In this document: positions 1-64,000 of the stretch, in pieces | How positions within the stretch are numbered: the first letter of the stretch is position 1 | Layout: the number at the start of each line of letters is the position of its first letter | Source of the DNA: Branchiostoma lanceolatum | Taxonomy: Eukaryota; Chordata; Leptocardii; Amphioxiformes; Branchiostomatidae | Assembly (NCBI RefSeq): GCF_035083965.1 | Contig: NC_089731.1 | Span: forward strand, 2,085,001-2,149,000 | Length of the DNA stretch: 64,000 bases | Direction: 5' to 3' | The notes under the pieces: model-generated | What the model saw: the letters and a program-made list of their open reading frames with translations, nothing else | Database searches by the model: none | Told to the model about the DNA's origin: nothing | Program-made: the position numbers and the translations under genes

Positions 1-354
1 TTCTCGATCGAAGCTGGTTTGACATCACTTCACTTGTCAAAAAGAGTAGAACAATTTCTGATTCCCGTAGATTTCCCAACGTCCGTTTAACACTGATAAT
101 TATAAATCTCCCATGAGACGGTACCATCTCTTGGACACGGACGAAGTCGGAATCGACTAACCTGGTAAAAAGCCAACATTTGGATCAACTTTGATTTCAG
201 AGTTTTGGAAACATGGAGTGCGTGAGTAGAGTGGACGGGCACAGTGAAAATAATAACATAAACAAAAATCTTGTGATAGATCAACTCAAATGCTACCACA
301 AGAGCCACAAAATCAACAAACCCGTCTACTTAACGTAAATGCTATGATTTTCAC

Positions 355-430
355 CAAACGGAAATCGACCGAAGCTCGGGCGAACGCCGTCCGAGCTTCG
401 GCGGACCGTCGATAAACCCATGGACGCCCT
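355..430. repeat. Short GC/CpG-rich block
   Basis: A GC-rich island in AT-rich surroundings, with repeated GCTCGGGC/CCGAGC-type words partly in inverted order. It resembles the larger block at 1240-1690 and may be a fragment of the same repeat family. No coding function is seen. Confidence 0.35.
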
Positions 431-516
431 GCCGACGTTTGGACGTGTTCCGGCAAACAAACAGTGTTTTTTGAACATTTGTAATTATAATTATAATTAG
501 CGACCACCCACTGCAT

Positions 517-804
517 ATTGAAACTGGTAGATACAGCCGGACTCCTCCTAGCGATAGACTATGTGCACTCTGTAATAAGAACTCTATAGAAGATGAAGAA
601 CATTTTATTCTAGAATGCTCACTGTACAAAGATTTACGCACCTCTTTGGTTAACGCAATACAACTAGACCAGAGATATACAAACTTAACAAATGACAAAC
701 TGTTCACATACTTGATGTCATCGAATAATCAATATGTAATTGAGAAACTCTGTGAATTCGTGTACACATGTCTCAAGAAGAGAGAAGTAGCGTGTAAACT
801 TTAG
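517..804 (+). mobile_element. 3' end of a truncated non-LTR retrotransposon (LINE) ORF
   Basis: An open frame of 95 codons, with no ATG needed, ends in TAG at 802-804. It begins ETGRYSR and contains CALC followed by EDEEHFILEC, the C-terminal CCHC-like zinc-binding segment (C-x2-C ... H-x4-C) that follows the reverse transcriptase in many CR1/Jockey-like LINEs. A short 3' UTR follows, with an AATAAA at about 909 and a GAATGAATGAAT tail near 920-930. The 5' part is missing, as expected for a 5'-truncated insertion. The clade is not assigned. Confidence 0.72.
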
Positions 805-1239
805 AAGTAGATAGAACATAGAATAGTTTTCTTCATTTTTTTTCTGTTATTACAATGCACAATTGTATTACTTATAATGCATTTAGCCCGGAAGGGCATG
901 AACATGCAATAAACATGAATGAATGAATTATTAATTTGGACTTTGAACTAGTCCCTTCGTGAAAAAAAACGTCAAAAAGTCAAGTGTTACTTTAGCCTCA
1001 GTTTATGAACATACAAATTGACACATCCAAACCAACAGCAAATAAGAAATAGGAAGTATAGTCCTCGGTGTCCGCATTTCATTTACAATCAATTAGTTTC
1101 AATGAAGATTTAACTTTGCAATTGAATTGTATTTCATTCTAAGAGTTTGACAGCATTCTTTGACAAGTTAATACAGTATTCTTTAACATCTTATGTTATA
1201 AACCAAACTATTGTTAGGTTTTATGTACAAAATATAAAC

Positions 1240-1690
1240 AAGAACGAGTTCGGCCGGAGCCCGTTCAAGCTCTCACCAACACCAGCACGACGCTCGCCCG
1301 AAGCACGACTTTTCAAAAGTCGGGCTGAACACCGACGACGGTCGGCCGATTATTGTTCGAAGCCCAAGCGAGGCTCGCACAAGGCGAAGTGCTCGGGCGA
1401 CCTCCGACCGACAAAAAAACGAGTCTAAAATCGTCGGATTGCCGCCCAACTATTGGCCGAGTGTTGGCCGTTGCTCGGGCAAGCTACGGGCAACATGTTG
1501 ACGAGCTCTCCGAGCTCAAAAGTCGCCGCCGAGGCCCTGCTGAATTTAAGCGCAGTGACACGCGAACGTCGACGGAGCTCCCAAAAATCGCCAGAAGCCC
1601 GCGTAATGGACAGGACGTCGGCCGTACTTTAGCCGAAAATACCAATTTTTCCGTGAATTTTCGATTTGTGACGGGGGCTTTAGGGAGCTC
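1240..1690. repeat. CpG-rich unidentified repeat
   Basis: About 450 bp with very many CG dinucleotides and repeated words such as GCTCGGGC, GTCGGCCG and GAGCTC, set in AT-rich DNA. Open frames across it (for example 1147-1428 and 1353-1733) look like by-products of base composition. A domesticated or MITE-like repeat is the likeliest explanation; no family is recognised. Confidence 0.4.
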
Positions 1691-1840
1691 TGTAACACAG
1701 CGGGGTTACATTAGCTGCCTTACGCTGTGTTGATACACTTATCGAGTAATACAGATATAATCATTATGATTGTTTGTCACAACTAAGAGCTACAGTGTTT
1801 CATTCATATAACCTAATTCTATGCTCTGTGTTTGCCACAG

Positions 1841-4619
1841 TTGGACCAACTGAAGAATGACCTGATGAAGATGCAGGCTGAGACAGATAATACGGTGAGC
1901 GATGTTCTTTGTCTAATATAAAGATTTCTATACAATCTAATTTTGATTTTTGGCGACGCTTCAGGAGCACACCAAACAGTTATATCGTATATTTGGTTGC
2001 AAACAATTCCGTCAATTCCCAGCTATGCCGGGTTATGAAGGGTGGAACGTTACTCGCACGCGTAGTTGAAACCAGTCCAAGTCAGATATGCCACCCTCCC
2101 GCCCCCTGCTCCGCTGTAATAGACCTTTCTCACGCGGCGGACATGATAGAATGAAAACGAGGCCCTTGTGGCAAACAATAGACCGATCCTAACTGTCAAT
2201 CACAATTAGCAGTTTAGCCAATGATTACCTGATGATTAGAGAATCAACCAATGATGAAGTGGCTGCATGTCCGTCAAATATTTGCATTTCTATGTTTTTA
2301 TTTTGCATTTCTACGTTTTGACGGAGGAGGGCGGGGACAATGGGATCGGTCAATAAAGCTCTAAATTGCTGAATCTTCTTTGTGCATTACATTAGTTATG
2401 ATATTGATACTTGGACATCATATTTTAAAACTTAATGTGATTTTGGAGGAAAACTAAATCTGTACATCATTTTTGTTTCTTTGCCTCATTGGCCTCGTCT
2501 TCATTCTATCATGTCCGCCGCGTGAGAAAGGTGTATTGGTGACTTCCGCAGGTTCGGTAAATTGCCTCCGGCTGCGCCGTGACGAGAAATTCGGATGTCT
2601 TATCCTGTTCGCCAGAAATGGTTATCATTGTAGGATCTTGTAGATCTTGACTGGTTGCAGACATCAGCTACAAACTTGTTACATCTTCTTACTGGTTGGC
2701 TCTATCACGGGCAGGTTCCTGATTTACAGAGAGTTACAGACACGTGACTTTATTGACACGTGTCTTTATGAATAGGAGAAGAGAAGTGCGGCGTAGTGTA
2801 CCAAATTCCGTGTCAGGGAACCACTAGACAAGGGACTTGCGAAGAATTCTACAGTGAGACAGAACGCTCATTGAGAACTAGATTCCTTGAACACAAACGC
2901 CACAGCTCGCATTCGTCGGAAGTCTCTCAACAGCAGGGGTGCCAAAGAATACATACGAATTTTACGGAATACATAGGAATTTTACGGAATACATACGATC
3001 CATTACTAGAAACATACGATCCGTACGAAATACATACGATCCCTTACGCAGAAACATACGATCCGTACGGAATACATACGATCCATTACGCGGAATACAT
3101 ACGATCCCTACTAATTTGCTGGCCATCGCGCTAGCACCGAATCTAGCTTTGTCTTGTCCTCCTAGTTGGTCTAAGCCTACATCAGTCTGGATTTAGTGCA
3201 GTTTGAGATTCTTATAGTTTAGCCGGATGGGATACGCCATTATCAAGCTCTTAAAAGCCAAGATATCGTACGAAGAACTGGTTATCCCGAGTCCGCCATG
3301 TTGAATTTGCCGCCGGTGTCACGTGATCCAGGCACATTTCTAAATTAGTAAGGATCGTATGTATTCCGCGTAATGGATCGTATGTATTCCGTACGGATCG
3401 TATGTTTCTGCGTAATGGATCGTATGTATTCCGTACTGATCGTATGTTTCTAGTAATGGATCGTATGTATTCCGTAAAATTCGTATGTATTCCGTAAAAT
3501 TCGTATGTATTCTTTGGCACCCCTGAACACATCCTCATTGAATCTCCGGGCCATATAGTTTCACTGGACAAAGTCAGAATACTGGACACTGAGCAGGACT
3601 ACTTTATTTATGAGAGGGATAAAGGAGGCCCAATATATCAGGGCACTCCAGCCATCACTCAACAGAGACAGTGGGCGTTATAGACTTCCTGGCACGTTTG
3701 ACCAATTGCTGAGGTCACGTATCCGTAAAGACACGTGACAATAAAATCACGTGTCTGTAGCTCTCGCGAGTTTACGTTCGGCAGTGATTGGTCATTATTG
3801 ATCCTGAAGAAGGCGACAGTGGTCGTTGAAAATTTGATCCGTGAATATCTTGTTGGAAAAAAGTTTAGCACTGTATTATCACTTCACTTTAGCTTGTCAT
3901 AGGGAGCTAACAACACTGAATCTATGTTTGCTTCACATTGTGTCTGTCTTCCTTGGTGTCTGACCAGTAGACAGATGTGCCAAATAACAGTTACTCAAGC
4001 AAATGGATATGATTTTGGAAACGGTCAGATGTCTCAGGCAGCATCCACTGTCTGTCGTCCGTGATTGGGCGAAGGCTATCTAATGCCGGGAGAGGGTGTA
4101 GCCGCACTGATGCTGGAGTTGTCTAACGTTGTGTCTAAAACAGTTGTCGGGTAATAATGAAATAATCTGTGCTCGCCATCACAGTTTTCCATGTTGGAGG
4201 CTAATGCGACCAAGGATCGGCAAGCTCTACGCCATATGTGGAGGAAGACACATGAACAAGTGAGTCATGTTTTTTGCCTGATATGATTAGTTTTCTCCAT
4301 ATATTTATTGATTAGGTTATAAACTTAGCTCCCACTAGGGCAAAGTTATCCGAATCGATTCAGATCGCCACTCAATCCGGATCGACTTTATCCCAGTGGG
4401 AACGCATCCAGATCGGATAAAAAATACCCTAGTGGGAACAGGGCCAGAGCTGTCCAAGTAGCATAAGACGTAATCAGCTAATGCCGTTGCATCTGTTCCA
4501 GGAAAATAGGATTGTTGAGTTGGAGGGACAGGTCGGCAATCTGACGGGCGACAAGGTTAGAATGGACAAGCAGGTCGGAATTCTGACAGATACAGTCAAT
4601 CGTCTTATCCACAAAAAGG
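1841..4619 (+). CDS. Coiled-coil stalk exons of the lectin gene
   Basis: There are three short exons. 1841-1894 (18 codons, starts LDQLKNDLMKM) and 4185-4259 (25 codons, starts FSMLEANATKD) are phase 0 to 0. 4502-4619 (39 codons + 1, starts ENRIVELEGQVGNL) is phase 0 to 1. Each has a pyrimidine-AG acceptor and a GTGAG donor. Residues follow a heptad-like pattern (L..L...L/M, and I/V..L...V..L in the third). The +1 phase of the last exon fits the acceptor of the FTP exon at 5482 exactly, which ties the stalk to the lectin domains. The introns between them hold the mobile elements listed separately. Confidence 0.65.
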
Positions 4620-7600
4620 GTGAGTCTTATAATATAAGGATTACTTCTAAGTTTTATTTATTAATTTACCGTTTCGGCTGTGATTGATGAGTGGTAGTAT
4701 ACATCCAGGTCTACCCAACAAAGGAATGGCTATAAAGCGAGCGGTAACAATACACAAAAAAACAACGAAACATATAACGTTATAACAACTGGAGTTCGAT
4801 GACCTCATACCTTCGCCAAATGATGTTAACGTTTTCGAGTGACGTATTATAAATTCAACGATTCTCATTAATTATGAAAATAAGGTCTTCATTCGCATAA
4901 ATTCTATCAGCTGATCACATCTTCTCCACCCAAATAACACGAGTATGCAAGTCGTTCTTTTTTTAGCAAAGAAGGCTATTGTAGCATTTCCTCCTAAATC
5001 ATATAAATGAGACCTTGATTTGCACGATTGATATCTAATAATGTTCACCTTTCCTCGACTTCCAAATGCCGCCAGAATTACCCTTTACGGCCATGTAATT
5101 ATAGCATTTTCTCATTAATTATGAAAGTTAGGTCTTCACTTGCATCATTGCTATTTATTGTATTCCTTTCTTTCCCAGCTATATATGTCACGTGTTTGAG
5201 AGTCATATCGGTAAATGAAGCGGATTCACAATTCAATGCATTGTATTATACCTGATTAAGTTTGTACGGAGACATGATCGACCTCAATCAACTTTCCGAA
5301 CATTTTTCCATACCCTATAAAAAAAGTGTAAATATGTGTGCGATGTTGTAACAGGGACGACTATGGTACCCCCATCCCAGGCACTCGAAACCAGTTGTCC
5401 TGGAAATATGATCTATTTCTCTGACTTGAGTCATCCATGTAAATATGACACAGCTAATGAAAGTCCTCTTGTCTGCGATAGTTGTAAATGTCGCCCTAGG
5501 GAAGGCAGCGAACCAGACAAGCACACATGGTCCAGGGGCTGCCAGTCGTGCGGTAGACGGGGACACCAATACCACCTTTGACGCCGGCACCTGTACACAC
5601 ACCCAGGAGGAAGATAATCCCACCTGGTGGGTGGATCTCGGTCAATCGTATACGGTTGAAAGGTAGGTGCATAGCATATAAAGTCAGTAGAGTGTTAAAA
5701 TGTGTACAACCAGTAGCAAGTTGAGGTGTAGGCCAAACAGCACAGTGTTCTTTAAATTTGAATTGAATTTGGTTCTAGTGGGTGTGTTAATGTATAACTG
5801 ACAAAGGGAAGGCTCGATGTACAATTCACAGTGCCATTAACGATGATAGCGACTGTGGATCTATCAACGTAAATATATATATATATATATAAATGAAACT
5901 CAAGTGCCATTGCTTTGTCTTCAATATCTACAGAGTAGTCATCTTCAACCGCCAGGACAACAGTGCGGAACGACTTAACCCCTTTAACATCCACATCGGG
6001 GATTCCGACCAGGTCAACGAGAACCTGCAGTGTGGAGGCGATCATGAAATTGACGTGGACGAGGCGTCAATCTCTGTCTCGTGTCACGGGATGCGGGGAC
6101 GCTATGTGGCCATCGATCTTCCCGGACCCCGCCGAACACTGACTCTGTGTGAAGTCAAAGTATTCTCAGGTACATTCATTTTACGCGGTTATGTCTGCGT
6201 TTTGAGAGTTCGGCTCACAATTACAGCAATTAGACACCCTCGTAAGTACAGGCAAAGACGTTTGAAAAGAAAAAGAAACAGCAACGGGGATTGGGTCATC
6301 AAAAAATATTCAGCAGGCATCAATGAAGAGATCTATTAATATTCTTCATGTTTGAGAAATTAGCAGTTGTAAGTTTCCTGCCATATTTGCAGACGAATTT
6401 GTAACCTCCGTGAACAGAGGAATTTCTTCCGGTGTATGTTCGTTTTTTCTGTGTTCCCGCAGTTATTTCCATATGCTAGGTACGTTTCACCACAGGGCAC
6501 AGCTCAAAGTGAGAAGAAGTGGACTTCATTGTTGTCAGAATTGGTAATTTATCGCCCTTGTTAACAAATGATAGACATTCAATGAAAGAGAGCACTAATT
6601 CACGGGAGCTATCGTTTCTGGTCTGTTTATGTTTCGCAGTTATATACTTAATTATTCAAATTACATTTATTACGAAATAAGAAATTCAAATGGAGCCCAT
6701 GTCATGTCACAGCTGACTGGACGTACAGGAATGATATACTTGTAAGTTGTAATATGATTCTTCACGTTTTCGTCCTTCTTATGGTGTCAAATGGAAGCAA
6801 GTATAACGTAATGAATTCCATTTCAAAGAGAAGGCCTGTAAGTATCTACAACAGAGTTTCTACTTCCCGGTGAGGTCCGTGAAGTGTAGTCCATACAGCA
6901 TTGCTGTGCGGCTAATGTCTCAAAAAGATTCCTCGCTTATTTCGACTTAACTATCTTTAACAATGTTGTCAGTCTGTATTTGTTTGTTGTCTGGTGTGGT
7001 AAGTCCGCTGGATCCGTTCTCAAAACAGGCGAGAGTGACGGTGATGCGTGCAGTTCTTAAAACTGACACTAGGTCATGTACATCTCTGGTTCTGTTCAAA
7101 TGGTGTACAGTTTCAGGTCTTCTATGTGGAAGGTCCTTTTTTATGGCAGGTGGATAAAAAAATCACGTTGTAGGTGCTGTATGGACCGGAAGGGTCGTGT
7201 AGCCATGGATGTCAGAGTGCATAGACAGTGGCGTTAATCCGTGAGAGGTCGATAGACTTGGATGCTTTACATTGTGAGAGAGACACTGCAGTGGTCCAGG
7301 AAGTGGTGAAGTGTTTCCCAGTTTACCACAAAGTTTGCATCTGTCACTGTTACGTTTTCCCCAAGTGGTCAAGTTACAGACTGTAGGCCGGGTAGAGATC
7401 GAGGCACGCACTGCGAAAATCTTCCCTGAATGTTAAGATGAAAATAAATCATGTGCTGTTCATAACAGATGAGGAACTAAACCGAGAAACCCAATTATAA
7501 GGAACCTACCGATTAAGAGTATTCAGACATGAGTTGCATCTGGGTGTACGTGTGACTAGTGACTGATAGCATAGCGAAACCTTTGACGAATTATATTTTT

Positions 7601-10600
7601 CACAATTATAGCTCCTAAAAAGTGGCGTACGGACGGCCATTGTGGACAGGGCTACCCCGCTGAAGACGGTTACCCTGCTGAATGCGACCCTGTCGGTGTC
7701 GCCCCATGCTGTTCCTCGAACAACCAGTGCGGCATCACGGCAGCCGACTGTGACTGTCCGACCTGTGTCGACTACAGGAACCCACTCCCAGGTAGATAAT
7801 AACTTTATTGCACAACAATTGTACAAGGTACAAAGTATGGCATTCACTGGTACATAGATAACATTCTATTAACTAGAACACATATACAAGATGGTAGAGG
7901 GGCACGCAGCATCTTTTCCACATGACGTGTAGTGACTGTCAACTTTATCGTAAATATCAGACGAGTACGTAATAAGTAAGTTTTCTGATCGCTCGCGTGG
8001 TAGTCAAAATGACCATGTTTGTGTTTCTCTTTATACTACGATAATGTGTTCATGCTCTACTTCGATGACGTAGACGCATAACTTTTCTGGCATGTTATTC
8101 TACGTGGAGATGGTGACGTGTTATGCATTCAAAATATAGCATAATGAAAGATATTTCTGTCCCCCCTCCCCCAAACGTCCCCAGCCACTACGTCCCCAGC
8201 CACTACGTCCCCAGCCACTACGTCCCCAGCCACTACGTCCCCAGCCACTACGTCCCCAGCCACTACGTCCCCAGCCACTACGTCCCCAGCCACTACGTCC
8301 CCAGCCACTACGCCCCCAGCCACTACGTCCCCAGCCACGACGCCCCCAGTGGGGACCCAACTAAGGAATGGCTATAAAGAGAGCGGTAAGAATACACAAA
8401 AAACAACGAAACATTGGAGTTCGACGACCTCATACCTTCGCCAAATGATGTTAACGTTTTCGAGTGACGTATTATAAAATCAACGATTCTCATTAATTAT
8501 GAAAATAAGGTCTTCATTCGCATAAATTCAATCAGCTGATCACATCTTCTCCACCCAAATAAGACGAGTATGAAAGTCGTACTTTTTTGGAAAAGAAGGC
8601 TATTGCGGCATTTCCTCCTAAATTATATAAATGAGACCTTGATTAGCACGATTATTATCTAATAATGTTCACCTTTCCTCGACTTCCAAATGCCGCCAGA
8701 ATTACCCTTTACGGCCATGTAATTATAGCATTTTCTCATTAATTATGAAAGTTAGGTCTTCACTTGCATCATTGCTATTCATTGTATTCCTTTCTTTCCC
8801 AGCTATATATGTCACGTGTTTGAGAGTCATATCGGTAAATGAAGCGGATTCACAAACTTTCCTACTAACTTAAGCAAATCAGCTCCTGAATTTCCTTTTA
8901 GAAATTTAGTTTCCGTTGCATTGAGAGTACTTGAATCAATGGCATCAGTGTGGTATTCTTGGGCGTAGTTGTAGAAATGACACTTGTGTGGGAGGCTCAA
9001 GTGTAGTTGGTAAGTGAGGTTCCTCATCAGACATCACTCAGACCCACTCGAGCTATCATCATATCTCACACAACTGAACCTCTTCGGAATCTCTGAAGGT
9101 AAAGGAAATATCAGTCTTGTTTTATAGCCTATACAGATGTCGATTCAAGGTACAGTAGTCACATCAGATGCGTTGGTACTGGGTTGGACGTAATGTATTT
9201 TGTATCACCGTGACTTGACGTGGATTGAGGAAAAGGTACACAGTTTGTGTCTGTATTTTGACAAGGAAATGATGCACAGCCAATAGACTGATCCCGTCGA
9301 ATACCATATCGAACATATAGAGCCCCTATTCGATTTCTTGTATGATTAACAATGACACGTGTTTCAGGGTCCGTATATCCGTGATAGATTTTCCACTGTA
9401 TTGGCTGCATGCACGCTCAAGACAAAAACGGAATAAAAAAACATTTCAGGCATTCAAGGGAAGGATATTGTTGTATAGGGCAATAAAGACGATTTCTAAT
9501 GATACATAATTCAATGCATTGTAGTATACCTGATTAAGTTTCTATGGAGACATGATCGACCTCAATCAACTTTCCGAATATTTTTCCATACCCTATAAAA
9601 AAAGTGTAAATATGTGTGCGATGTTGTAACAGGGACGACTATGGTACCCTCATCCCAGGCACTCGAAACCAGTTGTCTTGGAAATATGATCTATTTCTCT
9701 GACTTGAGTCATCCATGTAAATATGACACAGCTAATGAAAGTCCTCTTGTCTGCGATAGTTGTAAATGTCGCCCTAGGGAAGGCAGCGAACCAAACCAGC
9801 ACATATGGTACTGGGGCTGCCAGTCGTGCCGTAGACGGGGACACCAATACCACCTTTGACGCCGGCACCTGTACACACACCCAGGAGGAAGATAATCCCA
9901 CCTGGTGGGTGGATCTCGGTCAATCGTATACGGTTGAAAGGTAGGTGCATAGCATATAAAGTCAGTAGAGTGTTAAAATGTGTACAACCAGTAGCAAGTT
10001 GAGGTGTAGGCCAAACAGCACAGTGTTCTTTAAATTTGAATTGAATTTGGTTCTAGTGGGTGTGTTAATGTATAACTGACAAAGGGAAGGCTCGATGTAC
10101 AATTCACAGTGCCATTAACGATGATAGCGACTGTGGATCTATCAACGTAAATATATATATATATATATAAATGAAACTCAAGTGCCATTGCTTTGTCTTC
10201 AATATCTACAGAGTAGTCATCTTCAACCGCCAGGACAACAGTGCGGAACGACTCAACCCCTTTAACATCCACATCGGGGATTCCGACCAGGTCAACGAGA
10301 ACCTGCAGTGTGGAGGCGATCATGAAATTGACGTGGACGAGGCGTCAATCTCTGTCTCGTGTCACGGGATGCGGGGACGCTATGTGGCCATCGATCTTCC
10401 CGGACCCCGCCGAACACTGACTCTGTGTGAAGTCAAAGTATTCTCAGGTACATTCATTTTACGCGGTTATGTCTGCGTTTTGAGAGTTCGGCTCACAATT
10501 ACAGCAATTAGACCCCCTCGTAAGTACAGGCAAAGACGTTTGAAAAGAAAAAGAAACAGCAACGGGGATTGGGTCATCAAAACAATATTCAGCAGGCATC

Positions 10601-13495
10601 AATGAAGGGATCTATTAATATTCTTCATGTTTGAGAAATTAGCAGTTGTAAGTTTCCTGGCATGTTTGCAGACGAATTTGTAACCTCCGTGAACAGAGGA
10701 ATTTCTTCCGGTGTGTGTTCGTTTCTCTGTGTTCCCGCAGTTATTTCCATATGCTAGGTACGTTTCATCACAGGGCACAGCTCAAAGTGAGAAGAAGTGG
10801 ACTTCATTGTTGTCAGAATTGGTAATTTATCGCCCTTGTTAACAAATGATAGACATTCAATGAAAGAGAACACTAATTCACGGGAGCTATCGTTTTTGGT
10901 CTGTTTCTGTTTCGCAGTTATATATTAGATTATCTAAATTACATTTATTCCGAAATAAGAAATTCAAATGGAGCCCATGTCATGTCACATTGTCACAGCT
11001 GACTGAACGTACAGGAATGATATACTTGTAAGTTGTAATATGATTCTTCACGTTTTCGTCCTTCGGATGGTGTCAAATGGAAGCAAGTACAACGTGATGA
11101 ATTCCATTTCAAAGAGAAGGCCTGTAAGTATCTACAACAGAGTTTCTACTTCCCGGTGAGGTCCGTGAAGTGTAGTCCATACAGCATTGCTGTGCGGCTA
11201 ATGTCTCAAAAAGATTCCTCGCTGATTTCGACTTAACTATCTTTAACAATGTTGTCAGTCTGCATTTGTTTGTTGTCTGGTGTGGTAAGTCCGCTGGATC
11301 TGTTCTCAAAACAGGCGAGAGTGACGGTGATGCGTGCGGTTCTTAAAAGTGACACTAGGTCATGTACATCTCTGGTTCTGTTCAAATGGTGTATAGTTTC
11401 AAGTCTTCTATGTGGAAGGTCCTTTGTTATGGCAGGTGGATTAAAAAATCACGTTGTTGGTGCTGTATGGACCGGAAGGGTCGTGTAGCCATGGATGTCA
11501 GAGTGCATAGACAGTGGCGTTAATCCGTGAGAGGTCGATAGACTTGCATGCTGTACATTGTGAGAGAGACACTGCAGTGGTCCAGGAAGTGGTGAAGTGT
11601 TTCCCAGTTTACCACAAAGTTTGCATCTGTCACTGTTGCGTTTTCCCCAAGTGGTCGAGTTACAGACTGTAGGCAGACTAGCGATCGAGGCACGCACTGC
11701 GAAACTCTTCTTCAACTTCAACTTATTGGGCCCCCAGATAACCCCGCAAGGGGCAAAGTAGGGGGGGAGGAGGTCCCGGGCTAAGGCGGGCAGGCCTCCA
11801 GCCTGGCGCGGAAAGACTCAACGGTGGGAGCCGTAACAACCGCGCCAGGCAGGGCGTTCCACTCTGGTATGGTGCGAGGGAAAAAAGAATATTTAAATGA
11901 GTCTGTTTTAGCGTTGATTGTTTGGAATTTTAGAGTGTGGCTACCCCGGGTGCGCCCCTGAGCTGGTTTCAGAAGATTGTCTGTGTTTATATTAATGTAG
12001 TTATTGACTAGTTTATAGAGAAAGGTGAGGCGGGCGTTCCTCCTCCTTTCAGAGAGAAGGGGCCACTGCAGGTCATTGAGCATTTGTGTCACGCTGCTAG
12101 TCCGCCGGTGGTCATTCAGAGTCACTCGGGCGGGCCTGCGCTGGACGGCCTCCACCGCCTGTATCCCTTTAATGTTAAGATGAAAATGAATCATGTGCTG
12201 TTCATAACAGATGAGGAACTAAACCGAGAACCCCAATTGTAAGGAACCTACCGATTAAGAGTATTCTCTGGGTGTACGTATGACTAGTGACTGATAGCAT
12301 AGCGAAACCTTTGATGAATTATATTTTTCACAATTATAGCCCCTAAAAAGTGGCGTACGGACGGCCGTTGTGGACAGGGCTACCCCGCTGAAGACGGTTA
12401 CCCTGCTGAATGCGACCCTGTCGGTGTCGCCCCGTGCTGTTCCTCGAACAACCACTGCGGCATCACGGCAGCCGACTGTGACTGTCCGACCTGTGTCGAC
12501 TACAGGAACCCACTCCCAGGTAGATAATAACTTTATTGCACAACAATTGTACAAGGTACAAAGTATGGCATTCACTGGTACATAGATAACATTCTATTAA
12601 CAAGAACACATATACAAGATGGTAGAGGGGCACGCAGCATCGTTTTTACGTGACCTGTAGTGACTGCCAATTTTATCGTCAAATATCAGACGAGTGCGCA
12701 ATCAGTACGTTTTGTGATCGCTCGCATGGTAGTCTTCCGGGAGGGAGATGGGATATCCTACAGAGAAGCCCTGTCTCGGTGACAGTCAGACATCAACACA
12801 TGCCTGGTCGTTATCCGCCATTCTTTAACTCTACATAAGAGCTGGTGTTTGTAACTTCTGTGTTAATTAGTCTATATCAGATTCTACTTTTGCTTCTCAA
12901 AAGTACCATGTTTGTGTTTCTCTTTATACTTCGCTGATGCTTCCATGCTCTACTTCGATGACGTAATCGCACTACCTTTCTGGCACGTTATTTTACTTGG
13001 AAATAGTGACGTGTGATGCATTCAAAATATAGCATAATGAAGTGTGCTTCTGTCTCAAACCCAACAACCCCAGGATGTCCCCACGGTTATGTACAGTTCG
13101 AAGACAGGTGCTTCAGCCTCTCTACCGACAAGAAGAACTACACAGAAGCCAAGTCCGCCTGTCAGGCTGCAGGCGGGCGTCTGGCTATGCCTAAGAATCA
13201 GGCAACAAACGACTTCCTGGTCGATCGTATCAAGATCAGGATCAAGGACAGGAGCATCTCCGGTGTCTGGTTAGGTCTGGCCAAGGTTAAAGACCAAGTT
13301 GAGGAGGGAACCTGGGTGTGGGGCGACGGGACGCCGCTCAAAGGCTGGTCCGACTGGGGGCCGGGGGAACCTAACAATGAGGGCGGGAAGGAGGATTGTG
13401 GTCAGTGGAAACAATATACAGAATACAAGTGGAACGATTATGCATGCCATTATGCTCTGTTCTATATGTGCGAAGTCGGTGTAGCTGGCACCTAG
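1841..13495 (+). CDS. F-type/C-type lectin: coiled coil, two FTP + Cys-rich modules, CTLD (3' part of gene)
   Basis: Probable carbohydrate-binding protein. Ten exons are joined on AG/GT borders with matching phases: 1841-1894, 4185-4259, 4502-4619, 5482-5662, 5934-6169, 7612-7791, 9760-9940, 10212-10447, 12340-12519 and 13074-13495. They total 1863 nt, or 621 codons including TAG. The order is a coiled-coil stalk (about 82 aa), an F-type lectin (fucolectin/tachylectin-4) domain, an 8-Cys domain, a second near-identical F-type lectin plus 8-Cys module, then a C-type lectin domain with EPN and WND motifs. All module borders are phase 1, so one continuous transcript is possible. The 5' end, including any signal or membrane anchor, lies outside the window; upstream coiled coils in such lectins usually trimerise. 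The alternative is two genes, with the second starting at an ATG at 9723; the phase agreement favours one. It is probably secreted or a type II membrane lectin of innate immunity (inference). Confidence 0.72.
2118..2540. mobile_element. MITE with about 45-bp terminal inverted repeats
   Basis: The left end (about 2120-2165, beginning AGACCTTTCTCACGCGGCGG) recurs as its reverse complement at about 2490-2535. The interior (about 330 bp) is AT-rich and has no convincing ORF. This is the structure of a non-autonomous DNA transposon. The superfamily is not determined because no clear target-site duplication was read. Confidence 0.65.
2781..3738 (+). pseudogene. Penelope-like element remnant: GIY-YIG endonuclease end, interrupted
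   Basis: From 2781 the frame reads KCGVVYQIPC, then after a 12-residue insert FYS.TERSLRTRFLEHKR. This matches the GIY-YIG endonuclease of Penelope-like retroelements (VYxIPC, the R of the S/ERSLxxR motif, and EHxR). The frame stops at about 2933, where a foldback element is inserted, and resumes at 3526 with GHIVSLDKVRILDTEQ. After a frameshift near 3620 it carries the family's C-terminal LNR...GRYRLPGTFDQLL segment and ends in TGA at 3736-3738. It is clearly a dead copy: insertion plus frameshift, and the reverse transcriptase is not seen upstream. Confidence 0.72.
2934..3525. mobile_element. 592-bp foldback DNA element inserted in the Penelope remnant
   Basis: The ends are mirror images: CAGGGGTGCCAAAGAATACA on the left and its complement on the right (…TTTGGCACCCCTG). 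The arms are long (about 2934-3115 and 3335-3525). Each is built from many short copies of TACATACGATCC-like and GGAATACATACG-like words, as in foldback transposons with subterminal repeats. The middle (about 3116-3334) has no recognised ORF. AACA occurs at both junctions (2929-2932 before, 3526-3529 after) and could be a short target duplication. Removing the element would rejoin the interrupted endonuclease frame. Confidence 0.75.
3985..4140. repeat. Dispersed repeat with ACTCAAGCAA...CAGCATCCACTGTC signature
   Basis: It shares the order GTTACTCAAGCAA, GGAAACGGTCAGA, then CAGCATCCACTGTC with copies at about 55530-55650 (direct), 55915-55975 (inverted) and, degraded, 39950-40075. Its place 250 bp after the Penelope-like endonuclease suggests it could be a terminal region of such an element; this is an inference. 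Confidence 0.45.
4331..4440. mobile_element. Small TIR element (about 110 bp)
   Basis: It begins CTCCCACTAGGGCAAAGTTA and ends TACCCTAGTGGGAAC, so TCCCACTAGGG and CCCTAGTGGGA are inverted. The interior has further inverted TTATCCGAATCGATTCAGAT-like words. It lies in a lectin intron, just before the third stalk exon. Confidence 0.55.
5482..6169 (+). CDS. F-type lectin (FTP) domain, copy 1
   Basis: Two exons, 5482-5662 (acceptor GCGATAG, phase 1) and 5934-6169, are joined within an Arg codon. Family marks in order are VNVALGKAA, a DG-D turn, TCTHTQ, TWWVDLGQ, VVIFNRQDNSAER, IHIG, GRYVAIDLPG and LTLCEVKVFS. A His in CTHT followed 26 residues later by R-x-D-x4-R resembles the fucose-binding set of F-type lectins (published as H-x24-R-x-D-x4-R/K), so fucose binding is plausible. 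The domain is of typical length (about 140 aa). It differs from copy 2 at only about two residues (H/Y and P/T in the loop after NQTST). Confidence 0.82.
7163..7411 (-). pseudogene. Degenerate LINE-like zinc-finger segment, unit A
   Basis: On the minus strand, WGKRNSDRCKLCGKL followed in a shifted frame by HFLDHCSVSL gives a C-x2-C...H-x4-C arrangement, like the C-terminal segment of RTE-like reverse transcriptases. Frames are broken. A matching copy in unit B lies at 11449-11721, so the insertion is older than the duplication. Confidence 0.4.
7612..7791 (+). CDS. Cys-rich 8-cysteine domain exon, copy 1
   Basis: A 180-nt exon (acceptor TTATAG, donor CCCAG/GTAGAT) is phase 1 at both ends and encodes about 60 residues, starting KKWRTDGHCGQGYPAE and ending CVDYRNPLP. 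It has eight Cys, including CC and DCDCP. The spacing is loosely like small chitin-binding/hevein-type domains, but I do not assign a family. A symmetric phase 1-1 exon can be shuffled or duplicated without changing frame, as has happened here. The 65 bp after the donor in both units look like an inverted LINE/SINE 3' end (AATAAA on the minus strand near 7800). Confidence 0.7.
8176..8350 (+). repeat. 15-bp minisatellite, about 12 copies
   Basis: The unit is CGTCCCCAGCCACTA, almost perfect apart from a few T/C changes and one CGACG near 8339. It begins exactly where unit A stops resembling unit B, at the CCCCAG that serves as CTLD acceptor in unit B, so it marks the duplication junction. Each repeat contains CCCCAG, a potential acceptor-like word. 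Open frames across it (PSHYV repeats) are not thought to be genes. Confidence 0.85.
8856..9509. other. Segment present only in unit B
   Basis: It lies between GCGGATTCACA and ATTCAATGCATTG, which are adjacent in unit A (about 5231-5245). Weak minus-strand open frames occur (9159-9410, with CASFPCQNTDTNC; 8827-9027), but no family is recognised and no terminal repeats or target duplication are obvious. It could be an insertion in B or a deletion from A. Confidence 0.55.
9760..10447 (+). CDS. F-type lectin (FTP) domain, copy 2
   Basis: Exons 9760-9940 and 10212-10447 have the same borders and phases as copy 1. The protein matches copy 1 except for Y and T instead of H and P in the loop after NQTST; WWVDLGQ, RQDNSAER and LTLCEV are unchanged. 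The start phase (1) accepts the phase-1 end of the copy-1 Cys-rich exon at 7791. Near identity of introns as well as exons suggests a recent duplication or gene conversion. Confidence 0.82.
11449..11721 (-). pseudogene. Degenerate LINE-like zinc-finger segment, unit B
   Basis: This is the counterpart of 7163-7411, with the same WGKRNSDRCKLCGKL stretch and the same broken frames. It shows that the element was already in the sequence when the module was duplicated. Confidence 0.4.
11708..12175 (-). mobile_element. 5'-truncated LINE inserted only in unit B
   Basis: On the minus strand a frame from about 12194 reads IQAVEAVQRRPARVTLNDH, RRTSSVTQMLNDLQW, then SFFPRTIPEWNALP. This is the C-terminal region after the reverse transcriptase in CR1-like non-LTR retrotransposons. 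The 3' tail ends in TTGAAG repeats (11708-11725, complement). Unit A has the uninterrupted site (about 7425-7435), so this copy landed after the duplication, or was lost precisely from A, which is less likely. Confidence 0.78.
12340..12519 (+). CDS. Cys-rich 8-cysteine domain exon, copy 2
   Basis: A 180-nt phase 1-1 exon, the same as copy 1 apart from one conservative change (H to R before the first Cys) and T for Q (NNHC versus NNQC region). Its phase-1 end (G) fits the CTLD acceptor at 13074, giving LPG/CPHGY across the junction. Confidence 0.7.
13074..13495 (+). CDS. C-type lectin domain, terminal exon
   Basis: This is the last exon, acceptor CCCCAG, ending in TAG at 13493-13495, and it encodes a whole C-type lectin domain of about 140 aa. 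Six Cys sit in long-form positions (CPHGY, DRC, SAC, EDC, YAC, YMC). WLGL, the Ca2+-site triplet EPN (PGEPNNEGG) and WND (WNDYAC) are present. EPN plus WND predicts Ca2+-dependent binding of mannose/GlcNAc-type sugars. No second copy of this exon exists in unit A. Confidence 0.9.
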
Positions 13496-13508
13496 GCAGA
13501 CACATGCC

Positions 13509-13909
13509 CAGTGTTCTCGCCAGGCCTTAGCTTTTCAGCATAGGGGCCCCCTATGCTGTGATCTGGACTCCCTATGCTGTGATCTGGACCCCTATGCTGT
13601 GTTCCAACCAGCATAGGGGTGTTTCTTTCTGGGGAGAACCTTGTGACCCTTCATAAATCTTATAAAAAGTTCATATTTGGCTTTAGAATAAGGCTGTGAC
13701 CGAGGAAACACTTTATTTCACCAAATGTATCCCTCAAAATGTAGAAAATAGTGCCTCATTGGGTTATGAATTTAAAGATCTTCCTTAGGAGCATGCCAGA
13801 CTCCCTACTCTTGTCATGTCTTCGGCACTCTGTGCGTGACTTGCGTTGCGTCAAGATGGCCTCCTTTACCTGACCCCTATGCTGTGAAAAGATTCTGGTG
13901 AGAACACTG
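13509..13909. mobile_element. About 400-bp MITE, copy 1
   Basis: The ends CAGTGTTCTC and GAGAACACTG are inverted. The subterminal region repeats TATGCTGTGATCTGGAC-like words. An inverted second copy lies at 26052-26446 inside a mitofusin intron. It starts 13 bp after the lectin stop codon, so it probably forms part of that transcript's 3' UTR. The TIR start is hAT-like; the superfamily is not proven. Confidence 0.75.
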
Positions 13910-14369
13910 ATTGCCACATGCGTGTGCGCTGACCATGTGTTACAGAGAGTACAAGCTGAAACAACTTTGTATGTAAAAACTGAAGCATCACTTAGCCAGA
14001 AGTTCAGGAGTGGTTTAAGCATGTACTGGCGGTGTGGAGGCCTTTGCTCACTTGCGCAAAGTTCAATCTATTTTTTGCATGTAGCTATAATAATACCTGT
14101 GATGTACTAACAATTTGTGTGATGTATTCAGGTATGTGTTCCAACAGTTGATTGGCTGTATGATTTACCTGGTCGAGTATCACATGCATGTGGCTGTCTA
14201 ACATGAAAACTCCACAATGCCCTTTGGAACAGCCGATAGAAATCTAAAATGCTTGAATAACATTTCAATTATCAGCAATATAGCAAATGAAGAAAGAGAT
14301 GAGGTAGAATGCTGTAAGTTTTGAAGGAGGGGAATGTTGAAATTAGTAACACTGTTGTTGTTAATGATG

Positions 14370-15055
14370 CACACTGTTACTGCTAGAAAAGATCTCCATC
14401 CATGTTGAGACCCAATTCCAGAAATGGCTACTTTGTAACTGTCCTAATCAAAGTTACAAGTACTGATGGCGAAGTGAGTTTCCATGGTTATAATCAGAAT
14501 TATTCATGCACTACTAACTTGACTATTACTTGACTTTCAACTTTCGTTACTCTCATTTACCAAGCATAAATAAACAATGTAGGAAACAAATATAAGTAAT
14601 TATTCCAGGGCTGTACTAGACAGTATAGTTACTGCTCTGTACTCCAATGAAAAAGAAATGCTTTAAATTTTGAATGTTCGAACTTAGTAACACTTTTGTT
14701 GTTGACTATGCTTCACCCCTGTAAGAGGAAGACTGAAGATGACGATGATGAACGTTGTTACTGATAGGAAAGATAAACATCCATGTGTAGAGAGTACTAG
14801 AGACCAAAGTCTGAAAATGGCTACTTTGTAGCTGTCCTGATCAAACTTACAAGTATTGACAACGAAGTGAGTTTTGCATGATATGAGTTAGAAGTGTCCG
14901 TGTAATAGTAAGTTTTATATACTCGCAATTTTACTTTTAACTTTCGCTAATATCATTAACCAAGCATGATTAAACAATGTAGAAAACAAATATAAGTAAG
15001 TATTCCAGGGCTGTACTATACAGTACAGTTACTGCTCTGTACTCCAATGAATTCA
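14370..15055. repeat. Old two-copy tandem duplication
   Basis: About 14370-14655 and 14750-15055 are diverged copies. Shared words include AAATGGCTACTTTGTA, AACCAAGCAT, AAACAATGTAG and ATTCCAGGGCTGTACTA. No coding potential is seen. Together with 13910-14370 this is plain intergenic sequence. Confidence 0.65.
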
Positions 15056-15479
15056 TTAAAGGTTTCCTTCACCATATGCAATGTGTGTGACCAGATCATT
15101 AGCTGTTCTTTAGGGCTAAGTGTCAAGCAGGATTGCTCCCTGCAATCTGCACATTTATAAAGATTTAATGAAAAAAAGTGAGCCCACGTGGTGGATTCTT
15201 CAACGTCCTGGAAGTTTGGCTCTCCGCAAACACGAAATGTGCATCAAACGTCTTAACCGAGGGTAGCCTGGAATCCATACCCTCGGTGCCTCCCCGATAT
15301 CTCTACGGCACTGTGAGTGACCCTCACCCGCCCAGACAGCTTAGCCCGCTCGGGGTGTTGTTTACGGCCTTGGATTAATTAGTTCGGCACCTTGGGGCGG
15401 CGGAAAAGTAGGAAGGCAGCGGAAGTGGGGTGTAGCGGAAGTAGGATGGCAGCCAGAGGTAGAAAGGCCATCAGAAACT

Positions 15480-15720
15480 GACTGGCCCGGTAAAACACCA
15501 CTAAGCCGACCCTAGAGACTGGGACCAGGCTAAACCGAGGGACGTCCCTAACCTAAGTGAAGTCGTGTTTCCCAAGGGCACAACATCAGCGCATTTCAGG
15601 GGATTCGAACTCAGGACCCAGTTCTGAACCAAACAACCAAACATAACGATGCCGCATATGACTTTCCTGTCTTTAAAGACTTGAGCAGAAGACAGAAAAG
15701 TCAACCTTGCACGATGGGAT
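15480..15720 (-). mobile_element. Probable tRNA-derived SINE
   Basis: On the minus strand GAGTTCGAATCC (complement of 15601-15612) is an RNA polymerase III B-box. The surrounding GTTTGG..TGGTTCAGAAC is consistent with a tRNA-like head. No mature tRNA cloverleaf is evident. Confidence 0.45.
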
Positions 15721-17571
15721 GAACATCAGTGGCCCCTTCTCTGTCTTCTCCAGAACAGCAAATGTGCAATGAAGTGGCAAACTCCATGACATCAGTCTGT
15801 TACAAAACATCACTTGATATTGGGTGTTGTGCTGCAGTTTAATTAATGCACAACACTCATAAATACAGGAGCTTGTGAGAACGTATGTCTGTGTGTGTGC
15901 CTGTGTGTATGTCTGTTTGTGTGTGTCTGTGTATTATACATGTACCTAATAGGTATCTTAAATGGTATCTTAACCGACCATCCGTCAGGATGAAAAGAAG
16001 AAGAAGAATCTTAAACGGATTATGTGAAGGCTTCCTGTTGGTTGTTCCAAATGTTAAAACAATCAAAGCCTCCCTGTACATCACAAAGAAACGAGTCCAT
16101 ATGAAACTAAATGACTCCAAGACAAATAACAACCAACCAAATCACACACTGTCACAGCCTCAGCAGAAATGCTGAATTCATTGTACTTTTACATCTCCAA
16201 ATGACATGTACAGAACACTTGAACAGGAGAGCACTGAGCTCACAAATACACTTGTTTCACTATGTCGTGAGAAATAACATTACGTCATGAGAAAACATAC
16301 AGGACCGCTATCCTAAAACCCTACAGTCCTTGCAACAACGTTTATTTCAGCTTCTTGCTAGTTTTCACCAGAATCTCTTCTGGACTACATACAGTCAGCA
16401 TAATTGGCCAAAATAAAGCGAATAATGAGCAAGAAAAGTTGTATGTAACTAACCAGAGGGTACAATGCGGATGTACCCTAGCCCTCTGAACACACACAAT
16501 TATACACTTTATGTTCACAGATTTATCAGGACTTATGTCATGTAATCTGTTTCTTTGCTATACTTTGACCCTTACCATACCTCCTTCCTCATAACCTCTA
16601 TGAGCTTCTCATGAATAAACAACGGTTCAAATAAACAATGGGTTGGCTACAAGTAACTTTAGGAGCAAAGTTTTCACCCCATTTTGGCCAATTCATCTTT
16701 ATTCTCTGTTTAGGCTGAGAGAAGACTGCTAAGACAAGCTAACTATCCTTGAAACCAGTAAGCTACATTCATATTTACATGTACACGAGATGCTACGAGT
16801 TAGACACTTTGGTGGATGCAGTCTTTTGCAATAACATTTCATCAAAGAAATCGCACACTACCGCTTATTAATAAACAGTTCAGACTTCAATTCATTGAAC
16901 GGCTCAAAACAAGCTGAATCTGTAATAGATGGATCCTATGTAAGAGATGGTATAGTAACACATACCCCAATCCCTGGACAATAATGAATTATGAAAGTGT
17001 TTTTGGTCGAGACTGATGCAAGCAGGCCTCCCTCACATTACAATTCTGTAAATCTTCACACGTTTGCAAAGTTTTTTTTCCTGGTCAGTGACTTCTCTAC
17101 CATAAATTTGCAACACCCCAAATACTGTAGTGCCTGTTTCCAAATGAATGCATTACTATTGTACGGCAGTACAACGATCTTTGTCTTCCCTTCTACCATG
17201 AAATGAAATCCCTGCGAAAAGAAACAAGTTTACAGTATCACGAACAAATCCAACTTCGACCCATACTCTATCCATGCGGTAGGTGCTGCCAATCTTATTT
17301 CCTATCCTCTATAAGATATGTGTAACCATGTTAAACCTGCACCTATCAGTTATGACCCAGAATGCCTCCATGGAGAAATTGCTTTCCTCTGCTGAGGTCT
17401 GTTGGCCTATCCAGAAACATTATTATTAGACTCGATGGAGCTAATTGTTGGACTACCCATCTCTATGTTGCCTCTGCAGAGATACTGTCTTGTGAGCATG
17501 CATTTATCCCCCCTCCATTTTCTATATGGAGTTACTGATGACCTATTTAGTGCAAGTAGACGACTGCTGCT
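15721..17571. other. Intergenic DNA and presumed mitofusin 3' UTR
   Basis: No exon is recognised. A GT-rich stretch lies at 15882-15930. On the minus strand, TTTATT at 16698-16703 gives an AATAAA that could end the mitofusin transcript. At 17360-17610, three imperfect copies of GTTGCCTCCATGGAGATATTG-like sequence occur about 100-120 bp apart; the third is part of the last mitofusin exon. Confidence 0.5.
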
Positions 17572-20500
17572 CTATCCACTCATGTTGCCTCCATGGAGAT
17601 ATTGTTGTACGAAAGAGTTCAGCTCACTGTCCAGCCATCCTGCCTTGTTCCTGTCAAGCAAAAAAATGTTAAAAATAAATCTGTAAAAATGATTCCTTTC
17701 TCATCGTACACCAAAATCTTAGTATCAAACTGAAATAAAACCATTAAAATTCAGTTCACTTACATTAGGCTACACTGGCTTGACTTTAAGAATGACATCC
17801 GTGCGTGCATAAAACATTTATAACCATAAAAGAATTCGTACAAATATGCATGACATGTCGTAGAATGCAAAAGCCAGTTCCGAAGTGAAAGAAGAGGATG
17901 TAAAAGAAAAAAATAACTTTGTTTCCTATACCAATACAATGTTCTGTGTGTTCAATCATTTGTTCAACCTTCCTGACTACTTAGACTTCATACTTAGATA
18001 TACAATAAAGGCAACTTTCTTTGCCCATCCCTCCAATTTTAACGCTCGGGTCAATTTTGGGGTGCCCAAAGATATCATCAATACAATGCAGTATGGCCAT
18101 ACAATAAAATTTAGATTCCACAAACTGCAGTACCGACCTGAGCAGCTTGGCGCGCTGCTGCACCTCCTCCAGCTGGTCGATCTCCGTGTTCAGCTGGCTG
18201 ATCTCCCGCTGGAGTTCCTCCTTAGCAACGTCCACCTGGCGACACAGCCGGGCGAAGTTACCAGACAGCTCCCTGTGGGGGAAAAGGGCATTAGAACTCT
18301 CTTCAAGGTCACCCCCCTCCCATCTTTCAGGTACATTACACGGCAACACAGCCGGGCAAAGTTACCCGACAGCTCCCTGCGGGGGGAAGGGCATTAGAAC
18401 TCTCTTCAAGGTCACCCCCCTCCCATCTTTCAGGTACATTACACGGCAACACAGCCGGGCAAAGTTACCCGACAGCTCCTTGCGGGGGGAAAGGCCATTA
18501 GAACTCTCTTCAAGGTCACCCCCCTCCCATCTTTCAGCTACATTACACTGCAACACAGCCGGGCGAAGTTACCCGACAGCTCCCTGTGGGGGGGAAAGGG
18601 CATTAGAACTCTCTTCAAGGTCACCCCCCCTACCATCTTTCAGATACATTACACTGCAACACACCCAGACGAAATTACTGGACAGGGTGGAAAGGGCATT
18701 AGAACTTTCAAGGACATACACCTCCAAGGACGACCTCCTCCCTTCTTCCATTTGTATTACACTGCAACACAGCCAGGCAAAATTAGTGGACAGCTCACTG
18801 TGGGGTCAAAGAGAAACTAGAGTTTTCAAGGACATACACCTTCAAGTACGACCCCCTCCCACCTTACTTATGCATTACACTGCAACACACCCGGGTAAAA
18901 TTAGTGGACAGCTCCCTGTGGGGTCAAAGAGGGATTAGAACTTTCAAGGACATACACACATACACCTTCAAGGACGCCCTCCTCCCATATCTTCAATATG
19001 CTGACACTGCAACACAAAGTTATTGGACAACTCTCTGTGGGGTGCAAAGGGCATTAGAACTTTTTTCAAGGTCACCCAAATCCCCAATTTGGTCAACAAC
19101 CATACACAAGCAACAACAGGCATGTACATCTACAGCAAAAGTCGGCAGTGTGGAGGTTAGAAAAAAGATGAAAGCCTGACTTACTGCTGCACTTGGTGGC
19201 TGATGTTCTGACTGGTGAAACTGACGACCAGCTGCAGCTTGTCGGAGGCGTAGTCCACAAACTGCTTCTTGAAGGTCCGCTCCTTGGCCTTGTTAGTCCA
19301 GGTGAGGCGCTCGTACAGGTAGAGGAGCGTGTACAACCCTCCGGTCACCGCGATCAGTCGCCAGCCAACCGCCTTCCAGATCTGGAGAAAGAAACACCAC
19401 AAACATCGTATCAAGATCTAGATCTATAAAATTAATCTATGATTGTGAAGATTACTCTTTTCAAGGCTTTTGAGTCTAGGGTGTATCTAATTTATATCTA
19501 TTGATTTGGCTGTTCAGGATGCCAGCCAGGGTTGCTCGACTAGCCTGTGGCTATCAAAGAGACAAAGACAATACAATGTATTCAAACCATTTGCTATAAA
19601 AACGTCACCACTCCGTGATGACCAGGGCTACCATTGACGGATGGAGGTCAGGTTGGTGATGAGCCTGGCCATGATGTACCCTTGGTTACTGTTGCCTAGG
19701 TAACCAAACAACAAACAAAAACAAGACTCACCATGCCCGTGATGACCACGACCCCAGAGACGAGCGTGAGTAGATGGAAGCAAGGTTGGTGATGAACCTG
19801 GCCCTGATCTCTGCATCCTTGGTTACTGTTGCCTAGGTAACTAAACAACAAACAGAACAAGACTCACCACGCCCGTGATGACCAGGACCCCCACGGACGA
19901 GCGTGAGTAGATGGAGGCGAGGTTGGTGATGAACCTGGCCATGATCTCCGCATCCTTGGTTACTGTTGCCTAGGTAACTAAACAACAAACAGAACACGAC
20001 TCACCACGCCCGTGATGACCAGGACCCCTACAGACGAGCGTGAGTAGATAGAGGCGAGATTGGTGATGAACCTGGCCATGATCTCCGCATCCTGCGCCAT
20101 CAGGTCCTGCACGTGGGGCGCCAGCACGACCTCTGCAACCTCCGCAGGGGGCAAAGGTCGCGGCACCTGTGCAACACAACAGAAGGGTCAGCAGGAAGTC
20201 CTACCGGTAACACACAGATAGGAATTTTGTATCGCCCAAGGTACCGACACATGGGAGGGCGAGAAAACACACCAATGTGAAATGAGACAGAAGTTGACAA
20301 AATTTGATGTCCCCAAACAAAAAAGTTCAAGAACATTTTAATCCATTGCAAGTAAATCCAACATCGTGATCAGAACCTTGTATTCATACTAGGCACATAC
20401 GAAGCGCATTGTTTGCATTGCTCTTTGGAAGCCCTTTGAATACAAGTAGAACCCACATTTCGAGCACATCAAAGAACCCACCACGGGTATTGAAAAGAGT

Positions 20501-21295
20501 AGGGGACCATCTCAGTGTGAGTGGATGAAACCTTACAATTGGGTCTTTTGCAGCTTGTATTTACAAAACTGATAAAATTCGCCTAAAAGGGGTTTACCAG
20601 CTATGAAAAGCAAACAGTTTTCTACAACGTTTGTGAAGGTTAGACATCCAGGTAAACAATATATAAAGACAATTCAAACTCCATAACTGGATAAAAATTC
20701 GGAGATTTATTTCCGAAATCTGACTGGTGAAACTGACGGAAATAAATCTCCGAATTTTCATCCGGTTGTAGAGTTTGAATTGTCTTTATATAATTTTCTA
20801 CATACCGTGTCATCATATCCCATGAGCGCCCGTTTGGCTGTCTTCGGCCCGAGGAACCGTCTGACGAGCGCCTGCCAGCCCAGCGAGAACTGGAACTCGA
20901 TGTTCTCCGTGAAGTCGGCGCACAGGTTGTGGATGTCCAGGTGGAAGTTGGCCTCGAACGGCTCGCGGCGCACCAGGATCGCTGACGACTGCTCCAGGCA
21001 CTGTTGTCTCACCTCAGGGGGCAGCAAGGCCTCCATACGTTCTGGGGACATGGAAAGGATTGGTCACACTTAATCTATTAGTTCTCATCAGGAAAGTGTT
21101 GTTTTGGGCTTGTGTGTCTGTGCCTTTATGTAGGTGAGTGGGGGTGAGTGTGACTGTTTGTGTTTTTGTGTGTGTGCGCATGTGTGTTTGTGTGGTGTGT
21201 GTGACTGTGTGTATGTGTGTGATTGCACATGTGTGTGTGTGTGCGCGTGTTTGTGTGTGTGTGTGTGTGCGCGTGTTTGTGTGTGTCTCTGTGTG

Positions 21296-21362
<67 letters not shown>

Positions 21363-24300
21363 GTGTGTGTGTGCGTGTGTGTTGCGGTTTGGCTGAGGTT
21401 GGGCATACACCGTGTAGCCAGGTTCCTGCCCAGCCCCTGTTCCAGGTGTGACACAGGTGTAATATAGGTGTGTGCTGTAGGTGTGATTAAGACAGACTAA
21501 CACTCACCTGTCATCTCCGTCTGTACCACCTCTAGTGTCTGGCTGAGGTTAGGCATACATCGTGTAGCCAGGTTCCTGCCCAGCCCCTGCTCCAGGTGGG
21601 TGTGCAGCTCCTTCTTGTAGACCTTGAGGACCATCGGGTTGGGGTGGAACGGCGTGTTGAACTCGTCCATCAGGACCGACAGGCGGCGGATTTCCTCCCG
21701 CATCGCACTGGAGACCTGCCGCACGAGAGAAGAGCATCACGCTAAGCAATTTGGGTTCTATGGAGATCTCAAATATCATATGCAAGAGTGCAGAAATCTA
21801 AAACATCTTGAGCTTGTCTTGTAAAGGGATAGTATAAGACATTCTCATTTGTCTCCTTTCAGTTAGTTTCAGTTCTTCACCTCCAGATGGTCGCTCTGCA
21901 ACTCCTGACCCTTAAACTCTAACCCCTAACCCCTGACCTTTAACCCACCTGTTTCTCCACATCGTCCGTCATGTCCCTGATCCTGTCCTTGCACTCGTGG
22001 GTCATCGGGTCCAGCTGTTTCTCCGTCACCTCCAGGCCGTCGCTCTATAACCCCTGACCCTTAACAGATGACCCCTAACCCCTGACCTTTGACCCACCTG
22101 TTTCTCCACATCGTCCGTCATGTCCCTGATCCTGTCCTTGCACTCCTGAGTCATCAGGTCCAGCTGTTTCTCCGTCACATCCAGACGGTCGCTCTGCTCC
22201 TTGCACTGCTCGATGCAGATGGCTCTACAGGAGGGAAACAAGTCAACATGCATGTGTCACAACCTAGCTGGTATCAAGACTCACTGATCATGCTTATAGC
22301 ATGCAGACTGAAGGCTTTGGCCTGCTATCCTGACTTCTGGATTGCCCCCTATAGCAACTCCTATTGCAGCCTATACTCACCAATTCCATTCCCTGCACCA
22401 GGCCAAAATTGATTAGATTAGATTCAAGCAGACATCAAGCATAATTCCGAAAATAATTTCATCAGGTTGGTAGAACATAAGATATTGGAAGCTCTGAGGA
22501 AGGTTTCTGAGAGACAACGAAATGCCAGCAGGCGAGAAATTACTGGTTGTGTAAAAAGAAATCTTCAATATCATATAGTACGAAGAATAATCGTTATCTA
22601 CAGTAAGGAGAAGACTCTGACCTCTGCTGAGACGACCTGTGGAAGACGTCTTCCATCACCTCCTTGAGCGCGCTGGAGATCGTCTTGCCTCGCTTGGCGT
22701 GCTGGTCGAACTTGGTCATCACTGCGGAGTGAGAGATGGTTTCCTAGGCAACGGTAACCATGGTAATTCAGACGTCGCATCTACCGAGGACTATACATGT
22801 CTTTACACCAGTGTTGCAGTCACTGTTACGAATGAAATCTGATTTGCAGGCCTGAAAATTTCATAAGGCCTCTAACTGTTTTTGTCGAATAGAGGACAAA
22901 TAGTGGCTGTAATGCTTTAGCTTTTCAAAACAAAACTTTGGTTGTTTAGCACATTTGTACATAACCATATTATGTTACACTTGTCTTTGATTATAGAGAT
23001 TCACCTCAAATTTTCTTTCAAAGTTCTCAAATTCAAACAGTCTTGCTTGGAAGCCTTCTGCCAGGGCACCACCTGGAAAAACACAAAAACGTCAGTAGCT
23101 GACACAAACCAGAGAAGAAACTAGAACTACATTGGAGAGAATGGTACCAGATTATATATATGAGTTCATGTCTAGTGACTTCTGTTCAACAATCTACTGA
23201 CAGAGATATTCCTTTGGCATGTCCTGCTTCTCATTCTGTTGCACTGGAGACCGTAGCGCCTCATTAAATCAATGGTTAATGTTTTGTGACTCTCAAATTC
23301 TATAACCTTGACCCAGTAGTGACCTTGACCTACTCACATTCTTCTGACGTGCCCTGTTGTTTCTGCAGGCTGACTGTAGTGTGGATCAAATGTTAATGTT
23401 CTATAATTCTGAAGTTCCATGACCTTGACCCCTGTGATGTTATCTTGACCTACTGGCCATGTGACCTTGACCTACTGACCTTCCTTCGACATGCCCTTCT
23501 ATTTCTTCACACAAGACTGTAGCGCCTCGATAAGTTAAAGTTTAATGTTCTGTAGTTTTGTGACCTTGACCCCATGTAGTGACTTTTACCTATCAACCTA
23601 GTGACCTATCAACCTAGTGACCTTGACCTCGTAACCTTGACCTACTGACCTTCCTCTGGCATGCCCTGCTGTTTCTGCAGGCGAGACTGCAGCGCCTCTT
23701 TAGCCGACACAAAGAACACCCTGTCCTCCGCCTGGAGTCTGTCCACCACTCCGAGTTCCTCCACCAGGAAACTCACACATCGCTCCAGGTGCTGCTTCTT
23801 CACCTGTAAAGGAAGTCATTTAAATCAAACGCTTGTTCCCATTTAAATGTACACATTTTGTAACTTCCGTTACCGTTTGTAGTAAGATGTTTCAGGCATT
23901 AAGATATGCTACATAGAAGGTGCCAAACTGTCGTTTTTAAAAGCCAGAGAAGTTTTAAGTCGTCATAAAAACGACAGTTTGGCACCTTATATGTGGCAAA
24001 TCTTAATGTCAGGAACGTCTTACTTCAAATGGTGACGGAAGTTACAGATATATGTACATTTAAAGGAGCGCAAAGTGTTTCCAAGTTTTCCAAGCACTCT
24101 AATTTGTATGAAGCCGATCTACGATGTAGTTCAGAGTTTGAAATTCTAGACTGCAATCAATGGCCAGTCATCAGTGGAATAATCAGTGAGCAGCAAGACT
24201 TTTCTTGGTTTGTCTTTATTTACATTTAGTCGTTCTCTCTCTGTGTATCTTGCCAGTATAGAACCTCTTTGGACTAACACACTTAGCAAACTGGCTATTT

Positions 24301-24528
24301 ATATTGAATAACTAGTCACACCTAGGCCCTGCATTTTTAACCAGACATTATTCAAACTATTTTGGATAGTGATATATTCCACAGCTAGTTAGTATAGTAA
24401 GTTTATTGATTCGATCATTCATTCATCGCTGAAGTACATGGCAGCGTCCTCAGAAAAGGATGCTGAATTGCGTACATTAGGCGTATTACATAGTAGCTAG
24501 TTGACTTGAATAAAAATTGATTGATTGG

Positions 24529-24565
<37 letters not shown>

Positions 24566-27500
24566 AGAAATGTAAAACTTACAGCCTCCATGAACTCCGG
24601 TTCGCTGGCGGAGGCGTCCCAGCGGTTGTTGAGGATGAAGATGTTGGGTTTGGACAGACGCTCGCTCACCGTGTGGAAAAAGTTCTTTTCCTGTAGATGG
24701 AAAGTAGAGCATTTATTCACCAGACCATTCCAACCAGCCTACTGTAATTCCTGTTTCTTTCACTGTAACTTTTATGTTCACTGCTTTCACAGTCATCTCT
24801 GCACCGTGAACTTTTCATCACCGTGAAAAAGCTGTTGTTATTATCTATGATTCCTTCACACATCCGTTCTGTAAATCACTTGCCGCCACCGTGAAGTTGA
24901 AATTCAGTGAAAATATCCATTTTCCTTACACTGAGAAATTTTGCTACCGTGAAGATAAAGTGAATTACAGCATTAGCTAGTAGGATGTCAGGGCGTCTTC
25001 TGGGTGCCTTACACTAAGACTACAAAGAAATAAAATGCCTTTCTTTTGCAGGGGACACCCAGATGACACCCTGTATCCCTAGGCCTGGTAGTTACATATG
25101 TACAGATGTTTACATCATGCTTGCAGCTTCTTAATATGTTAAAAGCTAATTCCTAGAGCAAAACTGCCCTGACGTGTGATCCCATACAGGCATGTTTCTG
25201 GCACAGCAGACTGCATAAGATACACAAAGTGCACCCTTTCCTAGTCTACTTTTCAGAAGTCTCACTTTACGGTTCAAAACAAGAAAAAGACGAACCAAAC
25301 CCCAAGACTTACCGTTCTCATGAGCGTGGACTCTGAGTTTGCCACCAACACGAACACGTCCGCGTCCAGGCAGTGTTCGTCTATCCAGCAGTCAAGGTCA
25401 GGGGTCACGTCGATACCAGGGCTGCAGGACAAAAAAATATAACATATTTTATCACATTGCAAAAAACACATTACAAGGTGTCCTCTAGGTGTCCCATGCA
25501 AAAGGAGGGTCTCTAATTTCTTTGTTTTCTTAATATAGGGCATCCAGAAAATGGCTTGGCGCACTACTGTTATCTATTGGCTTGGCTGTTCAGCACACAC
25601 CGCCGGGGCTGCCCAACTAGCCTATTGCTATTACAAAGGGCAAACCCTGCTGACAAGGACAAGACATTCCAATGGAATGTTGACATGGGCAGCATAACGA
25701 GCTATAACCATATTCCAAGTACATGTAGATAAAAACTATTGTTCATAAAAGATTCAAGATAATGTGTATAGAGTATCAAAAATAAATGATCCTAAAGATA
25801 CCCTACTACATGTAGCTTATAGCGCGGGTGCAACTTATGACTCAGCCAGGTAGGTACACCTGTCTGTCCCTCTCTTGTCTCACCTGTCTAACAAGACGAC
25901 ATCGTCCCTCAGCAGTGCACACCTGCCCTTGGGCCAGAACACCTTCACCAGCATGCTGCTGTCCTCAAGACGCTCTCCACACAGCGCGTGGGCCAGCTGA
26001 CCCACAGACTACAGAACAGGATCAAGAAACAAGTTAACTTACAACTCCAGCCAGTGTTCTCACCAGAATCTTTTCACAGCATAGGGGTTAGGTAAAGGAG
26101 GCCAACTTTACGTAACACAAGTCACGCACAGAGTGCCGAAGACATGACAAGAGTAGGGAGTCTGGTATGCTCCCAAGGAAAATCTTTAAATTGACCCAAT
26201 GAGGCACTATTTTCTACATTTTGAGGGATAAATTTGGTGAAGTAAAGTGTTTCCTCTGTCACAGCCTTATTCTAAAGCCAAATATGAACTTTTTATAAGA
26301 TTTATGAAGGGTCACAAGGTTCTCCCCAGAAAGAAAAACACCCCTATGCTGGTTGAAACACAGCATAGGGGTCCAGATCACAGCATAGGGGGTCCAAATC
26401 ACAGCATAGGGGGCCCCTATGCTGAAAAGGCCTGGCGAGAACACTGCCAGCACTTTATAGTGAATGTCAGTGTTTGGGAAAATTCTCCTTCTTTCATCGT
26501 AGCAAATTGGCTGCAAGCATCATCTCCCTCTAACACATATATAATTCTTCTTCTTTGGGGATAGGTGGCCAACTTCAACTTGCTGAAGGTTCTGCCACAC
26601 TGACAATGACATAATGTATAATACTAGTCAAAGGCATTCTGTAAAGAACCCAGAGAAGTTAAATGATGAGGTGCACAATTCACAAGTAAGTAAAATATCA
26701 ATATAAATGCTATAGACAAGTTAAAACGAAATGTTCCTCTCAAAAAAATTCCACCAGTACAGTTTTCTTGTTGTCAGAGTCAGGTGATTCTCATAACCAT
26801 TGTTTCCTACATGTAATAAACAAACTAACAACTCCAACCTGCACAGTTTTCCTGTCGTCAGAGTCGGGTGTGAGCAGGTACGCCTCGTAACCATCGCTCC
26901 CTACATGTAATAAACAAACTAACAACTCCCACCTGCACAGTTTTCCTGTCGTCAGAGTCAGGTGTGAGCAGGTACGCCTCGTAACCGTCACTCCCAACAT
27001 GTAATAAACAAACAAACAAACAAACAACTCTCACCTGCACAGTTTTCCTGTCGTCAGAGTCAGGTGTGAGCAGGTACGCTTCATAACCGTCGCTCTCTAC
27101 ATGTAATAAACAAACAAACAATTCCCACCTGCACAGTTTTCCTGTCATCAGAGTCGGGTGTCAGCAGGTACGCCTCGTAACCGTCGCTGTAATAAACAAA
27201 CAAACAAACAAACAACTCCCACCTGCACAGTTTTCCTGTCGTCAGAGTCGGGTGTGAGCAGGTACGCTTCGTAACCGTCGCTCTCTACATGTAATAAACA
27301 AACAAACAAACAAACAAACAACTCCCACCTGCACAGTTTTCCTGTCGTCAGAGTCGGGTGTGAGCAGGTACGCCTCGTAACCATCGCTCCCCTCCACATT
27401 GATGAAACAGTTGGTCGTGTGGCCGATACCGCTGGGGAGGATTTTGTCCCGCAGCATGGCATTCACTACCGTGCTCTTTCCATTACTCGTTCTGGGATGA

Positions 27501-29646
27501 GGGGGAAAAAGAGATTTTGCAGTTTGTGGTGGAAAACGTGCAGTTCTTGGCACACTGAGGCATAAAATCCATGTGTCTTCATCAACTAAGCAAGTGAATT
27601 ATAGATATCAACAAAGGTTTTATAAGTTGTACGGATTGCATTCGTCATTTCCTCTGGTGGGTAAAGGAACTCTTGGACACTAGTATTCAGAATATTCTTG
27701 AAATGTAAGTATCAGAAAAAGCAATACAACTTTTGTTGTACTTCATTTGATGTATTACTTGGTTAAAATTTGAAGTTAGCTCAGTAGAATTACAGATTGA
27801 AGTTCTTAAGAGAGGCAGTAGCGTTAAACTTTGTAATCATGTTTTAATGACATTCAACTTTATCTTATGTGGTGCACCCAAAATTCTTTCTGTGCACCTC
27901 ATTATTTTGGTTGGGTGCACCAGTGCACCTATTCCCAAAAATTCATCTTAAGCCCTGTACAACTACGAGCTACTTTAAAGCATCATGCTTCACGTCAGTG
28001 GGGGATGACTTCAAAAGTTTGAAAAAAAACAGGAGACCTCAACTGACGTCCGTGTACCAACCTGCCGAAGAAGGCGACCTTCATCTTGTCGCGTGAGATG
28101 ACCTGGGCGATGCCGGCGACCTTGCCCTTGTACTGCTCCACCTGGTTAACATGGTTCTCATTGACGATCTCCAACCCATCTAACTTCGCATTGGATTCTG
28201 GGGGAAATACAAACCAAACATTAACACACAATCTTACATTTTCTGACTAGATTTTGTGTTGTTGAAATGTGACATCAAGGTGGAAAACAGTATTGTTCAA
28301 TGACTGAAGGTTGTGTGTTTTAAATGACGCTCAATCAGTCAATGTCGTGGGTGATGTTTAGAGAGAGAGATTAGACAATCCAACAGTGCATTTGATTGTT
28401 GTGAAATTCCAGCCAAGGATGAAGACAAGTGCTCTCTCAGTCAATGCTCACATGTTGAAATGTTAAATGATAATGGTAAAGAGTTAAATCTGATTTAATT
28501 ACTGAAACATTCTTACTTTATGATTATATGTTGCCTGCGGAGTATGAAAGCCTGTGTGTTTCATTGATATGAAAACAAAAACAAAAGCTACATACATATG
28601 GAGAAGACAGAAACATTGAGTTTCGCCTATGTACTTTTTAAAGTTTTCTCTTTACTTATTTCTTCCTTTGTTGCGAGCGGGATTGCAAACTTGACAACCA
28701 ACCCTGATGTTTAAAAAAATTAAAATAATAATCATAAGGAGCGCATTAAATTGTAATATCAGATCTGTGTAGATGTGTAAACTAAGTGTATGTTCTAAAA
28801 AAAGCACTATGTATTTGACAAAAGCTGAAAAGTGGCAGCCTGAAGCAGTGGAGTTGTGTAGCGGGGCGACAAACAGACAGCTGTGAAGTCAGAAAAGCTT
28901 GAATCAGATCAAGTCATGTCTGGTACTTACGGAAGTTCTCCGCGACTGCAGGGTGAGTTTGTGTGAGGGAGGAGAGGAGAGAGAGACGTTAGAACGACAA
29001 CAGGGAAACGTGTGGAGGCAAGGGAAAAGACAATGATTATCGTATGTTGTAATTAGACTGCTGTACACGTGTACCTAAACAAATATTCAGGGACAGGTAC
29101 AGACGTTTAGGAACAGGCCAGACCTGGACCTGAACAAGTTTGTACATGCCGCCATCATTACATATAATAGCTAGTAGCCAACTGTCTTTATTAGTGGCAC
29201 ATTGTCATCTATGTATGAAGATTTATGCTCGAATAGTGTCCAGTCGAGTGTTTCACATGTACATGTACTAGTACTTTGTTGAACTGTCTGTACAGTCGCC
29301 ATGCAAGTATATTAGGTGCACAGACACAGTCCTAGTTGTGAGGTACATATATAAACACTAATCTGCATCAGTATTCCACACCTGTATAGCCGGTATAATC
29401 TCCTTGAATTGATATTTTCTCTAAAAAACTGGTTGGTATCAAAATCTTACCTTTCAAAAAATCTGAACTTTCATCGATATACCCGGAAATCTGCTCAAAT
29501 ATCCCATTTATTCTCTTCTTCGCAGTGACAAAGTGTTTGAGAGGGGAGCCGGGGTCTTTGTCTGAGATTTTCTTCTTCTTTTCAGCTCCGAGTGAATGCA
29601 TGGGTGTGTTTACTGTGGAGAGGGATCGAATCAGACTTCCAGACAT
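17572..29646 (-). CDS. mfn: Mitofusin (outer mitochondrial membrane fusion GTPase)
   Basis: A dynamin-family GTPase that tethers and fuses mitochondrial outer membranes. Exons in transcript order: 29451-29646, 28931-28945, 28062-28197, 27329-27491, 25884-26008, 25313-25421, 24583-24690, 23650-23803, 23005-23072, 22622-22721, 22098-22224, 21508-21715, 20806-21041, 20005-20166, 19185-19381, 18138-18272, 17572-17650. The protein starts [10 protein letters not shown], then [19 protein letters not shown]. Motifs: G1 GRTSNGKST, switch T in GHTTNCF, G3 DSPG, G4 NNRWD. Then come HR1, a membrane hairpin ([27 protein letters not shown]) and HR2 ([11 protein letters not shown]...[10 protein letters not shown]). 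One short exon between FERKFE (phase 0) and MTKFDQH is not found; it must be 3n+1 nt. With 22 nt the gene would encode about 779 aa, the usual size. A single pro-orthologue of Mfn1/2 is likely. Confidence 0.93.
18273..19080 (-). repeat. Tandem copies of the acceptor side of mitofusin exon 18138-18272
   Basis: About seven degenerating copies of a roughly 100-bp unit. Each carries the acceptor and the first about 40 bp of the exon (AGCTCCCTG...CCCGACAGC on the plus strand) followed by AGGGCATTAGAACTCTCTTCAAGG-like intron. Copies nearest the exon are the most similar, and the farthest (18900-19080) the least. They lack a donor and would not make usable exons. Confidence 0.8.
19613..19954 (-). 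repeat. Three partial copies of mitofusin membrane-hairpin exon 20005-20166
   Basis: Copies lie at 19868-19954, about 19735-19820 and about 19613-19680, each ending in the shared TTGGTTACTGTTGCCTAGGTAAC. The nearest (19868-19954) is 87 nt, open and phase 0-0, with AAG before it and a GTGAG donor after it. If used it would insert 29 residues ([11 protein letters not shown]...VLVITGV). The next copy has a 1-bp deletion and the last is decayed. Confidence 0.75.
20658..20795. mobile_element. Short foldback MITE
   Basis: Left arm 20658-20715 (ATATATAAAGACAATTCAAA...GGAGATTTATTTCC) recurs as its complement at about 20737-20795, with a 21-bp spacer. It sits right at the donor of exon 20806-21041, leaving about 11 bp between its end and the exon border. 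Confidence 0.7.
21134..21390. repeat. (GT)n microsatellite
   Basis: A long GT run, purest at 21300-21360, in the intron between exons 21508-21715 and 20806-21041. Open frames of Cys-Val or Thr-His across it are artefacts. Confidence 0.9.
21949..22050 (-). repeat. Partial copy of mitofusin exon 22098-22224
   Basis: About 100 bp repeat the 3' (donor) half of the exon, including CACCTGTTTCTCCACATCGT, with several substitutions, together with the same AACCCCTGACC-type intron flank. It lacks an acceptor. Confidence 0.75.
23200..23649 (-). repeat. Degenerate tandem copies of the donor side of exon 23650-23803
   Basis: Three decayed copies near 23212, 23340 and 23480 of the GGCATGCCCTGCTGTTTCTG...AGCGCCTC exon end, separated by repeated GACCTTGACC words. 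Confidence 0.65.
23842..24064. mobile_element. Foldback MITE, about 220 bp
   Basis: It begins TTTAAATGTACA and ends TGTACATTTAAA. The long inverted arms include TAACTTCCGT/ACGGAAGTTA and AAGGTGCCAAACTGTCGTTT with its complement near 23965-23985. It lies in a mitofusin intron. Confidence 0.7.
24517..24563. repeat. (TTGA)n microsatellite
   Basis: A GATT/TTGA tetranucleotide run 20 bp from the donor of exon 24583-24690. Confidence 0.85.
24780..24975. mobile_element. ACTGTAAATGC-type MITE, diverged copy
   Basis: Alternating CACCGTGAA / AATTCAGTGAA words and a TTACAGCA end resemble the clearer copies at 33459-33658, 52290-52499 and 63012-63209. Confidence 0.4.
26052..26446. mobile_element. About 400-bp MITE, copy 2 (inverted relative to 13509-13909)
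   Basis: The reverse-complement match to 13509-13909 runs from CAGTGTTCTCACCAG to GAGAACACTG, including the CAGCATAGGGG repeats. CCAGC flanks both ends (26047-26051 and 26447-26451), a possible 5-bp target duplication. Confidence 0.78.
26750..27328 (-). repeat. Six tandem copies of the donor side of mitofusin P-loop exon 27329-27491
   Basis: Units of about 95-100 bp, each holding the last about 60 bp of the exon (residues [18 protein letters not shown]) with its GTGGGA/GTGAGA donor, separated by CAAACAAACAAA and TACATGTAATAAACA. The exon-like part is 62 nt, so including one would shift the frame; they look like non-functional decoy donors. Confidence 0.85.
27850..27962. repeat. GTGCACCC repeat fragment
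   Basis: It shares GGTTGGGTGCACCAGTGCAC, CTATTCCCAAAA and AGCCCTGT with the 3' part of the element at 60374-60822, so it is a truncated copy. Confidence 0.6.
28931..28945 (-). CDS. mfn: 15-nt microexon of mitofusin
   Basis: CCTGCAG precedes and GTAAGT follows a 15-nt segment that completes the phase-1 codon of exon 29451-29646 and leaves the phase needed by exon 28062-28197. It gives VAENF in the middle of ...FLK-VAENF-QSNAKL. Skipping it would keep the frame and remove five residues in the linker before the GTPase domain. Confidence 0.75.
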
Positions 29647-30313
29647 GGCAGGTCACAGCGCAAGGATGGAGAAACCTGGAAAATAAACAATGAATAAACA
29701 AACAAACAAAGCTCCAAGAGAATGCGTTATTATGATATTTCATTGTAAGGTTTTGTTTGTTATGTCAGCATCTTGAATACAATTGGGTGTCTGCAACTCG
29801 TGCAAGTGGGAATCATATTAATCAATTTAATGTTCACCATGATAAAACTTTGCTAATCGCTGTGCGAGACCTACAACTATATGGCTTTAACAAGTACATA
29901 TATTAGTACTATTATCATAGTAATACGTGTAATTTGAACGTTGTTACCCCCCCCCCCCCCCCCCTTGACATCAGACGCCCTTGCCCTTGGAGTTGCGACA
30001 TCACAAAAAAAAATCACCATTCAGCAAATATCCAACATATTTGAGATACTCAATTCAGTACAAGGCTGTTTTTGTTTACAATTATTGTCCCTCCTTCAAA
30101 ACAGACGACATAAGCGGACATACGCACACGTTTCAAGCCGCAGGCTACCAAAAATGTAAGTAGGTCGAAGCCGTTACGTTGCGCACATGCCTTTTCTTTT
30201 CCGGTCATCTCTCTTACGTCACGCAGAAAAACGCAACAACTAACTCTGATCTAGTCTGAGTGTTAAATCTAAAGACTTACAGATCGATGTAGATTCGAGG
30301 GGTTTGACTCACC

Positions 30314-34819
<4,506 letters not shown>

Positions 34820-35149
34820 GCGACGCCCCACAAGTCACACTTAAGACACACACCAAGCAGGACTTACGACTGCTTAAGACGTTAGCATAATGATAATACC
34901 ATCTTCGTTAAGAGAATCCGTAGGTGTAATATAAATGAGCTATAAAAATTCTTGAGAGATTGGGGAGTCTTAGAGAGATATTTGCTGGATTTGTGTATGA
35001 AAGCGGCTGCAGTTTTTTTCCTGAATATGTATCTGGTTTTACATAACATTATCCCTTGTATAAAACTTGTGTTTCCGCAATATTTAATCGTGTAGACGGA
35101 AAAAAATAAAGAAGAGTGAAGTGAAAGAAAAACTGAGAAAATTGGCTTT

Positions 35150-37590
35150 TGTTGTTTGGTTAATCCACGTGTGAAAATTGTAACTTGTTTTAGTTTTAAT
35201 TGGGGACTAGTTTCACCATAGAAATTAACCATCAGATGACACTACTTGTATCAAGCACTGGGTTGCTTTAGTGAACGAGGGTTAATCTCAGTACTTGTAG
35301 TTAAACATTATATATCATTTTATGAATCGGTGAATAAACTTTATGTATGTATTACCCATTTCTATATTGTCACTACTGCAAGTGATATTTGGACATATTT
35401 CAGTTCTTCATTCAAAGCCCCTTGTTACCAGGTAATGCCCAGAATGATTTAACATGCTTTTTGCCCATGATAAAGTTGAGTAACTGTTGCAGTATAAGGT
35501 CTCTTACTACAATATTTTACTGTTATGTAACTTTACTAAAGACGCACTGAAGGGTGTAGAAGACACATTGGTGATTTGCACGTACAATAAAATCACGTGT
35601 ACATAGACGTATCGTGCTCGTGTTTTTGGCTCAGTTTAAACTTGAAGGTTTCTTTGTTCTACATAGCTGATAACACCACCCAAAGATACATGTAGTTTCA
35701 TCAAGTTGGTGAATCTATTCAACATTCGTAGATACACAACCCTATCTTTTATAAGGTTATGTTTCTAAGAACACCATCATAATGTTGAATTGGTATCACA
35801 CCATTTTTTACAGAAGACCTGTACTGTAAACTTTGGTCCTCATACCTGGATGGGCCTCTACTCTTATTGTCATCACACAAATAAACAGATAAAATTTTTA
35901 CTGTCAATTAATGGTCTAAAATGGCAGTACAGCACTGCGTGGGATTAACAGGTTTACATGATTTTGTTTTGATAACGTGTAGATTTGGTTTTGTAAAGAC
36001 TGGTGGAGTGAGGGTGTGTGTGTGTGAAATTTTCTTCTCTGTATTTATAGTAATTAGATGAACAAGAAACATCAGAAAATGCTCTAACACTTAGTAACAG
36101 TTGGGCACCAAGATATACACTTTGAGTGTACACTTTTGCACACACTCACTCACATACACAGTGCTCAAATTGAACCATTGAAGAACATTTTCGGCAAAGT
36201 GAATAAAAAACATCAGAAGAAAGAGTCAGGTCCGTATAAAATGTTCACCATTGTATTATTCTAAAACAGTGAAACCCTGAGTATCTGACCATATATGTAC
36301 ATACAAATGTACTAAAAATGTACATTCTTGGCTGTGCAGCCAGTGTACTAGTGACATGAGAAGTTGACAAATTCTTCTGAGTCAGGCCTGGCAAAGTTAA
36401 CTACCTGTTCAATACTGGCTTTCTCTTCATAATAAGCAGAAAACAGTTTTGTCAACTGTCCAGTTCTTAATCAATCTGGCAAGACATAAGTGACAACTTA
36501 ATGTTACATGACAAACCCTTTTGTATGCTCATAACCAATTGCTTGATTCTCGTCACATTTTCTGATCCTGCTTTGGATTTCTTCCATACAGATTTCCTGT
36601 CAAACCCCACATGAATTCCAGATTAATAGTAGTGTCCTTAAAAGAAGTGGTAACTTTGCTACATTATTGTAACAATTTCAATTATTGTATCATTGGGTAG
36701 TGAGGGAATGACACACATTTCTACCCCTCAAGTTAATCAGAAAACATACTAAACAAGTAGTTCACTTCACAATCGGCCTCAGAAGAAAGGAAACTGTACA
36801 CACTTTTTTTCCATTTGTTCACTATAATGTAAGAACATTTTGCAAAGTCATTTTGCATTAAATAAAAGGCATTCACCGTGACGAACCTGAATATATACAA
36901 CTATAATACTTGTTATCATAATAATAATCACATTCAAGGCCATTGATAATTCACAATCAACGATAATTTATTAAAGATTTAGAATAAAAACACCAGAAAT
37001 ATACATAATACAGTTCTTGTACACTATAAGTAGTTCAAAATTTGACACCATTTTCTTAGTTAAATTGGCAAGACGAATAATATGACTTCACAAACAAGTT
37101 CTAAGGTAATATACATATTCAGTCATCTTGAGTAATCTGAAACGTTCCTTCTGATTACCTTGAGAAGTCTTGGAACTTTCACTACAGGTAAGTATTATTT
37201 GTCACATCATTGAGAAGTTTGAAAAACCTTGCATTTCTCTTAATGCAACTCTTACTCCAACATTACCGTGTAAGTGGCATAAACTTTTATAACTCCATGG
37301 AATTTTTGCAACAAGCTTTTTGTCCAGTTATTGCCACTGCGGGTAGCAGGGGTGCTTATCAAATAAGTATTCATACAAATTTCATAAAATTCATTGATTT
37401 TACTGGATTCACCCGATTCTAAGTAAGAAACTAATCTCATGGAATAAGTACATCCTGTGCAAGTGACCATCTCTACATAATGTGTCATTGGCTGCAGCTC
37501 CCTGGCAAGTTTACATTAAAATTTGTCTTTTAGAACATTTTTCTGTATTCAATTTGGCCTGATAAGCCACACCACCTGATCGAATACAAC
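35150..37590. other. 3' flank of GABARAP, no gene recognised
   Basis: AT-rich DNA with several AATAAA words and no open frame of convincing composition. Short minus and plus frames here look random. No TIR element or tandem array was recognised by eye. Confidence 0.5.
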
Positions 37591-37594
37591 TGAT

Positions 37595-38130
37595 ACTTAA
37601 TTGCAAACAACACTGAATGCATGGTATGCAGAGACAGTGCAGAGGAGGGCATGTAAGATAATCCTGAGACAGAACTACACCTGCTACAGCTCAGCCCTGA
37701 CAGAACTCTCCCTTACACCACTGGCCCAAAGACGACTAGAACTATGCAGAAGTTATGCCCGCTCCCTTCTGAGATCCCCGATCTTCAGACACTGGCTACC
37801 ACCATGCTGCGAGGCGATCTCCGGCAGAAAGACTTGGCCGTGTAGCCGGCTACAGACTTTTAGAGCAAATACTGTCAGGTTCACTAAGAGCCCCATTTAC
37901 TACATGGTAACCCTGCTGAACAGCACTGACTAGTAAGACATTATGACATTGAGATTTTAAATCCGAAGAATTTTGTAATTGTGATGGTAACAATGAAATG
38001 TTTTTATGTATATGTAAATTTGATTCTTGATAATGTAAACAAGCCTGTTAATTCAGCCCTAGGGCTGAGGCCTGTATCTGTTTGTCTACTGGACTGAATA
38101 AACCTGTCATCATCATCATCATCATGGTAA
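37595..38130 (+). mobile_element. 5'-truncated LINE with (CAT)n tail
   Basis: From about 37601 the frame reads ETVQRRACKIILRQNYTCYS, SALTELSLTPLAQRR, then LLRSPIFRHWLPP. This is the region after the reverse transcriptase in an L2/CR1-like LINE, ending with a stop near 37933. The 3' UTR holds GAATAAACCTGTCATCATCA and ends in seven CAT repeats (about 38106-38125). Confidence 0.75.
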
Positions 38131-38136
38131 GGTGTG

Positions 38137-39268
38137 CATCAGTACGTGGAGTTATCCAGATCCTCCTCAGTACCAGGTGAGTAGTTCATCTGGCTCAGGT
38201 AGCTGTTGAGGATCGGGGAGGAGTGGTGGTACAGTGATGGTACAGTGGTGGCACAGTGGTGGTACAGTGATGGTACGGTGGTGGTACAGTGATGGTACAG
38301 TGTGCATCAGTACGTGGAGTTATCCAGATCCTCCTCAGTCCCAGGTGAGTAGTTCATCTGGCTCAGGTAGCTGTTGAGGATGGGGGAGGAGTGGTGGTAC
38401 AGTGGTGGTACAGTGATGGTACAGTGGTGGTACAGTGGTGGTACAGTGGTGGTACAGTGGTGGTACAGTGATGGTACAGTGGTGGTACAGTGGTGGTACA
38501 GTGGTGGTACAGTGGTGGTACAGTGATGGTACAGTGATGGTACAGTGATGGTACAGTGGTGGTACGGTGTGCATCAGTACGTGGAGTTATCCAGATCCTC
38601 CTCAGTACCAGGTGAGTAGTTCATCTGGCTCAGGTAGCTGTTGAGGATGGGGGAGGAGTGGTGGTACAGTGGTGGTACAGTGGTGGTACAGTGGTGGTAC
38701 AGTGGTGGTACCGTGTGCATCAGTACGTGGAGTTATCCAGATCCTCCTCAGTACCAGGTGAGTAGTTCATCTGGCTAAGGTAGCTGTTGAGGATGGGGGA
38801 GGAGTGATGGTACAGTGGCGGTACAGTGGTGGTACAGTGGCGGTACAGTGGTGGTACAGTGGCGGTACAGTGGTGGTACAGTGGTGGTACAGTGATGGTA
38901 CAGTGGTGGTACCGTGTGCATCAGTACGTGGAGTTATCCAGATCCTCCTCAGTCCCAGGTGAGTAGTTCATCTGACTCAGGTACATGTAGCTGTTGAGGA
39001 TGGGGGAGGAGTGGTGGTACAGTGATGGTACGGTGATGGTACGGTGGTGGTACAGTGATGGCACAGTGGTGGTACAGTGGTGGTACGGTGTGCATCAGTA
39101 CGTGGAGTTATCCAGATCCTCCTCAGTCCCAGGTGAGTAGTTCATCTGACTCAGGTACATGTAGCTGTTGAGGATGGGGGAGGAGTGGTGGTACAGTGAT
39201 GGTACGGTGATGGTACGGTGGTGGTACAGTGATGGCACAGTGGTGGTACAGTGGTGGTACGGTGTGCA
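38137..39268 (-). repeat. 3' UTR array: repeated copies of the last coding segment plus GGTGGTACAGT minisatellite
   Basis: Six extra copies of the terminal exon end (plus-strand TGCATCAGTACGTGGAGTTA ... GTTGAGGATGGGGGAGGAGT) occur near 38139, 38307, 38571, 38714, 38927 and 39090. They are separated by blocks of a 10-11-bp GGTGGTACAGT/GATGGTACAGT unit. Each copy would encode SPILNSYLSQMNYSPGTEED and a stop, but all lie after the real stop at 39269-39271, so they belong to the 3' UTR or downstream DNA. Confidence 0.85.
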
Positions 39269-42200
39269 TCAGTACGTGGAGTTATCCAGATCCTCCTCAG
39301 TACCGGGTGAGTAGTTCATCTGGCTCAGGTAACTGTTGAGAATGGGGGAAGAGTGGTGGTATGGTGTGCCCAGGTCCGGCTGCCCGTCAAGGATGTGTGA
39401 GCTAAGGGAGGTGCCTAGTCCGCTGCTGGGTCTTGCTGAGACGAACTCCGAGTCTATCGACTGCGGGATGGACGTCAGCGATCTCGTGATGGCCTGGAGA
39501 AAATATATCAAAATACATCATTGTTGAAAATCATTTTCTTCACAAGCAGCAAAAATGGGGTAGGGAATTTCCCAAGCAGCCTTCGTAACCCCTGCTTCTC
39601 CTAATGGGTCAGTAAGTCAATACTTGTCTCAAGCATTGATATTTCTGACCTAGGGTGAAGAAATGCTGCAACAGTAACAATTGAGCCGCCTTTCTTCGTA
39701 AATCGATGGCAACATCAGGCTCTTACGAATTGATTAAAAATAAAAATCAGTCTGCAGGCCACTTTTCATTGCGGTCATGACAAAATATCCTTTTAAATTC
39801 AGTTCAAATGATTTTAGTTAGCCACCTTCTGTTGTAAGAAAGAAAAAAAAAGGAGAGCCAGTGGTGACTACAGAGGATGGTGCCCAGGCTAACGTTTAGT
39901 AGTCTGTCAGATAACACGTCATAAACAAATAAACTTCTCATTATGTTGGTGAAGGTTAGACATCCAGGTAATACATGTAATTGGTACACAATGCAAAAGA
40001 TACTCAAGCAACTGATTTTGTGAATGGTCTGTCACTCAGTCGTTTCAGGATGATCCACTATCTTTTCTCAGTAACTGACAGAGAAAAGTCTAAAGTCCAA
40101 CGAACCTCTCGCTGTTTCTCTATCCTGTAGTCTCGCACGAGTCTGTCCAGTCGGTCCTTCTGCCTGTTCAGGGCGTCAAGCCTCTCCTGCAGCTGCGAGT
40201 TCTCCTGTTCAAGAAACCGGCAGCGATACTCGCTGGAGGACACCGTTCGCTTCATGTCACGCACAGATTCATCCGCCTCTGTCAATCTGAAGAGAGAGAG
40301 AAGGAGGGAATGAATGAATGACTGGATGGATGGATTATCTCTCCTGTAGCTGCGAGTTCTCCTGTTCCAGGAACCGGCAACGGTACTCGCTGGAAGACAC
40401 CGTTCGCTTCATGTCACGTACAGATTCATCTGCCTCTGTCAATCTGGAGAGAGAGAGAAGGAGGGAATGAATGAATGACTGGATGGATGGATTATCTCTC
40501 TTGCAACTGTGAGTTCTCCTGTTCCAGGAACCGGCAACGGTACTCGCTGGACGACACTGTTCGCTTCATGTCACAGACAGATTCATCCGCCTCTGTCAAT
40601 CTGAAGAGAGAGAGAAGGAGAGAATGACTGGATGGATGGTTCACCTCTCCTGTAGCTGGGAGTTCTCATGATCAAGGAACCGGCAGCGGTACTCGCTGGA
40701 CGACACCGTTCGCTTCATGTCACGGACAGATTCATCCGCCTCTGTCAATCTGAAGAGAGAGAGAAGGAGGGAATGAATGAATGACTGGATGGATGGATCA
40801 GAGTCACCTCTTCTGCAGCTGTGAGTTCTCCTGTTCCAGGAACCAACAACGGTACTCGCTGGACGACACCGTTCGCTTCATGTCACGTACAGATTCATCC
40901 GCTTCTGTCAATCTGAAGAGAGAGAGAAGGAGGGAATGAATGAATGACTGGATGGATGGATCAGAGTCACCTCTTCTGCAGCTGTGAGTTCTCCTGTTCC
41001 AGGAACCGACAACGGTACTCGCTGGACGACACCGTTCGCTTCATGTCACGTACAGATTCATCCGCCTCTGTCAACCTGGAGAGAGAGAGAAGGAGGGAAT
41101 GAATGACTGGATGGATGGATCATCTCTCCTGAAGCTGTGAGTTCTCCTGTTCCAGGAACCGGCAGCGATACTCGCTGGACGACACCGTTCGCTTCATGTC
41201 ACGCACAGATTCATCCGCCTCTGTCAACCTGAAGAGAGAGAGAGAGAAGGAGGGAATGAATGAATGACTGGATGGATGGATCAGAGTCACCTCTTCTGCA
41301 GCTGTGAGTTCTCCTGTTCCAGGAACCGACAACGGTACTCGCTGGACGACACCGTTCGCTTCATGTCACGTACAGATTCATCCGCCTCTGTCAACCTGGA
41401 GAGAGAGAGAAGGAGGGAATGAATGACTGGATGGATGGATCATCTCTCCTGAAGCTGTGAGTTCTCCTGTTCCAGGAACCGGCAGCGATACTCGCTGGAC
41501 GACACCGTTCGCTTCATGTCACGCACAGATTCATCCGCCTCTGTCAACCTGAAGAGAGAGAGAGAGAAGGAGGGAATGAATGAATGACTGGATGGATGGA
41601 TCACCTCTCCTGAAGCTGCGAGTTCTCCTGTTCCAGGAACCGGCAACGGTACTCGCTGGACGACACTGTTCGCTTCATGTCACGCACAGATTCATCCGCC
41701 TCTGTCAATCTGAAGACAGAGAGAAGGAGGGAATGAATGAATGACTGGATGGATGGATCACCTCTCCTGAAGCTGCGAGTTCTCCTGTTCCAGGAACCGG
41801 CAGCGATACTCGCTGGACGACACTGTTCGCTTCATGTCACGGACAGATTCATCAGCCTCTGTTAATCTGGAGACAGAGAGAAGGAGGGAATGAATGAATG
41901 ACTGGATGGATGGATGGATTATCTCTCCTGAAGCTGCGAGTTCTCGTGTTCCAGGAACCGGCAGCGATACTCGCTGGACGACACCGTTCGCTTCATGTCA
42001 CGGACAGATTCATCCGCCTCTGTCAATCTGAAGACAGAGAGAAGGAGGGAATGAATGAATGACTGGATGGATGGATCACCTCTCCTGAAGCTGCGAGTTC
42101 TCCTGTTCCAGGAACCGGCAGCGATACTCGCTGGACGACACTGTTCGCTTCATGTCACGGACAGATTCATCAGCCTCTGTTAATCTGAAGACAGAGAGAA

Positions 42201-45200
42201 GGAGGGAATGAATGAATGACTGGATGGATGGATCACCTCTCCTGAAGCTGCGAGTTCTCCTGTTCCAGGAACCGGCAGCGATACTCGCTGGACGACACTG
42301 TTCGCTTCATGTCACGGACAGATTCATCAGCCTCTGTTAATCTGGAGACAGAGAGAAGGAGGGAATGAATGAATGACTGGATGGATGGATCACCTCTCCT
42401 GAAGCTGCGAGTTCTCCTGTTCCAGGAACCGGCAGCGATACTCGCTGGACGACACTGTTCGCTTCATGTCACGCACAGATTCATCCGCCTCTGTCAATCT
42501 GAAGAGAGAGAGAAGGAGAGAATGACTGGATGGATGGTTCACCTCTCCTGTAGCTGTGAGTTCTCCTGTTCCAGGAACCGGCAGCGATACTCGCTGGACG
42601 ACACAGTTCGCTTCATGTCACGTACAGATTCATCCGCCTCTGTCAATCTGAACAGAGAGAGAGAAGGAGGGAATGAATGAATGACTGGATGGATGGATCA
42701 CCTCTTCTGCAGCTGCGAGTTCTCCTGTTCCAAAAACCGGCAACGATACTCGCTGGACGACACCGTTCGCTTCATGTCACGCACAGATTCATCCGCCTCT
42801 GTCAGCCTGAAGAGAGAGAGAAGGAGGGAATGAATGAATGACTGGATGGATGGATTATCTCTCCTGAAGCTGGGAGTTCTCCTGTTCCAGAAACCGGCAA
42901 CGATACTCGCTGGACGACACAGTTCGCTTCATGTCACGTACAGATTCATCTGCCTCTGTCAATCTGAACAGAGAGAGAGAAGGAGGGAATGAATGAATGA
43001 CTGGATGGATGGATTATCTCTCCTGAAGCTGTGAGTTCTCCTGTTCCAGGAACCGGCAGCGGTACTCGCTGGACGACACTGTTCGCTTCATGTCACGCAC
43101 AGATTCATCCGCCTCTGTCAATCTGAAGAGAGAGAGAAGGAGAGAATGACTGGATGGATGGTTCACCTCTCCTGTAGCTGTGAGTTCTCCTGTTCCAGGA
43201 ACCGGCAGCGATACTCGCTGGACGACACAGTTCGCTTCATGTCACGTACAGATTCATCTGCCTCTGTCAATCTGAACAGAGAGAGAGAAGGAGGGAATGA
43301 ATGAATGACTGGATGGATGGATCACCTCTTCTGCAGCTGCGAGTTCTCCTGTTCCAAAAACCGGCAACGATACTCGCTGGACGACACCGTTCGCTTCATG
43401 TCACGCACAGATTCATCCGCCTCTGTCAATCTGAAGAGAGAGAGAAGGAGGGAATGAATGAATGACTGGATGGATGGATTATCTCTCCTGAAGCTGGGAG
43501 TTCTCCTGTTCCAGAAACCGGCAGCGGTACTCGCTGGGCGACACTGTGCGCTTCATGTCACGCACAGATTCATCCGCCTCTGTCAATCTGAAGAGAGAGA
43601 GAAGGAGAGAATGACTGGATGGATGGATCACCTCTCCTGAAGCTGCGAGTTCTCCTGTTCCAGGAACCGGCAGCGATACTCGCTGGACGACACTGTTCGC
43701 TTCATGTCACGGACAGATTCATCAGCCTCTGTTAATCTGGAGACAGAGAGAAGGAGGGAATGAATGAATGACTGGATGGATGGATGGATTATCTCTCCTG
43801 AAGCTGGGAGTTCTCCTGTTCCAGGAACCGGCAGCGGTACTCGCTGGACGACACTGTTCGCTTCATGTCACGTACAGATTCATCCGCCTCTGTCAATCTG
43901 AAGAGAGAGAGAAGGAGAGAATGACTGGATGGATGGTTCACCTCTCCTGTAGCTGTGAGTTCTCCTGTTCCAGGAACCGGCAGCGATACTCGCTGGACGA
44001 CACAGTTCGCTTCATGTCACGTACAGATTCATCTGCCTCTGTCAATCTGAACAGAGAGAGAGAAGGAGGGAATGAATGAATGACTGGATGGATGGATCAC
44101 CTCTTCTGCAGCTGCGAGTTCTCCTGTTCCAAAAACCGGCAACGATACTCGCTGGACGACACCGTTCGCTTCATGTCACGCACAGATTCATCCGCCTCTG
44201 TCAATCTGAAGAGAGAGAGAAGGAGGGAATGAATGAATGACTGGATGGATGGATTATCTCTCCTGAAGCTGGGAGTTCTCCTGTTCCAGAAACCGGCAGC
44301 GGTATTCGCTGGACGACACAGTTCGCTTCATGTCACGTACAGATTCATCTGCCTCTGTCAATCTGAACAGAGAGAGAGAAGGAGGGAATGAATGAATGAC
44401 TGGATGGATGGATCATCTCTTCTGCAGCTGTGAGTTCTCCTGTTCCAAAAACCGGCAACGATACTCGCTGGACGACACCGTTCGCTTCATGTCACGCACA
44501 GATTCATCCGCCTCTGTCAATCTGAACAGAGAGAGAGAAGGAGGGAATGAATGAATGACTGGATGGATGGATCACCTCTTCTGCAGCTGCGAGTTCTCCT
44601 GTTCCAAAAACCGGCAACGATACTCGCTGGACGACACCGTTCGCTTCATGTCACGCACAGATTCATCCGCCTCTGTCAATCTGAAGAGAGAGAGAAGGAG
44701 GGAATGAATGAATGACTGGATGGATGGATTATCTCTCCTGAAGCTGGGAGTTCTCCTGTTCCAGAAACCGGCAGCGGTATTCGCTGGACGACACAGTTCG
44801 CTTCATGTCACGTACAGATTCATCTGCCTCTGTCAATCTGAACAGAGAGAGAGAAGGAGGGAATGAATGAATGACTGGATGGATGGATCACCTCTTCTGC
44901 AGCTGCGAGTTCTCCTGTTCCAAAAACCGGCAACGATACTCGCTGGACGACACCGTTCGCTTCATGTCACGCACAGATTCATCCGCCTCTGTCAATCTGA
45001 AGAGAGAAAAGGAGGGAATGAATGAATGACTGGATGGATGGATCAGAGTCACCTCTTCTGCAGCTGCGAGTTCTCCTGTTCCAGGAACCGGCAGCGGTAC
45101 TCGCTGGACGACACTGTTCGCTTCATGTCACGTACAGATTCATCCGCCTCTGTCAACCTGGAGAGAGAGAGAGAGAAGGAGGGAATGAATGAATGACTGG

Positions 45201-48200
45201 ATGGATGGATCAGGGTCACCTCTTCTGCAGTTGGGAGTTCTGTTCCAGGAACCGGCAGCGATTCTCGCTGGACGACACAGAGCGCTTCATGTCACGGACA
45301 GATTCATCTGCCTCTGTTAATCTGAAGAGAGAAAGAAGGAGGGAATGAATGAATGACTGGATGGATGGATTACCTCTCCTGAAGCTGCGAGTTCTCCTGT
45401 TCCAGGAACCGGCAGCGATACTCGCTGGACGACACTGTTCGCTTCATGTCACGGACAGATTCATCAGCCTCTGTTAATCTGGAGACAGAGAGAAGGAGGG
45501 AATGAATGAATGACTGGATGGATGGATGGATTATCTCTCCTGAAGCTGCGAGTTCTCGTGTTCCAGGAACCGGCAGCGATACTCGCTGGACGACACCGTT
45601 CGCTTCATGTCACGGACAGATTCATCCGCCTCTGTCAATCTGAAGACAGAGAGAAGGAGGGAATGAATGAATGACTGGATGGATGGATCACCTCTCCTGA
45701 AGCTGCGAGTTCTCCTGTTCCAGGAACCGGCAGCGATACTCGCTGGACGACACTGTTCGCTTCATGTCACGGACAGATTCATCAGCCTCTGTTAATCTGG
45801 AGACAGAGAGAAGGAGGGAATGAATGAATGACTGGATGGATGGATGGATTATCTCTCCTGAAGCTGTGAGTTCTCCTGTTCCAGAAACCGGCAGCGGTAT
45901 TCGCTGGACGACACAGTTCGCTTCATGTCACGTACAGATTCATCTGCCTCTGTCAATCTGAACAGAGAGAGAGAAGGAGGGAATGAATGAATGACTGGAT
46001 GGATGGATTATCTCTCCTGAAGCTGGGAGTTCTCCTGTTCCAGGAACCGGCAGCGATACTCGCTGGACGACACTGTTCGCTTCATGTCACGGACAGATTC
46101 ATCCGCCTCTGTCAATCTGAAGAGAGAGAGAAGGAGGGAATGAATGAATGACTGGATGGATGGATTATCTCTCCTGAAGCTGCGAGTTCTCCTGTTCCAG
46201 AAACCGGCAGCGGTATTCGCTGGACGACACAGTTCGCTTCATGTCACGTACAGATTCATCTGCCTCTGTCAATCTGAACAGAGAGAGAGAAGGAGGGAAT
46301 GAATGAATGACTGGATGGATGGATCACCTCTTCTGCAGCTGCGAGTTCTCCTGTTCCAAAAACCGGCAACGATACTCGCTGGACGACACCGTTCGCTTCA
46401 TGTCACGCACAGATTCATCCGCCTCTGTCAATCTGAAGAGAGAGAGAAGGAGGGAATGAATGAATGACTGGATGGATGGATTATCTCTCCTGAAGCTGGG
46501 AGTTCTCCTGTTCCAGAAACCGGCAGCGATTCTCGCTGGACGACACAGAGCGCTTCATGTCACGGACCAATCTCCATCACTCTGGAGAGAGACAGAGAAG
46601 GGAACAATGACAAAATGAATGGATGGCTGGATCTGGGAGTTCTCCTGTTCTAGAAACCTGCAACGATACTCGCTGGACGACACTGTTCGCTTCATGTCAC
46701 GTACAGATTCATCTGCCTCGGTTAATCTGGAAGTTGAATGGAAAGAATTGTTATTAAACAATCATGTTTGTCTTTTATAAGTTATCATGGAAATTATTGG
46801 AATATTATTGCTCTGGTAGCATTTTCTATCGGTCATCCAGAAAGTTGAAATTTACTGTTAAACTAAGTTAGACACTTTTTCTGACCAATTTTCCCAACGA
46901 AAAGGTTTTTCATGACTCTCAAAGCTGTGCTTTAACCATAAGGCCAACTGCTGTCATAATCTTTTCTTTTTCTCACAAATCTTCAGCAGTTAATCAAGCC
47001 TACCTCGTTAGTAAATCTCTCTTGTCCTGCAGAAGCTTCTTGTGGTCGGAGTCGAGACTCTTCTTCCACTCGAGCTCCCTCTGCAGCTGGGACTTCACTC
47101 TGCCCAGCTCCTCCTCCGTAGACTGGACCGCTTCCTCCCGCATCCCCTTCTCTCGCTGGATAATGTCCCTGGGAGAAACAAACATGTGAACAAACAAACA
47201 TTAGTCTGTGAGACAGCTTATAGTTCATCTGTGGACTGGACCGCTTCCTCCCGCATCCCCTTCTCTCGCTGGATAATGTCCCTACAGAAAACAAACAAAT
47301 ATTAGTCCATGTGACTTCCACTTCCCTTACAGTCGACTTCTTCCCGTATCCCCTTCTCTCGCTGGATGATGTCCCTGGGAGAAACAAACAAATAAACAAA
47401 CAAGTAAACAAACAGTAGTCAGTGAGACTCTTCTTACAGCTCCTCCTCCGTAGACCGGACCGCTTCCTCCCGCATCCCCTTCTCCCGCTGGATAATGTCT
47501 CTGCAAGAAACAAATAAAAAAAGAAATAAACATTAGTCAAGGTAACTTTCACTTCTCACAAACTTCTTCCCTTCTCTCACTGGATAATGATAATAAATAA
47601 AAACATGTAAATTTCGCCCCCCTTACTGTAGACTTCTTCCCGCATCCCCTTCTCTCGCTGGATAATGTCCCTGGGATAAACAAACAACAAACATTAGTCC
47701 AAGGCATGTGACTTTCACTTCCCTTACAGTAGACTTCTTCCCTCATCCCCTTCCCTCGCTGGATAATGTCCCTACAACAAACAAACAGTAGTCAGTGTGG
47801 CATCTACTGTTCTTACAGTTCTTCCTCTGAAGACTGGACCAAATCAAGTCCCCGTGGGCCCAAAAATCCTGCTGTCTTCCCCCCGTGGATCAAATTCCCT
47901 AGATCTGTTGGCAAGGGTTTTATCGCAGACAAGGGATCATACTTGTCATTTTGAACAGTGAGGTAAAGTTATCAGCCCCATGTAAGAGGGAGCTTCTGGC
48001 TGAGCTTCAAGCATCAAACCTCTGCATGTAAAAGAACCAAACACAGGCATCGAGAAGACTAGGGGTGACGGGTGTGCTTGGCTAAATACAGCCTTTTACA
48101 GGAGCTTAGTTTTAGCTTCTTTTCATGGCAAAACTACAGTAATAGAGAGAAGATTTTGGGTAGCTTGTGTGGCCTTACTTTGCCCTGTTGATCTTGTTCT

Positions 48201-51200
48201 TGTACTTGAGCTTGCGCTGGTCGTATCTCCGGATCTGCAGGTCCAGTTTGCTGGTCGCCTCGACGACCTGCCGCTGCAGGGTTTCCACCTCCTGCTGCAG
48301 GGTTTGGACTTGCCGCAGCATGGTCTGCTTACCTATCTGTGATAGCTGGTGCTGCAGTAAACAAACAAGTAAACAGGTAAACAAACAAGCTGCCGCTGCA
48401 AAGTTTCCACCTCCCAGGGTTTGGACCTGACGCAGCATGGTCTGTTTACCTAGCTGTGACAGCTGGTGCTGCAGGAAACAAACAAATAAGTAAGCAAACA
48501 AGTAAACAAACAGGTAAACAAGCTGCTTCTGCAGGGTTTCCACCTCCTGCTGCAGTTTGCTTGCAGTCTGCTTACCTAGCTCCGAGATATTGTGCTGCTG
48601 TAAACAGGAGGTAAACAAGTAAACAAGCTGTTGCTGCAGATTTCCACCTCCAGCTACAGGTTCTGGACCAGAAGCATCCTTGCAATCCGGAGTGCAAAAT
48701 ATTGTGTGCAAGTGCAACAGACACATTGTGCACCTTTCGTAGTTCAAGAATACTTAAAAATATCATACAAGGCAGGAGAAATGGTGGATTTCATGTATTT
48801 TATCATGATAACAGTAACGAAACAATGATATGATCGTCAGTTTAATAACTCACTTTTCCTGAAGACTGTTGCAAAATGCATGGAATGTTTGCAAAGAAGG
48901 CAGATAATATTAATAAGTTTGTGCCTAGTATAGAAGGTGGCTCAGAGAATCATCAACATTACATAGTTACAAAATTGCAACTAGATGATCTGGATTCAGT
49001 TCCTTCTCAAAATGAATCAGTTCTTTGTCATGGTTAGACCATCACACAAGTTAACATTGAATTTCATAACTTTTTAAGCTGTCCACAAACACAAAAAAGT
49101 GTAAGGAAAGCATAACCTTGAAGCAGGCAATAAAAGTTTGCCATTCTTCCAGCAGAATAGCTCATTGTCTCACGACCTTGACCTGAACTATAAAAAATGA
49201 CTTGACATATAAATGACCTTAACTTGGCATGAACATGACATGGGGCTGACATGGTGTGTAAATGACCTTGACCTAACATAAATGACCTTGACCCACCATG
49301 TCTGCCACAGACTTGTTCTCCTCGTCCACGGACATGACCTTGTGCTGCAGCTGGGAGTTGGTGACCTTCAGCCTCGATTCCAAGTCCCTCAGCTGACTCA
49401 GCTCCTGCCGCGCACTCTCCAGCTGCTGGTCTGACCGCACCCTGTTGCCATGGCAACATGAAACAATTTTAGAGCGGTACTTAGACAACATAAAGGACTG
49501 GTAAAAAATCAGGGCACATCAAGGCATAAAGTGTGAGTGTAGAATTTTACAAAAAAGCACCATCTGCACATAAAGAAACACCCCTGTCCTTGATGCTGAA
49601 CACCATTCACACACATTCAAATCACACCTGTCCTTGGTGCTGAACGCCATCCACACACAAAGAAACACCCCTGTCCTTGATGCTGAACACCATTCACACA
49701 CATTCAAATCACACCTGTCCTTGGTGCTGAACACCATCCACACACAAAGAAACACCCCTGTCCTTGATGCTGAACACCATTCACACACATTCAAATCACA
49801 CCTGTCCTTGGTGCTGAACACCATCCACACACAAAGAAACACACCTGTCCTTGGTACTGAACACTATCCACACACTGGAAAACACACCTGTCCTTGGTAC
49901 TGAACACCATCCACACACTGGAAAACACACCTGTCCTTGGTACTGAACACCATCCACACACAAAGAAACACCCCTATCCTTGGTGCTGAACACCATCCAC
50001 ACACAGGAAAACACACCTGTCCCTGGTGCTGAACACCATCCACACACAAAGAACCACCCCTGTCCTTGGTATTGAACACCATCCACACACAGAAAAACAG
50101 ACCTGTCCTTGGTGCTGAACACCATCCACACACAAAGAAACACACCTGTCCTTGGTATTGAACACCATCCACACAGAAAAACACACCTGTCTTTGGTGCT
50201 GAACACCATCCACATACAGGAAACACCCCTATCCTTGGTGCTGAACACCATCCACACACAGGCAAACATACCTGTCCTTGGTGCTGAACATCCACACAGA
50301 TAAATACACCTGTATGAAGGTGTTCAGCACCAGGTTACCTGGATGTCTAATCTTCATAGACGTAATAAAAGCAATATCTTTTTTTTAAATATTTTTGAAG
50401 GTCAAAGTTATTTTCCAACCTGTCCATCTTCTCCTCCTGAAGTTGTCTCCTCAGCACCGCCAGGTCATTGTTTTTCCTCTCCAGCTCATCCTTGGACCTC
50501 CTGGCCTCCTCTGCGACTCTCTGGAGCTTGAACTGGGACTCCTTCACCTGGCAGACAACACGTAGAGTTAGAAAGGCCGTAATCTTTATAGCTAACATAT
50601 CTTGTGCCTTCATAAATCATCACTTATATAATCTTATGATATATCAATCAAGAGGGGTGATAAGAATGTAATTGAGGGCTAATTTGCATTGTCATGAATC
50701 AAGCTCTATCATTAAGAAAACTGTGTCTGGTTTGTGTTTCAATCATATTAGCTTGATTCTTAATTCTTTGAGCTAACTTGAACACTAAATTATCAAAGAT
50801 CTCTGTCCAAAAATCTTCCTGCTTAGGTTCACTCAAGTGCAAAAAAGACATCTATATATATTTGCAGACACAACAAACAAGACTATACTATAAACTCTCA
50901 AGTCAGGAATCTCTCAGCCAGCACACTAACCTGTCTCTCGGCCTCCTCTGCCCGACTTCTGGTGGCCTCCACAGACTCTCTACTGGCCTGCCGGCTCTTG
51001 ATCTGGGGAAAATAACAAGCACATGACAGCACATCAACTTCTTTGTGTTTTCGCTGAAGAATGCAGTGTGTTATCTTCTGGTTCATTCTATTTGCTACAT
51101 ATATATATATATATTATTCAATTTGGTACAATTTCATACTTTGATGTTTGGCACTTCTGACTTTTGGATGAATGTTCAGTTGGATTTTAACTGTTAGGCC

Positions 51201-54200
51201 ACAAGATGATCAAGTGGATAGGGGATTCAATGTTCAGTTAAGAACAGATATAACACAGGGTAAAGGTCATTAATGTGACAAGGTCAGGTGAAGGTCATTG
51301 GCGTGACAAGGTCACGTTCTCACCATGTCCAGCTGTTGCTTGAGCTGGTCCCTCTCAGACTCTGCACGGGAAACTCTCTCCAAACCCTCCTTCATCTGGC
51401 CCCAGACCTTGATGTACAAAGGGATAAACAACACACAAACATAAATAAACAAACAAACACAAACAGTCTAACTCAGCACGAGAAACTCTATCCATGCCAA
51501 CAATACCAGGTCCTGGAAGTCTGTAGCACTTGTCCCAGTTGACTTAATAAAGTAAAGTTCAACTTGTGATATGCAAATGTGAGCCAAAACCTAGCATTGT
51601 AAGACAATTACGATTCACAAGAAACGTTCGTAATATTTGAGATAGCTCTTTATTTACCATAAGAAAATTACCTAATAGTACAGAAAGCAGTACAGTTCAT
51701 GCAGTTAGTCATGTTTTTGTGTGGATGAGGTGTTTAATGATTGAACTTAACAAGGAAATGTGGCCAAATGTTACATGACTTGCGTTGATCAGGTTTCATG
51801 GAATTAACACATTCAAGAAAAGTGGAATTAACACAAGAAAAGACCATACACAAACTCAACTCTGTGGATTACAAACCAAGTTGGTGTGTATGGCCTGAAA
51901 GTTAATAAAAGCTCTACCTAAAGGTAACTCACCACACACAACAGAAGAGAAGTCCATGGAGTTGTGGGTTGGAATGGGGGTGGGAAGGAACACGTGGTGG
52001 GAAGGGAAGATGAGTCAGATATAAGATAACATGAAATGCTCTATGGTTAGTGATGTTAATGGTATTAAAGACTTTAGTAGCAATGATAGCTACACTAACT
52101 GTCTTAGTTAAGAAAAGTGAATACTGACTCAGAGGCAATGATACCTTTTTTTATATTTTTTTCCAAATTTAAGTAAAGCATGAGGCATATTTGACATTAC
52201 ACGACAGTTAAAAAACTTGTTTCGTAATAATGGCTTAATCATCAAGACATGCAGTTTACATATACGTGACAAATAGACAATTTTGAAATACTGTAAATGC
52301 AGAAATGTTCGCGGTGGTTTTATGTTCGCGGTTTTCGCAGTGAACTATTCCGCGCGAACTCAAAACCAACGCAAACTTTTTGCCCACCTATGACTGTAGT
52401 GCTACTATTGTTTCAAACGTGAACTTAAAACCACCGCGAACACTCCATTTCTCCCTATCACAAAATAAAAACCACACGAACTTAAATGCTTTTACAGTAG
52501 GCAGTGATCTATTCAAGTAACAAAATCTAGGAAACAATCTATGGCAGTACCAATAATAATCAATAAATTCATTTTCGTAGGTCTCAGACAGTTTGCCAGA
52601 GGACAACATGAAAAGAGAGATCTGAGTGGGAAATTTACATCTGACTATATTAACATCCTAAAACTTTGTGTACCAAGGTACAGACTGCCCCCTCAGACTC
52701 TGTTTTCATGTGTATTTTCTCGATTAAAGTACGCACCCCAATTAAAGTACGCACCCCTGATTTGGGGCTAGTTCTAGACAAATTTGCAGAACTGAAATGT
52801 TAAGGCAAAAATCCCAAATAAAGTACGCACCCCTTCTCCACTGATCTTGAACAAATTTTGAACAGGATAAGTTAACATTTATGGTGTTCCTCCTATTATC
52901 TCCAAGTCATTTTTCTTATATCAAGGACTTCTACATACTGTAGAGTAATGCCATTCCTTAGATTCATAAAAGATTCTCTTGCTTTCTCCGCCAGCATTGT
53001 CTCTGCAAACTTGAGGATTTTGCAAATTGGCAGGTATTGAGCCATGCATTGTTGCATCGCAGCTGGGTTCCTGGTTTGATTAAGCAAGGGTTTGAGGTCC
53101 TTTTCCAATTTGTCCTGGCAATAACCTCAAATAAAGTGCGCACCCTGACTTTAGCAATGACCTGTGGTGCCTTTTGAATTTTGAAATGTTTAAAAAGTGC
53201 ATACTTTATTCGAGACAATATTGATCTTCCAGTTAAGTTTTTAAAGTTTTTTTCCCAATCTAAGAACCAACAAAGTGAATCGGAGTGGCCTACCTTGGAG
53301 ATCTCCTGTTCCAGCATGTTGTTCCTGTCCTCGGTGTCTTGTCGGAGGCGTTTTTCTGCCTCCAGTTTAGCCTGGAGCGAGGAGGTGTCAGACTGAACCC
53401 TCCCTGTCTGGACATGGGCACTGTGCAGCTCCTGGAAAATATGGGCTTTGATAAATAACAACTTACAAATGTAAACATACCTGCCCTTGGTGCTGAACAT
53501 CATCCACACACAGACATGTCCGTGGTGCTGAACATCATCCACAGGTAAACACACCTGTCCTTGGTGCTGAACACCATCCACACACAGGCAAACACACCTG
53601 CCCTTGGTGCTGAACACCATCCACACACAGGTAAACACACCTGCCCTTGGTGCTGAACACCATCCACACACAGGCAAACACACCTGTCCTTGGTGCTGAA
53701 CACCATCCACACAAACATAAACACACCTGAACACCATCCACACACAGGCAAACACACCTGTCCTTGGTGCTGAACACCATCCACACACACACACCGGTAA
53801 ACACACACTAGCATATGGAAAATCCATAATGCAGAAACACAGACAAGCAAGCAAACAAATAAATGCAAACAAACAAATGAACAAACCTGGTTCTTTGCGT
53901 CCAGCTGAGTCCTGAGGGAGTCACACTGCGCCTCCGCCTCCTCCAGTCGTGTCTGTGCGGAGCCCGTCTGAAGTTTGGACCGGCTCTTTTCTCTCTCCAG
54001 CTGGGACTGAAGGTCGGCAACTTCTGACTCCAGACGGGACTGGGAAATGTTATGAAATGAGCTATAAGTTTATCATCATTCACACAGAACTGAATTTTCT
54101 TCATTTTCCTGCTACATGTATGACTAAAGATCACCATCAGGAAATGTAATGATTCTATTAGTAATACATTTATTGTCTATTCATCCACATCAACACACTG

Positions 54201-57200
54201 GCTTTTCTTCTCTCGCTCGAGACTGAAGATCGGCAATTTTTTACTCCAGACAGGACCAAAAGTCAGCATTGAGTTTATTCCTCATTTGGAGGAAGTTCTT
54301 TATACAACACAATAGCAGCATTGAAAGAAAGGAAAGGAACGAACGAACAAATAAACGACTATCGTGACTGTATTTTGTTCCTCTGGTGCAGAAAATGTGT
54401 CCAGCGAGGTCTCCAGTTCAACACAACGAATAAATCAAACAAATAAACAACGAACAGAACTGTGCACACCAGTTTGTCGCATGGTCCATGCCTCTGATGC
54501 AGGAAACGACTATGTCCTGTGAGGTCTCCAGTTACACAATAAATACATAAATAAAACAACTAGACAACAGACAGAACTTTACGCACCAGTTTATCGCGTG
54601 TTTCGTCCCTCTGCTCCAGAAGCTGCCCACTCAGACGGCTGACCTGGTCCCGTAGGTTTGCCGTCTCCCGCCGAGCGTTACTGGCGCGCTCCGTCGCCTC
54701 CTCTAGCTGTGTGGACAAGTCTGGGGAACAGGGCGGAGACAGATTGAAGTTTAGACAGCACAAAAATTATAATCTTTTATAGATGGCATCTTTCCCACTG
54801 TGATGTTTTATCTTAAAGCTCGTTCTACTTGTTAGATTTGCTAAGAATTTGCATAGCCTCTGTTACTTGTGATATCATTTAAGGTCGATTAAGGTAGGGT
54901 CATGTGTTGAATTTGTATTGCATTCATTAAATATAATAGTATTAGAAAAGGACTTTAGGAAGACCAGTAGGCACATGATGTATTTTACTAGTAGAGATTC
55001 TAAATAAACACTAACAAATCTGAAGTGTCAGTGTACACAAAATTGATAGAGATCAGGTGAGTCTACTACCTGTAACCCACTTGTCACCGAGTCAACCATA
55101 CGAGGCATCCATACCACCTGTAACTAACCTGTTACACCTGTGACCTGTAACTCACCTGCGTTGACGTTTTTCTGCAGTTGCACTGTATCCCTGAGGTCAT
55201 CACACGACTGTTCTGAACTGGCAAGCTGAAACAGAAACAACATGTCGATGTTTAGAGCATTTCATCATGGATTTTTACTAGAAATGTGATGATATCAAAC
55301 TTGAATTTTGTGTGGTACAACCACCTGTTGACAACTGTCACCAATTGGTATAACAGAAATTTGGGGGAAATTTTTCAAGTGGGACTAACTCAACAAAAAA
55401 AGCTTTTTCAGGTTTCAACAACATGCACCAATTACGTCATGAAGAGTAAGTATATTATGTTATAATTGTTTCTGTTATTGGGGTGGCCTGACTACTCTCA
55501 CGTGACAAATATGTATACAAAACAAGGTTGATGAAGGTTAGATATCCGGGTAATAAGACACGCGAAAAATCGTTACTCAAGCAACTGGATAAAATTTTGA
55601 AACAGTCAGACGTTTCAGACAGCATCTGCTATCTATTGTCAGTTAAAAGAAAGGTTCTGGCTGTGGATTAGAAGGAGGGAAAAAGCCTGGGGGAAGGAGA
55701 CAGCAGAAGTACAACAGTGGAAAGGCTTAAGGAGCAGCAGTGAGGCAGGGTGGAGACGTCCTCCCTGTCGTCCCCCCCATCCCGAGGGCGTACCAGAGTA
55801 CGAGGGATGAAACGTCCAGTGAAGAAGGGGCCTCTGGCTGATGATCACAGCTGACTCCTTGGTGCCACGTCAAGTGGCACTTGCTACCTGGCAGGTGAGA
55901 ATAAGGTAGAACTGCTGTCCGAAACGTCTGTTTCAAAATTCTATCCAGTTGCTTGAGTAACGATTTTTGGCGTATACAAAACAAGGGACATCTATCAAAC
56001 TCTACCAGGACCAACATGATATTACATTTTACAGCCTTTAAAGGCAGGCTAAACTTAATTTCGTAAAGCATACTGCAGTATGTTAAAATATACCACTAAG
56101 ACCAGTTCTGACTTCTTTTACATGAGTCCATCATAGATTAGCGTTTTTACAATATTTGAAATTCGCGGTGTGGTGATGCAATACTGGCGATGTCCAAAGA
56201 CCTTTGACCTTTGTGACGTCAGATTCTGAGTCGGTCACACCTGCACCATAGGAATTGCTCCAGACGCCATTCCTCCGACTCGGAATCTGACGTCACAAAG
56301 GTCAAAGGGCTTTGGACATCGCCAGTATTACATCACCACACCGCGAATTTCAAATGTTGTAAAAACGCTAATCTATGATGGACTAGTGTACAACAAGTCA
56401 GAACTGGTCTTAGTGGTATATTTAACATACTGCAGTATGCTTTACGAAATTAAGTTTAGCCTGCCTTTAAAACACTGAAAGTCTGAATTGAGATATCAAA
56501 CTGAAAAGTATTGCTAAACAGTAGGCACCTTTTCCTCCAGATGTTTGTTTGTGTCCTCCAGCAGCTGACTGGTCCTCTTCAGACCCTCCCTCTCACCTTC
56601 CATGCCCTGTAGTCTAGCAGAGAGCTCCGATACCTGGCAAACATTCAACAACAAAAAACACATGAAACCCAACAAAAAAATCTATCCATGACATGTTGCA
56701 GTAAATTGAAGATCATAGAAATGATTCAATCATACCACGGGTTTTAACAATGTAGTTCAGCAACATAATGTGAACACTTACGGAATGGGCTAGATAATAT
56801 TGCCTTATTTCAATAAAAGAAACAAATGGGAATTCGAAGTAGACAATAACTTGAATAAGGACAGTCTTGAATAACTCACAGAACACAATGTACTACATGT
56901 ATCTCAGCCCCAAAACAGATTGAAATGTGTCAATGCCACCTATAGTCCATAGATTTATGGACAACCGTTCAAATGACACCTGACAACAAAAGCAGAGAAC
57001 ATAGAATACAAAATGACTTGTTGTTAGCTGATTGGAGATTACAGAAATGCTTTAATCATCCTACAGAATAACAATGTAGTGCAGCAACATATTGTGAACA
57101 CTTATATATGTGCAATATCACTAATTTCAATGCAAGAAAGAGATAAATAATGAATTCACAATGAAGATGCTTGAATAACTAACAAAATGTACAATAATGT

Positions 57201-60200
57201 AGTACTACATTGTCCTGTACTCCAGCCCCCAAAACAGAAATGTTTCAACAACATCTATGGAGTCTATAGATTCATGGACAAAATAAACTTGGTTTAGCAA
57301 CGAATTCATAACTCTTAGTCATAATTACACAACTCTAGTAAAATAAGACATACTTTAGGTGTATAAGAAACAGATACCAGTCTCCAGCCCACCCGCACTG
57401 CCAACAGGTTTTCTCACAGTGAACGACACCAGAAACAAACAACATTCCTGCCAGATCAATGCTGCTGTCCTATCTGATTATTTAACTATAAACACTTTCC
57501 CACAGTGTACAAACTTGTTACTGTTACAGTAACAGTTACAGTACAGTGGATCCATGGAGAGGTAAACAGTGATGAATCATACATTGTGGTTAGTTACTAC
57601 AGGACCTGGTGTACATGTATGGTACTGTCATGAAAATACATCTAGATCTTTTTTGGGTAGGAAAATTGAACATGCTTCATTTAAGAGAAATCCGAGAATT
57701 TGAGTGTCTTTAAATGGCTTATTTTTGCATGTTTGTTCATTTTTAAGAGATGACATGGACCAATGGATACTAAGGTCTTAAGATGTTTAATTTCCGATAT
57801 ATGATTTATCAAAATTTGACATTCCTCTTTGTCCTTGAATAATTTATCATAATCAGACAAAGAAATCCCCCAAATTTGTCCAAATGAATGAAGACTGAAG
57901 ATAGAGGTTTAAAGGTGAAAGGTTGAGGTTTAAAGGTGATAGGTTGAGGTTTAAAGGTGAGATGTTGAGGATTAAAGGTCAAAGGTTGAGGATTAAAGGC
58001 GAAAGGTTGAGGTGACTGCTGGTTGGCCGACCTTGTCTCCCTGGTCATGGGACTTGTGTTGAATGTGCAGCAGTTCTCTCTCCCGATTGGCCGCCTCCAG
58101 AGCCAGCTGGGCGTCTCGGGTTTCCTTCTTTTGTTTCTCCACTTTGCTCTGCAGCTCCTACAGTGACAGAATGGATGGATGAATATTGAACGAATGAACT
58201 TTATCACTCACAATCATACATGGTATTACATGATGCGTCTCATGTCTGCGCACTCTACCTCTAACCACATCTGGTTCAAATTCTGTGGAGCCAGCGGCCC
58301 GAGTTCAGACGCGGGCTTGGACTCGACTGGAAAAGATTTTAATTGTCCTATCGAATGGTGATGTAAAGCTGGCGGCTCTGTGTATGAGGGAGCGTCAAAA
58401 CCTCTGCATGTAAAGGAATTCAGCACACTTAGAAGAGTAGGGGTGACGGGGTTTGCTTGGCCAAAAATGTGTGATTGGTAGCAAGGCCACATTGCAATAG
58501 TCATTTACTTTGTCTAATAGCTAATGAAATTTACACGACACTAATTATACCGCAAGGCTAATCATTTCCTACATTATAGAACTAGAAATTATCAATAACT
58601 ATACATTCACAGCAAATTCATGAGACTGAAAATATGCATCTTTGAATCGTTTCAACTTCGATTACTTAAACAATGCGAAAACATCCTTTCCCCTTCTGCC
58701 TCCTGACAAAATCCTGACAGAAAATAAACTAAATTCGAGTATTTTGACAGGCGTGTGAAAAGAAAAAAGGATTTGTACCATTTTCTCCTGCTGGAACTGA
58801 GACTTGAGGTCGTCCAGGTCTCTCTGCAGCTGCTGTCTGTGTTTGGACTCCTCGTAAATCTTCTCCTGTAGCAGCGTCTTCTCTGTCTCTAAGGAGTTCA
58901 CCTGAGGTAAAGACAGTAAAACTTAAGTCTTCTCCTGTAGCAGCGTCTTCTCTGTCTCTAAGGAGTTCACCTGAGGTAAAGACAGTAAAACTTAAGTCTT
59001 CTCCTGAAGCACCGTCTTCTCTGTCTCTAAGGAGTTCATCTGAGGTAAAGACAGTAAAACTTAAGTCTTCTCCTGAAGCAGCGTCTTCTCTGTCTCTAAG
59101 GAATTCACCTAAGGCAAAGATTTAAAACACATCAAAACAAATAAGTCTTCTTCAGAATCTGTAGCAGCATCCTCCGTCTGCGTGTGCGCTCCCTCCCTCC
59201 CTCTCTCCATCCCTCCCTTCTCTCCCCATCACTCCATCCCTCCCTCACCTCCTCCTGTAGACTGTGCAGCCTCTCCAGCTGGACCTGTGTTTCCGACACC
59301 TGGGTGCTCATCTCGCGGCCCCGTGTGCGTTCCCTCCCTCCCTCCCTTCCTCCCTCCATCCCTCCCTTACTCATTCCCTCCATCCTTCCCTCACCTCCTC
59401 CTGTAGACTGTGCAGCCTCTCCAGTTGGACCTGTGTTTCCGACACCTGGGCGCTCATCTCCCTGCCCCGTGTGCGTTCCCTCCCTCCCTCCCTCCCTCCC
59501 TCCCTCCCTCCATCCCTCCCTCTATCCCTCCCTCCCTTACTCCTCCATCCATCCCTCTCACCTCCTCCCGTAGACTATGCAGCCTCTCCAGTTGGACCTG
59601 CGTTTCCGACACCTGGGTGCTCATCTCCCTGCCGCATGTGCATTCCCTCCCTCCCTCTCTCCATCCCTCCCTCTATTCCTCCCTCCCCCTCACTCCTTCA
59701 TTCCCTCACCTCCTCCTGCAGACTGTGCAGCCTCTCCAGCTGGACCTGTGTTTCCGACACCTGGGTGCTCATCTCTCTGCCGCGTGTGCATTCCCTCCCT
59801 CCCTCTCTCCCTCCCTCTCTCCATCCCTCTCTCCATCCCTCCCTCCCTCCCTTACTCCTCCATCCCTCCCTCTCTCACCTCCTCCTGCAGACTGTGCAGC
59901 CTCTCCAGCTGGACCTGTGTTTCCGACACCTGGGTGCTCATCTCCCTGCCCCGTGTGCGCTCCCTCCCTCCCTCCCTCCCTTCCTCCTTCTATCCCTCCC
60001 TTACTCTCCCTTCCCTCCCTCCCTCCCTCACCTCCTCCTGCAGACTGTGCAGCCTCCCCAGCTGGACCTGTGTGTGTTTCTGACACCTGGGTGCTCATCT
60101 CCCTGCCCTGTGTGTGCTCCCTCCCTCTCTCCATCCCTCCCTCATTCCCTCCATCCTTCCCTCACCTCCTCCTGCAGACTGTGCAGCCTCTCCAGTTGCA

Positions 60201-63200
60201 CCTGTGTTTCCGACACCTGGGCACTCATCTCGCGGCCCCGTGTGCGCTCCCTCTGCAGATCTCCCCGCGTGTCCTGCAGCTGCCGCTGAAGATGCTCGTT
60301 TTCACTCTGCAGCTCTGATATCTGGATATTCAGCCTAGGGTACAGGGTTTATAAATTACCAATGGATACAACACAGGGCTCGAAATAGTGGGTGCATGTG
60401 CACCCAGTGCACCCAATTTTGGAGCTGTGCACCTAATTTTTGACTGTGGGTGCACTGGTGCACCCAAATATTTTTGTACGGTTTGATGTGTAAAGGTATC
60501 ACTGCACACTAGTAGACAGCATATTCTTGACATCTAAATGCAAGAAAATAATAAAATTTTTGTTGTAGTACTTGTTTAAGATTTTGATGTTAGAATTTGA
60601 GTTAATTTGGATTTTAAAAGCTTCAAAACTGCGTGCCGCGATCGCATGCCAAACGCGCATGAAGAGGAACAGTTAGGTTTGTCATTAGATTTTGCTTACA
60701 ATACATTTGTAGTTACATTCTACTTTATTTAATGTGGTGCACCCAAAAATTTTTTGGTGCACCCAATTTTTTAGGTTGGGTGCACCAGTGCACCTATTCC
60801 CAAAACTGAATTTCGAGCCCTGTCAACAGGTAAAGAACTTCAAGGCAATGAGAGGGCAGACTTCACCCCCTTACCCTGGTACTACTCCAGAACCCTTCTA
60901 GTCCCCCAGATAAAAATGGCAGTACTAAAGAATCCGATGTACAAGAAATGTATGGTAAGACGTTGTCTATTAAGGATCTTAGGAACAAACACACACATTA
61001 TATACATTCAGTTCTGTTGACGTTTATTTCCCTTATTCCTCCTGAACCACTCCTTAAATATGAAAATATTTTCACTCTGCATCTCTGATATCTGGATGTT
61101 CAGCCTAGGGAGGAACGCAGAAAAACAAATGTTTGAAAACAACAGGACCAGAAAAATGACTCTCATTGAAGGGAATGTACTAAAGGGAACAATATCTAAA
61201 CAGCACACACCTTGATTGAAAATGCCTAATCCCATTTTCCAAAATTCTGCTCTTAAAGACTAGGACTTAAGAAAAATATAAGTCAGATCAGTAATAATCA
61301 GTACTGGAACTGCGTTTCTCCTTTGCTTCCAAACACATTTTGGTGTATAGGGTCAGTGCCTATCTGTGTTAAACTTTCTGTTTCCAGTATGTATACCATT
61401 TTTGAACCCCCAACCGACAAGGCAAACACTACCTAGACCATTGCACCTGTGTTCAATGTCTATTCAAAAAGGCCAGCAATTCCTATACATCATAACACGC
61501 CTTGAAAAGTGACCGACCCACCTTCTTTGTGCACCTTCCCCTGATGAAGCTAAACTCTCCTGTGGAGAAAAAGCAGACTGTATGTTGGTATATTTACTGA
61601 CAACAATGTCTACCATCCAGAATGCTGTGGCATTAGGAAGAATCCTTGTTAACATGACAAAAGCATAAACATTCACAAAGTCAGTTGCTGTTATACCAAG
61701 TTGATAAACAAAACTGTTGGCAAAACAGAATGATTATCAGTTTTGTGGGACTTACAATGAGATAAAACATTATCTATACTGATCAGTTGAGGTCAATTCT
61801 CCTGTTATTGATAAAGAATTGTCTGAATTAAGGAATTACGAAACAAAAAGAAAGTACATTTTCAATAACGATAACACTTTTGAAGTAATAAACTTGTACT
61901 ACATTTTGCTTACTCTTCTCACAATACAGTAACGAATAGTACAAATCTTTTTTAGAAAACAAACTTGCTGGTGAAAAGCTTCCAAGAAAAGTTTAATTTA
62001 ATGCAGTTTTATCAAAGACCTTCCATTTCCATCAAGTCCATAATACAGTTACTGTAACAATGTAAGTTACCTTTTGTGTAACAGCTTGTCTTTCTCTCTC
62101 TTTCACTGCTTCCAGGTCCTTCTTTGCGAACTCCAGTCTCATCTCGAGCGCCCGTTTCTCGTCTTCTAATGTCCGACAGGACGCCTGTTGTTGTGAATAA
62201 ACAGTCAGGACATCAAGGAACACAGTTAAGTGAAAATTGAAGGAAATTAGTAAAAAGTAAATTGAATACAAAATTAGGTGTATATGGCATGCTCTCTTGG
62301 GTTTTGGATCAAATATATGGAGCAGTCAAAATCTAACACAAAAGAGTAAAAAGATTTGAACAGATTTTCCAATCAATTATGTCACAAATACATCCTCAAC
62401 TATGGGTTTACAGTTCTGAAACACATCTTATGTACATACATGTAGTGAATAGAAAATTCATAATCATTAAAAAATGAAAGCATCATCATCATCATCCACA
62501 GGTCTCTGCATCTGCAGTCATTGAAACGTCCTGCAGCTGCATTCAGTCTTTCTTCACCTTTTTCCACTTATCATAATATTAGCGTACATTTTGGAAAAGT
62601 TCTGATTATTTTTTGGAAATCTAAGTCAGGAAAACCGTACTTGTGAATCGCTGAGTTCCCTCTTGCTCTTGTCCAGTTGTTGTCGGAGGTTCTGTGTGCT
62701 CTCGTCGAGCGATGACACCTGCCTGTCAAGTTTGCTCCTGTCTTCTCTCTGCTCCAGCTGGAGTCTGGACACCTGGGGAAGTGTAAGTTTGAAAGTGAAA
62801 GTTTAATTCGAAGGGAATCTAGATAAATAGCCTGCCACGGGTGCTTTCAAACATTGTTAAAACCCTCTTTGATTTTGAGGAAAATTGAGCATCTCACTTT
62901 CAAAAAGAAATCCCACAAATTTCATTTAGGGCTCTTTATTTGAACCTCATCTCTAATTACATGTCTTACAAAAGAACAAAATAATTCTTATCACAGACTA
63001 TAGATTATTCCAAATGCATCTAAATATGCGGTGGTTTAATGTTCACGGTTTTTGCATTAACCTCTACAACTAAACACCACAGCAAAAATGCCAGTTCTGT
63101 CTTCTGCCAATTTAGATCTTGTTTCAACCACAAACTAAAAATTACTGCAAACTGTAAATTTTCTCCCTACTGCGAAACTAAGATTGCTGCAAATTTAAAC

Positions 63201-63946
63201 GCATTACAGAAATTTGACAAAGAACCAGACCTCCTTCTGCAGCGCGTCTCTCTCCTGCTCAACTCGGTGGAACCTGGCCTGAAGCTGATCCAGATCCTCT
63301 TGTAAGTCTTCCCGCGCAGTTTCCAGCTCGGCTGTTAGTTTGGCTACGGGGAAACATTTTTGGTGATCATTTAATCCATATTCAAAGATACACAAGCTAG
63401 GGGAAATTCTCCAGCACAATAAACTAGGTCCTGTAAAAACTGTACATAGCATCTGCAATTATTGGTAACAAGAAAATGCAAATCTAGTCAACACGAAGAA
63501 ATTGCGTATCAAATTCAAAAAAGGTAAAGGCAAAAGTAGTCCCGTAGCCTTTGTTAGGCCGTACGGGCAGTGGGTTGTTCCACTGTGTCTACTAGGGCAC
63601 AGTATTTGAAGGCATTTGACCGTCTTTTACCTCCCCAACCAAAGTCACTACCCATTTACACATGGATGAAGTGAGGAAGTCCCAAGAACACAACATCTGG
63701 AAATGTCAGGAGTCGAACTGTTCACCTCTCAATCTCATGTCCTCCAGACTAGCTAGTCAGCCATTCGACCCAGACAAGTAAAAGTATCATTGAAGTAAAA
63801 GAATATCTTAAGAACACACCTGCATCAAGACTATCCTGGTCCATCTTAAACTCCTGAGACTTAAACAGCTGACTCCTGGCGAGGCCAAGTTCCTCCTCCA
63901 ACTCATCCTTGGACCTGCTCAGCTCGTGCAGCTCGTGGTCGTGTAC
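39269..63946 (-). CDS. Large coiled-coil protein, C-terminal 21 exons (gene continues past the right edge)
   Basis: Exons in transcript order: 63820-63946, 63231-63343, 62641-62772, 62071-62184, 61522-61559 (less sure), 60166-60334, 58779-58901, 58032-58157, 56529-56633, 55156-55225, 54587-54720, 53887-54039, 53294-53431, 51324-51407, 50931-51002, 50420-50547, 49297-49441, 48179-48351, 47004-47168, 40106-40286, 39269-39493. All phases agree (2715 nt, 904 aa plus stop). Almost the whole length is heptad coiled coil rich in E/K/Q/R/L (LETAREDLQEDLDQLQ; QQLDKSKRELSDSQ). Only the last 74 residues are non-helical and Ser/Pro-rich (SSGLGTSLSS... DLDNSTY). I cannot name it: centrosomal/ciliary proteins such as rootletin or ANKRD26-type proteins are the sort of relative expected. 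The conserved-looking block RYDQRKLKYKNKINRAKDII and RCRFLEQENSQLQERLDALN should identify it by search. Confidence 0.85.
40106..40286 (-). CDS. Penultimate exon of the coiled-coil gene (parent of the 157-bp array)
   Basis: 181 nt, entering in phase 2 and leaving in phase 0, with 60 residues starting LTEADESVRDMKRTVSSSEY and ending DYRIEKQRE. It is the only copy that runs past LQER into LDALNRQKDRLDRLVRDYRI and reaches a donor (GAGAG/GTTCG). That makes it the genuine exon, at the 3' end of the array in gene direction. Confidence 0.85.
40287..46740 (-). repeat. About 41-copy array of a 157-bp exon-like unit
   Basis: Each unit has a CT-rich tract and AG (CTTCTCTCTCTCTTCAG-like), then a segment of 105 nt matching the first part of exon 40106-40286 (35 codons, phase 2 in and out). 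About 52 nt of CCATCCATCCAGTCATTCAT-type spacer follows. I counted 41 copies beyond the real exon. About 23 keep GAGAG/GTGATC, GTGACT or GTAATC at the end and could act as whole exons; the rest have GAGAGATAATCC or GAGATGATCC and no donor. Reading through any unit gives an early stop (AGGTGA or AGATAA). The 5'-most copies (46.5-46.74 kb) are the most diverged. Higher-order blocks of several units are also repeated. Confidence 0.9.
47169..47845 (-). repeat. Partial copies of the acceptor side of exon 47004-47168
   Basis: About six copies of GGACATTATCCAGCGAGAGA-GGGGATGCGGGAGGAAG (minus sense) with a following acceptor-like CAG and CAAACAAACA spacers, near 47225-47283, 47335-47374, 47445-47503, 47570-47590, 47635-47672 and 47730-47773. 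A weak seventh trace sits near 47820. Confidence 0.8.
47845..48165. repeat. Dispersed repeat with ACCTCTGCATGTAAA...GTAGGGGTGACGGG
   Basis: It shares AACCTCTGCATGTAAA(A/G)GAA and AG(A/T)AGGGGTGACGGG(T/G)TTGCTTGGC-like words with 58370-58500. A SINE-like family is likely. No gene is seen in this stretch. Confidence 0.45.
48352..48660 (-). repeat. Partial copies of exon 48179-48351
   Basis: Three degenerate copies (about 48390-48473, 48520-48600 and 48628-48660) of the exon's acceptor side (GGTAAGCAGAC and CAGGAGGTGGAAACC words, minus sense), separated by AAACAAGTAAACA spacers. Confidence 0.7.
49560..50315 (-). repeat. About 45-bp minisatellite, about 17 copies
   Basis: The plus-strand unit is CACCTGTCCTTGGTGCTGAA followed by CACCATCCACACACAAAGAAA. 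The same unit, with a slightly different spacer, forms another array at 53478-53800, two introns away in the same gene. In gene sense each unit ends ACCAAGGACAG/GTGTG, a donor-like junction. Long Cys/Trp/Val/Gln-rich open frames across it are repeat artefacts. Confidence 0.85.
52290..52499. mobile_element. ACTGTAAATGC-type MITE
   Basis: The best-preserved copy: ACTGTAAATGCAGAAATGTT at one end and AAATGCTTTTACAGTA at the other, with CGCGGTGGTTTTATGTTCGC and GTGAACTTAAAACCACCGCG in inverted order inside. Confidence 0.65.
53478..53800 (-). repeat. About 45-bp minisatellite, second array
   Basis: About seven copies of the unit found at 49560-50315 (CACCTG(T/C)CCTTGGTGCTGAACACCATCC core), in the intron between exons 53887-54039 and 53294-53431. 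Confidence 0.85.
54190..54586 (-). repeat. Partial copies of exons 53887-54039 and 54587-54720
   Basis: 54195-54260 resembles the acceptor half of exon 53887-54039 (TTTTCTTCTCTCGCTCGAGA and ATCGGCAATTTTTTACTCCA). 54366-54500 contains two decayed roughly 115-bp copies of the donor half of exon 54587-54720 (CACCAGTTTGTCGCATGGTC). Confidence 0.6.
55530..55980. mobile_element. Element with about 75-bp inverted ends (ACTCAAGCAACTGGAT family)
   Basis: The left end reads CGTTACTCAAGCAACTGGAT, AAAATTTTGAAACAGTCAGACGTTT; the right end (55915-55970) is its complement (CGAAACGTCTGTTTCAAAAT ... GAGTAACGATTTTTGGCG). The interior is GC-richer and has no sound ORF. It belongs with 3985-4140 and 39950-40075. 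Confidence 0.6.
56037..56471. mobile_element. 435-bp foldback MITE with about 190-bp arms
   Basis: The left arm from TTTAAAGGCAGGCTAAACTT to TCTGAGTCGG recurs inverted from CCGACTCGGAATCTGACGTC to AAGTTTAGCCTGCCTTTA, around a spacer of about 45 bp. It is near perfect apart from small indels, so it is fairly young. It ends 58 bp before exon 56529-56633. Confidence 0.85.
58370..58500. repeat. Second copy of the ACCTCTGCATGTAAA...GTAGGGGTGACGGG repeat
   Basis: See 47845-48165. Both copies lie in introns of the coiled-coil gene, in the same orientation. Confidence 0.45.
58902..59130 (-). repeat. Three tandem copies of the acceptor side of exon 58779-58901
   Basis: About 68-bp units repeating the first about 42 bp of the exon with its CCTCAG acceptor and the AAAGACAGTAAAACTTAAGT intron piece. 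The two nearest copies are almost identical to the exon. Confidence 0.85.
59165..60165 (-). repeat. Six copies of the donor side of exon 60166-60334 within a CTCCCTCC tract
   Basis: Donor junctions recur near 59247, 59392, 59560, 59707, 59877 and 60028, each with the last about 75 bp of the exon (STQVSETQVQLERLHSLQEE) and a GTGAGG donor. They are separated by GGAGGGAGGGA-type purine runs (minus sense). Long Pro/Ser/Leu frames on the plus strand here are artefacts of the tract. Confidence 0.88.
60374..60822. mobile_element. hAT-like MITE with GTGCACCC repeats
   Basis: The ends ACAGGGCTCGAAAT and ATTTCGAGCCCTGT are inverted. Inside are many GTGCACCCA / TGGGTGCAC words. CAGGGCTCGAAAT-type ends are common in animal hAT elements. 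A truncated relative lies at 27850-27962. Confidence 0.65.
63012..63209. mobile_element. ACTGTAAATGC-type MITE, diverged copy
   Basis: AAATGCATCTAAATATGCGG at one end and AAATTTAAACGCATTACAG at the other, with GGTGGTTTAATGTTCACGG inside. It stops about 20 bp from the donor of exon 63231-63343. Confidence 0.5.
63540..63785 (-). mobile_element. tRNA-derived SINE
   Basis: On the minus strand GGTCGAATGGCTGACTAGCT (A-box-like TGGCTGACTAG) is followed by AGTTCGACTCC (B box, complement of about 63710-63720), then a body ending in TACGGGCC-type sequence. The order and spacing suit an internal RNA polymerase III promoter. Confidence 0.6.
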
Positions 63947-64000
63947 CTGTGGGAGATGCAGTTTTTACGTAAATCAACAGGGGGCACTCATGTATGGACA

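Follow-up and report, generated by a model that had tools for sequence, protein, structure and literature searches.

The window analyzed here, a 64,000-nucleotide stretch of the Branchiostoma lanceolatum genome (NC_089731.1, positions 2,085,001 to 2,149,000; coordinates below count from its first letter), holds a gene for a coiled-coil protein with a DUF4686 match and a mitofusin gene. An intron of the coiled-coil gene contains a giant exon-edge minisatellite, which our analysis confirms as a real array. On the minus strand, 41 partial copies of about 157 bp fill positions 40287 to 46740, upstream of the 181-nt true exon (40106-40286), each consisting of about 105 nt of exon start and a spacer; the repeated part of the true exon is its first 105 nt. 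TRF reports 40181-46731 with a period of 157, 41.7 copies, and a match of 89%. Cut at the exon start, the array falls into 42 units (u01a, u01b, u02 to u40, and u41, the exon itself), in agreement with the 42-fold array of about 157-bp period described in an earlier note on this DNA. The upstream exon predicted to be spliced to the true exon lies at 47004-47168 (minus strand), and the acceptor edge of that exon likewise has repeat copies upstream.

In u02 to u40, the exon-like part measures 105 nt, except in u09 (102 nt). It is entered and left within a codon, with matching phases, and its consensus peptide (R|LTEADES VRDMKRT VSSSEYR CRFLEQE NSQLQE+R) makes five heptads, as had been claimed earlier. 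The spacers of u02 to u40 measure 44 to 62 nt, 22 of the 39 being 52 or 54 nt, close to the introns of about 52 nt first suggested. At the far edge (46433-46726, minus strand), the junction and spacer of two units are changed; u01a (46582-46726) has kept its codons, and u01b (46433-46581) has lost its exon start.

Five Rfam mir-2060 matches, corresponding to miR-2060 precursors, lie in introns neighboring the main array; this family is not known outside Branchiostoma. The bbe-miR-2060c-3p sequence, as given in an excerpt of PMC5650284, has eight one-mismatch matches in the window. Comparing the exon with a phage collection and the exact unit pattern with prokaryote genomes gave no match, as expected for an animal gene. 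An NCBIfam profile search gave seven matches, every one far under the curated cutoff.

Splice signals in the main array

An AG stands directly before the unit in all 41 scored starts (u01b was left unscored), and 23 of the 39 internal units (u02 to u40) have a GT donor at the repeat junction, the other 16 having none; the "about 23" donors of the earlier note are thus borne out. A simple splice-chain search recovered the two exons that the note had named, 40106-40286 and 47004-47168, with fitting phases, although the functional status of the former is predicted from sequence. The 23 GT units all lie on the search path as well, since each has a positive score by itself. The array acceptors score above those of other exons in a simple gene model, and the junction donors score inside the range of real donors. 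Given these scores and the chain through the GT units, some units may still be spliced.

One can envision, as the earlier note did, that the GT units are real cassette exons whose variable splicing lengthens the protein in steps of 35 residues, a coiled-coil ruler. The symmetric phase, the 105-nt length, the five heptads, the presence of both AG and GT in 23 units, and the exon-like splice scores and chain all agree with this idea. However, the possible introns between units would be only 44 to 62 nt, compared to 321 nt for the shortest nonarray intron of the gene model, which misses some exons. Moreover, in all 39 internal units the last arginine of the repeat is followed at once by an in-frame TGA or TAA, so that a missed donor would lead straight into a stop.

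That stop codon, missed by the earlier note, could itself be the functional point, if splicing into array acceptors produced truncated or NMD-sensitive messages that tune the gene. The acceptors are strong and first in line for transcription, and the stop is retained through TGA and TAA variants. However, mutations at the stop are few in any case, and its retention therefore says little. Such poison exons would not need conserved amino acids, and constraint is similar in other arrays (see below); we regard this explanation as highly improbable.

Codon-level variation

The exon-like parts of the main-array copies vary almost solely at synonymous positions, a pattern that is new here. Synonymous divergence (pS) is 0.27, nonsynonymous divergence (pN) is 0.012, and the spacers diverge by 0.06. 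Our main set was the gapped alignment of u02 to u41, with variants judged within their own codons (e.g., column 95 of u39, where TTG, Leu, counts as synonymous). In it, variants numbered 27/68 for synonymous (S) and 9/241 for nonsynonymous (N) changes (p = 3.3e-13), and no second codon position varied across 34 codons. An ungapped set of 40 (S 28, N 12, and a single second position that varies) includes u01a with its foreign tail and omits u09. When every copy was counted, including the 2 of 42 dropped by a 15% rule, the bias was weaker (S 28, N 36, p = 6.7e-6). The divergence values, below that of the spacers at nonsynonymous sites and above it at synonymous ones, contradict a satellite whose exon-like and spacer parts change at the same rate, as the earlier note had framed it. 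In its proposed check of donors and frames against spacers, the frames come out as preserved.

CpG decay was considered as a source of the synonymous bias and rejected, since the bias is present in non-CpG transitions (13 S and 3 N, with 31 and 54 opportunities) and transversions (5 S and 5 N, with 22 and 148 opportunities).

The protein conservation of the exon-like parts agrees with the ruler. However, the 16 units without GT are just as constrained (pN/pS of 0.038, compared to 0.047 in units with GT), and this equal cleanness, together with the short spacers, leaves the ruler unsupported.

A different possibility is that the arrays are young, their copies recently thrown off by different functional alleles from a deep pool, so that their synonymous differences would be those of the alleles, with few changes acquired since. 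Low nonsynonymous and spacer divergence with high synonymous divergence, found in the main and both mitofusin arrays, is consistent with this, as is the weaker bias in single-unit variants (S 7, N 7) than in shared ones (S 19, N 2). However, even the single-unit variants favor synonymous changes (p = 0.017), and allelic differences would be expected in spacers too, unless these are constrained. The pS in these arrays (0.13 to 0.27) is several times the allelic piS of 0.04 that an excerpt of PMC12862219 reports for B. floridae. Recent origin from such a pool seems unlikely.

Other exon-edge arrays in the window

The main array is not alone. Nine of the 11 arrays with a period of 60 or more overlap an exon-intron edge, compared to 4.7 by random placement (p = 0.0057); counting the stop end of the last exon as an edge gives 10 of 11 (p = 0.00085). 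The edges used in this test are partly approximate. Among arrays with a period under 60, 2 of the 11 checked (23588-23652 and 24516-24564) touch an approximate mitofusin edge. The exon-edge arrays fall in two genes, the coiled-coil gene and the mitofusin gene, and those described next are all on the minus strand.

For six arrays, we counted S and N over the functional edge and its copies, applying the 15% rule. The array that repeats the acceptor edge of exon 47004-47168 (47169-47830; six aligned copies, one of them the exon, and a further, degraded copy near 47.6 kb) had S 4 and N 2, and that built on the donor edge of an exon with its end at 60166 (59189-60253; six aligned copies and a seventh with an insertion) had S 9 and N 2. 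In the mitofusin gene, the donor-edge array at 26806-27391 (six copies with identical peptide and one degraded far copy) had S 7 and N 0, and the 137-bp donor-edge array at 19640-20093 (four copies, the farthest degraded) had S 5 and N 1 in 3 of 4 copies. The last-exon array (38124-39361) repeats the C-terminal codons and stop in seven copies, six of them beyond the stop taken as functional; it had S 7 and N 0 in 5 of 7 copies. A 69-bp array of four copies at an exon acceptor edge (58855-59120) showed no significant synonymous bias (S 2, N 2). Two 117-bp arrays lie at the start of exon 48179-48351 (48268-48539) and at the donor edge of exon 54587-54720 (54398-54613).

The rule removed two last-exon copies and one of the 137-bp mitofusin copies. 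With the degraded far copy included, the bias in the latter array is gone (S 6, N 14, p = 0.34). With every copy, the last-exon array gives S 8 and N 10 (p = 0.02); a 6-nt insertion puts the two added copies out of register, and the part after the insertion has S 4 and N 0 over seven copies. In these other arrays, 15 of 23 copy spacings are not multiples of three, which bears on an unspliced reading only.

Thus, copies that could hardly be exons, at a mitofusin GTPase exon edge and after a stop codon, share the codon pattern. The splice site used by the true exon or functional edge is intact in all 66 copies scored, a count that leaves out u01b, the degraded far copies of both mitofusin arrays, the seventh copy of the 59189-60253 array, and the degraded copy near 47.6 kb.

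Exchange between copies

The main-array copies exchange sequence among themselves, as shown by mosaic haplotypes (the four-gamete test fails for 47 of 91 site pairs) and by 10 exact repeats of 251 to 431 bp. In the 26806-27391 mitofusin array, the farthest of the aligned copies, and not the neighboring ones, matches the functional edge exactly. In toy simulations with one selected unit, N/S was 0.98 without exchange; with very frequent exchange, it could reach 0.02 to 0.04, in two settings only, the others giving 0.2 to 0.6 and one with almost no S differences giving 3.8. Selection on every unit gave 0.01, so that selection on all units, as a ruler would entail, fits at least as easily.

Discussion

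Minisatellites that straddle exon-intron borders, called mirages, are known in the amphioxus Adh3, globin, troponin C, and PGBD5 genes (PMC3087553 and PMC3902484, in excerpt) and have been proposed as a source of new introns and exons (PMC3087553). The alternative in the earlier note, that a satellite grew out from an exon edge, is supported and matches this phenomenon. As in the excerpted mirages, either exon edge may be repeated, AG/GT signals occur in many but not all copies, and there are signs of concerted evolution, here block repeats and four-gamete failures, with the boundary copies u01a and u01b differing in junction and spacer. The host is a cephalochordate, the unit spans the border of a (predicted) real exon, and its length of about 157 bp resembles that of the globin units (150 to 160 bp in BflGb6 and 157 bp in BflGb9). 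The copy number differs, about 41 over 6.5 kb compared to 6 and 3 units in two BflGb6 haplotypes. Codon constraint on the copies is measured here, and several arrays share the same two genes. Ordinary intronic minisatellites also have tandem turnover, block duplications, and simple-sequence spacers, but the main-array unit contains exon sequence filtered at the codon level. Tandem arrays of cassette or mutually exclusive exons share exon-like repeats, acceptors, many donors, and symmetric phase; in contrast, the main-array peptides are near identical, the spacers are short, and 16 of 39 internal units lack a donor of their own.

It seems likely that the main array is a very large mirage whose copies exchange with the functional edge, so that selection there filters the whole array. 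The unit would join the 3′ end of the intron to the opening 105 nt of the exon that follows, with only the last copy, u41, serving as functional edge. We imagine that unequal crossing-over or gene conversion brings copy lineages through the functional position, and because of this passage, changes to the protein or the used splice site would be purged array-wide. Drift would be left to synonymous changes and to sites that are not put to use at that position, among them the additional donor at the junction. Phase symmetry and the five heptads may be by-products of the repeat's cut point in an exon already encoding a coiled coil. Exchange with the functional edge is indicated by the same codon pattern in arrays that could hardly be exonic and in donorless units, and by a used site that is always intact next to an extra donor that is not. 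The main-array copies are probably unused as exons. Similar constraint in those other arrays, and the fact that published mirages seem not to disturb splicing (PMC3087553, in excerpt), make the ruler quite unlikely, a shade more so than the allele pool.

Several observations count against filtering by exchange. Taken alone, it does not account for the excess of synonymous over spacer divergence in the main and both mitofusin arrays, and the pS of 0.27 is far above the B. floridae piS. The far-edge copy u01a, expected to exchange least, is nevertheless clean: it differs from the consensus at 10 synonymous sites and at no nonsynonymous one. The unbiased array at 58855-59120 and the loss or weakening of bias with degraded copies also count against it.

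A bolder possibility, to which we give some but clearly minority credence, is that amphioxus introns store exon-edge copies in large numbers, untranslated in place and kept protein-perfect by repeated swaps with the functional exon edge; the array would then serve as a synonymously diverse template bank for rewriting the exon. In its boldest form, some tissue would also splice in the 23 GT units, so that the length of the coiled coil could be adjusted. The codon-position pattern offers a test that needs sequence only and can be applied to any mirage in any haplotype of amphioxus. It further suggests that, where repeats trade sequence with a functional copy, a preserved frame need not mean translation.

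Tandem exon copies in a coiled-coil gene

The coiled-coil gene, cut by the window edge, runs on the minus strand from about 63.9 to 39.3 kb. Its concatenated predicted peptide matches Pfam PF15742/DUF4686 (8.4e-24, residues 472-765), which we take to be a domain of CCDC30-type proteins. The main array (40106-46740) lies within the intron separating exons 47004-47168 and 40106-40286, and the 35 residues repeated by its exon-like parts are residues 731-765 of that peptide, precisely where the DUF4686 match ends. The tandem array of exon copies described in the earlier note is real, with 42 units, true exon (u41) included. Among the 40 units u02 to u41 there are 26 distinct exon-like haplotypes, and the array holds 10 exact block repeats of 251-431 bp; its turnover is therefore recent and includes multi-unit steps.

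This kind of array is already known. The parts of two reports consulted (PMC3087553, PMC3902484) describe amphioxus mirages as minisatellites straddling exon-intron borders, at either exon edge, with units of 150-160 bp in globins and AG/GT in many, not all, copies; by RT-PCR, they apparently leave regular splicing undisturbed. The window is rich in mirages. With arrays hand-picked from the TRF table, overlapping rows merged and mitofusin exon edges approximate, 9 of 11 arrays with a period of at least 60 overlap an exon-intron edge, against 4.7 under random placement (p 0.0057); one more overlaps the last exon at its stop end (p 0.00085 if that counts as an edge). Two of 11 shorter-period arrays checked touch an edge. 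Downstream of the coiled-coil gene, also on the minus strand, is a mitofusin gene (about 28-18 kb), recognized by a 50-residue piece matching solved mitofusin-2 and -1 structures. Exon-edge arrays lie in it (18238-28250) at 18.2k, 19.6k, 21.9k and 26.8k, and at 19.6k and 26.8k the degraded copies are those most distant from the functional edge.

Other repeats were also seen. All five Rfam mir-2060 matches (86-94 nt) fall on two 43-bp intronic minisatellites of the coiled-coil gene (49558-50290 and 53488-53789), and the B. belcheri miR-2060c-3p sequence, as given in an excerpt of PMC5650284, is matched eight times in the window with one mismatch. These matches make Branchiostoma the very probable source of the DNA. 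What is annotated as a "miRNA precursor" seems to consist of about two minisatellite units, present in many copies. At 47169-47830, where the acceptor edge of exon 47004-47168 is repeated, several of the copies are followed by a GTAAG donor-like site, one of them forming a 63-nt unit of symmetric phase. The 69-bp unit at 58855-59120 is a multiple of three, open through the copies in one minus-strand frame. A direct duplication (5223-7838 and 9501-12566, about 4.3-4.7 kb apart) shows 97-98% identity in three sampled 300-nt stretches; reading frame 11784-12218 resembles a reverse-transcriptase end. Two arrays of a 42-bp repeat at 2947-3111 and 3348-3512, which look alike by eye and have opposite orientations, form a large inverted minisatellite repeat.

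Codon-level conservation and translation

The same peptide is encoded by 22 of the 39 internal units (u02 to u40), and a further 10 differ by E34K only. Across u02 to u41, variable sites at codon positions 1/2/3 number 9/0/20. Of the variants, 27 are synonymous, for 68 opportunities, and 9 nonsynonymous, for 241 (pS 0.268, pN 0.0116). Spacer divergence is 0.062, so that frames are kept better than spacers, a comparison suggested in the earlier note. Variants present in at least two units are 19 synonymous versus 2 nonsynonymous. Single-unit variants are 7 versus 7, a synonymous share that still exceeds the opportunity ratio (p 0.017), although p values here are guides only, each variant being counted once and units sharing ancestry. 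The passages of the mirage literature consulted, which are parts of the papers, hold no mention of codon-level bias in mirage copies.

One reading, proposed earlier, is that units are spliced in as cassettes, making the coiled coil a ruler of variable length. An extra donor is present in 23 of the 39 internal units, and a splice-chain search passes through all 23. However, codons are kept just as well in the 16 units lacking GT as in those that have it, and a similar bias is seen in copies that can hardly be in-frame exons. Six copies in a mitofusin array (26806-27391) differ by 7 synonymous and 0 nonsynonymous variants; as exons they would need splicing across 34-46 nt and would add repeats to the GTPase domain, assigned by homology. 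In the last-exon array (38124-39361), all copies except the first lie beyond the stop, and 5 of 7 copies give 7 synonymous and 0 nonsynonymous variants, differences that mostly set the first copy apart from the others. Among scored copies, with degraded ones left out, AG is intact in 41/41, 6/6 and 4/4 in three acceptor-edge arrays and GT in 6/6, 6/6 and 3/3 in three donor-edge arrays; the conserved site in each is the one used by the functional exon, in contrast to the main array's extra donor with its 23 of 39. Selection seems to act on features exposed at the functional position. Given the equally clean units without GT, the bias in arrays that are hardly in-frame exons, and the match between used and conserved splice sites, codon conservation is not proof of translation. 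We consider the ruler unlikely, giving it some weight because the splice chain includes all 23 GT units; for the same reason we call the explanation below probable and not more.

Probable exchange with the functional exon edge

The main array is probably a giant mirage whose copies exchange with the functional edge, u41. Every copy would exchange with the functional one, and selection there would then filter the family. Toy Wright-Fisher simulations covered 12 units and 60 or 150 haplotypes, each setting being run 4-6 times. With one selected unit, pairwise N/S was 0.98 without exchange and 0.2-0.6 in most settings with it, and it fell to 0.037 and 0.022 when selection was stronger and exchange very frequent; a single setting that left nearly zero synonymous differences gave 3.8, which has little meaning. 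With all units selected, N/S was 0.014 and 0.009. In these models a single selected unit can suffice but requires frequent exchange, and selection on every unit fits as easily. The arrays outside translation point to exchange rather than direct selection on every unit. In the mitofusin array at 26806-27391, the farthest aligned copy and the functional edge are identical, as exchange predicts. Non-crossover conversion tracts in amphioxus, per an excerpt of PMC12500494, are mostly <200 bp, about one array unit.

Several observations do not fit exchange. Synonymous divergence exceeds spacer divergence in the main array and two mitofusin arrays (26806-27391 and 19640-20093); it is not above it in the 47169-47830 and last-exon arrays and is about equal in that at 59189-60253, the last two having low-complexity, poorly alignable spacers. 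The main-array pS of 0.27 is far above the B. floridae allelic piS of 0.04 given in part of PMC12862219, and many exchanging copies may hold deeper ancestry than a single locus. At the far edge, copy u01a shows 10 differences, all of them synonymous, and the array at 58855-59120 lacks the bias (2 synonymous, 2 nonsynonymous). The finding worth following is the codon-level filtering of copies outside translation.
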